Part shown: positions 1-64,000 of the stretch, one piece after another
How the letters are laid out: every line of letters starts with the position of its first letter
Position numbering within the stretch: position 1 is the stretch's first letter
NCBI RefSeq assembly: GCF_025263685.1
Contig: NZ_CP092109.1
Span: 124,001 to 188,000 of the forward strand
Length of the DNA stretch: 64,000 nt
Direction: 5' to 3'
Source of the DNA: Geoalkalibacter halelectricus
GTDB lineage: Bacteria; Desulfobacterota; Desulfuromonadia; Desulfuromonadales; Geoalkalibacteraceae
Notes under the pieces: generated by a model
Database searches by the model: none
Seen by the model: the letters and a program-made list of their open reading frames with translations, nothing else
What the model was told of the DNA's origin: nothing
Position numbers and translations under genes: made by a program

Positions 1-128
1 AGGACTTTTTTGCCGTGGCGCCCCGCGAGGGTGAACTGGCGGCGGGCGATCGGGTGGTGATTCGCGGCAATGAGCGCCTGCGCGACGGCCAGGCCGTGCG
101 TGAGGCGTCCGCCGAGGCCGGCTCATGA
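1..128 (+). CDS. RND efflux periplasmic adaptor, C-terminal fragment (truncated by window start)
   Basis: Reading from base 3, the frame is open and ends in a TGA at 126-128. The 41 residues visible include GDRVVIRGNERLRDGQAV, which is the usual C-terminal beta-barrel/membrane-proximal ending of HlyD/AcrA-type membrane fusion proteins. These periplasmic proteins bridge an inner-membrane RND pump and an outer-membrane channel. The stop overlaps the start of the following RND pump gene in an ATGA, so the two are translationally coupled, which supports the assignment. Substrate cannot be inferred. Confidence 0.8.
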   Translation, partial: DFFAVAPREGELAAGDRVVIRGNERLRDGQAVREASAEAGS

Positions 129-3100
129 GCCTGATCAGCCTCTCCGTTAAACGCCAGGTCGGCGTCACCGTCGGCGTACTGCTGGTGGTTCTCTTTGGCC
201 TGATTTCCCTTTTTCGCACCCCGATTCAGCTCACCCCGGAAGTCACCCGCCCGGAAATCACCGTCACCACCCTCTGGCCGGGCGCCGCCCCGGAGGAGGT
301 GGAAAAGGAAATCGTTCAGCGCCAGGAGGACGAACTCAAGGGCGTTGAAGGCGTGGTGGAGATGAAATCCCAGTCCATGGACAGCCAGGGGCGCATCGTG
401 CTAACCTTCGTGCCCGGCACCGACATGGATTCGGCCCTGCTCAAGGTCAGCAACAGCCTCAACCAGGTGCGCAACATTCCCCTGGATGCCGAACGACCGG
501 TCATCTCCACGGTCAACACCGACGATCAGCCCATCGCCTGGTTCGCCCTCAAGCCCGGCCCCGGCAACCCCAATCCCATCTATGCCTACAAGACGTTTGC
601 CGAGGATCACATCAAGGCGCGCTTCGAGCGCGTGCCCGGCGTGGCCCGCAGCAATCTGTTCGGCGGCCGCGAGCGCGAATTGCAGGTGGTCGTCGATCCG
701 GAAAAGCTCGCCGCCGTGGGCCTTACCCTCACCGAATTCATCCGCGCCCTCGATGCCGAGAACGTCAACATCTCCGCGGGCAGCTTCGACGAAGGCAAAC
801 GCCGCTACCTGGTGCGCACCCTGGCCGAACTCACCACCCCCGAGGAGGTCGGCGACATCGCCCTGCGCACCGCCTCGGGCGAGCGGGTCTTCGTGCGTGA
901 TCTGGCCGAAACGCGCTTCGGCTACGAGCGGGCGACGGTTTCGGTGCGCCAGATCGGCGAGCCGGCCATCGCCATCAACGTGCAGCGCGAATCGGGCACC
1001 AACGTGCTCGAGGTCATGGAAGGGCTGCGCGAAGCCCTGCGCGAACTCAACGCGGGCCTGATTCCCGACGCCAACCTCACCCTCAACCAGGTCTACGACG
1101 AAACCGAATACATCGACTCGGCCATCAGCCTGGTCATGAACAATCTCTGGATCGGCGGCAGCCTGGCGGTGGTGGTGCTGCTGCTGTTCCTGCGCAGCGT
1201 CGCGCCCACCTTCATCGTCGCCACGGCGATTCCCGTCTCGGTGGTGGGCACCTTCATCGTCATGGTTCTGCTCGGACGCACCATCAACGTCATCTCCCTG
1301 GCGGGCCTGGCCTTTGCCGTGGGCATGGTGGTGGACAACGCCATCGTCGTGCTCGAAAACATCTACCGCCACCGCCAGATGGGAAAATCACCCCAGGAGG
1401 CGGCCATTGACGGCACCCGCGAGGTCTGGGGGGCGATTCTGTCCTCGACCCTGACCACCATCGCCGTGTTTCTGCCGATTTTTTTCATCGTCGAGGAAAC
1501 CGGGCAGCTGTTTCGCGATATCGCCATCGCCATTTGCGCCGCCGTCGCTTTGTCGCTGATCGTCTCCGTTTCGGTGATCCCCTCGGCCGCGGCGCGCCTG
1601 CTCACCGACCGGGCCGTGGTCCTGCGCACCGACACGGCCGCCAAGCGCCCCGGCCCGCGTGAACTCTTCGGCCTGGTGACCCTGGCGCAGCGCTTTACCG
1701 ATCACGTGGCGCGCGTCGTTTACTGGGTCAGCCGCCGCGTTCCGGCGTGTGTGGCCGTGATGGTGCTGTTCACCGTCGGCGCCCTGGGCACGGCCTGGCT
1801 GCTCGCCCCCCAGGCCGAATATCTGCCCACCGGCAACCGCAACCTGCTCATCGCGTTACTGCTGCCGCCGCCGGGCTACAACATCGAGGAATTCGCCCGC
1901 ATCGCCGAGGATCTTGAGGCCGACATCGCGCATTTGTGGGATCCGGATTATGATGATCGCGGCCGCACCCCGGCCATGGGCCATTTTTTCTACGTCGCCT
2001 CGGGCCGCCAGATCTTCATGGGCACCCGGGCCCGCGACCCGGCACGGGTACGCGAGCTGATTCCCTTTTTGCAGCAGCGCCTTGCGCAGACGCCGGGCAT
2101 GATCGCCATCGTCGCCCAAACCTCGCTGTTCGAGCGCGGCCTCACCGGGGGCCGCACCGTGGAGGTGGAATTCAGCGGGGTCGATCTCACCCGCCTGGTC
2201 GAAATCGGCAGCCAGGCCTTCGGCGCCATTCGCGGCGAAATGCCCGGCGCTCAGGTGCGTCCGGTGCCCAGCCTGGATCTGGGCAACCCCGAAATCCGCG
2301 TGATTCCCGACCGGGTGCGCCTCGCCGATCTCGGCCTGAGCGCGCGCGATCTCGGCATCATCGTCGACGCCCTGCTTGACGGCCACCGGGCGAGCACGGT
2401 CAATGTCGACGGCACCGAAATCGATCTCACCGTGATGGGCGCCGAAGCCTTCGCCGGCCGCACCCAGGATCTGCCCAATCTGCTGCTGCGCGCGCCCGGC
2501 GGTCAGAAAGTGCCCCTCGGCGCGGTGGCCGAGGTGCGGCTGGTGGCCGGCCCGGAGCAGATCAATCGCTCCGAGGGCGCGCGCACCATCGCCCTGGAAG
2601 TGCGCCCCCCCGATGACATCCCTCTTGAAGCCGCCATCGGCATCATCGAGTCTCAAATCATCGAGCCCTTGCGCGCCGACGGCCTGCTAGGCGACGACGT
2701 GCGCGTGCGCCTGGCCGGCACCGCCGATAAGCTGCAGGTGACCTTCGATGTGCTCAAATGGAATTTCGTTCTGGCCCTGATCATCACCTACCTGCTCATG
2801 GCCGCGCTCTTCGAGAGTTTTTTCTACCCCCTGGTCATCATGTTCTCCGTACCCCTGGCCATGGCCGGCGGTTTTCTCGGCCTGTGGCTGGTCAGCCAAT
2901 TGCTCACCTACCAGCCCCTCGACGTGCTGACCATGCTCGGCTTCATTATCCTGGTGGGCACGGTGGTCAACAACGCCATCCTCATCGTCCACCAGTCCCT
3001 CAACTTCATGCGCGACCAGGCCATGGAAGCGCGCGAAGCCCTGCGCGAGGCGGTACGCACCCGGGTACGCCCCATCTTCATGTCGGTGGGCACCTCGACC

Positions 3101-3295
3101 TTCGGCATGCTGCCCCTGGTGCTGTTTCCCGGCGCCGGCAGCGAACTCTATCGCGGCCTCGGCAGCGTGGTCATCGGCGGGCTGGTGGTCTCGACCCTGT
3201 TCACCCTGCTGCTGGTGCCCGCCCTGTTCAGTCTGCTGCTCAGCCTGCGCACCCTGTTGACGGGCCGCGCCGCCAAGGGGGTGGAGGAAGGCTGA
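125..3295 (+). CDS. RND-family efflux transporter permease (HAE1/AcrB-like)
   Basis: A 1,056-residue inner-membrane proton-driven exporter, the normal length for AcrB-type RND pumps. It starts with a short cytoplasmic segment and TM1 (about residues 12-30). Two large periplasmic loops follow, with TM clusters around residues 340-500 and 880-1040. The TM4 signature reads GMVVDNAIVVLENI near residue 400, with Asp-Asn where AcrB has Asp-Asp. The TM10 signature reads VVNNAILIV near residue 950, with Asn where AcrB has its relay Lys. Such substitutions are common in a large RND subclade, so this is not evidence of inactivity. The start overlaps the adaptor stop (ATGA). No outer-membrane factor follows; it may lie upstream of the window. 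Substrate is unknown. Confidence 0.93.
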   Translation: MSLISLSVKRQVGVTVGVLLVVLFGLISLFRTPIQLTPEVTRPEITVTTLWPGAAPEEVEKEIVQRQEDELKGVEGVVEMKSQSMDSQGRIVLTFVPGTDMDSALLKVSNSLNQVRNIPLDAERPVISTVNTDDQPIAWFALKPGPGNPNPIYAYKTFAEDHIKARFERVPGVARSNLFGGRERELQVVVDPEKLAAVGLTLTEFIRALDAENVNISAGSFDEGKRRYLVRTLAELTTPEEVGDIALRTASGERVFVRDLAETRFGYERATVSVRQIGEPAIAINVQRESGTNVLEVMEGLREALRELNAGLIPDANLTLNQVYDETEYIDSAISLVMNNLWIGGSLAVVVLLLFLRSVAPTFIVATAIPVSVVGTFIVMVLLGRTINVISLAGLAFAVGMVVDNAIVVLENIYRHRQMGKSPQEAAIDGTREVWGAILSSTLTTIAVFLPIFFIVEETGQLFRDIAIAICAAVALSLIVSVSVIPSAAARLLTDRAVVLRTDTAAKRPGPRELFGLVTLAQRFTDHVARVVYWVSRRVPACVAVMVLFTVGALGTAWLLAPQAEYLPTGNRNLLIALLLPPPGYNIEEFARIAEDLEADIAHLWDPDYDDRGRTPAMGHFFYVASGRQIFMGTRARDPARVRELIPFLQQRLAQTPGMIAIVAQTSLFERGLTGGRTVEVEFSGVDLTRLVEIGSQAFGAIRGEMPGAQVRPVPSLDLGNPEIRVIPDRVRLADLGLSARDLGIIVDALLDGHRASTVNVDGTEIDLTVMGAEAFAGRTQDLPNLLLRAPGGQKVPLGAVAEVRLVAGPEQINRSEGARTIALEVRPPDDIPLEAAIGIIESQIIEPLRADGLLGDDVRVRLAGTADKLQVTFDVLKWNFVLALIITYLLMAALFESFFYPLVIMFSVPLAMAGGFLGLWLVSQLLTYQPLDVLTMLGFIILVGTVVNNAILIVHQSLNFMRDQAMEAREALREAVRTRVRPIFMSVGTSTFGMLPLVLFPGAGSELYRGLGSVVIGGLVVSTLFTLLLVPALFSLLLSLRTLLTGRAAKGVEEG

Positions 3296-3518
3296 GGGTG
3301 AAGTACAGTCGCTGACGGCTAGGGAAAAACCAAAGGCGAGGTATGCAGGGTGGACAGAATGGACTGGGTGGACAGGGTGAAGAGCGCTTTTAGGCCAAGT
3401 CTTGGTTTTATCCTGTTCATCCTGTACATCCCTGTTGATTGCTCTTGGGTGTTAAGATCCGTGGTTAGAGTTTTTGAGGTTTTTTTATGATCCGCAATCC
3501 CTTCAAGGAGTGTGCTCC
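3296..3518. other. intergenic, low-complexity GGAC-rich tract
   Basis: There is no convincing gene here. Between about 3349 and 3430 there are degenerate repeats built on GTGGACAG and CCTGTTCATCCTGTACATCC. These resemble the GTGGACAG-type tract at the start of the gene ending at 50800 and another short tract at about 59257-59274. A ribosome binding site AAGGAG at 3505-3510 serves the next gene. Confidence 0.5.
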
Positions 3519-4763
3519 ATGCGTTTTTTTTCCTGGTTTCTGCTTCTTGCGCCGGTGGCGCTCATGAGCGCCTGCGCGCCTACTCTCATCGTCCCCATCG
3601 GCGATCCGCAGCGGCCCTACGAACCGTCGCGCCCGCCGCAAGTCGGCGATGTTCTGCATAATCCCACAGGCTTTTTCGTCGATGAACAGGCCATGCTCGC
3701 CGCCGCCGCCGACGCGCGCATCGTCTACGTCGGCGAAACCCACGACAACCCGGCCGCGCATCGCGTGCAACTGCGGGTCATTGAAGCCGTGGCCGAGCGC
3801 CATCCGGGCCGGGTGGCCATCGGCATGGAGATGTTCGTACCGGCGCAGCAGGAGGCGCTGGACCGCTGGGTGGCGGGGGAACTGTCGGAGAGGGAATTTC
3901 TTCGGGAATCCCGCTGGAATGAGGTCTGGCGCATGGATTTCGCCTATTATCGCGACATCCTGCTGCTGGCGCGCGACCGGGGCATCCCGGTGATTGGCCT
4001 CAACGCCGAGCGCGATCTGGTGCGCCAGGTGAGCCGTCAGGGCCTTGACGAGCTGCCCGCGGACGTGGCGGCCGCGCTGCCGGAGATGGACCTAGACGAT
4101 CCCTATCAGCGCGCCCTGACCACGGCCATTTTTGCCGGCCACGATGCCGGGCGCGGCGACCTCGAGAGCTTTGTGCGCGTGCAGACCCTGTGGGATGAAA
4201 CCATGGCCGAGAACATCGCGCGCTACCTGGGCGATCCGGCCAATGCCGAGCAGCGCATGGTGGTGCTGGCGGGCGGCAACCATGTGCGCTACGGTTTCGG
4301 GATCCCGCGGCGGGTGTATCGCCGCCTGCCGGCCTCGTATCTGATCATCGGCAGCAAGGAAATAGAGGTTCCTGACGACAAGCAGGATCGCCTCATGGAC
4401 GTGGAGCTGCCGCAATTTCCCATGCGACCCTACGATTTCACGGTATTCACCGCCTATGAAGATCTGCCCGCCCCGCCGGTCAGACTAGGAGTTCTGCTCG
4501 AAAGCGCCCCGACCGGCGTCGGCGTGGCCGGCGTCATGCCCGACTCACCGGCGGCTCATGCGGGTATTGAAAAAGGAGATGTGCTGCTGGAGATGGATGG
4601 GACAGAACTGCGGGAAAGCTTCGACGTCATCTACCTCGTCCGCCAAAAACAACCCGGCGACACGGCCCAACTGCGCATTGTACGCGACGGAACGGAGATG
4701 GACATACAGGTTCACTTCCCCGTCCCGGACGAAAATGAACAACCAATGACCAAGGACAAATGA
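3519..4763 (+). CDS. ChaN-family lipoprotein with C-terminal PDZ domain
   Basis: A 414-residue predicted lipoprotein. ATG 3519 is chosen because AAGGAG lies 8 nt upstream and the protein then begins with a signal peptide ending in the lipobox LMSAC; the upstream TTG at 3474 has neither. Residues about 65-285 match the ChaN (haem-regulated lipoprotein, formerly DUF399) family, including VYVGETHDNPAAH near residue 72 and an EMF segment. ChaN of Campylobacter binds haem and is linked to iron uptake (known family); haem binding here is inference. Residues about 320-405 form a PDZ domain (GVMPDSPAAHAGIEKGDVLL), so the protein may recognise exposed C-termini. Its 3' end runs into a tandem 14-nt repeat. 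Confidence 0.88.
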   Translation: MRFFSWFLLLAPVALMSACAPTLIVPIGDPQRPYEPSRPPQVGDVLHNPTGFFVDEQAMLAAAADARIVYVGETHDNPAAHRVQLRVIEAVAERHPGRVAIGMEMFVPAQQEALDRWVAGELSEREFLRESRWNEVWRMDFAYYRDILLLARDRGIPVIGLNAERDLVRQVSRQGLDELPADVAAALPEMDLDDPYQRALTTAIFAGHDAGRGDLESFVRVQTLWDETMAENIARYLGDPANAEQRMVVLAGGNHVRYGFGIPRRVYRRLPASYLIIGSKEIEVPDDKQDRLMDVELPQFPMRPYDFTVFTAYEDLPAPPVRLGVLLESAPTGVGVAGVMPDSPAAHAGIEKGDVLLEMDGTELRESFDVIYLVRQKQPGDTAQLRIVRDGTEMDIQVHFPVPDENEQPMTKDK

Positions 4764-4771
4764 CCAAGGAC
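4745..4771. repeat. tandem 14-nt repeat AATGACCAAGGACA (2 copies)
   Basis: Two adjacent copies of AATGACCAAGGACA overlap the stop codon of the ChaN-like gene. A related tract with the same core occurs at 24605-24635, just after another gene end. This suggests a dispersed 3'-flank repeat family. Confidence 0.7.
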
Positions 4772-4772
4772 A

Positions 4773-4811
4773 GCGTCACGGGGACGAGGCAAAGCCTCGT
4801 CCCCGTGACGC
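4773..4811. terminator. bidirectional terminator-like 18-bp perfect hairpin
   Basis: GCGTCACGGGGACGAGGC, loop AAA, then its exact complement. It sits between the convergent ChaN-like (ends 4763) and DUF3024-like (ends 4815) genes. There is no clear T-tract, so it could instead be a REP-type palindrome. Confidence 0.65.
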
Positions 4812-4814
4812 TTA

Positions 4815-5129
4815 TCACAAAACCTTATGAAACAGATTCGCCGCCTGGTCCCCGAACATCACTTCGAGCGCCTGATGCAGTTTGTCGTAGGAGGCATAGT
4901 GGTGCCAGCGAAAATCACCGCTGATCCAGTACAGATCCCACTCGTTGCGGCGCTCGTCGAACAGCAGTCGACCGACCGGTTCGTCCACGGCGCAGGCCTC
5001 GAAGTGGCTGATGTGGTTGACGAAGACGACATAGCCGTTGCTCACGTGGGTCACGCTGACCTCCACATGGCGGGAGCTGAAGAATTTTTCGATGATGCGT
5101 CGACTGAATTCGTTGGGATGCTTGTTCAT
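4815..5129 (-). CDS. small DUF3024-like protein of unknown function
   Basis: A 104-residue cytoplasmic protein with no signal peptide or membrane segment. ATG at 5129 is preferred over the longer ORF because an AAGGAG lies 8 nt upstream and the extra N-terminus looks non-coding. The central part (VGRLLFDERRNEWDLYWI followed by FRWHHYASYDKLHQAL) resembles DUF3024, small bacterial proteins of unknown role with a conserved LYW...WH.Y pattern. That assignment is from memory of the pattern and only moderate. It is a single gene, transcribed alone, with a strong hairpin on each side. Confidence 0.65.
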   Translation of the reverse strand: MNKHPNEFSRRIIEKFFSSRHVEVSVTHVSNGYVVFVNHISHFEACAVDEPVGRLLFDERRNEWDLYWISGDFRWHHYASYDKLHQALEVMFGDQAANLFHKVL

Positions 5130-5353
5130 AAAGGTGACTCCTTGGTGCCGCGGTGAGGTGCGGCCGTGTGTCCCTCCCGGAAAACGCAAAGCACATCCCT
5201 CATAAATATTTTCAAATTTTTTCCACTTCTCTTTTCGGACGAATCTTTCCTGGGTTTAGTTTTTTCTTCCTACAATTCCTAGTTTATCACTATATGCAGT
5301 GCTCGTTCCGTATACGCAACCAAAATAGTAATATTTCGTTTTAAATAAAAAAA

Positions 5354-5388
5354 GGGGCCGCATTTCCCAGGGAAAGCGGCCCCTTTTT
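5354..5388 (-). terminator. rho-independent terminator after the aldolase gene (bidirectional)
   Basis: GGGGCCGC-A-TTTCCC pairs with GGGAAA-GCGGCCCC to give a 14-bp stem with one bulged A. T5 follows on the plus strand, and an A-rich stretch precedes it, which becomes a T-tract on the minus strand. It lies downstream of the minus-strand aldolase. Confidence 0.85.
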
Positions 5389-5440
5389 CAGCATGGATAA
5401 AACAAATTTTTTTCAGGCGAAAACGATTTGGCCAGCCTCT

Positions 5441-5520
5441 GACCAAATTTTCGACAACAGCGGTGGCTCCCTGTCAATTTAGGTGCGGCCAGGTACCCCG
5501 CCTGTGTCAAATTTGGTCAA
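5441..5520. repeat. inverted repeat TGACCAAATTT ... AAATTTGGTCA just past the aldolase stop
   Basis: Perfect 11-bp arms at 5441-5451 and 5510-5520 are separated by about 58 nt. It lies between the aldolase stop (5550) and its terminator, so it would be in the 3' untranslated RNA. Role unknown. Confidence 0.55.
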
Positions 5521-5549
5521 TTCCTGCGCCAAAAAGCGCCAATTTTGAC

Positions 5550-6530
5550 TCAGGCCTTGCCGGCGCTGCCGAGAACGGCTTCGTTCTTGTGCTTGATCAG
5601 CTTGACCAGTTCCTTGCGGGCGGCGCCCAGATACTTGCGCGGGTCGAATTCGCCGGGGTTCTTGGCCATGAATTCGCGCACCCGCGCCGTCACGGCCAGA
5701 CGCCCGTCGGAGTCGATGTTGATCTTGCACACCGCGCTGGCCGCGGCGCGGCGCAACTGCTCCTCGGAGACCCCCACCGCGCCTTCCATCTTGCCGCCGT
5801 ATTTGTTGATCAGCTCCACATACTCGGGCACCACGCTCGAGGCCCCGTGCAGCACGATGGGAAAACCGGGGATACGCCGCTCGATCTCCGCGAGGATGTC
5901 GAAGCGCAGGGGCGGCGGCTCCTCGCCTTCCTTGACCTTGAACTTGAAGGCGCCATGGCTGGTGCCGATGGAGATGGCCAGGGAATCGACACCGGTCTTG
6001 CCGACGAAATCCTCGACTTCCTCGGGCTTGGTGTAGGTGGAATGCTCGGCCTGCACCTCGTCCTCGATCCCGGCCAGCACGCCAAGCTCGCCCTCGACGG
6101 TGACGTCATGGGCATGGGCGTATTCGACCACCTTGCGCGTCAACGCCACATTGTCCTCGTAGGAGTGATGGGAGCCGTCGATCATGACCGAGGAGAAGCC
6201 TGAATCGACACAGGACTTGCACAACTCGAAGGTATCGCCGTGGTCGAGATGCAGGGCGATGGGAATGTTGGAGCCCATCTCGCGCACCATCCGCACCGCG
6301 CCCATGGCCATGTAGCGCAGCATGGTCTGGTTGGCGTATTCCCGCGCGCCCTTGCTCACCTGTACGATGACCGGCGAGGAGGTCTCGGCGCAGGCCACCA
6401 TGATCGCCTGCAACTGCTCCAGGTTGTTGAAATTGTAGGCGGGAATGGCATAACCGCCGCTCACCGCCTTTTTGAACATCTCCCGTGTGTTGACCAGACC
6501 CAGATCCTTGTAACCGACTTTTTCACCCAT
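5550..6530 (-). CDS. fba: class II fructose-bisphosphate aldolase
   Basis: A 326-residue cytosolic enzyme of glycolysis and gluconeogenesis that cleaves fructose 1,6-bisphosphate to DHAP and glyceraldehyde 3-phosphate using a divalent metal. ATG at 6530 follows an AGGAGG motif; the 24-residue upstream extension is rejected. The class II signature is visible: HLDHGD (residues 94-99, catalytic Asp96 and metal ligand His97), DGSHH, VEGELG and SIGTSHG, and the C-terminal KINIDSDGR that binds the phosphate. The family also includes tagatose- and other ketose-bisphosphate aldolases, so substrate is by majority rule. It is monocistronic with its own terminator. Confidence 0.92.
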   Translation of the reverse strand: MGEKVGYKDLGLVNTREMFKKAVSGGYAIPAYNFNNLEQLQAIMVACAETSSPVIVQVSKGAREYANQTMLRYMAMGAVRMVREMGSNIPIALHLDHGDTFELCKSCVDSGFSSVMIDGSHHSYEDNVALTRKVVEYAHAHDVTVEGELGVLAGIEDEVQAEHSTYTKPEEVEDFVGKTGVDSLAISIGTSHGAFKFKVKEGEEPPPLRFDILAEIERRIPGFPIVLHGASSVVPEYVELINKYGGKMEGAVGVSEEQLRRAAASAVCKINIDSDGRLAVTARVREFMAKNPGEFDPRKYLGAARKELVKLIKHKNEAVLGSAGKA

Positions 6531-6586
6531 GAAATACGTCCTCCTCAAGACAAGTGGATTAAGAAAAATTTGTAACTGTTCAGTAT

Positions 6587-6700
6587 GGGGCCGTACCCCC
6601 ATGGCAAAGGGCGCTATTCACCCTCCATGGCCGCTTGACTGGCGCCATCCCTGGCGCCAGACACCCTCGCCATGGGGGCTGCGGCCCCATGGCGAGGGTG
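6587..6700. repeat. long palindromic dispersed repeat, copy A
   Basis: The outer arms at 6587 and 6688 pair imperfectly (GGGGCCGtaCCCCCATGGC against GCCATGGGGGctGCGGCCCC). An alternative perfect 16-bp hairpin occupies 6662-6700. The inverse complement closely matches 62132-62233, including an internal GGCGCCAGGGATGGCGCC core. It sits between the divergent aldolase and receptor operons. The rest of this 360-nt gap (6701-6890) shows nothing I can name beyond the presumed promoter. Confidence 0.8.
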
Positions 6701-6890
6701 AATAAACACAATAATTTTAGCCTATTTTACATGGACACGGCCGAAGGGCAAGCCCCGTGCGCCGGAACTCGGATTAAGGGCCATCGCGGCAGCCTCAGCG
6801 CCAAGGCCAAGCGGCGATTTTGCCGCACAAACTTCTGGCCAAACGTCCGATCTTCTGGCAAAATGCAACTCTTTTTAATTTTTTTGCGAG

Positions 6891-8948
6891 ATGTCTGCAA
6901 TGACGCGTTTCTTGCATCGCTTCGCCTTTGCGGCGCTGCTGATATTTTTGGCGTTTGGGTCACCTGCCTGGAGCGCCTCCAAGCCCCTGACCGACTTCTC
7001 CCTTGAAGAACTGATGGACACCGAGGTTCTCTCGGCGACCAAAAAGCTTCAACCCCTCTCGCGGACCCCCGCGGCGGTCTTCGTCATCAGCGCCGAGGAT
7101 ATCCGCCGCTCGGGTGCCACCACCATCCCCGATCTGTTGCGCATGGTGCCGGGCCTGCAGGTGGCCAAGCTCGACGCCAACAAATGGGCGGTGAGCGCGC
7201 GCGGCTTCAACGGCCGCTTCGCCAACAAACTGCTGGTCATGATTGACGGCCGCAGCATTTACAGTCCGCTGCTTTCCGGTGTTTTCTGGGAAATGCACCA
7301 CCCGATTCTCGAGGACATCGAACGCATCGAAGTCATCCGAGGCCCCGGTGGCAGCCTGTGGGGCGCCAACGCCGTCAACGGCATCATCAACATCATTACC
7401 CGCCACAGTGCGCAAACCCAAGGCACACTTGTCAGTGCGGTCGCCGGCACCCAGGAGTATGCCGCTGCCACCCTGAGCCACGGGCTGAAATGGGGCGAAC
7501 TGAACCACCTGCGCCTCCATGCCCAATATATTGGGCATGGCGAGAGTGAAGCAGCAACGCATCAACCGGCGGATGATTTTTACAATTTGCGAACAGGGCT
7601 AAGGCTTGATCGCGACCTCAACATCGATACTTCACTGATGGTTACCGGCGAAGTGTTTCAAGGAAAAAGCGGCCAGACCGTCGTTCTTCCACAAATCAGC
7701 GAACCTTTTTCCCACCAGATTGACGATAACGCCGAATATAGTGGCGGATTTTTGCTTGCACGCTGGAAAAAACAACAGCTGGACGGTGGAGAATTTCGCC
7801 TACAGACTTACATCGATCGTACAAAGTACGAGGATGTCATTTTCGACTACCGGATTCACACCTACGACGTAGATTTTCAGCATCGCTTCAACTACTTTAA
7901 CCGTCATGAGTTGACCTGGGGCTTAGGTCACCGGCGCACCGCTGACCGCTTGAACAGCACTCCGCTAACCACCTTTGTGCCTTCCCGACTGACCTACAAT
8001 CTGTGGAGTGCCTTTGTTCAGAATCACACCACCCTGGTCCCGGACCTATTGGAAATAACTTTCGGCACCAAATGGGAACAAAGCCGAACCGGCACCGAAT
8101 GGCAGCCAAACCTGCGCCTTCTCTACAGACCACACCCCGACCATAGCCTTTGGGCTGCGGTTTCTCGGGGAGTCCGCCAACCATCAAGGGCGGAAATGGA
8201 TGTGCAATTTAATTTGAAATTTATCCCGCCGGAACCGGGGTTCACTCTCCCACCCTTCCCTATACAGGTTTTGGTAAGCGGCCGCTCCAATCTTAATGCG
8301 GAGACTCTCAATGCCCACGAAATCGGATATCGCGCCCGTTGGCATGAGAACCTGTTTTTTGACTTGGCATTTTTTTACAATGAATATAAACACCTCATTG
8401 GTGGCGAGGCACATGACCTGATATTCATCGAAGACCAGGACAACCCCTACTATATCCAGCCCGCATTTTCGCTTGGCGCGGTCAGCGCTCGCAGTCATGG
8501 GGTCGAGGTTGCGGGGAGTTGGCAGGCGCAACCAAACTGGAAATTGCATCTGGCTTACACCTATCTGCGACTCGACATTCGCCTTCCACCATCGGAGCAA
8601 CGGGTTTTGATCCAGTTCTTGGATACGGAAGCCCCCAAGCACCAAATTTCCCTGCGATCTTCCACGAACATTGCGGCGAATTATGAACTGGATTTGTGGT
8701 TGCGCTATGTGGACGCGCTCTCCAATGTCGCTCAGGACCCATCCATTGAAAAAATCAGTGTTTCTCCCTATGTCACCCTGGATGCCCGCCTTGCCTGGCG
8801 CCACCCGCGAAAAAATCTGGAATTGGCCCTCGTCGGACAAAATCTGCTCAATCGCCGCCATGCCGAATTCGCCGGCTACGATTTCTTCGAAGTCCTCACC
8901 ACGGAAGTCCCCCGCCGTGTTTATGGAAAAGTCACATGGCGTTTCTAG
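6891..8948 (+). CDS. TonB-dependent outer-membrane receptor (first of a flanking pair)
   Basis: A 685-residue outer-membrane protein with a signal peptide (about residues 1-29, ending AWSA). A plug domain follows at about residues 55-165: [18 protein letters not shown], then [18 protein letters not shown] and [19 protein letters not shown]. The rest is a beta-barrel ending in a C-terminal aromatic residue (VTWRF). The mature N-terminus [14 protein letters not shown] is shared with the second receptor of this operon. Family role: TonB-energised uptake of a bulky ligand such as a siderophore, vitamin or peptide; ligand unknown. The start has only a weak ribosome site, and ATG 6900 is an alternative. 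It overlaps the next gene by 13 nt. Confidence 0.9.
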   Translation: MSAMTRFLHRFAFAALLIFLAFGSPAWSASKPLTDFSLEELMDTEVLSATKKLQPLSRTPAAVFVISAEDIRRSGATTIPDLLRMVPGLQVAKLDANKWAVSARGFNGRFANKLLVMIDGRSIYSPLLSGVFWEMHHPILEDIERIEVIRGPGGSLWGANAVNGIINIITRHSAQTQGTLVSAVAGTQEYAAATLSHGLKWGELNHLRLHAQYIGHGESEAATHQPADDFYNLRTGLRLDRDLNIDTSLMVTGEVFQGKSGQTVVLPQISEPFSHQIDDNAEYSGGFLLARWKKQQLDGGEFRLQTYIDRTKYEDVIFDYRIHTYDVDFQHRFNYFNRHELTWGLGHRRTADRLNSTPLTTFVPSRLTYNLWSAFVQNHTTLVPDLLEITFGTKWEQSRTGTEWQPNLRLLYRPHPDHSLWAAVSRGVRQPSRAEMDVQFNLKFIPPEPGFTLPPFPIQVLVSGRSNLNAETLNAHEIGYRARWHENLFFDLAFFYNEYKHLIGGEAHDLIFIEDQDNPYYIQPAFSLGAVSARSHGVEVAGSWQAQPNWKLHLAYTYLRLDIRLPPSEQRVLIQFLDTEAPKHQISLRSSTNIAANYELDLWLRYVDALSNVAQDPSIEKISVSPYVTLDARLAWRHPRKNLELALVGQNLLNRRHAEFAGYDFFEVLTTEVPRRVYGKVTWRF

Positions 8949-9577
8949 GGCAAGTGTTACAGATTCTCAGCCGCCTGGCCCTCACCGGCAAGGCGCGCTT
9001 GGCGCAGCGCTGCAATCCGCCGGCCCTGGCCGCCATCTGTCTGGCCCTGGTGCTGCTCGGCGCGGCGGCGGTACCGGTTCAGGCCAACCCAGCCGCACCG
9101 GCCCTGGAGGAATACGAAGCCAAGGCGGCCTTTGTCTTCAACTTCGCCAAATTCATCCATTGGCCCGAGACCAGAGCCCTGGACGAGGATCTGTGCATCG
9201 GCGTCGTCGGTGACAACCCCTTCGGTACCCACATCCTCCAATTGCAAGGAAGCAGGGTTGCCGGCCGCAGCATCGTCGTCGCCTTCCCGGCCACCGTAGC
9301 CGACCTGCTGTCCTGTGATCTGCTGTTCATCTCCGCCTCGGAAAGCCCGCGCCTTGAGGCTTTGCTCGGAGCCCTGGTGCAAGCCCCCGTCCTAACCGTC
9401 GGCGATATGGAGGGCTTCGCGGCGCGCGGCGGCATGATCGAGATGTACCTGCGCGACAACCGCATCCGCTTTCGCATCAACCTCGAGGCCGCGCGCGCGG
9501 CGGGCCTCGACATCAGCTCGCGCTTGCTGCAACTGGCCTCCAACGCCGAGGAACTGATGCGGGAGCAAAGACGATGA
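8936..9577 (+). CDS. YfiR-family (DUF4154) periplasmic regulator
   Basis: A 213-residue protein with an N-terminal hydrophobic segment (about residues 30-50, ending VQANPA) and then the YfiR/HmsC hallmark [19 protein letters not shown]. Further typical features are GVVGDNPFG, a central LLFIS strand and a C-terminal [20 protein letters not shown]. In Pseudomonas YfiR is a periplasmic repressor that binds the CHASE8 domain of the diguanylate cyclase YfiN. Here it is followed, with a 4-nt ATGA overlap, by a kinase bearing a CHASE8-like domain. The likely role (inference) is periplasmic control of that kinase. Confidence 0.88.
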
Positions 9578-11598
9578 AAGCGTTCTTCGGCCGCCTGCCC
9601 ATCCGCCGCAAGCTCACCGCCATGACCCTGGTCACCAGCACTGTGGTGCTGGTCCTGACGGCGGCGGCCTTTACCCTCGTCGAGGTAGTCAGCTATCGCG
9701 ACAACGCCGTCGACAAACTCGCTTCCCTGGCGCGCATCGTCGCCGGCAACAGTCAGGCCCCCCTGCTGTTTGACGATTCCGAGGCCGCCGACCAGTTGCT
9801 CGGCACCTTGCGGGTGCAGAAAAACCTCATCGCAGCGGGGATCTACACCCCCCAGGGAGAAGCTTTCACTACCTGGGGCCTTACCGGTCAGCCACCATCA
9901 GACGTCTGCTGCTGTGAACTCGAGTTGCCCCGAATTACCGCCCTGACCCAGGGACTTCACCGTTTCAGCGGCCGCTCCCTGTGTTATTTTCAGCCGATTT
10001 ACTTCGACACCGAGCATCTCGGCTTTGTGCACCTCAAGTCCGACACCGGCGAGTTGCACGCGCGCCTGGCCTGGTTCGGCGCGGGGAGCCTGGGCGTGCT
10101 GGCGCTGTCGCTGCTCATCGCCTACCTGCTCGCTTCGCGCCTGCAAGCGGTGATTTCGAGCCCAATCCTGCACCTGGCCGAGTCCATGGAGGAGGTTTCA
10201 CGGCGGCGCAACTACGCCGTGCGCGTCCCGCGCCAAAGCGAGGATGAAATCGGCACCCTGATGGACGGCTTCAATCACATGCTCGAACAGATCGAGCAGC
10301 GCGACAACCGTCTCGAAGAGCACCGGCAAGGGCTCGAGGAACAGGTCGCGCGCCGCACCGAGGAACTCTCGCGCGCCAATGCCACCCTGGCCGCAACCAT
10401 CCAAGACCTGCGCCGCACCAAGGAGGCGGCCGAGACCGCCAATCGCGCCAAGTCGACCTTTCTGGCCAACCTCAGCCATGAAATCCGCACCCCCATGGTG
10501 GGCATCCTCGGCATGTCCGACCTGCTGCTGTCCTCATCCCTGAACGAACATCAGTTGCAATTGGCGGAGACGGTACGGGGATCGGGTGAAGCGCTGCTCG
10601 GGATTCTCGACGATCTGCTCGATATCGCCAAGATCGAGGCGGGCCGCCTGCGGCTGGTCCGTGACGCCTTCGATCCCCGCCAGGTGGTCGAGGACGCCCT
10701 GCGTTTGCTGGAAATCACCAGCCGCGCCAAGGGGTTGAACCTTCAGCACCGCATCGATCCGCGCATCCCCCCGCAGTTGCTCGGCGACGGCGGCCGCCTG
10801 CGCCAGATCGTTCTCAACCTGGCCGGCAACGCAGTCAAATTCACGCCGCAGGGCGAGGTGCGCGTCGAGCTGTCCGCTCTGAGCATCGAGGCCGAGCGCG
10901 CCCTGCTGCGCCTAGAAGTCAGCGATACCGGCATCGGCATCGCGGCCGACGCCCAGGCCCGAATCTTCGTGGCCTTCGCCCAGGCAGACACTTCGACCAG
11001 CCGTCAATTCGGCGGTTCGGGCCTGGGGCTGGCCATCGTGCGCGAACTGGTGCATCTGATGGACGGCACCATCGAGCTGCACAGCAACCCCGGCCAGGGC
11101 ACCACCCTACGCTGTGACATCCCCTTTGCCATTCCAAAACCGACGCCGGTCTATGAGCCGGCGCCCGCGTCCCGCGCCGCGCACCCTGAACAACCAGGCC
11201 CTCCGTCTGGTGACCAAAAGCGCATTCTGCTGGCCGAGGACAATCCCACCACCCAGCTGCTGGTGCGCCTGATCCTTGAACCCCTCAACCTGCACCTGCG
11301 CCTGGCCGCGGATGGTCATGAAGCTCTGGCGGCCATGGAAAACGAATCCTTCGATCTGATTCTCATGGACTGCCAGATGCCCGGGCTCGACGGCTTCGAG
11401 GTGACCCGCCGGCTGCGCGCCGCCGGTCACGACGTTCCCATCGTCGCTCTCACCGCCAATCTGCAGCGCAGTTTCCGTGAGTCCTGCCTGCAATCCGGCA
11501 TGAATGATTTTCTCGGCAAGCCCTTTCGCCAAGCCGAGCTGGTGGCCCTCATGGAGCGCTGGCTGGGCGATGCCGCCGATCAAAGGAGGGATGAATGA
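9574..11598 (+). CDS. hybrid sensor histidine kinase, CHASE8-HAMP-HisKA-HATPase-REC
   Basis: 674 residues. TM1 is at about 15-37 and a periplasmic sensor at about 38-160, whose [20 protein letters not shown] and following AGIY segments match CHASE8. TM2 is at about 165-185, then HAMP (about 187-245) and a coiled coil. HisKA reads [10 protein letters not shown] with phospho-acceptor His302. The HATPase_c domain contains N, G1 (DTGIGI) and G2 (GSGLGLAI) boxes. A linker of about 25 residues precedes the receiver domain (RILLAEDN...[13 protein letters not shown], phospho-acceptor Asp599, Lys in GKPF). No Hpt protein or output regulator lies nearby, so the final target is unknown. It is coupled to genes on both sides by 4-nt overlaps. 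Confidence 0.92.
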
Positions 11599-13601
11599 AA
11601 CAGGTTTTGCTCGCTCTTGGCGGACTATTCCTGGTCGTGCTGGCGGGGCTGGCGGTTCCAACCCTCGGCAAGGCCAGATCCCTGACGGATTTTTCCCTTG
11701 AGGAACTCATGGCCATGGAGGTCACCACCCCGGCCAAATCGCCGCGGCGCTTCGACCAGACGCCGGCGGCGGTCTTCGTCATCACCGCCGAGGATATCCG
11801 CCGCTCGGGCGCAACCACCATCCCCGATCTGCTGCGCATGGTACCGGGCATGCAGGTGGCGCACATCGACGGGAACAAATGGGCGGTGAGCGCGCGCGGC
11901 TTCAACAGCCGCTTCGCCAACAAGCTGCTAGTGCTCATCGACGGCCGCAGCGTCTACACGCCGACCTTCTCGGGGGTGTATTGGGACGTCCAGGACACCC
12001 TGCTCGCCGATATTGAGCGCATCGAAGTCATCCGCGGACCGGGCGGCAGCCTTTGGGGCGCCAACGCGGTCAACGGCATCGTCAATATCATCACCAAGAG
12101 CGCCCGCGACACCCAGGGCGGCCTGGCCCAGGCGCGCGCCGGCAACCTCGAGCGCGGCGGCGGGGCGCTGCGCTACGGCGGCAAGAGCGGCCAGAATCAC
12201 TACTGGCGCGGCTTCGTGCAGTATTTCGATCGCGGCCCCCACCACGCCCTGCCGGGCGAGACGGCCGAGGACGACTGGCAGAGCTGGCGGGGGGGATTTC
12301 GCAGCGACCGTTATCCCGCACCCGACGAGCAGTTGACCCTGCAGGGCGAGGCATATGGCAGCCGCGCCGGAGCGGCGCGCACCGAGCACCTTTTCACCGC
12401 GCCCTTCGTGCGCACCAACACGGAGCCGACGCAAACCAACGGCGGCTTTTTACTGGCGCGCCGCTCCTGGGAAGTCTCCCCCGCGGCGCGTAACCGCCTC
12501 CAGGCCTTCGTCGATCATTTTCAGCGCCGCCGCAACCTGCTCGATGAGGACGAACGGCGCACCACCCTGGATGTGGACTTCCAGAACGAACTCGCCCTGG
12601 CGGCGGAGCGCAAGCTCACCTGGGGCCTGGGCTATCGCGTCAGCCGCGGCAGCTTTTCCGGCGGCCAGGTCGTCACCTATCATCCCCAGCGCCAAACCGA
12701 GCATCTGCTGAGCGTCTTCGCCCAGGCCGAATTGCCCCTGGTGGAAGAACGCCTGACCCTCTACGCCGGCAGCAAGGCGGAACATTTTTCATCGGTGGGC
12801 CTGGAAATTCAACCCAGCCTGCGCCTGCTGTGGACCCCCTCGTCCCGGCATTCCCTCTGGGCCTCGGCCGCTCGCGCGGTGGGCATCCCAAGCCGCGCCG
12901 ACCAAGAGGCCCTGATCATCCTCGCGGTGGTGCCCTCCGATCCGCCCCTGCCCTTGACCTCCCAGGGCAACCCCAACATCAAGGCTGAATCCCTCAAGGC
13001 TTTTGAAATCGGCTACCGCGCCCTCTTGAACGACAGCCTCAGCCTGGATATCGCAACCTTTTACAACATCTACGACGACCTGAGAAATTTCGAGGGCGAG
13101 CCGGCAGCATTCACTCTACCGGCGCCCCTGCCCCCCATGACAGCCCTGTACACCAGTCGCAACAACGAGACCAAGGTACACTCCCAGGGTGTTGAGGTGG
13201 CACTGAGCTGGCAGGCGCACCAACGCTTGCGCCTCATGGGCGCCTATTCCTACATCGATCTGAGGGTCAAGCCGCGGTTGGGGGTGGAGGATTTCGATTT
13301 CAGCGCGCAGAAGACCCCGCGCCACCAGGCGTCCCTGCGCACTTGGCTGGATCTGCCCAGGGAATGGGAACTCAACACCTGGCTTCGCTACGTCGACGCC
13401 CTGGAACGCGGCCCCGTGCCCTCCTACGTGGAACTCGACGCCAAGCTGTCCTGGGCGCCGCGCGCCAATCTGACCCTGGCCCTGGTGGGCCGCAATCTCC
13501 TCGACGGCCGACATCAGGAGTTTCCCCTGGAGACCTTCCTGAAAAATTCCGTCACCGAGGTGCGGCGCCAGGTATTCGCCGAGGCCGTCCTGACCTTCTA
13601 A
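11595..13601 (+). CDS. TonB-dependent outer-membrane receptor (second of the pair)
   Basis: A 668-residue paralogue of the receptor at the start of the operon. It has a signal peptide (about residues 1-25), mature N-terminus [14 protein letters not shown], and plug motifs nearly identical to the first ([57 protein letters not shown]). The barrel is diverged and ends in AEAVLTF. The start overlaps the kinase stop by 4 nt, making a four-gene transcription unit. High plug similarity with a divergent barrel suggests two related but distinct ligands sensed or imported through one signalling module (inference). Confidence 0.9.
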
Positions 13602-13622
13602 ATTCTCCTTGTAACCTGAGCC

Positions 13623-14831
13623 TCAACTCTCGTCGGCATCGCGCCGCCGGCCCCGGGCTTCCATGGCGCGCAAATGTCGACGGGCCACCTCCTCGACTGC
13701 GTCGCTGCGCGTCATGTCGAGGGCCTGAAGAAAATACTGATAGGAGCTGGTGATGTGGCGCGGATGGCGCTCCAGGGCTAGGCCGGCGCCGAGAAACGCG
13801 CGATCCAGATCGGGGTCGTCGGGGCGCTCGGCGATGAAGCGGCGATAGAGGGGAATCGCCAGGTCCGTGCGTCCCTGGTCGAGCAGATAGGCACCGATGG
13901 CCAGCACGTCGCCGGAGGCCACCGCACGGCGCTCAGCGCGACCCTCCAAGCGCAGAAAACGATCCGCCGCCTGCTGGATGCGCCCCGCGGCCAGCTGTTG
14001 GTGGATGAAGGCCGGGGCCGCCGCATGCCTATCGCCGTCGCCCGCTTCCACCGCCCCGCGACGGTAACTCCGTTCCCCGCGCCAGAGGTTGAGACCCGGC
14101 ACTTTTTCCAGCCCCCAGGCCACCCCCAAACCGGCGAGAAAACCACCGATGTGCGCCCCGTAGGCGACTCCCGACTCCGCCCCGCCACGCGTGAGCAAAA
14201 ACGGCAACACATTGTCGATGAGCAGATAAAAACCCAGCACCAGCCGGGCCGGAACCAGGACCGTGGTGACGATGAAGGGAAACAAAAAGATCAGCACCCG
14301 CACCATGTTGCGCGGAAACCACAGGAAGTAAAAACCCAGCACCCCTGAAATCGCTCCGGACGCACCGATCAGGGGGGTTGTGGAACCGGCGACGAACAGG
14401 GAAAAGAACAGGGTGGCGCCGACGCCCGCCCCCAGGTAACACAAAAGATAGGGCACCGAACCGAGACGATGTTCGACGTTGTTGCCGAAGATCCACAAAA
14501 ACAGCATGTTGCCGAACAGATGCAGCCAGCCGCCGTGGAGAAACAAGGAGGTAAACAGCGTCAGCAGGGAAGGCTCGGCGGGGCGAAAGCCGTACTGATA
14601 GACAAACAGATCATAGGCGCTGATCTGATCATAGATCGCCTGGGCCGGCACCGCGCCGCGCACCCCGAGATCATAGAGAAATTCGAGCAACAGCGGATCG
14701 CTGATGTCCGGGCGCATGTGGCTGAGGGGCAGCGACACCAGGAACCAGACGGCGACATTGACGCCGAGCAACAGGTAGTTGACCCAAGGGGTGGAGCGCG
14801 GATTGGGATAATCGCCGATGGGCAAAAACAT
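13623..14831 (-). CDS. rhomboid-family intramembrane serine protease with C-terminal soluble domain
   Basis: 402 residues with six to seven membrane helices in the first 260. The catalytic dyad is Ser158 in GASGAISG and His227 in YGAHIGGFLAG, and the usual HLFGNMLFLWIFG segment (Asn108) is also present. Rhomboids cleave transmembrane substrates within the bilayer. A charged C-terminal tail of about 140 residues follows (HPRHITSSYQYFLQALDMTRSD and similar), which may fold as TPR-like helices. The gene converges on the receptor operon with only 21 nt between, and no clear terminator is visible there. Confidence 0.9.
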   Translation of the reverse strand: MFLPIGDYPNPRSTPWVNYLLLGVNVAVWFLVSLPLSHMRPDISDPLLLEFLYDLGVRGAVPAQAIYDQISAYDLFVYQYGFRPAEPSLLTLFTSLFLHGGWLHLFGNMLFLWIFGNNVEHRLGSVPYLLCYLGAGVGATLFFSLFVAGSTTPLIGASGAISGVLGFYFLWFPRNMVRVLIFLFPFIVTTVLVPARLVLGFYLLIDNVLPFLLTRGGAESGVAYGAHIGGFLAGLGVAWGLEKVPGLNLWRGERSYRRGAVEAGDGDRHAAAPAFIHQQLAAGRIQQAADRFLRLEGRAERRAVASGDVLAIGAYLLDQGRTDLAIPLYRRFIAERPDDPDLDRAFLGAGLALERHPRHITSSYQYFLQALDMTRSDAVEEVARRHLRAMEARGRRRDADES

Positions 14832-15057
14832 GTCGCAACCTTTGGTCGGAGGGACAGGCGCATCCGAAGCGCCGCATGACTAAAACTACGGTTAAAGTCT
14901 ACCACAGCGCAAGGCGGAACCGCGTTGGGGAGCCACCGGCCTTGCAAGGTCCGGCCCATGTGCTATATGTGAACGGGTGATTTTTCCGTCCGCTGAGGTT
15001 GGTCATGAGAGATGTGGACTTTGGTTTTCCCCTGATGCTTCCGTCGAGGATATTTTT

Positions 15058-15714
15058 ATGATCACCGTGCGCCTGCAGGAGAGCAACCGCAATTTTCCCG
15101 TCGGCAAGATTCTGTGTTTGGGCAGAAACTACGCCGAACACGCCAGGGAACTGGGCAACGAGGTCCCCGAGGAACCCGTGGTTTTTTTGAAACCGGCCAC
15201 CAGCATCATCCGCGCCGGCGAAGCGGTGGTGATCCCCGCCTACTCCAGCCAGTGCCAGCACGAGGTGGAGTTGGCGATGCTCATCGGCCGCTTCGGCAAG
15301 AACATCACCCGCCAGGACGCTCTCAAATATGTCGCCGGCTACGGCGTTGCCATCGACATGACCCTGCGCGACGTGCAGACCCGGCTGAAAAAAAAGGGCC
15401 TGCCCTGGGAGATCGCCAAGGGCTTCGACACCTCCTGCCCGGTGTCCGACTTCGCGCCCTGCGCACGGGTTTCCGACCCGCACAACCTCGCCCTGCGCCT
15501 GTGGGTCAACGGCGAGCTGCGCCAGGATGGCAACACCAGCCAGATGATCCACCGCCTCCCCGACATCATCGCCTACCTGTCCGGCATTTTTACCCTTGAG
15601 GAGGGCGACCTGATTCTCACCGGCACGCCCGCTGGGGTCGGCGAGGTGGTCGGGGGCGACAAACTGCGCGCCGAGATCGAACAGGTCGGCAGCCTGGAAG
15701 TCGTCGTCCAGTAG
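15058..15714 (+). CDS. fumarylacetoacetate hydrolase (FAH) family protein
   Basis: 218 residues. ATG 15058 is chosen because GAGGA lies 7 nt upstream; the longer frame from 14977 lacks support. FAH-fold signatures are present: ILCLGRNYAEHARELG, the metal-binding HEVELAMLIG, AIDMTLRDVQ and LILTGTPAGVG near the C-terminus. The family contains acylpyruvate hydrolases, oxaloacetate decarboxylases and HHED hydratases or isomerases, acting on short 2-oxo-acid substrates with Mg2+. The exact reaction cannot be read from the sequence. The 226-nt upstream gap to the divergent rhomboid gene shows only the presumed promoters. Confidence 0.88.
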   Translation: MITVRLQESNRNFPVGKILCLGRNYAEHARELGNEVPEEPVVFLKPATSIIRAGEAVVIPAYSSQCQHEVELAMLIGRFGKNITRQDALKYVAGYGVAIDMTLRDVQTRLKKKGLPWEIAKGFDTSCPVSDFAPCARVSDPHNLALRLWVNGELRQDGNTSQMIHRLPDIIAYLSGIFTLEEGDLILTGTPAGVGEVVGGDKLRAEIEQVGSLEVVVQ

Positions 15715-15768
15715 TTCCGGCGGGTAATCGCCGGGGCGGCGGGGTGGAATTGCGCGGCGGTGGAAGGT

Positions 15769-16467
15769 TCAACGGTCTTCGGGAGGGGTGGGCGTCGAAC
15801 GGCGCAACTGGTTGCTCAGGTGGTGGGCGCGGCGGGTCGGCTCCGGCTGGCGGAAGCGCCGACAGCACGCCAAAGTGATTTCCACCGCCCGGCGCTGGTC
15901 GACCAGATGCCCCGGCGAGACATACAGAGGCTTGGTCCCCGTGCGGGTGGTCAGTACCGTGCCGATGACATCCTCACCGTCGCGCAGAGGTGTGGCGGCG
16001 CCTTTTTCGGTTCCCGGAGCGACATGCTCCCCGCACAACCGGCTCTTGGCACAGCCGACGGTCGGCACCCCCAACCACAATCCCAGATGGCTCGCCAGAC
16101 CCAGGCGGCGCGGATGGGCGATACCCTGGCCGTCCACCAAAATCACCTCCGGCGCCTGGGCAAGCCGCTGAAAAGCCTGCAGGACCAAGGGCAGTTCGCG
16201 AAAGGACAACAGGCCGGGAATGTAGGGAAACTCCGAGTGACCCCGCGCCGTCGCCTCAGCCAGGGGTTCGAGGTCTGGAAAGGACAATACACTCACGGCC
16301 GCGAAGAATATCCGGCCGTGTTTTTCGTAGGAAACATCCACCCCCGCCACCCGGTTGATCCTGGCCGGCAGACGATCCGCGACGACGACTTGCGCGGCCA
16401 GACGACGCTGCAGGGCGACGGCCTCACGCGGGCTCAGATCCCAAGCGTGCAATGCGGGAAAATCCAT
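15769..16467 (-). CDS. nfi: endonuclease V (deoxyinosine 3'-endonuclease)
   Basis: A 232-residue DNA repair enzyme that nicks the second phosphodiester bond 3' to deoxyinosine and other deaminated bases. Family motifs are clear: VAGVDVSY (catalytic Asp44), the YIPGLLSFRE wedge region (catalytic Glu), VILVDGQGIAHPRRLGLASHLG (third acidic residue) and GCAKSRL. AGAGGA precedes the ATG. It is transcribed 35 nt after the zinc-ribbon gene on the same strand, so probably co-transcribed. The last 25 residues are basic and probably disordered. Confidence 0.94.
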   Translation of the reverse strand: MDFPALHAWDLSPREAVALQRRLAAQVVVADRLPARINRVAGVDVSYEKHGRIFFAAVSVLSFPDLEPLAEATARGHSEFPYIPGLLSFRELPLVLQAFQRLAQAPEVILVDGQGIAHPRRLGLASHLGLWLGVPTVGCAKSRLCGEHVAPGTEKGAATPLRDGEDVIGTVLTTRTGTKPLYVSPGHLVDQRRAVEITLACCRRFRQPEPTRRAHHLSNQLRRSTPTPPEDR

Positions 16468-16502
16468 GCCGTCCTCTTCCGTCGCGGGCGCCGCCCATGC
16501 TC

Positions 16503-16937
16503 TCAGAATTTGCAGCGCAGAGTTTTGCGGCCCTCTTCGAACAACACTTCGACTTTATTGGGCTTGAAGATGGCCGTCACCACCCCGACGCCGAAGAGGG
16601 GATGGCGAACCAGCTCGTCAGCCGCAAAGGCAGCCTCCATGGCATAGGGACGGGCTTGGCCCTGATCCTTGTCGGCCAGAGCCCGCTGCCACTGCTCCTG
16701 ATCGGCGCTGCGCGACGACCTGGCGGGCTTGTCGGTAACTCGCCGCGGCGTCGCCGCGCGGGCCTTGGGTTCAGCCTTGGGCGGCCGGTAGCCGTGCAGG
16801 CCGCCACAGGTGTTGCACTGCACCTTAACGGGACGCTCGGCCACCATGGCCACTACGGTGTGATTGGTGAGCATGCGACAGCGCGTGCATTGGGCGTCGA
16901 TATGTCCGCCGACGGTCGGTGTTTTACTGCTGCTCAT
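16503..16937 (-). CDS. zinc-ribbon protein with UvrD-tail-like (tudor/KOW-type) C-terminus, unknown function
   Basis: 144 residues. Residues about 12-46 hold two CXXC pairs (CTRC and CNTC), a likely zinc ribbon. A basic, Ala/Pro/Arg-rich linker follows. Residues about 105-142 (HPLFGVGVVTAIFKPNKVEV) resemble the small beta-barrel at the C-terminus of UvrD/PcrA helicases, which binds RNA polymerase (known for PcrA). Co-orientation with endonuclease V suggests a nucleic-acid or repair-related role, but this is inference. I do not recognise a named family. Confidence 0.75.
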   Translation of the reverse strand: MSSSKTPTVGGHIDAQCTRCRMLTNHTVVAMVAERPVKVQCNTCGGLHGYRPPKAEPKARAATPRRVTDKPARSSRSADQEQWQRALADKDQGQARPYAMEAAFAADELVRHPLFGVGVVTAIFKPNKVEVLFEEGRKTLRCKF

Positions 16938-17052
16938 GGGACTCCAGGAAAAAAACAGGTTGAAAACTTCATCGCCTCACTGAACTGAACGACGGAAACA
17001 AAGGGACATCTTTTACCATTGCGCCCGCCACCTCGTCAAGACGGTGGGTCCA

Positions 17053-17087
17053 CGGAAAAGGCCGCCCTTGTGAGGCGGCCCTTTCCG
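17053..17087 (-). terminator. terminator downstream of ppdK
   Basis: GGAAAaGGCCGCC and GGCGGCCcTTTCC form a stem around the loop CTTGTGA, 23 nt past the ppdK stop. On the minus strand the 3' arm ends in CCTTTTCC. Confidence 0.75.
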
Positions 17088-17109
17088 TACCTAAAAGCCC
17101 AGGATGTGG

Positions 17110-19773
17110 CTATTTGCCCTGCTTAAGCGCGGCGTGCGCCGCGGCGAGGCGCGCCACGGGCACCCGATAGGGCGAGCAGGAAACATAGTCCAGGCCGATA
17201 TCGTGACAGAAAGTCACGCTTTGCGGGTCACCGCCATGCTCGCCGCAGATCCCGAGCTTGATGTCGGGGCGGGTCTTGCGGCCCTTTTCGCAGCCCATGC
17301 GCACCAACTCGCCGACACCACTCTGGTCGATGGTGACGAAGGGATCGTTGGGCAGGATGTCCTTTTCGATGTAGAAGGGCAAAAATTTGCCCGAATCGTC
17401 GCGCGACAGACCGAAGGTGGTCTGGGTCAGGTCGTTGGTACCGAAGGAGAAGAAATCGGCCTGGGTGGCGACCTCATCGGCGGTCAGCGCCGCGCGCGGC
17501 AATTCGATCATGGTGCCGATGAGATAGGTGACCGACACCCCGTAGCGCTCGATGACTTCGTCAGCCACGCGCACGGCGTTCTCCCGCATGATTTCGAGTT
17601 CCTTGACGAGCCCGACCAGGGGAATCATGATCTCCGGAACGATCTCGAACCCTTCCTCCTTGACCAGTTCACAGGCCGCTTCCATGATGGCCTGCACCTG
17701 CATGTCGTAGATCTCCGGATAGGTGATACCGAGGCGGCAGCCGCGGTGGCCGAGCATGGGATTGAACTCGTGCAGGCTCTCGACCTTGGCCTTGAGCACC
17801 GACGCGGTCACGCCCATGACCTTGGCGATTTCGGCGATCTCCTCGTCCTTGTGCGGCAGGAACTCATGCAGGGGCGGATCGAGCAGGCGGATGGTGACCG
17901 GCAGGCCCTTCATCTCGCGGAAGATGCCCTTGAAGTCGCCCTTCTGCATGGGCAGGATCTTGGCCAGGGCCTTGCGCCGTCCATCCACATCCTCGGCGAG
18001 GATCATCTCGCGCACCGCCATGATGCGCTCGGCGTCGAAGAACATGTGCTCGGTACGGCACAGGCCGATGCCTTCGGCGCCGAATTCACGCGCTACCTTG
18101 GAATCCTGCGGCGTGTCGGCGTTGGTGCGTACCCGCAGGCGGCGGAACTTATCGACCCATTTCATGAGCAGGGCGAAATCCCCGGTCAGCTCGGGTGACA
18201 CCGTCGGCACCGCGCCCAGCATGACCTCGCCGGTGGAGCCGTCGAGAGTAATGACGTCGCCCTTCTTGATCAGTTGCCCATTGCGGGTGGTGAACTCCTG
18301 TTTGGTGTAGTCCACCTTGATGTCGCCGCAGCCGGCCACGCAGCATTTGCCCATGCCGCGCGCCACCACCGCCGCGTGGGAGGTCATGCCGCCGCGGGCG
18401 GTCAGAATGCCCTGCGCGGCGTGCATGCCGTGAATGTCCTCGGGGCTGGTTTCGATGCGCACCAGAATGACCTTGAGGCCGATGCGCGCGGCGTCCTCGG
18501 CATCGTCGGCGCTGAACACCACCTCGCCGTTGACCGCCCCCGGCGAGGCGGGCAAGCCCTTGGCAATGACCGTGCGGGGCGCCTTGGGATCGAGGGACGG
18601 ATGCAGAAGCTGATCGAGCTGGGAGGGTTCGACACGCAGCACGGCGGTCTGCTCATCGATCAGCCCTTCCTTCTCCATGTCCACGGCGATCTTGACCGCG
18701 GCGTGCGCCGTGCGCTTGCCGTTGCGGGTCTGGAGCATGTAGAGCTTGCCCTTTTCGATGGTGAATTCGATGTCCTGCATGTCCTTGTAATGCTTTTCAA
18801 GGGTCTGCTGGATCTTCATCAACTGAGCATAGCTCTCGGGCATCACTTCTTCCATGGACGGCAGGCTGCCGTCGCCCTGGCCCTTGTTGATGGGCTGGGG
18901 GGTGCGGATGCCGGCCACCACGTCCTCGCCTTGAGCGTTGACGAGGAATTCGCCGTAGAAGACCTTCTCGCCGGTGGAGGGGTTGCGGGTGAAGGCCACG
19001 CCGGTCGCGCAATCATTACCCATGTTGCCGAACACCATGGACTGCACGTTGACGGCGGTGCCCCACTCGGCGGGGATATTGTTGAGTCTGCGGTAGGTGA
19101 TGGCGCGCTGGTTCATCCAGGAGCCGAAGACCGCGCCGATGGCGCCCCACAGCTGCTCGTGGGGATCGCTGGGAAAGTCGCGGCCGAGGGTTTCCTTGAC
19201 CTTGTCCTTGAACAGCGTCACCAGTTTCTTGAGATCCTCGGCGGAGAGTTCGGTGTCCTCGTGGACGCCCTTCTCCTCCTTCATATCTTCGAGAATGTCC
19301 TCAAGCAACTCGCCCTTCATGCCCATGACGACGTTGGAATACATCTGGATGAAGCGCCGGTAGGAATCGTAGGCAAAGCGCTTGTCGCCGCTTTGGGCGA
19401 TGACGCCCTGGATGGTGTCGTCGTTGAGTCCGAGATTGAGCACCGTGTCCATCATGCCGGGCATTGAGGCGCGCGCCCCCGAGCGCACCGAAACCAGCAG
19501 GGGATTTTGCGCATCACCGAACTTTTTGTTCATGAGGCGCTCCATCTGCCCGAGAGCCTCTTCCACCTGCCCCTTGAGCGCGGCGGGATACTCACGATTG
19601 TTCTTGTAAAATTCGGTGCAGACCTCGGTGGTGAGAGTAAACCCGGGCGGCACGGGCAGCCCGATGGATGTCATATCCGCCAGGTTGGCCCCCTTGCCGC
19701 CCAGCAGATTCTTCATGTCCCCACGCCCTTCGGCTTTCCCCTCGCCGAAGAAATACACATACTTCGCAGCCAT
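17110..19773 (-). CDS. ppdK: pyruvate, phosphate dikinase
   Basis: An 887-residue cytosolic enzyme that interconverts pyruvate + ATP + Pi and phosphoenolpyruvate + AMP + PPi. ATG 19773 follows GAGGAG at 8 nt; a TTG one codon earlier is not needed. The N-terminal nucleotide-binding domain begins GGKGANLADM. The phosphohistidine domain has GGMTSHAAVVARGMGK with the catalytic His. The C-terminal TIM barrel has the PEP/pyruvate-binding region (GLCRTEHMFF, FGTNDLTQTTFGLSRDD, GICGEHGGDP). Full length for the bacterial family. It follows glyS in the order recO-glyQ-glyS-ppdK, familiar from Geobacter-type genomes. Confidence 0.97.
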   Translation of the reverse strand: MAAKYVYFFGEGKAEGRGDMKNLLGGKGANLADMTSIGLPVPPGFTLTTEVCTEFYKNNREYPAALKGQVEEALGQMERLMNKKFGDAQNPLLVSVRSGARASMPGMMDTVLNLGLNDDTIQGVIAQSGDKRFAYDSYRRFIQMYSNVVMGMKGELLEDILEDMKEEKGVHEDTELSAEDLKKLVTLFKDKVKETLGRDFPSDPHEQLWGAIGAVFGSWMNQRAITYRRLNNIPAEWGTAVNVQSMVFGNMGNDCATGVAFTRNPSTGEKVFYGEFLVNAQGEDVVAGIRTPQPINKGQGDGSLPSMEEVMPESYAQLMKIQQTLEKHYKDMQDIEFTIEKGKLYMLQTRNGKRTAHAAVKIAVDMEKEGLIDEQTAVLRVEPSQLDQLLHPSLDPKAPRTVIAKGLPASPGAVNGEVVFSADDAEDAARIGLKVILVRIETSPEDIHGMHAAQGILTARGGMTSHAAVVARGMGKCCVAGCGDIKVDYTKQEFTTRNGQLIKKGDVITLDGSTGEVMLGAVPTVSPELTGDFALLMKWVDKFRRLRVRTNADTPQDSKVAREFGAEGIGLCRTEHMFFDAERIMAVREMILAEDVDGRRKALAKILPMQKGDFKGIFREMKGLPVTIRLLDPPLHEFLPHKDEEIAEIAKVMGVTASVLKAKVESLHEFNPMLGHRGCRLGITYPEIYDMQVQAIMEAACELVKEEGFEIVPEIMIPLVGLVKELEIMRENAVRVADEVIERYGVSVTYLIGTMIELPRAALTADEVATQADFFSFGTNDLTQTTFGLSRDDSGKFLPFYIEKDILPNDPFVTIDQSGVGELVRMGCEKGRKTRPDIKLGICGEHGGDPQSVTFCHDIGLDYVSCSPYRVPVARLAAAHAALKQGK

Positions 19774-19847
19774 CAACCTACTCCTCCTCGTTCAGTGATG
19801 ATATGCCGGGCCCCCATGGCCCATTTATGCGCCCACAGTCCCTGATG

Positions 19848-21914
19848 TCACTCAGAAATCCGCGAAAAATCGGCAATCCCCTCGAACAGGCGGGCCACTT
19901 GCGTGAGCAGCGCCAACCGGTTGGTGCGCACCGCCACATCCTCCGCCATGACCATCACGCCGTCAAAATAGGCGTCCACCGGCGCGCGCAAGCCGGCGAT
20001 GACTTGCAGGGCCGCGGCGTAATCGCCCCGTGCGACCAGAGCGCGCACTTCCTCGGCGGCGCGCGCCACCGCGTCCGCCAATTGCTTCTCGCACGCGGCC
20101 TCTAACAATTCGGGGCGCACCGGATCGGGCACCCCGCCCTTAATAATATTGACCACGCGCTTGAAGGCAACCGCGAGGGGCTCGAAATCGGCGCGCCGCT
20201 TCATCTCGGCCAAAGCCTTGACGCGCTGCAAGGCATCAACGGGCTCGACGAAACCGGCCGCGAGCACGGCATCGACCACATCCTGGGGATAGCCCTGGCC
20301 GGTGAGCATATTGAGAAAACGCAGACGGATAAACTCGATGACCTCGCCACGCACCTCCTCGGCCGGCCGGGTGAGCTTGGCGCGCAGCAGTTCGAGACTC
20401 TGCGCGACCAGGGCCGGGACGGACAGCGCGAGGCCGCGATCGAGGATGATGTTGAGGATGCCGATAGCATTGCGCCGCAGGGCGTAGGGGTCGGCGGTGC
20501 CGGTGGGAATCAGCCCCACGCCGAAGCAGCCGCACAGGGTGTCGATCTTATCGGCGATGGAGATGTAGGCGCCGATGCTCTCGGACGGCAGATCCCCGCC
20601 GGCGTGCAGCGGCAGGTAATGCTCATAGATGGCGGCGCACACGCGCGGGTTCTCGCCTTCGAGGCGCGCATACTCGCGGCCCATGACCCCCTGCAATTCG
20701 GGGAACTCGTAAACCATCCCGGTTTCCAGATCGCACTTGGCCAGCAGGGCGGCGCGCGCGGTCAGGTCGCGGGCCTCGGGCTCGAACTTCTCGGCCAGGC
20801 TCTCGGCAATGGCCTTGAAGCGCATAACCTTCTCGTGGCTGGTGCCGAGCTTGGCCTGGTAGACCACGTTCTTGAGTGCCTCCAGGCGGGTTTCCAGCTT
20901 GTGCTTCTGGTCTTCCTGCCAGAAGAACATGGCGTCGTCGAGGCGCGCCCGCAGCACCCGCTGGTTGCCCTTGACGACGACCGCCGGATCCCGCGGCTCG
21001 GTGTTGGCGATGGTGATGAAACGCGGCAGCAGGTTCCCCTGGTCATCGGTCAGGGTGAAATAGCGCTGGTGCTCGCGCATGGTGGTGATCAGCAGTTCGC
21101 GGGGCAATTGCAGGTATTTTTCCTCGAAGGACCCGCACAGGGGCACGGGGAATTCAACCAGGTAGGAGACTTCCTCGAGCAGATCCGGATCGGGATTGAT
21201 TCGCCCGCCGGCGGCCGCCGCGGTGCGCTCGATCTCCTTGGCGATGAGATCCTGGCGCCGCTTGGGATCAGACAGGACGAAATGGCGCTCGCACTCGGCC
21301 AGCCAGCTCTGCTCCCCGCTGACCGCAAAGGCGTCGGGGGCCATGAAGCGGTGGCCGCGCGACAGATGCCCGCTGTGCAGATTGCCGATGGAGAACGGCA
21401 CCACCACGCCGTCGAACAAGGCGACGATCCAGTGCACCGGGCGCGCGAAGCGAACGTCGAGATCCGCCCAGCGCATGGACTTTTTGAAGGGAATCGCATT
21501 GATGAGGCGCGGCAGCATCTCCGGCAGCAGTTCTGCGGTCGGGCGCCCCTCGATGACCTTGGCGATAAACAGGTATTCACCCTTGTCCGTTTGCGCGCGC
21601 GACAACTCCGCCACCTCGACGCCGTTGGAGCGGGCAAAGCCCTGCGCCGCCTTGGTCGGATTGCCCTCGGCGTCGAAGGCCACCTTGACCGAGGGTCCCA
21701 TGAGGCTAAGCTCCTGGCGCTCCTGGGTCGCGGCCACGCCCTCGACCACCAGGGCCAGGCGCCGCGGGGTGGCGTAGGTGCGCACCGCGGCGAAGGCGAT
21801 GCGCGCGCTCTCGAATTCCTTGCGGATCAGCCGTTGCAGATCGGCCATGGCCTGGGGCAGAAAACCGGCGGGGATTTCCTCGGTTCCGATTTCAAGAAAG
21901 AGTTCGGCAGACAT
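19848..21914 (-). CDS. glyS: glycyl-tRNA synthetase beta subunit
   Basis: 688 residues, normal for the bacterial beta chain of the alpha2beta2 enzyme that charges tRNA-Gly. The ATG at 21914 is preceded by GGAG and gives the canonical N-terminus MSAELFLEIGTEEIPAGFL; the 76-residue upstream extension is an artefact of an open frame. Typical features include GPSVKVAFD, KSMRWADLDVRFARPVHWI, LPRELLITTMREHQRYF and an HD-like central region with a C-terminal anticodon-binding domain. It follows glyQ by 68 nt on the same strand. Confidence 0.97.
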   Translation of the reverse strand: MSAELFLEIGTEEIPAGFLPQAMADLQRLIRKEFESARIAFAAVRTYATPRRLALVVEGVAATQERQELSLMGPSVKVAFDAEGNPTKAAQGFARSNGVEVAELSRAQTDKGEYLFIAKVIEGRPTAELLPEMLPRLINAIPFKKSMRWADLDVRFARPVHWIVALFDGVVVPFSIGNLHSGHLSRGHRFMAPDAFAVSGEQSWLAECERHFVLSDPKRRQDLIAKEIERTAAAAGGRINPDPDLLEEVSYLVEFPVPLCGSFEEKYLQLPRELLITTMREHQRYFTLTDDQGNLLPRFITIANTEPRDPAVVVKGNQRVLRARLDDAMFFWQEDQKHKLETRLEALKNVVYQAKLGTSHEKVMRFKAIAESLAEKFEPEARDLTARAALLAKCDLETGMVYEFPELQGVMGREYARLEGENPRVCAAIYEHYLPLHAGGDLPSESIGAYISIADKIDTLCGCFGVGLIPTGTADPYALRRNAIGILNIILDRGLALSVPALVAQSLELLRAKLTRPAEEVRGEVIEFIRLRFLNMLTGQGYPQDVVDAVLAAGFVEPVDALQRVKALAEMKRRADFEPLAVAFKRVVNIIKGGVPDPVRPELLEAACEKQLADAVARAAEEVRALVARGDYAAALQVIAGLRAPVDAYFDGVMVMAEDVAVRTNRLALLTQVARLFEGIADFSRISE

Positions 21915-21982
21915 GAAAACTCCGAATGGTAGATGACAGTTCCAGGTAGCGTTCAGGGACTCCGTGGGGAAGGCGTCGCCGT

Positions 21983-22855
<873 letters not shown>

Positions 22856-22886
22856 GCTGCCTCCGGAAGAAAACGAGATGAAATTC

Positions 22887-22899
22887 GTATACTGTATAC
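22887..22899. promoter_or_regulatory. palindrome GTATACTGTATAC upstream of glyQ
   Basis: A 13-bp perfect palindrome (central T) in an AT-rich tract between recO and glyQ, 32 nt before the glyQ start. It could be a regulator-binding site or part of the promoter; no specific regulator is assigned. Confidence 0.4.
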
Positions 22900-22973
22900 A
22901 AAAAATACAGGAGGAAAAGGGTAGCCCACAAAAACCCCGCTGTCAAGGGCGAAAACCTCGGAAAAATCCCATA

Positions 22974-23744
22974 TTACCTGGCCTCGCGAGCCTCGGGCGC
23001 GACCAGGAATCGCTCCAGAAACACCAGGGTGCGCAAGGGTCGGTGCAGATGCAGGCGCAGGCAGTCCGACAACGCCGCGCTGCCCTCACGCAAGCTCTGC
23101 TCTCCGAAGCGAAATCCGCGAAACGCGTCCTGCGGTGTTTTCAGGCAGCGCGCCAGGGTGCCCAGGGTCAGGGGCGAGAGGCGCAAGACCGCGCCGGCGC
23201 CGCAATCCAGACACAAGCGCCCGCCGCGCGTCGCATCGAACAGCACCTCCCCATCGCCCGTGCAACCACAGGACGCGCAGTGCAGCAGATGCGGCACATA
23301 GCCCGCCGCCCACAGCAGGCGCAGCTCCAGCAGCAGCCTCAGGGCGGCGGGATCTTCGCCGCCCTGCGCCGCCGCGTCGAGAAAGGCGCCCAGCACATCG
23401 AACACCTCCGGGTGAGGCTCGCCGTCGCCAAACAGCTCCTCCACCAGTTCGCAGCCGTAGGCGGCCAGGGTTAGGGCATCAAGGCGCGCGCGCAGACCCG
23501 CGCGCAGATCCTCGAGTTCGACCTCGCGCAAGTTCGCCAAGCCCTCGGCGGAGTTTCTCTGCCATTGCACGCGCACCCCGGCAAAGGGCTCCAGCGCCGC
23601 GCCGAAACGCCGCCGACTGCTGCGCGCGTTGCGCGCAAAGCCTTTGAAGAGACCCAGATCGCGGGCGTAGAAAATCACGATGCGATCGGCCTCGCCATAA
23701 TCGATGTGACGTAAAACGATGGCTTCGGAGGTGTGAATCCGCAT
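22974..23744 (-). CDS. recO: DNA repair protein RecO
   Basis: A 256-residue recombination mediator that helps RecFOR load RecA on SSB-coated DNA. The N-terminal OB fold begins TSEAIVLRHIDYGEADRIV and continues with LGLFKGFARNARSSRRRFG, both typical. The C-terminal helical part carries a zinc module formed by CASCG and CLDCG. Length and motif order match the family. It is the first gene of the recO-glyQ-glyS-ppdK series, but the 118-nt gap to glyQ leaves room for a separate glyQ promoter. Confidence 0.95.
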   Translation of the reverse strand: MRIHTSEAIVLRHIDYGEADRIVIFYARDLGLFKGFARNARSSRRRFGAALEPFAGVRVQWQRNSAEGLANLREVELEDLRAGLRARLDALTLAAYGCELVEELFGDGEPHPEVFDVLGAFLDAAAQGGEDPAALRLLLELRLLWAAGYVPHLLHCASCGCTGDGEVLFDATRGGRLCLDCGAGAVLRLSPLTLGTLARCLKTPQDAFRGFRFGEQSLREGSAALSDCLRLHLHRPLRTLVFLERFLVAPEAREAR

Positions 23745-24070
23745 AATTCAAGACCAGGGAGTTTGCCGCGAGAAGTCCGCCTCCATCCAGACAGGGCGGG
23801 CACCCGAAAAGGTGCGTTCACTGTAAAAGCCCCACCGCAAGAACACCAGCTTTTTTTGCCCAACCCCGGCCGTGCCGCCCCGCCTCCCGTTGCATCACTT
23901 GCCCTGCCGAACCTCGGCCCCAAACCAAGCACAAGATGACACAATCAAGATGTCTTCTAATCGCGAAATTATATTTTTCACGGAATGCCGTTTTCTGTTT
24001 GACAGAGGATCAGTCCGTGTTAAATGACAGAAACGCGTCAGGAGGGAACCCAAACAATTGGAGGGGATTT
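23745..24070. other. 326-nt intergenic region with likely promoter
   Basis: Between divergent recO and the small secreted protein. It has a GC-rich first half, then an AT-rich stretch from about 23935 that contains a TTGACA box at 23999. No coding signal was seen. GGAGGGG at 24060-24066 is the ribosome site of the next gene. Confidence 0.55.
23999..24025 (+). promoter_or_regulatory. possible sigma-70-type promoter
   Basis: A perfect TTGACA (23999-24004) and TTAAAT (24020-24025) are separated by 15 nt, which is shorter than ideal, so this is tentative. It lies 45 nt before the start of the secreted protein gene. Confidence 0.35.
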
Positions 24071-24550
24071 ATGAAAAACAACCTTTTCACAACAGCTGCC
24101 GCCATCGTTCTTCTCGGACTCTTCACCCCGGCTGCCGGCCTGGCATCCACATGCATCGACTTCAAGGGCGAATCAAGCACCAACAGCCTCAGCGGTGTCA
24201 TGACCCTGGGCTCGGCCCAACTCCAGGGCAATCGGGGCTTCAGGCTGCGCTGCGGCGTCCAAGGGGTTCTGCAGGGGTTCAACGAACAAGACGGCTCCCT
24301 GTATTTCCGCCACACCGTCGCCTGCGACGATCACACTCTCTTCATTCTGGACTCCCACACCCACATCAAGGTCGACGGCGACTGCCAGGACCAGGGCCTT
24401 TCAGGAATCACGGGCAGCTTCACGGAAAAGTCCACCATGGTCGGCGTTGACGGCCCCTACACGGGCTGGACGGGCACGGCGCGGATGACGGGAAAGATTG
24501 ACTGCGAATGGAACCGCATGCAAATAAGCGGTAAAATCTGCGCCCCTTAG
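24071..24550 (+). CDS. small secreted cysteine-containing protein, unknown function
   Basis: 159 residues. ATG 24071 follows GGAGGGG; the longer frame to 23936 is rejected. The signal peptide MKNNLFTTAAAIVLLGLF continues to about residue 25 (GLAS). The mature part has six cysteines, probably disulphide-bonded in pairs, and a glycine- and threonine-rich, beta-strand-like pattern (SGVMTLGSAQLQG, GSLYFRHTVACDDHTLF, GITGSFTEKSTM). I do not recognise a family. It has its own promoter region and a strong terminator, so it is expressed independently. Confidence 0.75.
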   Translation: MKNNLFTTAAAIVLLGLFTPAAGLASTCIDFKGESSTNSLSGVMTLGSAQLQGNRGFRLRCGVQGVLQGFNEQDGSLYFRHTVACDDHTLFILDSHTHIKVDGDCQDQGLSGITGSFTEKSTMVGVDGPYTGWTGTARMTGKIDCEWNRMQISGKICAP

Positions 24551-24564
24551 CCCCTGCGACCAAG

Positions 24565-24604
24565 AGGCCCTTGCCGAACCTGGCCGCCGGCAAGGGCCTT
24601 TTTT
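24565..24604 (+). terminator. rho-independent terminator
   Basis: AGGCCCTTGCCG pairs exactly with CGGCAAGGGCCT around an 11-nt loop, followed by T5. It ends the small secreted protein gene. Confidence 0.9.
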
Positions 24605-24635
24605 GACCAAGGACCAAGGACAAATGACCAAGGAC
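24605..24635. repeat. GACCAAGGAC tandem repeat
   Basis: Three overlapping GACCAAGGAC-type units immediately after the terminator, matching the tract at 4745-4771. Confidence 0.65.
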
Positions 24636-24642
24636 TCCTGAA

Positions 24643-25998
24643 CTACCGCAGGTAGCTCAGGAACATCGTCGCCGTCCCGAAATAGATCAGGATGCCGGTG
24701 ATGTCGTTGGCGGTCTGCACGAAGGGGCTCGACGCGATGGCCGGGTCGATGCCGATTCTCTTGAAAAAGGTAGGCGCCAGCACCCCGGTCGAGGCCGCCA
24801 CGCTCATGGCCGTCACCATGGCCAGTCCCACCACCAGCCCCAGGTAGGGATTGCCGTGCCAGATCAGCGCCACGATGCCGACCACCAGGCCGCACACCGC
24901 GCCCATGATCACCCCGACCCGCAACTCCTTGAAAAAGACCTGGCGCAGAGTGGAGGAATCGATGCGCCCGGTGGCGAAACCACGCACCACGATGGTCGCC
25001 GACTGCCCGCCGACGTTGCCGCCCATGCCGGTGATGACCGGCACGAAGGACACCAGGGCGATGATCTCTTCCAGGGTCGCCCGGAACAGCCACATGAGAT
25101 AGCCGGTGATGACACCGCCGAACAGGTTGGTGATCAGCCAGGGCAGACGCAGGCGCGCGATCTTGAACGCCTGAAAGCCGTAGAGCAACTCCTCCTCGCG
25201 GGTACCGGCCATCTTGAAGATGTCGTCGGTGGCCTCCTCGCGCAACACGTCGATGACGTCGTCGACGGTCACGATCCCCATGAGCTTGTTGTGTTCGTCG
25301 ACAACCGGAATGGCCAGGATGTTGTAGCGCGCCACCAGATGCGCCACCTCCTCCTGATCCGTGTCGGTGGTCACGCGAATCACGTCGCGGATCATGATGT
25401 CCTTTAGCTGCTTATCCGGCGCCACGGTCAGCAGTTGGCGCAGGGACAGCACCCCCACCAGGTGGCCGTAATCATCGGTGACGTAGACGTAGAACACCAT
25501 CTCCACGTCCTTGGCCTCCTGCAGGGCCGCAATCGCCTCGCGCACCCGCATGTCCTCGGGCAGGGAAAAGAATTCCGTCGCCATGATCCCGCCGGCGGTG
25601 TACTCATCGTACTGCAGCAGCTGCTCGATCTCCGTGGAATCCTCATCCTGCATGATGGTGAGGATTTCCTCGGCCAGCTCCTCCGGCATGTTGCGGATGA
25701 TGTCGACGGCATCGTCGTAGGGCATCTCCTGCAAGACCTCGGTGATGGTCTCCCGGTCGATCTGCTCGAGCAATTGCGCGCCCACGGCGTGATCGAGTTC
25801 GGAGAGCACATAGGCCGAGGTTTCCGCATCCTCGATGAGGGTGAAGAGGATGCGTTGTTCCTTGAGATCGAGATAACGAAACAGGTGGGCGATGTCGGCG
25901 GGATGAATCTTGCCGAGCAGCTTGGCGAGGTGCGGATAGGCCCCACGACGGATGAGCCGGCGCGCCGTATCGAGGAGAATCTGGTGCTTCTGTTCCAT
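24643..25998 (-). CDS. mgtE: magnesium transporter MgtE
   Basis: 451 residues, the standard MgtE architecture. An N-terminal superhelical Mg2+-sensing domain (about 1-130, DIAHLFRYLDLKEQRILF) is followed by two CBS domains (about 135-260; MATEFFSLPEDMRVREAI and VDEHNKLMGIVTVDDVIDVL). Five C-terminal transmembrane helices include the pore signature GGNVGGQSATI. MgtE is a homodimeric inner-membrane Mg2+ channel gated by cytosolic Mg2+. GGGAGG precedes the ATG. It is on the same strand as, and 154 nt after, the ResB-like gene; the gap shows nothing notable. Confidence 0.95.
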   Translation of the reverse strand: MEQKHQILLDTARRLIRRGAYPHLAKLLGKIHPADIAHLFRYLDLKEQRILFTLIEDAETSAYVLSELDHAVGAQLLEQIDRETITEVLQEMPYDDAVDIIRNMPEELAEEILTIMQDEDSTEIEQLLQYDEYTAGGIMATEFFSLPEDMRVREAIAALQEAKDVEMVFYVYVTDDYGHLVGVLSLRQLLTVAPDKQLKDIMIRDVIRVTTDTDQEEVAHLVARYNILAIPVVDEHNKLMGIVTVDDVIDVLREEATDDIFKMAGTREEELLYGFQAFKIARLRLPWLITNLFGGVITGYLMWLFRATLEEIIALVSFVPVITGMGGNVGGQSATIVVRGFATGRIDSSTLRQVFFKELRVGVIMGAVCGLVVGIVALIWHGNPYLGLVVGLAMVTAMSVAASTGVLAPTFFKRIGIDPAIASSPFVQTANDITGILIYFGTATMFLSYLR

Positions 25999-26152
25999 GG
26001 CGGCCCTCCCCGAACGAAAAAAATAATCGACGACAAACGCGTCATTCTAAGAGCCGCCACGCAACCTGTCAACCTACCCCAGGGGACGTTGTTTCCCCGT
26101 TGACTTCCGACGCCCAACAACCCATCGGCACCGCAACGACTGCGGCGCAAGT

Positions 26153-27355
26153 TTACAGGATGGCGTCCCTGAGCCGCTCGAAGGAGATCGCTCCGCCTTC
26201 GCCGTGGAAACCACGCAGGGCGACCAGGCGCGGGGCACCGTCGACTTCCACCAGGCCGACCACGCGGTAGGGCAGCAGAAAGGTCAGCAGCAGACCGAGC
26301 ATCAGGGTGATGGACCCCGTCCAGACCAGGGGCTTGCCGGGATCGCGGCTGAACTGAAAACCGGCGTACCAGAATCCGTAGGGATCGCGGTCGAAGGCGG
26401 TCTGGTAGATGGCCACGCCCTCATGGACCAGGGGGCGGTTGATGGAAATCTCGCCGGCCGCCACCACCCGGCCCTCCTCGAGAATGCTCACGGTGCTGCG
26501 GGTTTCTCTGAGGATCGGATCGCGAAAGCCGGTGGGCATGAAGATCACGCCGACATCCACGCCCTCCCAGAAGGTTTTGGCCCCGGCGGAGGCGCGGTAT
26601 TCCCCGAGGGCGCGGCCCCCGGCGAACAAATCGAGGGTGAGGATGCGCAAATGGGGATCGAAACCGCGCACCCGCGCCCCGACCCCGGCCTCGGGAAACT
26701 CGATGCTGTCGCCTTCCCTGGTGACCCAGGTGCGCAACTCGCGGCGCGTTGCGGGCTCGTAGGCGGTGATTTCGATATCGATGGGATGGTATTCGGCGCT
26801 GAAGGCATCCAGGCGAAAGGTAAAGCCCAGGGGCAGGTCGGCCTGCTCCTGCCAATCAAAATAAGTGTCCGACTCATGGTCGACATAGATGTTGAGGGTA
26901 CCGACAAAACCCAGGCCGGAAGCCAGCGCCCCGGCCATGATCACCAGAACCGAAACGTGCACCACCGTCGAGCCCCAGCGCCCCAGGCGCCCCTGTTCGG
27001 CGACCAAAAGATCGCCACGGCGCTGGATGCCGTAACCGGCCCCTTGCAGCCGCTGCTCCAGGGCGTCACGGTCCGCCCCAGGGTCGAGGTCGCTCTTAAG
27101 GGTCGCGGCGCCCGCCACCAGGCGCGTGAACCAGGTGTCGCGGTCGCGCCGATTGCGACCGATGGTCTTGAGGGTGCATGCCGCCATGTTGACCGCCAGA
27201 AGTGCCACGGCCAGGCGAAACCAGGGGCTTTGAAAATAAACCTCGTAGCGCCCCGGCGCCGGCACGTTCAGGGTACCGAAAACCGCGGCCAGGGCCAGGC
27301 CGAGCAGTAGCACCATAGTGAGGCGCACCGAGGTGAGAAAATCGAAAATCTTCAT
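26153..27355 (-). CDS. ResB-like cytochrome c biogenesis protein
   Basis: About 400 residues. ATG 27355 gives MKIFDFLTSVRLTMVLLLGL, the normal ResB N-terminus; ATG 27370 is an alternative and neither has a strong ribosome site. Membrane segments lie at about 10-30, 55-75, 130-155 and near 350. A large periplasmic domain (PLGFTFRLDAFSAEYHP, GEISINRPLVHEGVAIYQTAF) matches ResB/Ccs1, the partner of CcsA in system II haem delivery and ligation to CXXCH motifs. No CcsA gene is in the window. Nearness to the giant cytochromes fits a role in their maturation (inference). Confidence 0.85.
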   Translation of the reverse strand: MKIFDFLTSVRLTMVLLLGLALAAVFGTLNVPAPGRYEVYFQSPWFRLAVALLAVNMAACTLKTIGRNRRDRDTWFTRLVAGAATLKSDLDPGADRDALEQRLQGAGYGIQRRGDLLVAEQGRLGRWGSTVVHVSVLVIMAGALASGLGFVGTLNIYVDHESDTYFDWQEQADLPLGFTFRLDAFSAEYHPIDIEITAYEPATRRELRTWVTREGDSIEFPEAGVGARVRGFDPHLRILTLDLFAGGRALGEYRASAGAKTFWEGVDVGVIFMPTGFRDPILRETRSTVSILEEGRVVAAGEISINRPLVHEGVAIYQTAFDRDPYGFWYAGFQFSRDPGKPLVWTGSITLMLGLLLTFLLPYRVVGLVEVDGAPRLVALRGFHGEGGAISFERLRDAIL

Positions 27356-27413
27356 GGGCCGTCCAAACATCCGCGCAAAGGTTTTTGGTCTGGATAATTT
27401 ATGACACCTTATT

Positions 27414-27419
27414 TATAAT
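27414..27419 (+). promoter_or_regulatory. possible -10 box TATAAT
   Basis: A perfect TATAAT in the AT-rich 96-nt gap between the divergent ResB-like and lipoprotein genes, 33 nt before the lipoprotein start. No good -35 was seen. Confidence 0.35.
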
Positions 27420-27451
27420 GTTTTTTTAATATCCTGAACAGAGGTTTTTTT

Positions 27452-28135
27452 ATGCCGCGACGTTTATTTTGCACCGCCCTGGTGGGTCTGGTGCTGCTCG
27501 GCGGCTGCGAGCGCGCCCAGCCGGCTCCGCCTGCCCCGACGTCCCCACCCGCGGACGAGGCGCCGGCACCGCCCACGCCCCCGATTCGCGAGACCTTTGA
27601 CGCATCTCCGCAGCTCTCCCTGTTCCCGCGCCTTGGAGATTACCGTCCACCCGACGAGGATCCCGACAACCTCGCCCTGTGGCTGACTTTTGTTGAACAC
27701 CTAGTCAAGACCTCCGGGGTGGTGTACACCGAAATGGGCGGCGGCAACCGCGCCTGGAGCTTTCGCGGTCTGCGCGACATCGACTCGACCGGCTTTTTCT
27801 CGCCCCTGGCGGTGCAACCGCTGACCAGCTATAGGGTCAGCTTTCGCCTCAAGGCCGATTTGCCCGAGGGCGGCAGCGCCGGGGTGGGGATTTTGGAATA
27901 CGATGAGTTTCTGTGGATCGGCGAGCAATTCACCGCCGACCTCGACGCCCGCCATCGCAGCGGCGAACAGGAAGGGCTGCGCCTGACGGGCGATCACGAC
28001 TGGAGCGAGCAATCCTTTATCTTCACCACCGGGCCGCGCACCCGCATGATTCACCTGGTGCTGTTTCGCGAGGGCAGCGCCGACCGTCGTCCGGTGGGTT
28101 TCGACGATATCCTCATCGAACCCCTGCCGCGCTGA
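27452..28135 (+). CDS. predicted lipoprotein with beta-sandwich (carbohydrate-binding-module-like) domain
   Basis: 227 residues. The signal peptide ends in lipobox LLGGC, followed by a Pro/Ala-rich spacer to about residue 45. The remaining 175 residues show the strand pattern of jelly-roll ligand-binding modules (NRAWSFRGLRDI, YRVSFRLKADLPEGGSAGVGI, TRMIHLVLFREGS, VGFDDILIEPLPR), reminiscent of CBM4/9-type domains. It has no catalytic motif. A GAGG site precedes the ATG. It lies divergent to the ResB-like gene and convergent with the first giant cytochrome, sharing the hairpin at 28157. Function unknown; an outer-surface or periplasmic binding role is plausible. Confidence 0.75.
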   Translation: MPRRLFCTALVGLVLLGGCERAQPAPPAPTSPPADEAPAPPTPPIRETFDASPQLSLFPRLGDYRPPDEDPDNLALWLTFVEHLVKTSGVVYTEMGGGNRAWSFRGLRDIDSTGFFSPLAVQPLTSYRVSFRLKADLPEGGSAGVGILEYDEFLWIGEQFTADLDARHRSGEQEGLRLTGDHDWSEQSFIFTTGPRTRMIHLVLFREGSADRRPVGFDDILIEPLPR

Positions 28136-28156
28136 CCAACCCACTCCCGACGCACG

Positions 28157-28180
28157 AAGGCCCGGATCGCTCCGGGCCTT
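28157..28180. terminator. shared hairpin terminator between lipoprotein and giant cytochrome 1
   Basis: AAGGCCCGGA, loop TCGC, TCCGGGCCTT. An almost identical hairpin follows giant cytochrome 2 at 36609-36634, so the duplicated unit includes its terminator. Confidence 0.8.
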
Positions 28181-28203
28181 CCTTGCTTCCATCCTCACCT
28201 TCC

Positions 28204-31200
28204 TCAATGATTATTGTACCAGCTTGAGGTCTCTTCCCAAGGCGTGATGCGGTTCCAACCCGGCTCCTCCACCACCCCGTCGACCTTGACGAAACGGTGG
28301 CAGTTCTGGGCACTGGTGGCGTAGGCGAACTGCTTGTTGCGCGGCTTGCCGCTCACATCGTTGCCGGTGTAGGGCATGACCTCGGCCCTGGTTCCCGAAC
28401 CCACCCCCGACCAGCGCACCGGATCCGACACATTGTCGCGCCCCTCGTCCCAGTCGGGATCTCCGGCGAAGAGGTCATCCCACTTGTTGTGGCTGACATC
28501 CAGGCAGTTGGTGACCATCAGCCGCGGCAACCGCGAAGCATGGGGATTGTGGCACTTGGAGCAGCTGAAGCGGTGATACATGGGTTCAGCCACCTCGGCC
28601 TCCAAACTCACGCCCCAGGTAAACTCCTCGTAGGCGTAACGATTCTCCCGCTCCGTGGTGCTCCAGGCATAGGGATAAACGCCGCGGCCACCCTGCTGGG
28701 TGCGATGATTGTCGTCGATGAAGCGGCTGCTGCCGTCATTGTTGCGCAAACCGTAAAATCGGATGATATCCGAGCCGCTCTTCATGCCGTCGGTGTCCTG
28801 GTAACCGATACCCGGCTTGCGTGAAATATTGCCTTCCTGGCGCACAGAGGGGCTGTAGACATTGAAGCGGTTCACTCCGCTACCGCCGATGACGGCGTTG
28901 GAATGGCCGTTGTCTCCCACCCAGGAATTTTCAGGACTGCCATCCGCATTGACATCGAACTTGTTCATGTTGTTGACGTCGGTGCCGTGGCACAGGGTGC
29001 ACAGCCCGGCGGAATCCTGCAAACTCCAGGAAACGGTGGGATAGTCGCTGTTCTGATCGATCCAGTAGCCGCCCATCTTGTTCATCTCAATGCTACCGCG
29101 CGGCACCATGCCGTAATCCATGCGCTCGCCGGTGTAGTAATACTCGGCCTTGCGGCGATCCGTGGAGAGTTCGAGAAAGCCGGCGAAGCGCCCCGGCGCC
29201 CCATCCTCGAAATAGGGGTTGCCCTTCCAGGAGCCGCGCAGATAAGGCCGCCCACTATACACATCGCCCGGTGCGAGGTTGAGATCGTGCACGTCGTGGC
29301 AGTAGCTGCAGCGGATCTGTCCGACCGCGTCCACCCCGGGGCGGGTCACGTCCGGGTTGACCGAGTGGGTCGACTGGACGGCCCCGGTCTTGTAGGGGAA
29401 ATAGGGGCTGTCCCAGGTACCCGTCACCCAGTTGGAGCTCGGCGTGCGACTGCCCCAACTGCCCGAGCCGTCGTGCAGCAACCCGTAATCGTAGCTGCTC
29501 GCTAGTTTCCAGCGCGCTCCCGTGGAGCTGAAATTGCCGCTTTGACTGTTGCTGTCGATACTGCCGGTGCTGGTCTCATCCAGGGTGAAGGTGTTGACCC
29601 CGGTGCGGGTGATGGTACCCGCCCAGCCGTTGAGTACGGTGACTCCGTTGGGCATGAAGATCACCACCCGGTCGCCGGTCTGCAGACCATGGCCGCTGCT
29701 GGTGATGGTGGTGGTCGTGCCCTGGCTCACGTTGGTGATCGCTCCTTCGTTCTTTCGGTCATGGGGCAACCCGGAGTAACCCCATTCGGAGATGCGCGGC
29801 GTCTGGGCGTCATGGCAGCCCCAGCAGATCTCGGCCTCGGTGTGGAAGGGGCCGCGTCCGCCGATCTCCTTGCGCAGGTGGATGCCGCCGGAGCTGTAGT
29901 CGATGCCGACCATGGGGAAGTTGGGGATGAAGACCGTCTCCTCGCCGGGCGGATTGCGCCCCTCGGCGGTCTCGTCGCCCTGGGGGTGGCCTTCGACGTG
30001 ACACCAGGTGCAGTCGCGCACGATGCCCCCGTCACTGGTGTGGGGGATGTGCTCGGTGCGCAGCACTTCGTTGTTGGCGAAGGCCATGCCCGTCGGAATC
30101 GCCTGGTGCAAACTCAGGGTCGTGCCCGCCTTGGCCACGACCTGAAAGAAGGTTTCGCCCTTCCTGAAACGATCTCCCACTTGCAGATTGTTGCCCGTGC
30201 TCGACACACTCAGGGTGGTCGTGACGCCGTCGCCGCCCTGGTTGCCGCTCACCGTCGAGGACCGCCCGGCAACCGCCTGCTCCAGCGTGGCACCCGGCCA
30301 GAAAACATTGGCCACATGCCCATGGCATTCGTTGCAATTCACCAGCTTGGGTCCATCGGGCTCGGGTGAACGCGGCACCCATTGCGGCGGCTCGGCATTG
30401 TCGCCATGGCAGCGCATCTGCGAGGTGCCCATGCAACTGCCTGGATTACCGCCCTGGGGCGGCACCCATTCGGCCTGGCTGCCGGCGGCCGGATGCAGGC
30501 GCACATCCACCGTGCCGTCGGCATGATCGGCATTGTAATGACACAGCGAGCACTGGTCGCCGGTGAAGCGGTAGGAGAAATTGAGATGACGCAGGTGCTG
30601 ACCCACGGCGAAATCGTTGCTGTTGCCAAAAATACTGATGGGTGGTGCCGCCTTATAGATGGGCTTATTGCCGCCATAACGGGTATCGGTGGTCTGATCC
30701 TCCCAGGCGCGTCCGTAGAGATCCTTGTCCGAGCGCTCCGGATCGCCGTGACACAGGGCACAGGACACCGAATCGCGCGCGCCCCACACCGGCGAACCGC
30801 TGCCGTGACAGCCGGTGACTCCCGTGGCGTTGAAGCCGGAGCAGGTGCCGCTGTCGACATTCTTCATCTCGATGGACAGATCGTTGAAGCCTCCCGGACC
30901 CGTCGCGTCGCGATAGATCAGCACGCCTTCGTCATGGTACTCCACCAAATTGGCGCTCAGGGTTGTGTGGGTGGAGGCCTCGTTCACAAAACCCTGCCGC
31001 GGGTTGTTCCAGGCCAGCTTGATGTTCCCTTCATTGTGCTTGAGGTCGTAGTGAATGGCGCCCTCGCCATGGCACTTGGCGCAGTCCACCTGGGTGTAGC
31101 CGTGCATCGCATGGCTGCCCATGGTGGCGAAATCGTCGGGGGGGTTGCCGTGACATACCCCGCAGCGCAGCCCGCCCTTGGATGAGGGCGAGTTGGACAG

Positions 31201-34200
31201 CGCCGACCAGTTGCCTGCCTCGTCCACGCTGCGCACCGAGAAGAAATAATCCTTGCCGGGATTCAAGCCCAGCACCTCGAAACCCTGGCTGCGCCCGGGC
31301 TGCGCCGGCAGGGGCGGTGCGCCGACCACCTGAGTGGCCGCCGCCCATTTGGCCTCGCTGTCGATGGCGTCGGCCGGGTTATAGGGCGCCGACTCCCGGT
31401 AGCGGATATCGTAGCGATGGGCGGGCCCACCCTCCAAGCCGTCATTGCCCGGCGCATGCCAGTAGAGCCACACGGTGCCGAACTTGGGCCGGTGCTCGGC
31501 GACCAGATCGGTGATGGCGGCCGGCGGCGTCGTATCCACCGAGTTGTCGACGCTGAAGGTAGCCGTTTCGGCGTAGCGCCGGTCGTGAAAGCTGCCGATT
31601 TCAAGCCCGCCGGGATCGGTGTTCAGGATGCGGTGCATGAGCCCGTCGCCGGCCCCCACCCGCACCCGTACATTGTTGAGGGGCCCCTCCAGGGCCAGGC
31701 CGTCTTTGTGTGTGTTCCACACCGCGCTGGTGCCGGAGACACCGAGCGCGATGATGTAGGGCCAGCTCTGTCCGCCGTCCACCGAGCCATAGACGTCGTA
31801 GCGCACCTCGTCGCCCTCGGGATCGACCGCCGCGCTCCAGGTGATGGGCAGTGCCCCGCTCGCCGGCGACGCCGGCGTCTGCACCGTGAAGGGATTGGGC
31901 AGCAGATTCTGCTCCTGCTCGTAGACAATCAGCATGCTGGTGCCGCGCTTGGAACCGAACCAGATCTCGGCCTCGCGGGTGTTGGCCTTGCGGATGCGTA
32001 GCGCCAGGCGCTTGCCTTCGGGCACGGTGAACACCTTGCCCTCTTCCGACGGAAAATAGGCCTTGACGCTGCCACGGTGACGGCGCGGCAAGACGCGGGT
32101 ATAGGTGTCTTGCTGCACAAAACCGTTGTCCCAATAACCCAGGTCGAAGTACACCGTGTTGGTGTTGCTGTCTTCACGGTTGCGCATGTACAGGGTGATG
32201 GAGCCACCGTGGATGTTGGTGGCTTCGGTGTAGGGCTCATCGAGCACCCAGGTGACGATGTTGCCGCTGCTCTTGATGTCGCGGATGCGGTTGCGATCGC
32301 GATCACGGCAGTTGTAGCCGCCCGACTGCATCAACGAAATGATGTGGGAGGAGAAACTCAGGGAGCTGTCGCAGCTCAAGTTCAGGTTGGTGGTGCCGCC
32401 GCCGAGATTGGTGCCGCTATTTGCGATCATGTAGTACATGCGCCCGAAGATGTCGTTCTCGCTCGGCGCCTGCGGGATGGCGATCCTAATCACCTCGTTG
32501 GCATCGACGTTCTGGGCCGGAGAGGCATCGCGGGCGCGCACCGCGAACAGGTAGTCGAGGCCGTTCTGCAAGCCGGTGACGTGGTAGCTGGTCGCCGTGG
32601 TGGTCGCCTGGGGATTGTCCCAGTCGATGGTCTGGCTGGAGAGAGCCCAGTAGACCAGATAGGTGAGGGGTTCGGTGTCGTCGCGCGCCGGGCTCCACTG
32701 CAGATCCACCGCACCGCTGATATAGGCCGGCCGCGCCGATTCGAGCCCCTGGAAGCGCGGGGCGAAGCTATCGACCAGGGCCTGGGCGCTGTGACTGTTG
32801 GACACCGGCGAGTGGTTGATCATGGTTTCGTCGAAGGCCTTGACGCCGAAGAAATAGCTCACCCCTGGCGTAAGCCCATGCACGGTCATGGTCTGGGTGC
32901 GCGGATCGTCCTCGTAGTTGCGAATCGCCGACGGCGGCCCGGCGGCGATGGTCGAGGACGACCAGTTGGCGTCGGTCACCGGCCCGCCGGTGCGGTAGCG
33001 CACCTCGTAGCCGTAGACGCCGGGACCCTTGGGTCCCTGGTAGTCGGGGGGCAGATCGCCGTCGTTGTCCGGCGGCGTCCAGGAGAGCTTGACCGTGCCG
33101 ACCAGCGTGCCGGTGTGCGCGGCGAGATCCTCTATCTTGCCCGGCGCGATGGTGTCTTCGTACCAGGTCCAGGTGTAGTCGCCGTTGCTGTGGCAGGCGA
33201 TGTTCGAGCAACGCTGGATCACCGGATTGTAGAAACCGGTCACGTCGACGTTGCCGAACAGATCCGTGAACTGGGTGTCGTTCCAGACATCGCCGTGCAC
33301 ATCGGCCACCAGGTCACTGCGCCCGGTGACCGGCTCGGTGTGGGGGCCACCCTCGGCATTGCGGCCACCCGGATCGGGGTGGCAGTGACTGCAGGTCGCG
33401 TTCTGGTAGGCAAGCTTGCCGCCGTAAGCCGACCAGGCCGCGTCATCCAGCCCGGAGAGCGCCTGACCGATGGCATCCACATGGACAAAATGCGCGCCGC
33501 CGCGATCGGCGATGGAGTAGCCATCGCGCAGTTCGCCGTCGGGCCAGAAGTTGTCGGCGGGCGGATCGTTGTTGCCGCCGCCGTGGCAGCCGTTGCAGCC
33601 CGTGGGCGTAAAGGCGATCTGGTCGCCGTCGTGCATGTGACAGCTGATGCACAGTCCGGCGAAATGCGCCGGGGCCGCGGCGCTGCGATTGAAATAATTA
33701 ACCGCGTCGGACTCGTGGCACACCTGGCAGATCCCATACTGGTTGTTGCCGTCCTGATTGGGCAGATCCAGATAGTAGCTGGAGCGCGCGGCGCGATCGG
33801 TAAAGCCCACCACCTGGCGGGTTCCGATCAGGTCGCGGATCATGGCATCCTGCGCGCCGCTCTGGCCGTGGGGGTCATGACAGGCGATGCAGTTGGAAGC
33901 GTCGTGACTCGCGCCGCCGGTGGCATAATGCACCTGCGCCGCGAAGTTGTGACAGACGCCGCAGAAGCCGCTCGGGTCGCTGTCGTAATCCTTGCCGTCC
34001 AGGGTGCGCAGCCGCGCCGTGCTGCCCGCGCCCATGTGCGCGGGGTCAAAATCGAAGCTGTGACAATCGGCGCACGCCTGGTCAAAGGCGGCGGCGCCGT
34101 GACCGGCGCTGAAATAGGCGCTCTTGGCCGCGGCGCTGCGCTCGACCCCGTCGCGATCCACATATACGGTGGTCTGCGCGCCGGTGTGGCAGGTCAGGCA

Positions 34201-36363
34201 GTCGGCGCTCTCGGCGTTGCCCCACACCAGGATGATCTCTTCCGATTCCACCCCGTGGCAACTGTTGCAGGCATTATCAAGCACGGTCAGATCACCGTCC
34301 ACATGCCCGGCGTGAGCACCCGTATCGGCACCTGAGCCATGACAGGCCGCGCAGCCGATGTTGGCGCCCAGGGGATCGACGTGCACCCCATGGCTACCGC
34401 CCAGACTTTGCGCATCGGTTGCATGGCAACTGCCGCAGGCGCCGCCGGCCGGGTCGCCCCACCTGGGTGAGGCAAATTCGCCCTGGCCGTCCGAGTGGCA
34501 AAACACCGCGCAACTACCATCCACGCTGTTATAGGTCGCCGCACCGAGCAGGGCGTTGCCCAGATCGTAGCCGCTGTCGAATACCACATCCACCACGCCG
34601 TTGACGTGGGTGCCGCCCCTGGCGCCCGCGACCAGAGTGGTGGCACTCGCCGCGGTCTCCACATGGCAGACGTTGCATGCATAGCCCGCCGCCAGGTGCT
34701 TGAGGTGGGCGCTGGAGTTGCGCCCGTCCATGCTCGCCGCGTCGTTGCCGTGGCAGGCGGTGCAGGTGGTGATGGTTCCCTTGCCGCCGCCCCAGGAGAC
34801 GTTCACCGTGGTGAAATCGCTCGCCGTCTTGCCCGCCGGGTTGTGCTTGCCGCCGCTGCTGTGGCAGTAGAGGTTACTGCAAGTGCCGGCGCCGGAAGAA
34901 TCATAGGAGGGGCTGAGAATCCCCCCCGCGGTGACCAGGGAAGCGAAGGAGTTGCCGGCGAGAAATACGTCCTGAAAGCTGCCCTGGTTGTGGGTGGCGG
35001 CGAAATCATCGGCGTTGTGGCACAGGTTGCAGGCAAAAGCGTAGCCGCTGCCCGCTCCGGCATGAGAGGTATGGGGCGCCAGGGCTTCGTTTTTGTAATA
35101 AGGATCGGCGGCATAGTCGTGACCACCTTCGACATAGGCATAGCCGTCGGGCCCGCCCGCGACGTTGCCGGCGGGCGGAAAGCCATGGCAGTCGGTACAG
35201 TTGGCGCCAAAGGAATAGGTCATGTCGGGCGCGTTGTGACTGTGGCAATCGAGGCAGTTTTCGCCTTCCATGTGGGCGCGCGAACTGTTGGGCATAGTGG
35301 TCAGCTCACCATGGCAGCGCTCGCAGAAACCATCCGCCGCGCCGGGCATGCCCGCCCACTGGGCGGCGACTGTTGAAGATCCGCCATGCACGTCGGGCAG
35401 CGCCGTGTAGCGCAGGCCGCCCACGGCCCCAAAGGTTGCGGTCTGCGCCTGATTGCGCAGCACGAAATAGTTGACCTCGCCGTGGTTGTAGGAATGGCCG
35501 CTGTGACACACCAGGCAGCCCACTTCTTCGTTGGGGCTGCCGTGCGCCTTGTAGGTATGGCAGGCCTGGCAGAGAATCGAGGCATCCTCTGCCAACAGCC
35601 CGTCGGAACGCAGAAGCTTGCCGTCACCGTAGCCCGCCGCCCCGGGTTCGAGGGGCGTCGCCGAGCGCGAATCGGCGAAGTGCACGCCGTGGCAGGAAGT
35701 ACAGGCCACGCCGCCGTCCACCAGTTGGACATCCCCGGGAGCTGCCGCGATGTCCTCGGCGAGTCGAAAGCGATCCTGCTTTTCCGCCACGGCCGCCGCG
35801 TAATCCGGCACGATGGGGTGCGACAACAGCCCCCGATCCGGGGTGCCGACCACCCAGGGCACATGACACTCGACGCACATCTGCTCGACGCTGCCCGCGC
35901 CCAGGCGCAACATTTTGGTGTTGTCTGGATCGCGGCTGTGGGGATCATGGCAGCGCTGGCAGGTGACCTTGCCGGTGGAGATGTGGTAACGCCCGTAGAA
36001 GCGCCGGTCACTCGGCGCCTGGGCGCCCGCGGCGCTGTTGACGTCCGGAGCCGCCCACATGTGCGAGGTCTGCGAACCCGGAACCTTGCCTTCGGGATAG
36101 GAGCCCAGGGCGTTGCTGGCATCCCCCGGGGCGAACAGACCGATGGGTATGCGGCTCGAACCGTCGAGCATGGTCCAGGAGGTGGGGTTGTCCTTGTGAC
36201 ATTGCAGGCAGATGTTGGTGTGGGTCTGCCCGAGGTCGGTAAAACTCACGCCGACCCGGTGGCAGTTTTTGCAGTCAAAATTATGCACCACTGTCGCGGC
36301 CGAAGGTAACGATGTTATAGCTAAAAGAAATGACGATAAAACCAATTTTTTAAAAAACTGCAT
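28204..36363 (-). CDS. giant multihaem cytochrome c with FN3 domains, copy 1 (34 CXXCH plus 5 atypical motifs)
   Basis: 2,719 residues. ATG 36363 follows GGAG at 7 nt and gives the signal peptide MQFFKKLVLSSFLLAITS, then ATVVHNFDCKNCH. The N-terminal block (about residues 30-1056) has 24 CXXCH plus CSNLYCH, CAVFCH and CSNIACH. CSNLYCH with the following CTACH matches the Geobacter CxxxxCH...CXXCH domain. Residues about 1073-1300 are two FN3 domains, about 1305-1490 a beta domain, about 1490-1600 an Ig-like segment and about 1605-1728 another FN3. The C-terminal block (about 1735-2602) has 10 CXXCH plus CX10CH and CX7CH candidates, interrupted by beta inserts. No membrane anchor or lipobox was seen. 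Predicted to be exported and to carry electrons extracellularly; acceptor unknown. Confidence 0.95.
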   Translation of the reverse strand: MQFFKKLVLSSFLLAITSLPSAATVVHNFDCKNCHRVGVSFTDLGQTHTNICLQCHKDNPTSWTMLDGSSRIPIGLFAPGDASNALGSYPEGKVPGSQTSHMWAAPDVNSAAGAQAPSDRRFYGRYHISTGKVTCQRCHDPHSRDPDNTKMLRLGAGSVEQMCVECHVPWVVGTPDRGLLSHPIVPDYAAAVAEKQDRFRLAEDIAAAPGDVQLVDGGVACTSCHGVHFADSRSATPLEPGAAGYGDGKLLRSDGLLAEDASILCQACHTYKAHGSPNEEVGCLVCHSGHSYNHGEVNYFVLRNQAQTATFGAVGGLRYTALPDVHGGSSTVAAQWAGMPGAADGFCERCHGELTTMPNSSRAHMEGENCLDCHSHNAPDMTYSFGANCTDCHGFPPAGNVAGGPDGYAYVEGGHDYAADPYYKNEALAPHTSHAGAGSGYAFACNLCHNADDFAATHNQGSFQDVFLAGNSFASLVTAGGILSPSYDSSGAGTCSNLYCHSSGGKHNPAGKTASDFTTVNVSWGGGKGTITTCTACHGNDAASMDGRNSSAHLKHLAAGYACNVCHVETAASATTLVAGARGGTHVNGVVDVVFDSGYDLGNALLGAATYNSVDGSCAVFCHSDGQGEFASPRWGDPAGGACGSCHATDAQSLGGSHGVHVDPLGANIGCAACHGSGADTGAHAGHVDGDLTVLDNACNSCHGVESEEIILVWGNAESADCLTCHTGAQTTVYVDRDGVERSAAAKSAYFSAGHGAAAFDQACADCHSFDFDPAHMGAGSTARLRTLDGKDYDSDPSGFCGVCHNFAAQVHYATGGASHDASNCIACHDPHGQSGAQDAMIRDLIGTRQVVGFTDRAARSSYYLDLPNQDGNNQYGICQVCHESDAVNYFNRSAAAPAHFAGLCISCHMHDGDQIAFTPTGCNGCHGGGNNDPPADNFWPDGELRDGYSIADRGGAHFVHVDAIGQALSGLDDAAWSAYGGKLAYQNATCSHCHPDPGGRNAEGGPHTEPVTGRSDLVADVHGDVWNDTQFTDLFGNVDVTGFYNPVIQRCSNIACHSNGDYTWTWYEDTIAPGKIEDLAAHTGTLVGTVKLSWTPPDNDGDLPPDYQGPKGPGVYGYEVRYRTGGPVTDANWSSSTIAAGPPSAIRNYEDDPRTQTMTVHGLTPGVSYFFGVKAFDETMINHSPVSNSHSAQALVDSFAPRFQGLESARPAYISGAVDLQWSPARDDTEPLTYLVYWALSSQTIDWDNPQATTTATSYHVTGLQNGLDYLFAVRARDASPAQNVDANEVIRIAIPQAPSENDIFGRMYYMIANSGTNLGGGTTNLNLSCDSSLSFSSHIISLMQSGGYNCRDRDRNRIRDIKSSGNIVTWVLDEPYTEATNIHGGSITLYMRNREDSNTNTVYFDLGYWDNGFVQQDTYTRVLPRRHRGSVKAYFPSEEGKVFTVPEGKRLALRIRKANTREAEIWFGSKRGTSMLIVYEQEQNLLPNPFTVQTPASPASGALPITWSAAVDPEGDEVRYDVYGSVDGGQSWPYIIALGVSGTSAVWNTHKDGLALEGPLNNVRVRVGAGDGLMHRILNTDPGGLEIGSFHDRRYAETATFSVDNSVDTTPPAAITDLVAEHRPKFGTVWLYWHAPGNDGLEGGPAHRYDIRYRESAPYNPADAIDSEAKWAAATQVVGAPPLPAQPGRSQGFEVLGLNPGKDYFFSVRSVDEAGNWSALSNSPSSKGGLRCGVCHGNPPDDFATMGSHAMHGYTQVDCAKCHGEGAIHYDLKHNEGNIKLAWNNPRQGFVNEASTHTTLSANLVEYHDEGVLIYRDATGPGGFNDLSIEMKNVDSGTCSGFNATGVTGCHGSGSPVWGARDSVSCALCHGDPERSDKDLYGRAWEDQTTDTRYGGNKPIYKAAPPISIFGNSNDFAVGQHLRHLNFSYRFTGDQCSLCHYNADHADGTVDVRLHPAAGSQAEWVPPQGGNPGSCMGTSQMRCHGDNAEPPQWVPRSPEPDGPKLVNCNECHGHVANVFWPGATLEQAVAGRSSTVSGNQGGDGVTTTLSVSSTGNNLQVGDRFRKGETFFQVVAKAGTTLSLHQAIPTGMAFANNEVLRTEHIPHTSDGGIVRDCTWCHVEGHPQGDETAEGRNPPGEETVFIPNFPMVGIDYSSGGIHLRKEIGGRGPFHTEAEICWGCHDAQTPRISEWGYSGLPHDRKNEGAITNVSQGTTTTITSSGHGLQTGDRVVIFMPNGVTVLNGWAGTITRTGVNTFTLDETSTGSIDSNSQSGNFSSTGARWKLASSYDYGLLHDGSGSWGSRTPSSNWVTGTWDSPYFPYKTGAVQSTHSVNPDVTRPGVDAVGQIRCSYCHDVHDLNLAPGDVYSGRPYLRGSWKGNPYFEDGAPGRFAGFLELSTDRRKAEYYYTGERMDYGMVPRGSIEMNKMGGYWIDQNSDYPTVSWSLQDSAGLCTLCHGTDVNNMNKFDVNADGSPENSWVGDNGHSNAVIGGSGVNRFNVYSPSVRQEGNISRKPGIGYQDTDGMKSGSDIIRFYGLRNNDGSSRFIDDNHRTQQGGRGVYPYAWSTTERENRYAYEEFTWGVSLEAEVAEPMYHRFSCSKCHNPHASRLPRLMVTNCLDVSHNKWDDLFAGDPDWDEGRDNVSDPVRWSGVGSGTRAEVMPYTGNDVSGKPRNKQFAYATSAQNCHRFVKVDGVVEEPGWNRITPWEETSSWYNNH

Positions 36364-36608
36364 ACTGCAACTCCAAAACATTGTTCTGCGCACAATAAAT
36401 GGCACAGCGAAATCACCAACAAGCCAGCCAAACCGCTGCATTCGCAGACACGGCAGCGCCCTAAATCCTTTGCTCTTCCCAGCGCATCCCGTAAAAAATC
36501 AAGAACTTAGAGCAAAAAGGCCAGATCGTTGGAAAATACTAATGCAATATCAAAGCCAGAAAGGGCTTGCGGGGGATAAGTGGAGGGGAAGCGGCGGGCG
36601 CGACGTGA
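36364..36608. other. promoter region of giant cytochrome 1
   Basis: Between the two giant genes. AT-rich compared with its surroundings at about 36290-36420 and 36480-36560. It should hold the promoter of copy 1, because the terminator of copy 2 closes that gene at 36609. No hallmark of a GEMM (c-di-GMP/cGAMP) riboswitch was found. Confidence 0.5.
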
Positions 36609-36634
36609 AAAGGCCCGGATCACTCCGGGCCTTT
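36609..36634 (-). terminator. terminator of giant cytochrome 2
   Basis: AAAGGCCCGGA, loop TCAC, TCCGGGCCTTT: an 11-bp stem that reads into CCTTTTC on the minus strand. Nearly identical to the hairpin at 28157-28180. Confidence 0.85.
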
Positions 36635-36646
36635 CTTGTGTATGGG

Positions 36647-39600
36647 CTAGTTGCTGTTGTACCAGGTCGGTGCTTCCTCCCAGGGCGTGACGCGGTTCCA
36701 GCCGGGCTCCTCGATGGTACTGTCCACCTTGACGAAGCGGTGGCAGTTGATCGCGCTGGTGGCGTAGGCGAATTGGCGGTTACGGTTCTGACCACTCACG
36801 TCGCTGCCGGTGTAGGGCATGACCTGGGCCCTGGTTCCAGTGCCGACCCCGTCCCAGCGCACCGTGCCGACGTTGTCGCGGCCCGAGTTCCAATATGAGT
36901 CAGTAACAAAGCTATCATCCCACTTGTTATGGCTGACATCCAAACAGTTGGTGATCATCAGCCGTGGCAGACGCGAGGCATGGGGGTTGTGGCATTTAGA
37001 ACAACTGAAACGGTGGTACATGGGTTCGGCGACCTCCGTATCGAGATTTACACCCCAGGCAAACTCTTCCACGGCATAGCGATTGCGCACATTGCTGGTG
37101 CCCCAGGCATAGGGGTAAACGCCGCGGGCAGAGTCCGTCACTCTATCGATATTGCTACTGCCCATATCGTTGCGCAATCCATAAAGGCGGTCGATCTCCG
37201 AGGAATTTCGACCATCGGTGTCCTGATAGCCCATGCCCGGTCTGAGGTTGGTGCCGCCTTCCTTGCGCACCGCTGGGTTGTAGACATTGAATCTGAAGCG
37301 CCCACTTCCGCCGATCACCGCGTTTGAGTGACCATTTTCGCTAAACCAAGCGTTGTCGGGATTGCCCTGTTCGTCCACCTCGAATTTGTTCATGCTGTTG
37401 ACGTCGGTGCCGTGGCACAGGGTGCAAAGACCCGCAGAATCCTGCAAAGTCCAGGTGACGGTCGGATAGTCGCTGTTCTGGTCGATCCAGTAGCCGCCCA
37501 TCTTGTTCATGGTGGTGGATCCACGCGGCACCATGCCGAAATCATCCATAGATCCGGTGAAATAGTAGCTTTGCCGCGCAGCATTTGTGGTCAACTGCCG
37601 GTAACCCTCGAATCGGCCGGGAGCGCCATCCTCGAAATAGGGATTGCCCTTCCAGCTGCCACGCAGGTAGGGCCGCCCGCTGTACACGTCGCCCGGGGCG
37701 TGGTTCATGTCGTGCACGTCATGGCAGTAGCTGCAACGAATCTGCGCCACCGCGTCCACGCCAGGCCGTGTCACCTCGGGATTGACCGAATGGGTGGATT
37801 GGACGGTGCCGGTCTTGTAGCGGAAATAGGGGCTGTCCCAGGTGGCGCCGACCCAGTTTGAAACCGGCGTGCGGCTGCCCCAAGTACCGTTGCCCCCATG
37901 GAGAACACCATAGTCGTAATCGGTTGCGAGCTTCCATTTGGCGTTCGTTGAACTGAAATTTGCCGTAACGGAACTGGTATCCGTGTCATCCAGGGTGAAA
38001 GTGTTAACGCCCGTACGTGTGATGGTTCCTGCCCAGCCATTAAGAGCCTGAATTCCGGCGGGCATGTAGATGACGACGCGATCACCTGTCTGCAAACCAT
38101 GGCCGTCACTGCGAATGGTTGTTGTGGTTCCCTTGGTAACATTTGTAATTGCCTGCTCGGTCACCTTGTTGCGCGCCAGCCCCGAATAACCCCACTCGGA
38201 AATGCGCGGCGTCTGCGCGTCATGACAGCCCCAACAGATTTCGGCCTCGGTGTGGAAGGGACCGCGGCCGCCGATGGTCTTGCGCAGATGGATGCCGCCC
38301 GAACTGTAGTCGAGACCCACCATGGGAAAGTTGGGGATAAAGACCGTCTCCTCGCCGGGCGGATTGCGTCCCTCGCCCGTCTCGTCGCCCTGGGGGTGCC
38401 CCTCGACGTGGCACCAGGTGCAATAGCGCACGGTGCCGCCGTCATAAACGTGGGGGATGTGCTCGGTACGAAGCACGTCGCCACTGGCGAAATTGATCCC
38501 CGTGGGTATGGGCTTATGCAGGGTCAGGGTGGTGCTGTCCTTGTGGGTGATCTTGAAAAAGGTGCCCGCCTTCTTGAATCGGTCGCCCACCAGCAGGTTG
38601 TTGCCAGTGCCCGACACCGTCAGCGTGGTTCTTACGCCGTCGCCGTTCTGGTTGCCGTTCACCGTCGAGGCGCGTCCGGCGGTGGCCATGGCGGTCGTGG
38701 CACCCGGCCAGTAGACGTTGGCTTCGTGACCGTGGCACTCGTTGCAGGCGATGAGTTTCGGCCCGTTGGGTTCGGAAGCGCGCGGCCGCCACTCGGGCAG
38801 ATCGGCGTTGTCGCCGTGGCAGCGCATCTGCGAGGTGCCCAGACAGGTGCCGGGATTGCCGCCCTGGGGCGGAATCCACTGAGCATTTTCTCCCGCCGCC
38901 GAGTGCAGTTTGACATCCACGGTACCGTCCGCGTGATCGGCGCCCAGATGGCACAGACTGCACTGGTCGCCGGTGAAGCGGTAGGAGAAGTTGAGGTGGC
39001 GCAAATGCTGGCCCACGGAGAAATCATTGCTGTTGCCCAGTAGGTTGATGGGCGGCGCCGCTTTGTAGATGGGCTTGTTGCCGCCGTAGCGGGTGTCGGT
39101 GGTCTGGTCCTCCCAGTCGCGCCCGTAATAGTCCTTGTCCGAACGATCGGGATCGCCGTGGCACAGGGCGCAGGATACCGAATCGCGATCGCCCCACACC
39201 GGCGCGCCGCTGCCGTGACAGCCGGTGACGTTGGTAGCGTTGAAGCCGAAGCAGGTGCCGCTATCGACGTTTTTCATCTCGATGGAGAGATCATTGAAGC
39301 CGCCTGGCCCCGTCGCATCGCGATAGATAAGCACGCCCTTGTCGTGGTATTCGACCAAGCCGCTCGTCAGTGCGGTGTGGGTGACCGCCTGGTTGAAATA
39401 GCCTTTTTTCGGGTTGTTCCAGGCCAGCTTGATGCCGCCGCCGTAGTGCTTGAGATCATAATCGACGGCGCCCGCGCCGTGGCACTTGGCGCAGTCCACC
39501 TGGGTGTAACCGTGCATCTCATGGCTGCCCTTGGTAGCGTAGTCGTCGGGCGGGTTGCCGTGACAGACCCCACAGCGCAGGCCGCCCTTGGCCGAGGGCG

Positions 39601-42600
39601 AATTGGACAAGGACGACCAGTTACCCGCCTCGTCGGCGGTGCGCACGGAGAAGAAGTAATCCTTGCCGGGATTCAAACCCAGCACCTCGAAGCCCTGGCT
39701 ACGGCCTGGTTCGGCAGGCAGGGGCGGCGAGCCGACCACGGGCGTGGCCGCGTTCCACTTGGCTTCGCTATTGATGGCATCGGCCGGGTTGTAGGGCACG
39801 GACTCCTTGTAGCGGATATCGTATTGATGGGCGCGCCCCTCCTTGCCGTCGTCGCCGGGCGCATGCCAGTAGAGCCACACGGTGCCGAATTTGGGCCGAT
39901 GCTCGGCCACCAGATCGGTAATGGCGGCCGGAGGTGTCGTATCCACCGAGTTATTGACACTGAAGGTGCCGGTCAGGGCATTGCGGCGGTCATGGAAGGT
40001 ATCCGCAGCCAAACCGCCGGGGTCGGAGCCGATGATGCGGTGCATCATGCCGTCGCCGGCACCGACCCGCACCCGCACGTTGTTGAGCGGCGCGTTGAGA
40101 GCCAAACCATCTTTTTTCGTCCGCCACAGGGCGCTGGTGCCCGACACATCGACGGCGATGATATAAGGCCAGCTTGCACCGCCATCCACCGATCCATAGA
40201 CATCATAGAGCACCTCGTCCCCTTCGGGGTCGACGGCAGCCGTCCAATTGATGGCCACGTCACCGCTGGCCGGTGAATTGGGCGTGGTGACGCTGAAAGG
40301 ATTGGGCAGAAGGTTGCTTTCCTGCTCGTAGACGGTGAGCAGGCTTGCGCCGCGCTTGGACCCGAACCAGACTTCCATTTCCCGGGTACCGTCCTTACGC
40401 AGGCGGATCGCCAGGCGCTTGTCCTTTGGAACCCGAAACACCTTAGGGGGCTCCCCAACTTGCGGTGGCTCGGCTGGGAAATAAGCCTTGACGCTGCCGC
40501 GATGCCGCCGCGGCAAAACTCTCGTGAATGTATCAAGGGTCTGGAAGCCGTTGTCCCAGTAACCCAAATCGAAATGCACGGTAATTGTCCCGTTGTCACT
40601 GCGGTTGCGCAGATAAAGGGACATGGACCCGCCGTGGATGATGGTATCCACATCATAAGGGGAATTGAGAACCCAGGTGATGATGTTACCGCTGCTGGAG
40701 ATGCTCTGAATGCGGTTGCGGGTGCGATCGCCGCAGGCATAGCCGCTGTCGCGCATAAGGGAAGTATACTGGCTGGAAAAGCTCATGGAGCTTCCACAGC
40801 TTAAGGTCAGGTTAGTGGATCCGCCGCCGAGATTGGTGCCGCTGTTGGCGATCCCGTAGTACATGCGCCCGAAAATGTCGTTTTCACTCGGCGACTGCGG
40901 GATGGCGATCTTGATCACTTCATTGGCGTCGACGTTCTGCGCCGGCGAGGCATCGCGGGCGCGCACCGCGAACAGGTAGTCGAGGCCGTTCTGCAAACCG
41001 GTGACGTGAAAGGCGGTGGCGGTGGTGGTCGCCTGGGGATTGTTCCAGTCGATGGTCTGGCTCGATGGCACCCAATACACCAGGTAGGTGATGGGACCCG
41101 TGTCGTCGCGCGCCGGGCTCCAATGCAGGTCCACCGATCCGCTGATAAAGGCCGGCCGCGCCGACTCCAGCCCCTGGAAGCGCGGGGCGAAGCTATCGAC
41201 CAGGGCCTGGGCGCTTTGGCTGTTGGAGACCGGCGAGTGGTTGATCATGGTCTCGTCGAAGGCCTTGACACCGAAGTAGTAGCTCATCCCTGGTGTGAGG
41301 CCATATACGGTCATGGTCTGGGTGCGCGGATCGTTATCGTAGTTGCGGATCGCGGACGGCGGCCCGGCGGCGATGGCCGAGGATGACCAGTTGGCGTCGG
41401 TGACCGGCCCGCCGGTGCGGTAGCGGATTTCGTAGCCGTAGACACCGGGGCCTTTTTGCCCTTGATAACCGGGGGGCAGATCACCGTCGTTGTCCGGCGG
41501 CGTCCAGGAGAGCTTGACCGTGCCGACCAGCGTTCCGCTGTGCGCGGCGAGATCCTCGATCTTGCCCGGGGCGATCTTGTCCTCGTACCAGGTCCAGGTG
41601 AAGTCGCCGTTGCTGTGGCAGGCGATGTTCGAGCAGCGCTGGATCACCGGATTGTAGAAGCCGGTCAAATCGACGTTGCCGGACATATCACGGAAATTGC
41701 CGTCGTTCCAGGCATCGTTAAGCAGGTCGGCCTTGCCGTCCGTGCGCCCGGTGACCGGGCTGGAGTGCGGGCCGCCCGAGGCGTTGCTGCCGCCCGGACT
41801 CGGATGGCAATAGGAACACGCCTGGTTCTGGTAGTTGAGTTTGTTGCCGTAAGCCGCCCAGGCTCCATCGTTCAGACCGGAGAGCGCCTGGCCGATGGCA
41901 TCGACATGGACGAAATGCGAGCCGGCGCGGTCAGCGATGCTGTAATCGATGCGCAGCTCGCCGTCGGGCCAGAAGTTGTCCGTGGGCGGATCGTTGTTGC
42001 CGCCGCCGTGGCAGCCGTTGCAGCCCGTGGGCGTAAAGGCGAGTTCATCGCCGTCGTGCATGTGGCAGCTGATGCACAATCCGGCGAAATGCGCCGGCGC
42101 TTCTTCGGTGCGGTTGTAGTAACTCACCGCATTAGACTCATGGCACACCTGGCAGATGCCGTACTGGTTGTTGCCGCCCTGGTTGGGCAACGCCAGATAG
42201 TAGCTGGAGCGCTCGTTGCGGTCGCTAAAGCCCACCACCTGGCGCCCGCCGATCTGGTCGCGGATCATGGCATCCTGCGCGCCGCTCTGACCGTGGGGAT
42301 CGTGGCAGGCGATGCAGTTGGAAGCGTCATGGCTGGTGCCTGTGGTGGCGTAATGGAGCTGGGCGTCGAAACTGTGACAGATGTTGCAGAAAGCCTGCGG
42401 ATCGCTGTTGAAGTCATTGCCGTAGATGGCGCGCAGGCGGTTGGTGGAGTCGGCGCCCATGTGGTCGGCGTCGAACTCGGTGCTGTGGCAGTCGCGGCAC
42501 CGTTGAGGCGCCGCCACCCCGCCGTGACCTGCAGCATAATAGGCGCTCATGGCCGAAGCGCTGCGTTGCACGCCGTCGCGGTCGGTATACACGGTGGTCT

Positions 42601-44794
42601 GCGCGCCGGTGTGGCAAGTCAGGCAGTCGGCGCTCTGTGGGTTGCCCCACACCAAAATGATTTCGGGTGATTCCACCCCGTGGCAGCTATTGCAGGTTTC
42701 ATGGTCGACCGTGAGCGCCCCGTCCACATGTCCGGCGTGGGCACCCGTATCGGCACCGGCGCCGTGACAGGCCGCGCAGCCGATGTTGGCGCCCAGGGGA
42801 TCGACGTGCACCCCATGGCTGCCGCTCAAATCGGCCCCGGCCACCGCATGACAACTGCCGCAGGCGCCGCTGGCGGCATCGCCCCAGGCGGGCGAGGCGA
42901 AGTTGCCCTGGCCGTCCGAGTGGCAGAACACCGCGCAACTGCCGTTCACACTGTTATAGGTGGCGACGCCGAGCAGGGCGTTGCCGAGATTGTAGCCGCT
43001 GTCGAACACCACATCCACCAGGCCGTTGACGTGGGTGCCGCCCTTGGCGCCCGCGACCAGGCTGCCGGCACTCGCGGCGGTCTCCACATGGCAGACGTTG
43101 CAGGCATAGCCCGCCGCCAGGTGCTTGAGGTGGGCGCTGGAGTTGTTGCGCGCGGTCATGGTGGCCGCGTCGTTGCCGTGGCAGGCGATGCAGGTGGTGA
43201 TGGTTCCCTTGCCGCCGCCCCAGGAGACGCTCACCGTGGTGAAATCGCTCGCGGTCTTGCCCGACGGGTTGTGCTTGCCGCCGCTGCTGTGGCAGTAGAG
43301 GTTGCTGCAGGTGCCGCTGCCCGAGGGATTGTAGGAAGGGCTGAGAATCCCGCCCGCGGTGACCAGGGAATCGAAGGAGTTGCCGCTGAGAAACACATCC
43401 TGGAAGCTACCCTGATTGTGGGTGGCGGCGAAGTCGTCGGCGTTGTGGCACAGGTTGCAGGTAAAGCCGTAACCGCTGCCCGCTCCCGAATGGGAGGTGT
43501 GAGGCGTGAAATTTTCGTTCTTGGCATTGGCGGCGAGGGCGTAATTGTGGCCGCTTTCCACGTAGGCATAGCCGTTGGGGCCACCAGGAATATGGGCCGA
43601 GGGCGGAAAACCGTGGCAGTCGGCGCAGTTGGCGCCGAAGGAATAGGTCATGCCCGAAGCGTTGTGGCTGTGGCAGGCCAGACAGTTCTCGCCCGCGATA
43701 TGGGCGCGCGAACTGTTGGGCATGGTGGTCAGCTCGCCATGGCAGCGCTCGCAGAACCCGTCGGCGCTGCCGGGGGTGCCCGCCCACTGGGCGGCGATGG
43801 TGGAAGATCCGCCGTGCACGTTGGGCAGCACCGTGTAACGCAAACCGCCCACTGGCCCGTAGGTCTGGGTTTCGGTCTGGCTGCGCAACACGAAATAGTT
43901 GACCTGACCGGCATTGTAGGAATGGCCGCTGTGACACACCAGGCAGCCGATTTCTTCCTCGGCGCTGCCGTGGAATTTGTAGGTATGGCAGGCCTGGCAC
44001 AGGGGATAGGTTCCGGCCGATTGCGGCCCGTCGCCGCGCAGCAGCTTGCCGTCGCCGCTGCCGGCCTGCCCCGGCGCCGTTGGCGTATCCGCTTTGGAAT
44101 CGGCGAAATGCACGCCGTGACAGGAGGAGCAGCCGACCCCGCCGTTGCTCAGAAGCTGAATGTCGCCGGGCCAGGCTTCGACTTCCGCGATGGGCCGGTA
44201 TTTGTCGGGCTGGGCGGCGGCTACCGCCGCGTAGTCTGCCACGCTGGGATGGGTGAGCAGGCCGCGGTCCTCGCTGCCCACCACCCAGGGCGCGTGGCAC
44301 TCGACGCACATCTGGTCGCGGCTGCCCGCGCCCAGACGCAGGATCTTGGTATTTTCCGGATCACGGCTGTGGGGGTCGTGGCAGCGCTGGCAGGTGATTT
44401 TGCCGGTGGAGACATGGTAGCGCCCGTAGAAGCGCCGATCGCTCGGCGCCTGGGCCCCGGCTGCGGGGTTGACGTCCTTGCCCGCCCAGATATGCGAGGT
44501 CTGCGCGCCCGGTTCCAACCCCGGCGGATAGGAACCCATGGCGTTGCTGGCGTCGCCCGGCGCAAAGCGCGCATTGGGTGCTCGGGAAGTACCGTCGAGC
44601 ATTGGTATGGGGCTTGCGCCTTCACGGTGACACCGCAGGCAGAGATTGGTCGTGCCCTGCCCCAGGTCAGTAAAACTGACCCCGACCATGTGGCAGTTCT
44701 TGCAGTCGAAGTTGTGCACCACCGTGGCTTCGGACGCCACCGCGCCCAGTACCACGACCACCAGAGCCAAAGCCCATCGACGCCACCACCGCAT
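36647..44794 (-). CDS. giant multihaem cytochrome c with FN3 domains, copy 2 (34 CXXCH plus 5 atypical motifs)
   Basis: 2,715 residues, collinear with copy 1 throughout. ATG 44794 follows GGGAG at 8 nt; its signal peptide (MRWWRRWALALVVVVLGAV) is unrelated to that of copy 1, and similarity starts abruptly at ATVVHNFDCKNCH. It has 24 CXXCH plus CSNLYCH, CAVFCH and CSNIACH before residue 1060, then FN3/Ig-like and beta domains. The C-terminal block has 10 CXXCH plus CFGFNATNVTGCH and CLGTSQMRCH. A GHGLQTGDRVVIYMP segment there resembles FCCH-type beta modules of some phage and surface proteins. It has its own promoter and terminator, so the two copies can be expressed separately. Predicted exported electron carrier. 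Confidence 0.95.
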   Translation of the reverse strand: MRWWRRWALALVVVVLGAVASEATVVHNFDCKNCHMVGVSFTDLGQGTTNLCLRCHREGASPIPMLDGTSRAPNARFAPGDASNAMGSYPPGLEPGAQTSHIWAGKDVNPAAGAQAPSDRRFYGRYHVSTGKITCQRCHDPHSRDPENTKILRLGAGSRDQMCVECHAPWVVGSEDRGLLTHPSVADYAAVAAAQPDKYRPIAEVEAWPGDIQLLSNGGVGCSSCHGVHFADSKADTPTAPGQAGSGDGKLLRGDGPQSAGTYPLCQACHTYKFHGSAEEEIGCLVCHSGHSYNAGQVNYFVLRSQTETQTYGPVGGLRYTVLPNVHGGSSTIAAQWAGTPGSADGFCERCHGELTTMPNSSRAHIAGENCLACHSHNASGMTYSFGANCADCHGFPPSAHIPGGPNGYAYVESGHNYALAANAKNENFTPHTSHSGAGSGYGFTCNLCHNADDFAATHNQGSFQDVFLSGNSFDSLVTAGGILSPSYNPSGSGTCSNLYCHSSGGKHNPSGKTASDFTTVSVSWGGGKGTITTCIACHGNDAATMTARNNSSAHLKHLAAGYACNVCHVETAASAGSLVAGAKGGTHVNGLVDVVFDSGYNLGNALLGVATYNSVNGSCAVFCHSDGQGNFASPAWGDAASGACGSCHAVAGADLSGSHGVHVDPLGANIGCAACHGAGADTGAHAGHVDGALTVDHETCNSCHGVESPEIILVWGNPQSADCLTCHTGAQTTVYTDRDGVQRSASAMSAYYAAGHGGVAAPQRCRDCHSTEFDADHMGADSTNRLRAIYGNDFNSDPQAFCNICHSFDAQLHYATTGTSHDASNCIACHDPHGQSGAQDAMIRDQIGGRQVVGFSDRNERSSYYLALPNQGGNNQYGICQVCHESNAVSYYNRTEEAPAHFAGLCISCHMHDGDELAFTPTGCNGCHGGGNNDPPTDNFWPDGELRIDYSIADRAGSHFVHVDAIGQALSGLNDGAWAAYGNKLNYQNQACSYCHPSPGGSNASGGPHSSPVTGRTDGKADLLNDAWNDGNFRDMSGNVDLTGFYNPVIQRCSNIACHSNGDFTWTWYEDKIAPGKIEDLAAHSGTLVGTVKLSWTPPDNDGDLPPGYQGQKGPGVYGYEIRYRTGGPVTDANWSSSAIAAGPPSAIRNYDNDPRTQTMTVYGLTPGMSYYFGVKAFDETMINHSPVSNSQSAQALVDSFAPRFQGLESARPAFISGSVDLHWSPARDDTGPITYLVYWVPSSQTIDWNNPQATTTATAFHVTGLQNGLDYLFAVRARDASPAQNVDANEVIKIAIPQSPSENDIFGRMYYGIANSGTNLGGGSTNLTLSCGSSMSFSSQYTSLMRDSGYACGDRTRNRIQSISSSGNIITWVLNSPYDVDTIIHGGSMSLYLRNRSDNGTITVHFDLGYWDNGFQTLDTFTRVLPRRHRGSVKAYFPAEPPQVGEPPKVFRVPKDKRLAIRLRKDGTREMEVWFGSKRGASLLTVYEQESNLLPNPFSVTTPNSPASGDVAINWTAAVDPEGDEVLYDVYGSVDGGASWPYIIAVDVSGTSALWRTKKDGLALNAPLNNVRVRVGAGDGMMHRIIGSDPGGLAADTFHDRRNALTGTFSVNNSVDTTPPAAITDLVAEHRPKFGTVWLYWHAPGDDGKEGRAHQYDIRYKESVPYNPADAINSEAKWNAATPVVGSPPLPAEPGRSQGFEVLGLNPGKDYFFSVRTADEAGNWSSLSNSPSAKGGLRCGVCHGNPPDDYATKGSHEMHGYTQVDCAKCHGAGAVDYDLKHYGGGIKLAWNNPKKGYFNQAVTHTALTSGLVEYHDKGVLIYRDATGPGGFNDLSIEMKNVDSGTCFGFNATNVTGCHGSGAPVWGDRDSVSCALCHGDPDRSDKDYYGRDWEDQTTDTRYGGNKPIYKAAPPINLLGNSNDFSVGQHLRHLNFSYRFTGDQCSLCHLGADHADGTVDVKLHSAAGENAQWIPPQGGNPGTCLGTSQMRCHGDNADLPEWRPRASEPNGPKLIACNECHGHEANVYWPGATTAMATAGRASTVNGNQNGDGVRTTLTVSGTGNNLLVGDRFKKAGTFFKITHKDSTTLTLHKPIPTGINFASGDVLRTEHIPHVYDGGTVRYCTWCHVEGHPQGDETGEGRNPPGEETVFIPNFPMVGLDYSSGGIHLRKTIGGRGPFHTEAEICWGCHDAQTPRISEWGYSGLARNKVTEQAITNVTKGTTTTIRSDGHGLQTGDRVVIYMPAGIQALNGWAGTITRTGVNTFTLDDTDTSSVTANFSSTNAKWKLATDYDYGVLHGGNGTWGSRTPVSNWVGATWDSPYFRYKTGTVQSTHSVNPEVTRPGVDAVAQIRCSYCHDVHDMNHAPGDVYSGRPYLRGSWKGNPYFEDGAPGRFEGYRQLTTNAARQSYYFTGSMDDFGMVPRGSTTMNKMGGYWIDQNSDYPTVTWTLQDSAGLCTLCHGTDVNSMNKFEVDEQGNPDNAWFSENGHSNAVIGGSGRFRFNVYNPAVRKEGGTNLRPGMGYQDTDGRNSSEIDRLYGLRNDMGSSNIDRVTDSARGVYPYAWGTSNVRNRYAVEEFAWGVNLDTEVAEPMYHRFSCSKCHNPHASRLPRLMITNCLDVSHNKWDDSFVTDSYWNSGRDNVGTVRWDGVGTGTRAQVMPYTGSDVSGQNRNRQFAYATSAINCHRFVKVDSTIEEPGWNRVTPWEEAPTWYNSN

Positions 44795-44853
44795 ATACAC
44801 CGCTCCCAGATGCAATAAAAACACGGTTAAATTTTCGCATTTTCACGACCGGG

Positions 44854-44949
44854 ACAGTCAAATCGCGGCTTGTGCCGAGGCACCCCACCGACCTTGGACT
44901 TCGTTGCCGGGCTTGGCAGGCCCGGCGCAACGGGAGCTTACAGTCAAAT
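44854..44949. repeat. hairpin-rich 96-bp segment bounded by 10-bp direct repeats
   Basis: ACAGTCAAAT at 44854-44863 and 44940-44949 flanks 76 nt with internal hairpins (GTGCCGAGGCAC and a GCCGGGC...GCCCGGC stem). It lies upstream of giant cytochrome 2. It could be a small inserted element with a target duplication, or a duplicated regulatory site. Confidence 0.5.
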
Positions 44950-44981
44950 AGGCCCAATCGTTAATTTCCTCCAATGCAAAA

Positions 44982-45002
44982 AGAGCGCCACAAAGGCGCT
45001 CT
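44982..45002 (-). terminator. terminator of the beta-helix operon
   Basis: AGAGCGCC, loop ACAAA, GGCGCTCT. On the minus strand it is followed by T5. It separates the beta-helix operon from giant cytochrome 2. The whole 44795-45204 gap holds this hairpin and two repeat elements but no gene. Confidence 0.8.
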
Positions 45003-45031
45003 GGTTATTTTCAGTCTTTAAACCTTTTTTT

Positions 45032-45182
45032 GGACACGAATCAGGGCGGATAGGGGCGGATCAAACCTGATATTCATAGGCTTGGCCTTCTGGCTTCACC
45101 TCGGCGATCTCAGCGCCTCAGCGGTAAAACGCTTTTAGCTTTTGATTTTAATCCGTGTCCATCCGCCTTTATCCGTGTTCGC
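45032..45182. repeat. imperfect palindromic repeat with ATCCGTGTCCATCCGCC-type arms
   Basis: The left arm (GGACACGAATCAGGGCGGAT) and right arm (ATCCGTGTCCATCCGCC) are roughly complementary across about 85 nt. The arms are of a type seen as dispersed intergenic repeats in related genomes (recalled, not checked). Confidence 0.55.
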
Positions 45183-45204
45183 TAAAAAAAATGGTTCAAC
45201 AGAT

Positions 45205-46125
45205 TCAAGGCAGAGTCAGGGACAGGGGTGCGGGGAGCGGCTCGGGGATGGCCACGCGTCCCAGGTGCGTGTCGAATTCGTGATCGAAGATCTGTGGGCG
45301 AATCTCCTGGGGATCGGCGCTGCCCCACCAGTTGCGCGGCAGGGTCACATCGCCGCTCTGGTCGAAGCCGAGGCGGACATGGTACAGGCGGCTGTTGGTG
45401 ATGTTGTTGTACTCGATGAGGCTGTTGTCGTCGGAGCGGGTGACGACGAAGACACCGATGTCGTTGTCGCGGATTTCGTTGCGGTGCACGTGGGCGCGCC
45501 CACGCCGCTCCTCGAAGCGCAGGCCGTGGGTGTTGTCGTGGATGAGGTTGCCGGACACCTCGAGGTTGACGGTGGAAAAGCGCACCCCGTCGACGTTGTG
45601 GCGAAACACCGAATTCTTCACCGAGGCCTGGCAGAAATGCACCTGAATGCCGCTGAAGGCATACTCGCTGATGATGTGCTCGATCACGCCTTCACGGGCG
45701 AAGTTGAGGTAGAGAAACTTCCAGTCGGATTTTTGCGGGTTCTCGGCGGCGCTGGTGAATAGAATCGGCTGCTCGGGCGTGCCGCGCGCCACGATGCCGC
45801 CCTCGATCAGCAACTCCGAATCGCCGATGCCGTCGCCGTCGCGGTCAATGGGCGTGAACAGCACCCGCGTGCCGGGCAGAATGGTCAAATGGCCGCTTCT
45901 CTTCACCACCACCACCCCGGTGATGCGCACCTCACCGCTCCAAACCGCCTCACCCTCGATCACCGCATCGGTCAGATGCAGCACCGGCGCCGCCACAGGC
46001 GGCCGCGCACAACCGGCGAACAGTAAGACCACCACCAGCAGCAAAACACCGAGGCCCTTTATATAGGTCCCATCCGTCCCCACCGTCCCACAAGTCCCAT
46101 GATTTTTTCCCCACCCCGCCCTCAT
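45205..46125 (-). CDS. NosD-like right-handed beta-helix lipoprotein (beta-helix 1)
   Basis: 306 residues. The only in-frame ATG, 46125, overlaps the upstream stop as ATGA. The first 23 residues are encoded by a GGGAC-type repeat, after which comes a lipoprotein signal GLGVLLLVVVLLFAGC. The body shows the parallel beta-helix ladder: VWSGEVRITGVVVVKRSGHL, then rungs such as SVFRHNVDGVRF, GNLIHDNTHGLRF and NEIRDNDIGVFV, and the terminal RNWWGSADP shared by all three beta-helix proteins here. Such folds occur in NosD and carbohydrate-active proteins; here there is no obvious catalytic site. It is the last gene of a seven-gene operon. Confidence 0.88.
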   Translation of the reverse strand: MRAGWGKNHGTCGTVGTDGTYIKGLGVLLLVVVLLFAGCARPPVAAPVLHLTDAVIEGEAVWSGEVRITGVVVVKRSGHLTILPGTRVLFTPIDRDGDGIGDSELLIEGGIVARGTPEQPILFTSAAENPQKSDWKFLYLNFAREGVIEHIISEYAFSGIQVHFCQASVKNSVFRHNVDGVRFSTVNLEVSGNLIHDNTHGLRFEERRGRAHVHRNEIRDNDIGVFVVTRSDDNSLIEYNNITNSRLYHVRLGFDQSGDVTLPRNWWGSADPQEIRPQIFDHEFDTHLGRVAIPEPLPAPLSLTLP

Positions 46126-47171
46126 AACGCAAATCCCAGATCCACCGGCGCAACCTCGATATCGATCCCTTCCAGGGTCTCACCGGGCAGAACCATCAGA
46201 CTATGATCGGCGGTTTGGTCGTACATGCCGAACAACTCGCCGGGGCGCGGCGAATCGCCGTATTTCTGCCGCGAACCGACGTAATAGACCCCCGGCTCAC
46301 GCAGATAAACCACATAGCGGCCATCGACGCCGGTCGGGGCGGAGAGGGCCGCGGGGCGCTGATGGCCGATGACCCGATCGGTATAGGCGAACACGTGCAT
46401 CCCGGCCACCGGCCGTCCCTCGGGATCGACGACCCGACCGGAAAAGGCCATGCCCGTGGCGCGCACGAAGGTTTCGCTGCGATTTTCGTCCTGCACCTTG
46501 CGCACCATGGGCAGGTTGATATCCAGGCTTTGGCCGGCGGGAAGATACAAGGGATTGCCCGCGTAGACCCCGAACAGATCGCCCTCGCGCACCGGCCCCA
46601 CCTGACCGCCGCCGGCGCGCTTGCGCGCCACCAGGTAATAGCCGGTCTCCGGCAGGGTGTCGAAGGCAAAGCGCCCGTTGCTGCCGGTGGGCGGCGACAT
46701 GCGGTAGCCCTGGCCCTTGAGATCCTCCTCGGCGTCGAGATACAGATAGACCCACGCTCCGGCGACGGGCGCGCCCTCGAACAGCACCACCCCTTCCACC
46801 GCCCCGTTGAACTCGTCATCGTAGGGCGCCGTGCGCGGCGGGGTGGTTTTCACGCCCTGCAGCCCGGCCCACACCGTCTCGTCGGCCAGGGCCACGGGAT
46901 TGCGGCCGCAAAAAGCGAACAGGCCGCGCTCAGCGTCGCGGGCGAACAGGGCATGGAGGCCCGCGGGCAGATCCAGGCGATAAAGACCGAACTCATCGCT
47001 GGGCTCCGAGACCGCCAGGGGTTCCTGGGAGAAATCCAGCGTCGCATGGGCTTCGACGCGCATGCCCTCCAGGGGCTCGCCGTCGAGCACCACGCGGCCC
47101 TCGATGCTTGCGCCGAGGACGGCGCTCGCGGTCAATCCCAGGGTCAGCAGCACAATCAGCAATCTTGTCAT
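46122..47171 (-). CDS. secreted protein with three carboxypeptidase-regulatory-like domains (sandwich 1)
   Basis: 349 residues with a signal peptide (about 1-21, AVLGA) and an AAGGAGG ribosome site. It has three repeats of a beta-sandwich (CarboxypepD_reg/transthyretin-like) fold at about 22-110, 120-235 and 240-340. Each starts with G.V...G.P..G..V..Y and ends with a G.YYL.A segment. The second repeat carries the local signature VYLYLD, GYYLVARKR, GPVREGD and AGNP. No protease motif is present, so this is a binding or structural module. It overlaps the neighbours at both ends by 4 nt. Confidence 0.86.
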   Translation of the reverse strand: MTRLLIVLLTLGLTASAVLGASIEGRVVLDGEPLEGMRVEAHATLDFSQEPLAVSEPSDEFGLYRLDLPAGLHALFARDAERGLFAFCGRNPVALADETVWAGLQGVKTTPPRTAPYDDEFNGAVEGVVLFEGAPVAGAWVYLYLDAEEDLKGQGYRMSPPTGSNGRFAFDTLPETGYYLVARKRAGGGQVGPVREGDLFGVYAGNPLYLPAGQSLDINLPMVRKVQDENRSETFVRATGMAFSGRVVDPEGRPVAGMHVFAYTDRVIGHQRPAALSAPTGVDGRYVVYLREPGVYYVGSRQKYGDSPRPGELFGMYDQTADHSLMVLPGETLEGIDIEVAPVDLGFAL

Positions 47172-48550
47172 GGCACCTCCTTGGGGCCGGCGTCGGCCAC
47201 CGGCTCATCCAGCCAGGGCGCGAACACCACCCGATCGACGAGATAGGTCTCATCTCCCCATCCCTGATAGCTGACCCGCCCCAACTGCCGACGGTCGCGG
47301 AAAAAAGGCACCTCGCCCTCGGCACCCGCCGCGCGCAGGACCTCGGTATCCTCTCCCCACCAGTTGTGGCGCACGTCCACCTCGTCGTGAAACTCCGTCG
47401 GCGCCCGCGCCAGCAGGGGATTCTGGCTGCGCCGCGCCTGGGCCTGCTCCAGGGCGATGTGGCGCGAACCGGCCCGCGCCTCGAAATCCGCGCTTTGCTG
47501 CGGTCCCAACTCCACCCCCATCCCGTTGCCGATGAAATTGTTGTTGCGCACCCGCGGATAGGAGGAGAAATCACAGAACAGAGCGCGCTGGTTGTCGCGA
47601 AACTCGTTGTTCTCCACCACCGGATCGGACTTGCGGTTGTTCCACAGGGCGGTGCCGTTGTCGGCGAACAGGTTGTGGCGCACCTGGGCCGAGCCGAATT
47701 GATCGTTGCGCACGGCCTTGCCGTTGCCGACGAACTGGTTGTGTTCCACCTGCGGGAAGGAAAAGGAGGCATTGACCAGGGCGAATTCACTGCCCCGAAA
47801 CTCGTTGCCGACGATGCGCGGCGAGCGCTGAGTCTGGTTGCAGAAGATGGCGGTGTCGTTGTCCATGAAGCGGTTGGCGGCAACGCTGCCCTCGAAGCGG
47901 CCCTTGAGCCCCAGGGCCTGGCGATTGCCCTCGAAGCGGCAGTCGCTGATGTCGCCGCCGCTGCCGTGACCGGCGATAAAAGCGCTGCCGCGGTGATTGC
48001 GAAACAGGCTGCGCGTCACCCGCACCCGGGATTTCATCTGCGCTTCAAGACCCACCTGGTTGTCGGCGAACAGGCAGTCCTCGATCACCGCCTCGGATTC
48101 GCGCACCAGGTCGATGCCATGCCCGCCGCCGCGAAAGGCGCTATGGGTGACCCGCAGACGCGCGCCCAGAACCCGCAGGGCCACTTCGGCCCCTTCGAAG
48201 CGGGCATGCTGTATCTCGATGGGCCGGGCCGGCTCCATCAGTTCGAAACCCTGCCAGCCGGGAGGCGCGGCGAACACCACCGGGGCCTCTTGCGTTCCGG
48301 CGATCTCCAGGCCGCCGCGCACCAGGATACGCGCCTCGGCATCGGCCACCTGAACCCGCGTGCCCGCCGCAATGACCAGCACGCCATCGCTCGGCACCTC
48401 CAGGGCGGCCTTGAGCGCGACCTTTCCGTTCCAGCGCGTCTCGCCCGCCGGCAGCCGCTCCAACGCCGCGGCCGGCAGCTCGCCCAGAAGCAGCAAAGCC
48501 AGCACGGCCGCCGCCGCAATCCTCAAGCTAAAGAGCCTGTTTCTCGACAC
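47168..48550 (-). CDS. secreted right-handed beta-helix protein (beta-helix 2)
   Basis: 460 residues, GTG start at 48550 (23-nt overlap with the upstream gene) with a GAGG motif about 9 nt away. The signal peptide spans about 1-29 (AAALE). An unusually regular ladder of about 22-residue rungs follows: SAFRGGGHGIDL, CLFADNQVGLEA, NRFMDNDTAIFC, NQFVGNGKAVRN, NLFADNGTALWN, NEFRDNQRALFC and NNFIGNGMGVEL. It ends with VDVRHNWWGEDTE and a C-terminal tail that includes VFAPWLDEP, similar to the VEFAPWRNAP of beta-helix 3. Function unknown; probably periplasmic or surface located. Confidence 0.88.
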   Translation of the reverse strand: MSRNRLFSLRIAAAAVLALLLLGELPAAALERLPAGETRWNGKVALKAALEVPSDGVLVIAAGTRVQVADAEARILVRGGLEIAGTQEAPVVFAAPPGWQGFELMEPARPIEIQHARFEGAEVALRVLGARLRVTHSAFRGGGHGIDLVRESEAVIEDCLFADNQVGLEAQMKSRVRVTRSLFRNHRGSAFIAGHGSGGDISDCRFEGNRQALGLKGRFEGSVAANRFMDNDTAIFCNQTQRSPRIVGNEFRGSEFALVNASFSFPQVEHNQFVGNGKAVRNDQFGSAQVRHNLFADNGTALWNNRKSDPVVENNEFRDNQRALFCDFSSYPRVRNNNFIGNGMGVELGPQQSADFEARAGSRHIALEQAQARRSQNPLLARAPTEFHDEVDVRHNWWGEDTEVLRAAGAEGEVPFFRDRRQLGRVSYQGWGDETYLVDRVVFAPWLDEPVADAGPKEVP

Positions 48551-49613
48551 GAATACGCACCTCGCTCACGCCTTGCTCGGCATTCAGAAGCAGCCCGCCG
48601 GCGCCGTTGTCATGGCGACCGTACCACTCGCCCTCCCCGGCCGGCCCGCCGAAGGTCTGGCGCGCCAGAAAAAACCAGGGACCCGCGTCGGGCAGGGCCA
48701 GCTCGAAACGGCCCGCGGCGTCCGTGGCCGGCGAGAAGACTTCCGGATGGCCGGTCATCTCGGCATTGCGGTAGGCGAACACCCGCACCCCCGCGAGCGC
48801 CTCGCCCTCGGGCCCGCTGATGGTTCCGCGTACGCCCTGGAAAGGCGGCGCCTCGCCTTCTTCGAGCAGGGCCAGGCGGGTGATGGTCTCGATGTCGACC
48901 CGGTGCATCTCGCCCTCGCCGATGCGCACCGGGTTGCCGTAGTAAAAATTGAAATAATCGCCGATCTCGATGGGGCCGAACTGCCCGCCCTGAGCGCGCT
49001 TGCGCGCCAGCACCCAATATTCGCCGGGCGGCAGGCGCAGGCGAAACTGCCCGGACTCCACGGGCTGAATGAGGTAGCCGGGTCCCTTGAATCCCCGCGA
49101 GGGATCGGTATAGACGTAGAGATACACGCGCTCGAGCAACTGCTCCTCGAAGGTGATCCGTCCCTCGATGCCGCTCATGCCGCCCGTTTGCGGCGCGGGC
49201 GTTTCACCCAGGCGAATGAGGTTGAAGCCCACGTTGGTGTAGTGGCCGGGGCTCACCCGCACCGGCGCGCCGCTGTAATAGCAAAAGTGGTCCCCCGGCG
49301 CGGGCGCGCCCTCGAAGTCGCGCGCCACCAGGTAATACTCGCCCGGTTCCAGGGCTAGACGATAACTGCCGTCGACATCCACCGGCGCCGATACCGCCAC
49401 ACTGCGTCCGGCCGGGATGTCGGCTACGGCGCGGTAGGCATGCACCCGCACCCCCTCCACCAGTTCGCCCTGCCAGGCCACCCGCCCCTGCACTCCGGAT
49501 TCGGCCCAGGCCGACAGGGCGAAGAGCAGCAGCACCACCGAAATAATCATCGGCCGGATCAACCCGATCGGCCCCAGGGGTGTCAAATAAAAGGTCTTTC
49601 TGGTTCTGATCAT
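48528..49613 (-). CDS. secreted protein with three carboxypeptidase-regulatory-like domains (sandwich 2)
   Basis: 361 residues. ATG 49613 (TAATG with the upstream gene) has AAGGAA at 7 nt; the n-region is long, and ATG 49550 (MIISVVLLLFALSAWA) is an alternative without a ribosome site. Three beta-sandwich repeats lie at about 40-140, 145-250 and 255-355. The middle one has VYLYVYTDPSRGFKGPGY, ARKRAQGG, GPIEIGDYF and YYGNP. The same motif set as in the other sandwich proteins of this locus marks them as one family, with the repeats presumably forming an elongated rod. Confidence 0.86.
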   Translation of the reverse strand: MIRTRKTFYLTPLGPIGLIRPMIISVVLLLFALSAWAESGVQGRVAWQGELVEGVRVHAYRAVADIPAGRSVAVSAPVDVDGSYRLALEPGEYYLVARDFEGAPAPGDHFCYYSGAPVRVSPGHYTNVGFNLIRLGETPAPQTGGMSGIEGRITFEEQLLERVYLYVYTDPSRGFKGPGYLIQPVESGQFRLRLPPGEYWVLARKRAQGGQFGPIEIGDYFNFYYGNPVRIGEGEMHRVDIETITRLALLEEGEAPPFQGVRGTISGPEGEALAGVRVFAYRNAEMTGHPEVFSPATDAAGRFELALPDAGPWFFLARQTFGGPAGEGEWYGRHDNGAGGLLLNAEQGVSEVRIRVEKQAL

Positions 49614-50806
49614 TACTGATTCCTTGCGTTAGGGGCCAAGGGCGCGTTTCGCCAGGGCGCGAACTCGACCACATCCAGGGGATATTTGACCCCGGCATCC
49701 TCGAAATAGGGCTCATCGCGGCCGTCATGAATGAAGGAGGGATTGCCGTAGCCGGCGCCGCGCGCCAACTCTTCGACGGCGTCCTTCCCCCACCAGTTGT
49801 GCTTGGCATCCACGGTGCCGGTGAGCACGCGCGGCTGAAGGGCGGCGGCATCGGCCGGTTGGCGCGCCGCCTGGCCGAAGGCGCCGCGTCCGCCGCTCTC
49901 GGCAGCGCGGGCCGCCTCGCCGTTGGCGCGCTCCCAGGCCGAGGACTGATGGCTGAGCACCAGGGCCATGGCGTTGCCGGCCAGATCGTTTTCACGGATC
50001 ACCGGATAGGAGGAATACTCCACCTGCACGCCGATGCGGTTGCCGTGGATGCGGTTGTGGCGCACCCGGGCATCGGCGCGCCGCGACAAAAGCACGCCGG
50101 TGCCGCCGCCGCTGATGTCGTTGCCCACCAGCACCGGCCGCGCCGCCCGATCGACCTGGATGCCGATCTCGTTGCCAGCGAAGCGATTGCCGCCGATCTC
50201 GGGGTCGCTGCCGTAGTAGGCGACCATCAGCCCCACGGGATTGGCGCGCAACAGGTTGTCGCGAAACAGGGTGGGATTGGAACGGTAGACATAGACGCCG
50301 AAGCGGCCGTTGCCTTCGATGACGCAATTCCGCACGCGCGGCCGGGCCTCGTCCTTGAGGAACAGCCCCACGGTCTGATTGTCGCGGATGCGGCAGTCGC
50401 GCACCTCGGCGTTGCTCTGGCGGCGCAGTTCCAGACCGGTGCCGTTGGCGAAGATCTCCAAACCGATCAGCCGCGGCGCGCCGCCGAGCACCAGCAGTCC
50501 CAGGCGCGCCCCGCTGATGCGGCAATTCTCGAGCAGATGCTCGCCAGCGTGCAGTTGAACCCCCTCCCAGTCCGTCCCGGAGAATTGCGCGTCGCGCGCC
50601 TCAAGCCGTCCCAGCACCTCAAGGCCGCCGCCCTGGAACCGAACCTGGGTGCCCGGCTCGACGCGCAGGGTCGCGCCGCGCTCCACCCGCACCGGTTCGG
50701 CAAACTCCAGGGTGCCGCGCCACAGGGTATCCTCGGCGATGGTCAGGGCCTGCGCCGTCGTCGGCAGCAGCGCGCACAGAATCAGGAACCAGAGTTTTTT
50801 CACCAC
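49613..50806 (-). CDS. secreted right-handed beta-helix protein (beta-helix 3)
   Basis: 397 residues. The start is GTG 50806 or the adjacent GTG 50803, both behind GGGAGG. Signal peptide MVKKLWFLILCALLPTTAQA. The helical ladder runs from TLWRGTLEFAEPVRVERGA through rungs such as CRISGARLGLLV, CVIEGNGRFGVYV, NRFAGNEIGIQV and NRIHGNRIGVQV. It then has an Ala-rich insertion of about 35 residues and VDAKHNWWGKDAVEELARG near the C-terminus. It is the first-transcribed of three beta-helix proteins, and its stop overlaps the next sandwich gene. Confidence 0.88.
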   Translation of the reverse strand: MVKKLWFLILCALLPTTAQALTIAEDTLWRGTLEFAEPVRVERGATLRVEPGTQVRFQGGGLEVLGRLEARDAQFSGTDWEGVQLHAGEHLLENCRISGARLGLLVLGGAPRLIGLEIFANGTGLELRRQSNAEVRDCRIRDNQTVGLFLKDEARPRVRNCVIEGNGRFGVYVYRSNPTLFRDNLLRANPVGLMVAYYGSDPEIGGNRFAGNEIGIQVDRAARPVLVGNDISGGGTGVLLSRRADARVRHNRIHGNRIGVQVEYSSYPVIRENDLAGNAMALVLSHQSSAWERANGEAARAAESGGRGAFGQAARQPADAAALQPRVLTGTVDAKHNWWGKDAVEELARGAGYGNPSFIHDGRDEPYFEDAGVKYPLDVVEFAPWRNAPLAPNARNQ

Positions 50807-51858
50807 ACCTCCCGCACGCGCAGATCGCCCAGGGACACCTGGGTGCCGCGCTCGATGTCGGCGCCGCGGTCGGCGCGGCCGGCGTAGGTGCCGACCCGCT
50901 CGCCGGGCTCCAGGGGCCCGCCGAAACGGCTGCGCGCCCCGATGTAATAGGTGCCGCCCTCGGTCAGATAGAGAATGAAGCGGCCCTGCGCGTCGCTCGG
51001 TTCGGAGATGTAGGTCGGCTTGCCGACCATGCGCCGGTCGAGATAGGCGAACACGTAGATTCCCGCCTGGGAGCGGCCTTGCCCGTCCACCACCCGGCCG
51101 GTAAAGGCCGTGTCGGTGGAGGCGAATTTTCCCTCGGAGCGGCGCAGGACGCGGTTATCCAGATCGACGGCGGCGACGCGCAGATCCTCAAGCTCAACCT
51201 CCTGGCCCAAGGGCACCGCTACGGGGTTTTTCCCATAGACGCCGTTGAGATCACCCGGCGCGGGCTCGCCCAGGCGCGAACCGTCGCCGCGTTGGCGGGC
51301 CGCCAGGTAATAGCTGCCGGCGGGCAAGGGGATTCGAAAACTTCCCGCCGCGTCGGTGCGCACCGCCTCGGCATAGGAAGGCCCCATGAGCCCCGCATCC
51401 TCGTTCATATAGACATAGACCCAGGCACCCTCCACCGGCCCGGCCTCGCCCACCACCCGGCCCTGCACGGCGGTTCCGGGATCGGGCACCAGCCCGGCGC
51501 CGCGCCCCATCTCGCGCAGGCCGAAGGGCGGCACTCGCTCCCGCCCCTTCACTTCGACGGGGTTGATGGGGCATTCGGCCATGAGCATGCGGTCGCGGCC
51601 GTCCTCGCCCTCCTCGCGCTTCTTGCCGATGAGATAGTAGCGCCCCGGCGGCAGATCGAGGCGGTAGCGCCCGCGCTCGTCCGTGACGGCCACGGCGAAG
51701 GGCGCGACGCTGCGATCCTGACCGCTCTTGAGATAAATCTCCACCTGCGCATCGGCCAGGGGACGCTCACCGAACAGCAGCGTACCTTCCACCCCACTGT
51801 CATTGGGCGTGCACGCCCAACCCAGCACGGCCACAGCTAAAATCACCCAAAGTCGCAT
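50800..51858 (-). CDS. exported protein with three carboxypeptidase-regulatory-like domains (sandwich 3)
   Basis: About 352 residues. ATG 51858 gives MRLWVILAVAVLGWACTPN; ATG 51876 adds six residues encoded by a GTGGACAGG repeat and is the alternative. The segment around Cys looks like a lipobox, but Trp at -2 is unusual, so lipidation is uncertain. Repeats lie at about 25-120, 130-235 and 240-350. The second has the shared signature (VYVYMNEDAGLMGPSY, PAPGDLNGVYGKNP) and the third GIYVFAYLDRRMVGKP and YYIGARSRFGG. It overlaps beta-helix 3 by 7 nt and follows the spermidine-synthase-like gene by 44 nt. Confidence 0.84.
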   Translation of the reverse strand: MRLWVILAVAVLGWACTPNDSGVEGTLLFGERPLADAQVEIYLKSGQDRSVAPFAVAVTDERGRYRLDLPPGRYYLIGKKREEGEDGRDRMLMAECPINPVEVKGRERVPPFGLREMGRGAGLVPDPGTAVQGRVVGEAGPVEGAWVYVYMNEDAGLMGPSYAEAVRTDAAGSFRIPLPAGSYYLAARQRGDGSRLGEPAPGDLNGVYGKNPVAVPLGQEVELEDLRVAAVDLDNRVLRRSEGKFASTDTAFTGRVVDGQGRSQAGIYVFAYLDRRMVGKPTYISEPSDAQGRFILYLTEGGTYYIGARSRFGGPLEPGERVGTYAGRADRGADIERGTQVSLGDLRVREVW

Positions 51859-51902
51859 CCTGTCCACCCTGTCCACTCAGTCCACTCAGTCCGCCACCCA
51901 CC

Positions 51903-54332
51903 TCACCCCGGCCGATACCACCACACCGCCGCCAAACCGACCAGATAGACCCCGACACCCGCCAGCAGCGTCAGGGTAAAGCCGAAGTTCATGCTCAGCA
52001 CCGCCGCGAAGATGGCGCCGAACACGCTGGTGGCGCTGTTGATGCCCCAACTCCAGGGCACCGCCGCCGGAGTGGGGTGAAAGGCGCGCATCCCCAGGGG
52101 CAGCGGCATGCCCAGAATCAGACCCAGGGGCGCCAGCAGCACCACCGCCAGCACACAGCGCAGCAGCAGGGGCAGGGTCAGCCAACTGGTCAGCACGGGC
52201 GGAAGCACGGCCACATACACCAGGGACAGCAAAATCAGTGCCGGAAGCAGGCGCAACAACATCCGCCGCTCCGCGCCCGGGCCGCAGCGCGCCGCCAGCA
52301 GCGAACCGATGCCGGCAAACACCAGCAGGGCGAACAGCACCACCGCCAGAGCGTAGATGGGTGGCCCGAGAAACACGGTGAAGCGGCGCAGCAGACCGAT
52401 CTCGATGAGCATGAAACCTAGCCCCAGACAAGCGAAATAGAGCAGCCGCGGCGCGGTGCCCGGGGTGCGCAGCTCGCGGCCGCGCAGCAGCGCCAGGGGC
52501 AGCAGCAGACACACCAGCACCAGGCCCGTCACCACCACCAGCAGATTGCGCAGGGTCAGGATGGCGCGATCCTCGAAGGGGCTCTGCTCGGGAAAGGTCA
52601 GTAGGCGCAGGAAATCCTCGGGTTTGAGCATGTAATAAAAAAACGGCCGATCATCGCTCACCGGGCGGATGTCGAAGGGAAACTCCCGATAAAAGGCGTC
52701 GCTGCCCTGGGAGGCGATGAGGCGGTGATACTGGCTGTCGCCGTCGCGGGCGTCGGGCATGAACACCAGATCGTATTCCCGCGCCCGCGCCTCCTCGCGC
52801 AAAAAGCCCAGTTCCTCGGTCGTGAAGGGGCTGCGCTTGAGCATGAAGTTGGCCAGGCCGCGCTCGCGGATGACCACCAGATGCGCGGCCGGATCCTCGA
52901 CGCCCTTTTCCTTGAGCAGTTCCAGGCCCAGGGACACCAGGCGCAGGGTCTCGCGCTCGAAGATGAACCGCGAGATGGACAGGATGCCGTCCTCGCTGAG
53001 CCGGTCCCAGTAGTCGCGAAAGGCCTCCACGGTGTAGAGGTTGTTTTCCGAGAGGGTGAAGGCGCCCGCCGCCGGGGCCATGCGCCCGAACACCGCCGAG
53101 GCCTGGATAACGTCGAAGGTCTCGGAGGAGCGCCGCACGAAGCTGCGCCCTTCGTCCACCACCAGGCGCACGCGCGGGTCGCGGTAGAGTTCGCCGCTGA
53201 AGGCGGCGAAGCGCTCGTTGACCGCCTCGGCGATGAGCGAGTTGAGTTCGACGGCCGTCACTCGCGCGGCGTCCGCGGCCAGGGCCACCAGCACGTCCTT
53301 GCCGCCGCCGGGGCCGATGGCCAGGGCGTTGGCTCCGGGTCGCAGGGCGTAGGCGAGGCTGATGACGTTGGCGCGGAAGAATTCGCGGAAGCGTTCGTCG
53401 TCGCGGCGAAACAAGGTGGTGTAGCCGCTGTCGTCGATGACCATGCCCAACTGCTCGGGGATCGGCCCGCGATAACTGCGCGACAGGCCCCAGGCGCGCT
53501 CCTGCTCCTGTCCCTGGGAGGGGTAGACCGCCACGCGCGAGAAGCTGTTCCAGCCGCTCCAGATCATGCCCGGCTCGTAGCGCCCGCGGGCAAAACGGAT
53601 TTCGGCGTAATCGGCGACGTAGTTGCCGATGCCCGCAGCGGTCAGCACCGCAAGCACCAGCCACAGGCCGGCGCGCCTGCCGCGCGGGGCGTCGGCGGGC
53701 AGAAACAGCGCCGCCGCCGCAAGGCCCAGGGCGGCGATGACCAGAATAGCGGTGATGCCGCCCACCAGGTTGAGCACCGCGATGATGGCCATGCAGCCGG
53801 CGCCGGCGCCGAGCAGATCCCAGCAGTACAGGCGGTTGATGTCGCGCAGGTGGCGGGTCAGCAGCAGGGTCACGGCCAGGCCGCTGCAATAAAAGGGAAA
53901 AGCCGTCACCAAATAGAGCGCCGCCAGAGCCGGCAGCATGCCGGCGGGTACCGAGGTGGCGCCGGGGCCCTGCTGAAAGGGCTGGTAATGGGGCTGATGG
54001 AAAAAGGAGAGAACCGTGAAGCCGAACTGCGGATAGAGCCGAAAGAGCACGAACAGGCCGAAGAACAGAGTCACCCCGACGGCGAACAGGGCGCTCCAGC
54101 GCGCCGCGATGAGAGAGCCGCGCTCCAGGGGAAACCAGCGCGGCGCCAGGGCGATGGTCAGGGCCGCCGCGCCCAGCCCGAACAGCGCCAGGGAAATGGC
54201 CATGGAGGCGAAATGGTACCACATCAGCACCGAGAAGATGCGGGTCAGCACCAGCTCGTACATGAGCGTTGCCATGCACAGCAGAAACATGCCCCAGCAG
54301 GTGCGGCGGTCAAGTGTCGAGGAATTGTTCAT
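51903..54332 (-). CDS. membrane-embedded spermidine-synthase-like protein
   Basis: 809 residues. An N-terminal multi-helix membrane domain (about 1-240, LLCMATLMYELVLTRIFSVL) precedes a Rossmann methyltransferase/aminopropyltransferase-like domain (about 270-520; AIGPGGGKDVLVAL, VTAVELNS). A second membrane domain occupies about 540-800. Where spermidine synthases have a D-S/T-S/T-D-P active-site loop, this protein reads FDVIQASAVFGRM, lacking the conserved Asp. A polyamine-forming activity is therefore doubtful, though SAM or decarboxy-SAM binding remains possible. It is the first gene of the beta-helix/sandwich operon, and a relative begins at 62919. Confidence 0.85.
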   Translation of the reverse strand: MNNSSTLDRRTCWGMFLLCMATLMYELVLTRIFSVLMWYHFASMAISLALFGLGAAALTIALAPRWFPLERGSLIAARWSALFAVGVTLFFGLFVLFRLYPQFGFTVLSFFHQPHYQPFQQGPGATSVPAGMLPALAALYLVTAFPFYCSGLAVTLLLTRHLRDINRLYCWDLLGAGAGCMAIIAVLNLVGGITAILVIAALGLAAAALFLPADAPRGRRAGLWLVLAVLTAAGIGNYVADYAEIRFARGRYEPGMIWSGWNSFSRVAVYPSQGQEQERAWGLSRSYRGPIPEQLGMVIDDSGYTTLFRRDDERFREFFRANVISLAYALRPGANALAIGPGGGKDVLVALAADAARVTAVELNSLIAEAVNERFAAFSGELYRDPRVRLVVDEGRSFVRRSSETFDVIQASAVFGRMAPAAGAFTLSENNLYTVEAFRDYWDRLSEDGILSISRFIFERETLRLVSLGLELLKEKGVEDPAAHLVVIRERGLANFMLKRSPFTTEELGFLREEARAREYDLVFMPDARDGDSQYHRLIASQGSDAFYREFPFDIRPVSDDRPFFYYMLKPEDFLRLLTFPEQSPFEDRAILTLRNLLVVVTGLVLVCLLLPLALLRGRELRTPGTAPRLLYFACLGLGFMLIEIGLLRRFTVFLGPPIYALAVVLFALLVFAGIGSLLAARCGPGAERRMLLRLLPALILLSLVYVAVLPPVLTSWLTLPLLLRCVLAVVLLAPLGLILGMPLPLGMRAFHPTPAAVPWSWGINSATSVFGAIFAAVLSMNFGFTLTLLAGVGVYLVGLAAVWWYRPG

Positions 54333-54417
54333 GAAGGACTACTAACAGCAAAGTTTGTACCGTGAACAATAAAGAAGCCGCCCAAATGAGCGGCCTAAAT
54401 TCGAAAAGTAGCGATCG

Positions 54418-54518
54418 CACCGCAGAGAGCGCCGAGGGCGCAGAGACTTAGGGTAAAGAAAACGTCAAATCAACTTTACCTGCATCATCTCTGCGCTCTT
54501 TGCGCCCTTTGCGGTGAG
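54418..54518. repeat. imperfect palindrome with CACCGCAGAG / CTTTGCGGTGA ends
   Basis: CACCGCA...GGGCGCAGAGA...GGGTAAAG is roughly complementary to CTTTACC...TCTCTGCGC...TTTGCGGTG. A second copy of the left half lies at 57393-57422. Intergenic; also acts as the spacer between the two minus-strand genes. Confidence 0.65.
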
Positions 54519-54523
54519 AGTGA

Positions 54524-55987
54524 TTACCTCGGTTCGACGATCTCCAGCATCTGCCCGGCTTTCACGCCGCTTTTACGCACCTCGACGCCGCTGGGGAAGC
54601 GCACCAGCACATCGACGCCGCGCCGCCCGTCCAGGCCGAAGTGGGCCAGGTTGGGTTCCTGGGCGCAGAAGCCGGTGGCCGAGCGCATCTCGCGCATGGC
54701 GATCATTTGACCCGAATCCGGGTCCAAAATTTTGACACGCGCGCCGTAGGCGTCGCGGTTGGATTGGGTTCCGACCAGCTTGACCTTGAGCCAGTCGTTG
54801 TTTTGCATGCGGTTTTCAAACAGGCGATTGGAAGCGCCCCAGTTGACCACGTAGAGATCCAGGGAGCCGTTGTTGTTAATGTCGGCGAAGGCCGTGCCCT
54901 TGGTGCGCACGGTTTCGCATTTGACCACCGGCAGATCCTCGGCGACGTTGACCAGGTTGCCCCGGCCGTCGTTGAGGTAGAGCTGGTTGGCCAGCTTGCA
55001 GTCGCCCTCGTAGAGATCGAGCAGGCCGTTGTGATTCACGTCGCCGAAGGTCGGTCCCTTGCCCCAGCCTTCGCCGGCGCCCTTGAGCCCCTGGGAGGCA
55101 TCGCGGAAGGTGCCGTCGCCGTTGTTGAGATACAGGCGGTTGCCGCCGACGTAGTTGGACACGAACAGATCGAGATGGCCGTTGTTGTTGACGTCGGCGA
55201 AACTCGCGCCCAGCCCCCAGTGGGGATCGGCGACCCCGGCCTCGCGCGAACGCTCGGTGAAGGTGCCGTCGCCGTTGTTGATGTAGAGGCGATTGGGCTC
55301 GCCGGCCGGATAGCGGCCGTTGACCACGTAGAGATCCTGCAGGCCGTTGTTGTTGACGTCGCCCCAGATGCCCATCCAGCTCCAGCCGCGATCGCCGACC
55401 CCGGCCTCGTCGGTCACGTCGGTGAAGGTGCCGTCGCCGTTGTTGCGAAACAGCACGTTCCTGGCGCCCACGCCGTAATTGGCGCAGTAGATGTCGAGAT
55501 AGCCGTCGTTGTCGAAATCGACGAAGGAGGCACCGTAGGTAAAGGCCCGCAAACCGACGCCGGCCTGCTCGGTGACCTCGGTGAAGGTGCCGTCACAGTT
55601 GCCCCTGAACAACCGGTTGGCCTCGATTTCATGGCGCCCGCCCGTGGCCAGGTAGAGATCCACGCAGCCGTCGTTGTCGAAATCGCCGAACACGCTGCCC
55701 ATGGTGAAGCCGGGATGGTCGATGCCGGGTCCGGCCTGGTCGGTGAAGTCGGTAAAGGTGCCGTCGCCGTTGTTGAGGTAGAGCTTGTTGGCGCCGCCCT
55801 TGTTGGAAATATAGATGTCCATGTAGCCGTTGTTGTTGACATCGGCAAAGGCCACGCCCTTGCCGAAGCCCTCGTCGGCAACCCCGGCAAGTTCGGAAAT
55901 ATCGGCGAAATCCACCGCCCCCGCCGTTCCCATGCCGCCCAGAAGCAGAGCCCCGACAACCGCCGCCTGTTTCAATCCTTTAAACAT
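54524..55987 (-). CDS. secreted FG-GAP/VCBS beta-propeller protein with ASPIC/UnbV domain
   Basis: 487 residues. ATG 55987 follows GAGGAG; the longer frame to 56140 is rejected. The signal peptide spans about 1-25 (GTAGAVDF). About eight repeats of the type NNGDGTFTDVTDEAGV, spaced by DFDNDG or DVNNNG calcium-binding loops, form an integrin-like propeller. The last 90 residues (WLKVKLVGTQSNRDAYGARV, GLDGRRGVDVLVRFPSGVE) match the ASPIC/UnbV domain. Such proteins are extracellular or periplasmic and of unknown biochemical role. It is transcribed before the spermidine-synthase-like gene on the same strand, with a palindrome in the 191-nt gap. Confidence 0.9.
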   Translation of the reverse strand: MFKGLKQAAVVGALLLGGMGTAGAVDFADISELAGVADEGFGKGVAFADVNNNGYMDIYISNKGGANKLYLNNGDGTFTDFTDQAGPGIDHPGFTMGSVFGDFDNDGCVDLYLATGGRHEIEANRLFRGNCDGTFTEVTEQAGVGLRAFTYGASFVDFDNDGYLDIYCANYGVGARNVLFRNNGDGTFTDVTDEAGVGDRGWSWMGIWGDVNNNGLQDLYVVNGRYPAGEPNRLYINNGDGTFTERSREAGVADPHWGLGASFADVNNNGHLDLFVSNYVGGNRLYLNNGDGTFRDASQGLKGAGEGWGKGPTFGDVNHNGLLDLYEGDCKLANQLYLNDGRGNLVNVAEDLPVVKCETVRTKGTAFADINNNGSLDLYVVNWGASNRLFENRMQNNDWLKVKLVGTQSNRDAYGARVKILDPDSGQMIAMREMRSATGFCAQEPNLAHFGLDGRRGVDVLVRFPSGVEVRKSGVKAGQMLEIVEPR

Positions 55988-56351
55988 GATCACTCCTCTA
56001 AAAACGAGAAACCCCGTGAAATCACCACACCCGCCGGGCACACCCGGTCTTTTGCCGTGCCGCGGTAGCCGTTGCACCCAAGGGCCGCCAGGCGAAGCAT
56101 CGCCCGCTACCATCCGGGATAACCCGGCACCATCCTCCACGCGATTGACTTACAATCATGAAAATCTTGCAATATCCGCACCCATTTCTTCCCGGGAAGA
56201 CGAAAAGATTCTTCGCGGCGCCGGGGTCAAAATCTCGACAGGACGATCGCGCCGAGCGGCGCCGAAAGGGCGCGCCGGGGCTGGTATGTTCCTTGCTTTT
56301 TGTCCAGGCGCGACCCGAATATTGCTTTTCGCGTCTTTCAAGGACAAGCCT
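55988..56351. other. 364-nt divergent promoter region
   Basis: Between the divergent propeller gene and the EB_dh lipoprotein gene. It contains several GC-rich hairpin-forming segments (for example CCGGGTGTGCCCGG read on the minus strand) but no gene. I checked for and did not find a GEMM riboswitch consensus. Confidence 0.5.
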
Positions 56352-57377
56352 TTGACCCGATGGATCTGGATACTGGCCGCCGCGCTGCTGATGGCGGCAG
56401 GCCTTGGCGGGTGCCGCGAGATTCCCGCCGACCGCCTCTACGCCCTCAAGCTGACGCACGCGCCCACCGAGAGCGACTGGGAGCGCGCCCTGCCGCGCCA
56501 GGTGCGGGTTCGCGGCGGCCGCCTGCATGAACTGCGCGGCCAAGCCGACCTCAACGAGGACATGGTGCACGCCGCGACGCCCGCGTGCCACCACGGCGCC
56601 CTGCCGCCCGAGCCCATCAGCGTCGACCTGCGGGCCTTCTATACCGACACCGATCTCTACCTGCGCCTGTCCTGGCCCGACGCCACGCGCGACGACCGGC
56701 TCAAGCAATGGCGCTGGGACGGCGAGGCCTGGCACAACGAAGGCGGGCTGGAAGACGGGCTGGGGATTTTGTGGGCCGAGCGCCGGGATTTTCCGCGCTT
56801 CACCTGCGCCCAGGCCTGTCACATCGCGGATTTCGCGGTCAGCGGAGCGAATTTTCACGGCCGCAGCCGCATGCGCCTGCAACAGGAAGGCCCCTGGCTC
56901 GACCTGTGGCGTTGGCGCGCCGACCTGAGCGCGCGCCACGGCTTTGCCGACGACCTGTGGCTGGATGCCGCGGGCATGCATCCGGACGTCCCCGGCGAAC
57001 TGCTACGGGCGAATTCCCGCGCCGCCCTGGACCCGGACACCAACCTGGTGCCTTTTGAAGAAGGCGATGCGCCCCTGCGCGACGCCGAGGGGCGCGCCGC
57101 GACGGGCTTTCGCCCCCCCGGCAGCACCGCGCCGGGCTACCTGGTCGAGCGGCCGCGCGGCGGCCGCGCCGACATCCGGGCCTGGAGCCGTTACGAAAGC
57201 GGCCACTGGACGGTGATCCTGCGCCGCGCCCTGGACACCGGCGATGCGCGCGACGTCGTGTTTCGCCCCGGCGACCCGCAGGGCACGGCCTTCGGGTTGG
57301 CCATCATGGATCACACCCCCGTCGACCACTACGCTTCAACCTTGGAGGAGATCCTGGTGTTGCTGCCGGGGGAATGA
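56352..57377 (+). CDS. ethylbenzene-dehydrogenase-type (EB_dh) haem-binding lipoprotein
   Basis: 341 residues from a TTG at 56352, which has AAGGA upstream and yields MTRWIWILAAALLMAAGLGGC, a lipoprotein signal. The mature part fits the EB_dh/c-type DMSO-reductase gamma-like haem domain (VDLRAFYTDTDLYLRLSWPD, DGLGILWA, and a conserved C-terminal RGGRADIRAWSRYESGHW...LGIMDH-like region). It also has CAQACH (CX3CH) near residue 160 and CHHG near residue 80, so covalent haem attachment is possible but non-canonical. EB_dh proteins are periplasmic electron-transfer subunits. This is the first gene of a plus-strand run. The start is the least certain part. Confidence 0.78.
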   Translation: MTRWIWILAAALLMAAGLGGCREIPADRLYALKLTHAPTESDWERALPRQVRVRGGRLHELRGQADLNEDMVHAATPACHHGALPPEPISVDLRAFYTDTDLYLRLSWPDATRDDRLKQWRWDGEAWHNEGGLEDGLGILWAERRDFPRFTCAQACHIADFAVSGANFHGRSRMRLQQEGPWLDLWRWRADLSARHGFADDLWLDAAGMHPDVPGELLRANSRAALDPDTNLVPFEEGDAPLRDAEGRAATGFRPPGSTAPGYLVERPRGGRADIRAWSRYESGHWTVILRRALDTGDARDVVFRPGDPQGTAFGLAIMDHTPVDHYASTLEEILVLLPGE

Positions 57378-57390
57378 CCAATCTAAATTT

Positions 57391-57537
57391 TCACCGCAGA
57401 GGACGCCGAGGGCGCGGAGAAATGCCGTTGAGAAACAAATTGAGCCTTCTCCCCCCCTTTGACAAAGGGGGGGCGGGGGGGGTTAATCGGCAGAGACAAC
57501 CTAACCCCCTCAATCCCCCTTTAGCAAAGGGGGAGGC
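57391..57537. repeat. compound palindromic repeat (CACCGCAGAGG half-site plus CCCCCTTTGACAAAGGGGG element)
   Basis: 57393-57422 repeats the CACCGCAGAG..GAGGGCGC motif seen at 54418. 57448-57537 is a palindrome whose halves, CCCCCCTTTGACAAAGGGG and CCCCCTTTAGCAAAGGGGG, are separated by complementary GGGGGTTA and TAACCCCC. It lies in the 228-nt gap before the next gene. Confidence 0.75.
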
Positions 57538-57605
57538 TTTTACAGAATCTACATTATTCAGGAATGATTTTTTCTTTTCTTTAACCCGAACCATGGATTG
57601 ACGAT

Positions 57606-58346
57606 ATGTCCAGACTCCTGATTCTGATGATCCTGACTTTTGTTCTGCCCCTCGGCGGCTGCTCCGAATCTTCGGCGCCGGCGGGCGAAAACGGCCTGAC
57701 GCGCATCGAGGGGCAGGTTTACGCGCCCCTGGAGGGCGCCTATCTCTACGTCTATCGCCAGGGCATGGATCTGCATGGGCCGGCCTATGTCGTCTCGCGC
57801 GCCTCGGACCAGGATGGTCGCTTCGAGCTGAGCCTGCCCGAAGGCGACTACATGGCAGTGGTGCGCAAGCGCCAGAGCGGTGAAACCTCCGGCCCGGTGG
57901 TGGCCGGCGACCACCGCAGCGAAATGATCCCCCTCAAGGTGCGCGGCGGGCGCCTGACCCTCAACGTCGAAGCGCCGGTGAAGGTCGGCGACGAGCGGCT
58001 TCTGGCCCAGGATCAGCTTGCGGCCCGCACGGGCTTGAGCGGCACCATTCGCGACAGCGAGGGCCGGCCCGTGGAGGGCGCAAGGGTGCATGTCTATGAC
58101 CATGTGCAGATGTCCGAGCGGCCCAAGTACGTCTCGGAGCAAACCGGCCCTGACGGGCGCTACCTGATCCATCTGCCCGAGGGCGGCACCTATTATCTCG
58201 CCGCGCGCGACCGCTTCGGCGGGCCGCCGCAAATCGGCGATCTCTACGGGCGCTACGACCAGGGCACCATCGAGCCCTCGGCGGTGATTCTTGAAGAAGG
58301 CCGCCTTCTCGAAGACGTCGACATCCGCGTGACCAAGGTCTGGTGA
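57606..58346 (+). CDS. lipoprotein with two carboxypeptidase-regulatory-like domains (sandwich 4)
   Basis: 246 residues. The signal peptide ends in lipobox PLGGC. Two beta-sandwich repeats follow. The first has AYLYVYRQGMDLHGPAYVVS, VVRKRQSGETSGP and AGDHRSE. The second has GTIRDSEGRPVEGARVHVYD, YYLAARDRFGGPPQIGDLYG and a final VDIRVTKVW. These motifs match the three sandwich proteins of the opposite-strand operon, but no beta-helix gene accompanies this one. The ribosome site is weak. The stop overlaps the next ATG (TGATG), so it is co-translated with the HEAT-repeat lipoprotein. Confidence 0.84.
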   Translation: MSRLLILMILTFVLPLGGCSESSAPAGENGLTRIEGQVYAPLEGAYLYVYRQGMDLHGPAYVVSRASDQDGRFELSLPEGDYMAVVRKRQSGETSGPVVAGDHRSEMIPLKVRGGRLTLNVEAPVKVGDERLLAQDQLAARTGLSGTIRDSEGRPVEGARVHVYDHVQMSERPKYVSEQTGPDGRYLIHLPEGGTYYLAARDRFGGPPQIGDLYGRYDQGTIEPSAVILEEGRLLEDVDIRVTKVW

Positions 58347-59245
58347 TGAAGGGTTTTCGCAAGGGATTCTGGCTGGTGTTTCTGTTGCTTCTGGCAGGTT
58401 GCGGGCCAAGCGGCCCCATCGACCTGCCCGCCCTGGAACAAAAAGCGCGCTCCGGCGATGCCGCGGCCATGGAGCGGCTGGTGCGCCTGCTCGGCGATCC
58501 GGCCCTGGCCGACCGCATCTATCCGCTGCTCATCGAGATCGGCACCCCGGCCGCCCCGGCGCTGCTCGCCCACATCGACACGCGCGACGCCGGCCGGCGC
58601 GAATACGTCATCGCCGCCCTGGGCACCCTGCGCATCGCCGAGGCCGCACGCCCCATCGCCGCGGTGCTCGCCGATCAAACCCTGGAGCGACGCTATGTGG
58701 CGGCACGCGCCCTGGGTGAAATCGGCGACCCGGCGAGTGTCACCCCGCTGATCGCCGCCCTCGACGACCCCAACGACGAGGTGCGGCGCACGGCGGTTCG
58801 CGCCCTGATTCGCCTGCATCGCGGCGCGGTTCCGGCGCTGATCGAGGCCCTGCCCGGCGCATCGCCCCAAGCCGCCGGCGGCATGATCCGGGCCCTGGGC
58901 GATATCGGCGACGCGCGCGCCCTGGAGGTGCTGCTAGCCCAAACCCGGGGAACCAAGCGCGCCGACGCCCTGCTTGCCCTCGGCCGCCTGCGCGACGGTC
59001 GCGCCAAGCCGGTTCTCATCGCGGCGCTTGCCGACCCCGACTGGCAGGTGCGCCTGAGCGCCGCCACCGCCCTGGGCCCCATCGGCGGCCCGCAAGCCGC
59101 CGCGGCCCTGCGCCGAAATCTCGACGACGAGGTGGTGGCGGTGCGCGTGTGGGCGGCGCGCGGACTGGAAATGATCACCGGACAACCGCAGCTTTATCGC
59201 AACGCGCGCGGCGAAATGGTGCCGCCGGAGAATTTGTACAGGTAA
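58346..59245 (+). CDS. HEAT-repeat lipoprotein
   Basis: 299 residues from ATG 58346 (GTG 58343 is one codon earlier). The signal peptide ends in LLAGC. About seven HEAT/PBS-lyase-type helical repeats follow, e.g. ARALGEIGDPASVTPLIAAL, VRALIRLHRGAVPALIEAL, LGDIGDARALEVLL and ATALGPIGGPQAAAALRRNL. Each pair of helices forms a superhelix used for protein binding. Probably a periplasmic scaffold (inference). It is coupled to the upstream sandwich lipoprotein and followed after 33 nt by the polyferredoxin gene. Confidence 0.9.
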   Translation: MKGFRKGFWLVFLLLLAGCGPSGPIDLPALEQKARSGDAAAMERLVRLLGDPALADRIYPLLIEIGTPAAPALLAHIDTRDAGRREYVIAALGTLRIAEAARPIAAVLADQTLERRYVAARALGEIGDPASVTPLIAALDDPNDEVRRTAVRALIRLHRGAVPALIEALPGASPQAAGGMIRALGDIGDARALEVLLAQTRGTKRADALLALGRLRDGRAKPVLIAALADPDWQVRLSAATALGPIGGPQAAAALRRNLDDEVVAVRVWAARGLEMITGQPQLYRNARGEMVPPENLYR

Positions 59246-59278
59246 CGAAGTGGCCTTTGTGGACGGAGTGGAGAGCCG

Positions 59279-60778
59279 GTGAGGAATGTTTTTGACATGC
59301 CGCTGGTGGGGCGCGTTCTGCGCTCGGCCTGGTTGTGGCGGGGGCTGCGGCTGCTGTGCCTGGCGGTGCTGGTGTGGATGATCGCCGCCGGCTGGCACCA
59401 TCGCGGCATCCCCGGCGTGGCCGCGCCCGACCCCCTCATGTATACCAACCTCGCCACCCACCTGTTCTGGGTGTGGTGGATCATGGGGGTGGTGTTCGTG
59501 GCGCTGCTCTTCGGCCGGTTGTGGTGCGCCGTCTGCCCCCTGGGCTGGGTCAACGGCCTGGCGACCCGCCTGGGCTTGCAGCGTCCCCTGCCCGCCTGGC
59601 TCAACAATTTCATCCCCGTCACCCTGGCTCTGCTCGGCGTGCAGTTGGCGGTGTATTTTCTCGCCATTCACCGCTTTCCCGATCTCACTGCGCGCCTGCT
59701 CGCCCTGATGTTGGTACTCGCCCTGGCCTGCGGCCTGGTGTTTCGCGGCCACGCCTTCTGCCGGTTGCTGTGCCCGGCCGGGGCGGTGTTCGGACTCTAC
59801 GCGCGCCTCGCCCCCTGGCAGCTACGCGTGGGCAGCCAGGACATCTGCGCGAGCTGCGCCGATCAGGCCTGCGTCTCCGGCGGACGCGTCTGGCGGCGCC
59901 TGGCCCTGGGTCCGGCGCTGCTCTACTGGCACGGGCGACGCAAGGACTGCCCCGTCGATCTGGTGCCGGCGCAAATGACCGACAGCGCCGCCTGCACCCT
60001 GTGCCTGCACTGCGTGCACAACTGCGGCAACGACAACCTGATCCTGGGCCGCCGCCCCTGGTTGGGCGATCTCGGCCGCACGCGCCTTTCGGCCTCGGAG
60101 ACCCTGTTCTTCCTGGTGCTGCTCGGCCTGCTCACCGTCAACTTCACCAAGGTTTACCCCGACCTGCGCCACCTGCTGTGGGCCGCGCCCGAACAGGCGG
60201 CGATCCTGCTCGGCTGGCAGAGCAGCGGCTTTTATTTGCTCGCCGCGCCCTGGGCGGCGCTGCTGCTGCCTCTTCTTCTGATGCTGCCGGGTTATCTGGT
60301 CTGGCGCCTGTCCGACCTGCGAATGAGCGTGCAGCCGCCCCCGGCGGTCGGCGACACCTTGCCCGAACCGCAGGCCGACCCCGGCTTCTGGAACCGCCTC
60401 GGACATCTGGCGCTGCCCCTGGTGCCCCTGGTGCTGACCGTGCACATCATCCTGGCGGCGGTCAAAATCAACACCAAGGGTTCCCTTTTGCCCCTCGTCC
60501 TGCACGACCCCAGCGGGGTGAAAAGCTATCTGGCCATGAACGTGGTTCATTCCCTGCCGACGCCCGGCCTGCTGATGTCCCTCGATCTGCTCAAATGGCT
60601 CATCGCCGCGCTTCTAGTCGCGGGCACGGCCGCCGGCATCCTGAGTATCCGCCCCTGTCTGGCCGCCCTGCCCGCCGCCGTGTCGCGCCGCGGCTTCGCG
60701 GCGGGCGTTCTGACCACCCTGGCGCTGCTGGCGGGCCTCTACGGCACGACCATCCTGCGCTGGCTCTTTATTCGGTGA
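59279..60778 (+). CDS. NapH/NosR-like membrane polyferredoxin
   Basis: 499 residues. GTG 59279 follows GGAGAG; ATG 59297 is the alternative. Two CXXXCP-type motifs next to membrane helices (LWCAVCPLGWVNG, FCRLLCPAGAVFG) are the NapH/NosR/RdxA signature. A cytoplasmic or periplasmic ferredoxin region contains CASCADQAC...DCPVD and CTLCLHCVHNCG, probably binding two [4Fe-4S] clusters. Further membrane helices fill the C-terminal half (LFFLVLLGLLTVNFTKVYPD and others). The family passes electrons between quinol and periplasmic redox proteins. Its place between EB_dh, cytochrome c and the giant cytochromes suggests it feeds electrons to them (inference). Confidence 0.88.
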   Translation: MRNVFDMPLVGRVLRSAWLWRGLRLLCLAVLVWMIAAGWHHRGIPGVAAPDPLMYTNLATHLFWVWWIMGVVFVALLFGRLWCAVCPLGWVNGLATRLGLQRPLPAWLNNFIPVTLALLGVQLAVYFLAIHRFPDLTARLLALMLVLALACGLVFRGHAFCRLLCPAGAVFGLYARLAPWQLRVGSQDICASCADQACVSGGRVWRRLALGPALLYWHGRRKDCPVDLVPAQMTDSAACTLCLHCVHNCGNDNLILGRRPWLGDLGRTRLSASETLFFLVLLGLLTVNFTKVYPDLRHLLWAAPEQAAILLGWQSSGFYLLAAPWAALLLPLLLMLPGYLVWRLSDLRMSVQPPPAVGDTLPEPQADPGFWNRLGHLALPLVPLVLTVHIILAAVKINTKGSLLPLVLHDPSGVKSYLAMNVVHSLPTPGLLMSLDLLKWLIAALLVAGTAAGILSIRPCLAALPAAVSRRGFAAGVLTTLALLAGLYGTTILRWLFIR

Positions 60779-60783
60779 CGATT

Positions 60784-62112
60784 ATGCGCAAGCTGTTGAT
60801 CTTATTTATCACTCTCACTCTTGCCTTCACCCTGGGCTGCCGGCGCGAAGACCCTCCAGCGCCAATCACCGCGCCGGTGAGCGACCCGCCGACAATCGCG
60901 GAAATCCCACCGCCGCCATCCGGCCCGGAGCAGGCCGAAAACGCCGACCCCTCGGCGTTGCTGGAGTTTCCCACCCTGGCCCTGCCGCACTGGCGTGCTC
61001 TCCAAGGGGAGGATGCGACCCTGGTGCTCCTCTCCCAGAATCCTTTTCTGGATCCCATTCCGCCGGCCATGCAGCAGGCCGCCCTGAACCTGACCCGCAC
61101 TGCCGACGCCGACGAGCTGCGCCTGCGCGCCGCGCCCGATCGCCCCGATCCGCTGCTGCTGCCGAGTCAGGCGGTGCGCGCCGCTCTTGAAGCCGAATTC
61201 TTCACGCGGGTGGTGTGGCTTCTGCCGACCACCGCAAGCGTTGAATCTCTCGACCTCGACATCTTTCGCCGCCAGCTGGTCGAAACCGGCATTCTCAGCG
61301 CCCCTGAAGCCGAATCCCTGGTCGTCATCCCGGGCGGGTTCGGCCTGACCCTGGCCGGAGTTCCCGTCGACGCCCTGGTACCCGAGTATCTGCCGCGCCT
61401 CTCCGGCCCCCTGGCCCTGCACGTGGACCTGAGCTACTTCCAGATTCTCTACCGCAACGAGGTCAAAAGCCCGGTCTTCGAACTCATGCGCCAGACCCTC
61501 GCCGATCTGCCCCTGAGCGACTGGGACCTGCGCGCCGCGACCCTGTCCCTCGGCCAGGGGGAAGGTCGCGTCAGCGCCGACATGCGCTTTCTCGGTCATC
61601 GCCTGGCGCGCATTTTCGCCGAGCCGGACATGCTGCAAAGGCCGCCGCCGCGCCCCTGGCACGAGCACGGCGACATCCTCTACCTGGCCACCTTTCTTGA
61701 AATGGACCGGGTTCTCGATGCGGCGCGCGAGGCGGCCGCCCGCTGGGAGGAGGATGCGCCCCTGCAATTCGAGCTCTACCGCGCCCTGCGCACGCGACGC
61801 GCCGGCAGCGAGGCACTTGACACCTTGGGTCGTGTTGTGGCCCTCGATCCCGGCTACGCCGTGGAATACCTCAATCTGGCGGCCCTGGCGCGCACCCGGG
61901 AACTGCCCGACCAGGAACTGCGCATGCTGAAATTGTCTGCGGCGCAGGACCCGCGCAACCCGTTTCCGCTTCTGCGCATGGCCGAAATTCACCTGGATCT
62001 GGGACAAACCGCCGCCGCCGAAAAATTACTGACCGAGCTGGCTGCCTTGCCCTGGTCGGTGGAATATTACCCCTGGATTCCCCCATACATCGCATCCCTG
62101 AGGGAAGAATGA
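60784..62112 (+). CDS. lipoprotein with C-terminal TPR-like repeats, unknown function
   Basis: 442 residues, ATG 60784, 5 nt after the polyferredoxin stop. The signal peptide MRKLLILFITLTLAFTLGC is followed by a Pro-rich spacer to about residue 55. The middle 250 residues form an unrecognised alpha/beta region that includes TTASVESLDLDIFRRQLV and VVIPGGFGLTLAGVPVDAL. The last 130 residues contain TPR-like helices (ALDTLGRVVALDPGYAVEYL, MAEIHLDLGQTAAAEKLL). Probably a periplasmic assembly or docking factor for its neighbours; the sequence gives no catalytic clue. Confidence 0.82.
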   Translation: MRKLLILFITLTLAFTLGCRREDPPAPITAPVSDPPTIAEIPPPPSGPEQAENADPSALLEFPTLALPHWRALQGEDATLVLLSQNPFLDPIPPAMQQAALNLTRTADADELRLRAAPDRPDPLLLPSQAVRAALEAEFFTRVVWLLPTTASVESLDLDIFRRQLVETGILSAPEAESLVVIPGGFGLTLAGVPVDALVPEYLPRLSGPLALHVDLSYFQILYRNEVKSPVFELMRQTLADLPLSDWDLRAATLSLGQGEGRVSADMRFLGHRLARIFAEPDMLQRPPPRPWHEHGDILYLATFLEMDRVLDAAREAAARWEEDAPLQFELYRALRTRRAGSEALDTLGRVVALDPGYAVEYLNLAALARTRELPDQELRMLKLSAAQDPRNPFPLLRMAEIHLDLGQTAAAEKLLTELAALPWSVEYYPWIPPYIASLREE

Positions 62113-62131
62113 ACGCATAATCACCCGGCGT

Positions 62132-62233
62132 GGGGTCGCAGCCCCATGACAAGGGTGTCCGGCGCCAGGGATGGCGCCGGTCAAGCGGCCAGGGACGGCG
62201 AAAAGCGCCCCTTGTCATGGGGGTTGCGACCCC
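62132..62233. repeat. long palindromic dispersed repeat, copy B
   Basis: GGGGTCGCAGCCCCATGACA pairs with TGTCATGGGGGTTGCGACCC around an internal GGCGCCAGGGATGGCGCC. It is the inverse complement of the copy at 6587-6688 with only scattered differences. It occupies most of the gap between the TPR lipoprotein and the cytochrome c gene. Confidence 0.85.
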
Positions 62234-62278
62234 AGGCCACACTGTAACGAATGAATTTAGCCCATGAAGGAGTCCGAC

Positions 62279-62764
62279 ATGATCCGCAACCTGTTGCTGC
62301 TTTTCACCCTGCTGGTCTTCCTGGTCGCCTGCAGCCGCGAGGAGCCCGCGCCCCCCGAGCCCAAGGAGGAGCCACCCGCCGTGGAGGCGCCGCAGCCGCG
62401 CCCTATGCCCACCGGGCCCATCGTCACCAGCAACACTCAAGAACTTTTCGAGATGGGCGCGCGCTATTACCATCGCGGCTGCGCGCAATGCCACAATGAC
62501 GGCATCGAGGGCGCCCCGCGTCTGGGTGATGTCCAAGCCTGGCAGCCGCGCCTGGACAAAGGAATGCATGTGCTGGTGGAAAACGCTATTGCGGGTTATG
62601 AAGGGGACAGCGGCCTGATGCCGGCGCGCGGCGGTAATCCCGGCATGCGCGCCGAGGCGGTGTCCCTGGCGGTGCGTTTCATGGTCGAAATGGCCCAGCC
62701 CGATGAGGAAGATTGGGACGAACTGGACGACGAGGACTGGGACGAGGATTCCGACGAAGAGTAA
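62279..62764 (+). CDS. mono-haem cytochrome c lipoprotein with acidic C-terminal tail
   Basis: 161 residues. ATG 62279 follows AAGGAG; the in-frame ATG at 62264 is inside that site. The signal peptide ends in FLVAC. A Pro/Glu-rich tether to about residue 45 precedes a cytochrome c domain resembling cytochrome c5: YYHRGCAQCHNDGIEGAPRLGD with the haem motif near residue 66, and a likely Met ligand in GLMPARGGNPGM. The last 20 residues are almost all Asp, Glu and Trp. Probable periplasmic electron carrier; the acidic tail may dock to a basic partner. A 16-bp hairpin follows. Confidence 0.88.
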   Translation: MIRNLLLLFTLLVFLVACSREEPAPPEPKEEPPAVEAPQPRPMPTGPIVTSNTQELFEMGARYYHRGCAQCHNDGIEGAPRLGDVQAWQPRLDKGMHVLVENAIAGYEGDSGLMPARGGNPGMRAEAVSLAVRFMVEMAQPDEEDWDELDDEDWDEDSDEE

Positions 62765-62770
62765 ATCCCT

Positions 62771-62805
62771 GGGCCGAACTCCCGCAGATTGCGGGAGTTC
62801 GGCCC
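62771..62805 (+). terminator. 16-bp perfect hairpin after cytochrome c gene
   Basis: GGGCCGAACTCCCGCA, loop GAT, TGCGGGAGTTCGGCCC. No T-tract follows, so termination efficiency is uncertain. Confidence 0.65.
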
Positions 62806-62918
62806 AACAAAACGCAATTCCTACCTTTTCCGCAAAAAAGCGGTCCTTATTTTGCAGGATGACGGGGATATTCGGGTAATCCCGAGCGCAGTGCCTCATT
62901 TCCGCACCGGAGTCCTGC

Positions 62919-64000
62919 ATGGAGCCGCGTCCCTGCCAAAAAGCCGTCATTTACCTGATTTTTGTTCTCTCAGGCTTCTGCGCCCTGGTCTTCGAGGTGC
63001 TGTGGAGCAAGTACCTCGCCCTGACCTTCGGCACCACCATCGGGGCGGTCAGCATCGTCACCGCCACCTTCATGGCGGGCCTGGCCCTGGGCAGCTACAT
63101 CTTCGGTCGCTACACCGTCGACCACGACGCCAATCCGCTGCGCCTCTACGCCTGGCTCGAGGTCGGCGTCGCCGTGACCGCCCTGCTCTTCGCCCCGACC
63201 CTGGTCATGGTCGAACGCATCTACGTTTTCTGGACACATATCCTGCCCCAGGCGCCCTGGCTCACCACCAGCGTCAACATCCTGTTCTGCGCCATGCTAT
63301 TGTTACCGCCGACCATATTCATGGGCGGAACCCTGCCCGTCATGTGTCGGCTGTTCGCCCGCAGAAAGTGCGGCGGGCAGATCGGCCGCCTCTACGCCCT
63401 CAACACCCTGGGCGCGACCCTGGGCGCCTTCGCCGCCGCCTTCATGCTGATCCCGGCTCTGGGTCTGTCGCGCACCGGCTATCTGGCCGTGGCCCTCAAT
63501 CTGGCGATAGCCGGCGGCGCCTTTATCCTCTCGCGCCGTTGTGCCGCCGCCCCCGGCGAAAAACCCGCGACGCCGCGCCACCGCGACTGGTTCCCGGACC
63601 CCAGGACGCACCGGCCGGTGCTCATCGCGGTGGGACTGGTGGGCTTTTTCACTCTGGCTTACCAGATTCTCTGGACGCGGGTGCTGATGCTGTTTCTCGG
63701 CAACACCGTCTATGCCTTCGCCCTGATGCTCTCCACCTACCTGGTCGGGGTTGCCCTGGGTGCCGCCCTCTATGCGCGCCTGGTTCATCCGGCCCTGAAC
63801 GAGCGGCGCCTGTTCTGCCTGCTGACCCTGCTCATCGGTCTGGTGGTGCTGGCGAGCGCTCCCTTCTACGATCAACTGGCCCTGGTATTCCAATTCGCCC
63901 ACGATGCTTCAGGGGATCGCTGGTGGCATCTGTCCCTGCTCTCCTATCTCATCGTGTTCGCCGTGCTGGGCCTGCCGACCCTGCTCTCCGGGGCGCTGAT
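62919..64000 (+). CDS. spermidine-synthase-like membrane protein, N-terminal part (runs off the window)
   Basis: The frame stays open from ATG 62919 (GGAG 7 nt upstream) to the window end, 360 codons. At least eight predicted membrane helices are visible (VIYLIFVLSGFCALVFEVLW, TATFMAGLALGSYIFGRY, GFFTLAYQILWTRVLMLFLG). The GFCALVFEVLWSKYLALTFG start and FMGGTLPVMCRLF segment are typical of the MFS-like domain fused to spermidine-synthase-type Rossmann domains. The methyltransferase-like part would lie beyond 64000 and cannot be judged. A second member of the family heading the beta-helix operon lies 8.6 kb away. Confidence 0.82.
   Translation, partial: MEPRPCQKAVIYLIFVLSGFCALVFEVLWSKYLALTFGTTIGAVSIVTATFMAGLALGSYIFGRYTVDHDANPLRLYAWLEVGVAVTALLFAPTLVMVERIYVFWTHILPQAPWLTTSVNILFCAMLLLPPTIFMGGTLPVMCRLFARRKCGGQIGRLYALNTLGATLGAFAAAFMLIPALGLSRTGYLAVALNLAIAGGAFILSRRCAAAPGEKPATPRHRDWFPDPRTHRPVLIAVGLVGFFTLAYQILWTRVLMLFLGNTVYAFALMLSTYLVGVALGAALYARLVHPALNERRLFCLLTLLIGLVVLASAPFYDQLALVFQFAHDASGDRWWHLSLLSYLIVFAVLGLPTLLSGAL

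Follow-up and report, generated by a model that had tools for sequence, protein, structure and literature searches.

A seven-gene operon of alternating beta-sandwich and beta-helix proteins in Geoalkalibacter halelectricus and its links to a wider Desulfobacterota envelope system

The operon and its neighbourhood

The window, by which we mean the whole stretch of 64,000 nt that was analysed, comes from Geoalkalibacter halelectricus (GCF_025263685.1, NZ_CP092109.1 positions 124,001-188,000, forward strand). Within it, seven minus-strand genes run from 54332 to 45205 in the transcription order SPD-S1-H1-S2-H2-S3-H3, where S stands for a sandwich and H for a beta-helix protein. We refer to this set as module A; the sandwich 3 and helix 3 of an earlier note on this DNA are our S1 and H1.

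51903..54332, minus strand: SPD, 809 aa, opening module A; membrane protein in which a TM block lies on either side of a spermidine-synthase-like domain
50800..51876, minus strand: S1, 358 aa; lipoprotein of three tandem beta-sandwich domains, Cys22 invariant (model pLDDT 84)
49613..50806, minus strand: H1, 397 aa; secreted right-handed beta-helix with a NosD/AlgG-like fold and no conserved His (model pLDDT 90.6)
48528..49613, minus strand: S2, 361 aa; secreted beta-sandwich protein
47168..48550, minus strand: H2, 460 aa; secreted beta-helix protein
46122..47171, minus strand: S3, 349 aa; secreted beta-sandwich protein
45205..46125, minus strand: H3, 306 aa; beta-helix lipoprotein, sister of H0 of module B (see below)

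A 26-nt gap separates SPD from S1. The earlier note's statement that all junctions overlap from the first sandwich onward was borne out, with overlaps of 7 nt at S1/H1 (4 nt with the second GTG as start), 1 nt at H1/S2, 23 nt at S2/H2, and 4 nt at both H2/S3 and S3/H3. Gene coordinates and domain matches likewise confirmed, within the window, the seven-gene operon of alternating S and H genes that it had described.

Domain searches matched S1-S3 to CarboxypepD_reg/DUF4198 and H1-H3 to Pfam Beta_helix/NosD. Export signals were found on all S and H proteins, lipoprotein-like in S1 and H3 and SPI-like in the remaining ones. SPD matches Spermine_synth; as a true aminopropyltransferase (SpeE) it was rejected, with scores of 33.2 versus 260 and 23.6 versus 249.55 bits that fall far under the equivalog cut-offs. 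The domains of S1 span residues of about 28-123, 136-230, and 256-353. A fold search with S1, from which we took only the domain type, returned nothing beyond local matches, with TM-scores near 0.2, the best being to Gram-positive pilins and adhesins and to a putative carbohydrate-binding protein; the three domains probably differ in their placement. The best fold matches of H1 were the alginate epimerases AlgE4/AlgG, and by sequence profile and fold together it resembles NosD of NosDFYL (PDB 7osf/7o0y) and likewise AlgG/AlgE.

The genes that flank module A in the window are as follows.

26153..27370, minus strand: ResB-like protein, which recurs beside S/H/OpuAC genes in other Desulfobacterota
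28204..36441, minus strand: giant multihaem cytochrome 2, 34 CxxCH; tandem paralogue of cytochrome 1, 78% identical
36647..44824, minus strand: giant multihaem cytochrome 1, 34 CxxCH; adjacent to the operon only in family f1
54524..56140, minus strand: secreted FG-GAP/UnbV_ASPIC repeat protein, encoded upstream of module A; true start probably at about residue 50
56502..57377, plus strand: EB_dh-domain protein (haem-binding-like), leading the half of module C that runs divergently; start approximate
57606..58346, plus strand: S4, lipoprotein of two sandwich domains, in one family with the other S proteins
58343..59245, plus strand: HEAT-repeat lipoprotein of the module C half
59279..60778, plus strand: NAPH, polytopic NapH/NosR-like 4Fe-4S membrane protein
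60790..62112, plus strand: TPR protein after NAPH; start approximate

Elsewhere, 13 loci conserve the FG-GAP/UnbV_ASPIC gene in a position upstream of either SPD or S0/H0. In the window, H3 lies 380 nt from the first giant cytochrome.

Conservation and descent of the sandwich and helix genes

The order SPD-S1-H1-S2-H2-S3 was kept in 20/20 genomes mapped, and H3 followed in 19/20. These genomes span nine families of Desulfuromonadales (f1, f3, f8, f9, f14, and f18-f21); one locus (L069) has an H1 frame that stays open upstream, and with trimmed starts the gene order is the same. SPD and S1 co-occur in 39 genomes, and the S/H families were absent from random 20-kb windows of related genomes, which served as a control. 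In the search of other genomes that the earlier note proposed as a check, the alternation of S and H genes is conserved across an order. The supposition that no system with this layout had been described also agreed with our literature search, which covered few subscription journals and turned up no account of the operon; the single "georsp" paper was unrelated.

In our trees, S1, S2, S3, H1, H2, and H3 were each monophyletic at 99-100%, and because of this we place the origin of the paralogues before that of the order. The helix tree is clearly (H0,H3)|(H1,(H2,Hx)). In the sandwich tree, groupings of S1+S2, S1+S3, and S2+S3 were all compatible (AU p 0.3-0.4). The suggestion of three paralogous pairs built by repeated pair duplication thus stands in that the genes are true paralogues, whereas the trees leave joint duplication undecided. 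The number three did not hold: most relatives possess four pairs, the additional S0-H0 lying just before SPD or, as in G. halelectricus, at a second locus (L020).

Links to two further modules, GeoRSP and a short peptide

Beyond what the window could show, the operon proved to be one fragment of a far larger system. Module B consists of AAA-FmdE-ArsP-S0-H0-OpuAC-DUF362-NapGH and module C of EBDH-S4-HEAT-NAPH-Hy1-Hy2-PhnD-TPR-YedE-GeoRSP radical SAM-Csd, and among loci the modules are fused in varying combinations and co-occur strongly. In six families (f3, f8, f14, f19, f20, and f21), A and B form a single contiguous locus with the order AAA-FmdE-ArsP-[FGGAP]-S0-H0-SPD-S1-H1-S2-H2-S3-DUF3467-H3-OpuAC-DUF362-NapGH-DUF3047; in G. 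halelectricus, module B is intact elsewhere (L020, C1:3122827-3132743). EBDH-S4-HEAT-NAPH lies directly upstream of Hy1-Hy2-PhnD-TPR-YedE-rSAM-SPASM-Csd in L139, L140, L143, L147, and L149, and this same half diverges beside module A in the window. Hy1-Hy2 occupied that place in 12/12 GeoRSP loci fetched (L139-L150). Module B is joined to the NAPH half of module C in L153, and in L095 the series S0-H0-SPD-S1-S2-S3-H3-OpuAC-DUF362-NapGH faces NAPH-HEAT-S4 and ResB.

Among the module B proteins, H0 combines a beta-helix with a PQQ-like propeller, the OpuAC protein aligns with only both ends of the OpuAC domain (a one-lobe OpuAC), and a Tat-like RR motif is conserved in DUF362. Sequence searches for a solved-structure relative of S1 or DUF362 found none.

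Across 136 genomes, Fisher tests without phylogeny correction gave p=7e-18 for S1/OpuAC, 1.6e-18 for S1/GeoRSP, and 8e-23 for OpuAC/GeoRSP. Counted by genus, 21 had OpuAC and GeoRSP, 3 GeoRSP only, 1 OpuAC only, and 28 neither. A few genomes hold GeoRSP without OpuAC (e.g., G105, 100% complete). Module B also occurs without module A (e.g., in G079, 99% complete), and A is therefore not essential to the rest of the system. The synteny and co-occurrence together indicate that module A very probably belongs to one conserved multi-locus Desulfobacterota envelope system with the GeoRSP pathway.

GeoRSP (TIGR04302/04303/04304) comprises radical SAM, SPASM, and PqqD-type genes; G. halelectricus has the radical SAM gene and candidate SPASM and PqqD-type genes, and GeoRSP co-occurs with S1 and OpuAC order-wide. 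The radical SAM protein of this genome scored 462.6 bits (cut-off 400) and its candidate SPASM protein 95 bits (cut-off 300); the candidate PqqD-type chaperone, of which it has a copy, reached 94 bits (cut-off 100) as scored on the copy of another genome (G041). The NCBIfam models that we found differ from the present system in covering cytoplasmic maturation genes, and we found no paper describing an envelope part of GeoRSP with S/H, NapGH, OpuAC, and ArsP. In G. halelectricus, module A and GeoRSP lie 2.65 Mb apart; the operon is linked to GeoRSP by the common EBDH-S4-HEAT-NAPH half, by the co-occurrence given above, and by a peptide ORF beside S/H genes.

This ORF encodes 18 residues of the form YxxP...NVHPC (MKKYxKPRVVGSSNVHPC) and gave 21 matches in 2.16 Mb of fetched loci versus 0 in 0.93 Mb of shuffled sequence. 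It sits between the rSAM and SPASM genes, and in L064, L065, L104, L107, L108, and L109 it is an immediate neighbour of H0 or S; five gaps and a scan of the whole window contained no such peptide. We consider it likely that the 18-residue peptide is the GeoRSP substrate.

Candidate functions of the system

The alternation of S and H genes and their translational overlap in all mapped genomes would suit the two-component units of the earlier note, read as three obligate complexes in which every sandwich protein binds the helix of its own pair; among cognate pairs the residual rate correlation is highest for S3-H3 (0.56). Against this, cognate pairs as a whole co-vary no more than non-cognate ones (mean 0.32 versus 0.23, s.d. 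0.18), mirror-tree pairing of cognate S and H was not significant, and the sandwich tree cannot choose an order of S duplication. S and H genes also occur apart, S4 with the HEAT lipoprotein, Hy1-Hy2 and Hx without S, and S1-S2-S3 in L095 without any H between them, which contradicts the pair as an obligate unit; we judge such complexes unlikely. Binding or modification of a cell-surface polysaccharide, with helices acting on or holding glycan and adhesin- or pilin-like sandwiches, would fit the fold matches of H1 and S1 described above. AlgG/AlgE-type catalysis uses a His, whereas the H1 and H2 alignments show no His with a conservation of 95% or higher, and we rejected alginate epimerization; with neither a glycosyltransferase nor a polymer exporter seen in the conserved loci, a glycan role is very improbable.

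The giant cytochromes raise another reading, in which giant extracellular multihaem cytochromes (MHC) would depend on S and H proteins for anchoring, folding, or sheathing while ResB gives haem and the NapH-type protein electrons. Two 34-haem cytochromes and ResB adjoin within the window, multihaem cytochromes were present at 3/3 S5-ResB loci and at 6/20 OpuAC loci of the phylum, among them L109 with a 28-haem protein next to S/H/OpuAC/ResB, and in L085 giant cytochromes flank a VHPC peptide. In Geobacter, ResB genes have been reported to be cotranscribed with multihaem cytochrome genes (PMC2700814), an arrangement that resembles ours in that ResB adjoins such cytochromes and, in relatives, also S/H/OpuAC; it differs in that the seven-gene operon lies beside cytochromes only in f1. 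The earlier placement of the operon next to giant cytochromes accordingly holds for the window and f1 and fails as a general link, since only 3/20 operon loci, all f1, contain an ORF with 8 or more haem motifs versus 2/20 random windows. This control and the MHC-rich genomes without the operon (42/95 of those lacking S1) led us to reject a general link to giant cytochromes, and the loci lack the conserved tie to such proteins that would mark an extracellular electron-transfer cluster. Module B loci held cytochromes in 0/6 cases, and an accessory role in cytochrome biogenesis or electron conduction appears doubtful.

We tentatively favour an envelope system for a GeoRSP-peptide-derived or metal-sulphur cofactor, with S and H proteins as scaffold or delivery apparatus. 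In the cytoplasm, a PqqD-like chaperone would present the 18-residue peptide to the radical SAM/SPASM enzyme of GeoRSP, and the Cys-terminal core, once modified, would leave the cell. The cysteine desulfurase-like Csd and YedE-like transporter suggest sulphur or selenium chemistry alongside, and ArsP and NicO would be metal or metalloid permeases. Outside the inner membrane, NosD-like helices and sandwich lipoproteins, with S1, H0, S0, S4, and H3 lipid-anchored and S2, S3, H1, and H2 soluble, could receive, assemble, and hand over the cofactor to an extracytoplasmic redox partner, with NapH/NapG-type ferredoxins passing electrons from quinol; no catalytic target enzyme or cofactor was identified for the system. 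That S and H proteins deliver or assemble a cofactor is a possibility we hold with some reserve. With similar reserve we suggest that the radical SAM enzyme may turn the YxxP...NVHPC peptide into a Cys-containing cofactor, or a metal/chalcogen carrier, of a new kind, which a quinol-powered (NapH/NapG) S-lipoprotein/helix apparatus recurring across Desulfobacterota, including Geobacter-like groups, would receive outside the inner membrane.

The system numbers about 30 genes, has no described function, and recurs across Desulfuromonadales and beyond, in groups central to metal and sulphur cycling. The S/H operon and candidate substrate bring a group of orphan families (CarboxypepD_reg proteins, NosD-like helices, DUF362, one-lobe OpuAC, and GeoRSP) into one testable pathway, for which the operon is a concrete entry point to what the system makes, and the peptide-plus-enzyme set is small enough for in vitro testing. 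If the peptide were a cofactor or metal carrier, it would represent a new class of natural products, one that has dedicated machinery for its delivery in the envelope.

Two described systems bear comparison with this cofactor reading. NosDFYL/NosR likewise has an extracytoplasmic beta-helix (7o0y/7osf) and NapH-like membrane ferredoxins, and the two plausibly share sulphur and metal handling; it differs in having one helix where there are many here. Membership of the NosD family (TIGR04247) was rejected, with H scores of 20.3, 50.2, and 56.3 bits against a cut-off of 300; the genome held no nosZ (TIGR04246, 19 bits versus 625), and no genes like the NosF ATPase or NosY permease were recognised among the conserved genes. 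Our best guess, by analogy, is that S and H proteins would work in a NosD-like way, yet are not NosD. SAO (NCBIfam SaoE) also has an ArsP-family SaoE-like permease near an OpuAC-type protein; here, however, the ArsP of L064 scored 106.6 bits against the SaoE (NF040736) cut-off of 325, and the OpuAC protein aligns to both domain ends only.

Operon layout and conservation

The earlier note's description of a seven-gene operon was borne out in gene order and in the overlaps from S1 onward. It encodes a spermidine-synthase-like membrane protein (SPD) followed by exported sandwich proteins (S1 to S3) alternating with beta-helix proteins (H1 to H3).

Window 54332-45205, minus strand: operon SPD, S1, H1, S2, H2, S3, H3, in transcription order

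A 26-nt gap separates SPD from S1, and each later junction overlaps, by 7 (or 4), 1, 23, 4 and 4 nt in order. Profile searches matched the S proteins to CarboxypepD_reg/DUF4198, the H proteins to Beta_helix/NosD, and SPD to Spermine_synth, enclosed by two TM blocks. S1 is predicted to form three beta-sandwich domains in tandem (pLDDT 84) and H1 a regular right-handed beta-helix (pLDDT 90.6), whose neighbours among solved structures are AlgG/AlgE4 epimerases and NosD. A simple lipobox pattern was found in S1 (16/20) and H3 (15/19), as well as in the related proteins H0 (12/13) and S0 (7/7), with no matches among the H1, S2 and S3 proteins scanned; the lipobox Cys of S1 does not vary across 20 orthologues.

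SPD-S1-H1-S2-H2-S3 occurred in the same order in all 20 mapped genomes, from nine families of the Desulfuromonadales, and H3 was absent from one locus alone (L071). S1 orthologues, present in 41 of 136 genomes, are restricted to this order, with none in the rest of the class at the same match level; SPD orthologues accompany them (39 genomes common to both). In our trees S1, S2, S3, H1, H2 and H3 each formed one clade, and the duplications are therefore older than the order. The H tree is strongly supported as (H0,H3)|(H1,(H2,Hx)), Hx being a further beta-helix protein, but the deep S tree yields no settled branching order, so the repeated duplication of a pair, as previously proposed, is one possible history. 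Fixed S-H pairing did not hold up, as residual rate correlation averaged 0.32 for cognate and 0.23 for non-cognate combinations (s.d. 0.18), and S-only and H-only neighbours occur. The genome carries more single S-family genes (L021 9071-11028, L022 8931-9782 and L023 8215-9902), the last following a 4-haem cytochrome.

Companion modules

The operon and two further gene sets, modules B and C, make up a single system, in which the operon forms a conserved module. In families f3, f8, f14, f19, f20 and f21 it extends beyond both ends, with genes for an AAA ATPase, FmdE, an ArsP permease, often FG-GAP, S0 and H0 lying 5' of SPD, DUF3467 inserted between S3 and H3, and a small OpuAC-like protein, a DUF362 protein, a fused NapG/NapH-like ferredoxin and DUF3047 following H3; the DUF362 protein bears a twin-arginine-like motif. 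The window's own family, f1, has no DUF3467 there, and in f1, f9 and f18 module B (AAA-FmdE-ArsP-S0-H0-OpuAC-DUF362-NapGH), the other half of this locus, is placed elsewhere (own-genome copy, L020; separate loci, L086-L089, L091 and L153, the last linked to the NAPH half of module C). H0 (L020 10272-12119) consists of a beta-helix followed, at its C-terminal end, by a fused PQQ/BamB-like propeller. The OpuAC-like protein, found in 50/136 genomes of the order, aligns solely to both ends of its Pfam/NCBIfam models, as though one lobe were absent; it is ~205 residues long (L020 13654-14268) and carries a CVGKT motif whose Cys is invariant across the alignment (A4).

The window genes divergent to the operon (EBDH at 56.5 kb, S4, HEAT, NAPH and TPR), one half of module C, recur in relatives. 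They lie directly 5' of Hy1-Hy2-PhnD-TPR-YedE-rSAM-SPASM-Csd in 5 of the 12 fetched loci of GeoRSP, a radical SAM (rSAM)/SPASM peptide-maturation system, and the Hy1-to-Csd run is present in all 12.

C1:2829161-2837914 (L024): own-genome Hy1-to-Csd run
C1:2831376-2831432 (L024 4377-4433), minus strand of L024: VHPC peptide ORF

In runs of this type a gene for a PqqD-like chaperone, scoring 94 bits against TIGR04302, separates YedE from rSAM. Against the selenium-transporter model, the YedE proteins encoded in such runs scored 380-418 bits in most cases, clearly below the 470-490 of a second YedE group; given these lower scores we call them YedE-like and assign no cargo, the selenium link of YedE being a published inference (PMC5322559). 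Throughout the order, the GeoRSP-linked YedE appears to form a subfamily of its own. Our genome has both a canonical-scoring copy (486 bits, C1:3060103-3061128) and a GeoRSP-linked one (397 bits, 2832938-2833939).

Across the 136 genomes, S1 occurred with OpuAC in 37 of 41 S1 genomes (Fisher p 7e-18) and with GeoRSP in 38 of 41 (p 1.6e-18), and OpuAC with GeoRSP in 45 of 50 OpuAC genomes (p 8e-23), kinship being ignored in each case. The four S1 genomes lacking OpuAC are all drafts (completeness 59-89%), and within f3 and f8, where both traits vary among genomes, they go together. Outside the class, L095 joins S0-H0-SPD-S1-S2-S3-H3-OpuAC-DUF362-NapGH to NAPH-HEAT-S4 and ResB. In other class members (L104-L109) the loci are shorter and contain H, S and OpuAC genes and, in most of them, ResB; two of these loci, L104 and L109, additionally encode GeoRSP, YedE and an 8- or 28-haem cytochrome. 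The earlier note's interpretation is supported in part: the operon belongs to an undescribed apparatus, as suggested, but one bigger than, and unlike, that proposed.

A candidate peptide and the possible role

In the gap from rSAM to SPASM is an 18-residue ORF, MKKYxKPRVVGSSNVHPC, which a clear AGGAGG-type site often precedes. Its family (18-20 residues, with variants) occurs in L018, L064, L065, L085, L090, L104, L107-L109, L139-L141, L143-L145 and L147-L150, and a pattern scan gave 21 matches in 2.16 Mb of fetched loci against 0 in 0.93 Mb of shuffled sequence. The peptide is encoded between FG-GAP and H0 within the fused operon-module B locus (L064, L065), immediately next to an S or H gene (L104, L107, L108, L109), between giant cytochromes (L085) or between TPR genes (L090). 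No NCBIfam model matched its 30-residue form. The YxxP motif is similar to leaders that PqqD-type domains read in other peptide pathways. We infer that the VHPC peptide is the GeoRSP substrate.

Alongside the NosD-like helices, the transport and redox parts (ArsP, the YedE-like protein, the OpuAC/PhnD-type binding proteins, NapGH, NAPH and DUF362) suggest assembly or delivery beyond the inner membrane; the likeliest object is a product of the VHPC peptide or a metal-sulphur/selenium species. This outline resembles NosD maturation, of which the system is not a member: its scores lie far below the NosD cut-off, no ABC partner was recognised among the conserved genes, and the genome lacks nosZ. 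The main rival role is cytochrome biogenesis, for which the presence of ResB and the published ResB-cytochrome clusters (PMC2700814) speak. However, the link to giant cytochromes drawn in the earlier note is not general: an ORF with at least 8 haem motifs occurs in 3 of the 20 operon loci, each from f1, versus 2 of 20 random 20-kb windows, and Paired_CXXCH matches are abundant in 42 of the 95 genomes that lack S1.

The window's two giant cytochromes (28204-44824, minus strand; ~2,700 residues and 34 CxxCH each, 78% identical over their full length) are a local duplication. Three ResB-like proteins are encoded in the genome (C1:1398399, C1:2129315 and a divergent one at window 26153-27370). On the window's plus strand, two TonB-dependent-receptor-like proteins (6891-8948 and 11595-13601) share near-identical plug motifs in translation; a short periplasmic protein and a hybrid sensor kinase are encoded between them.
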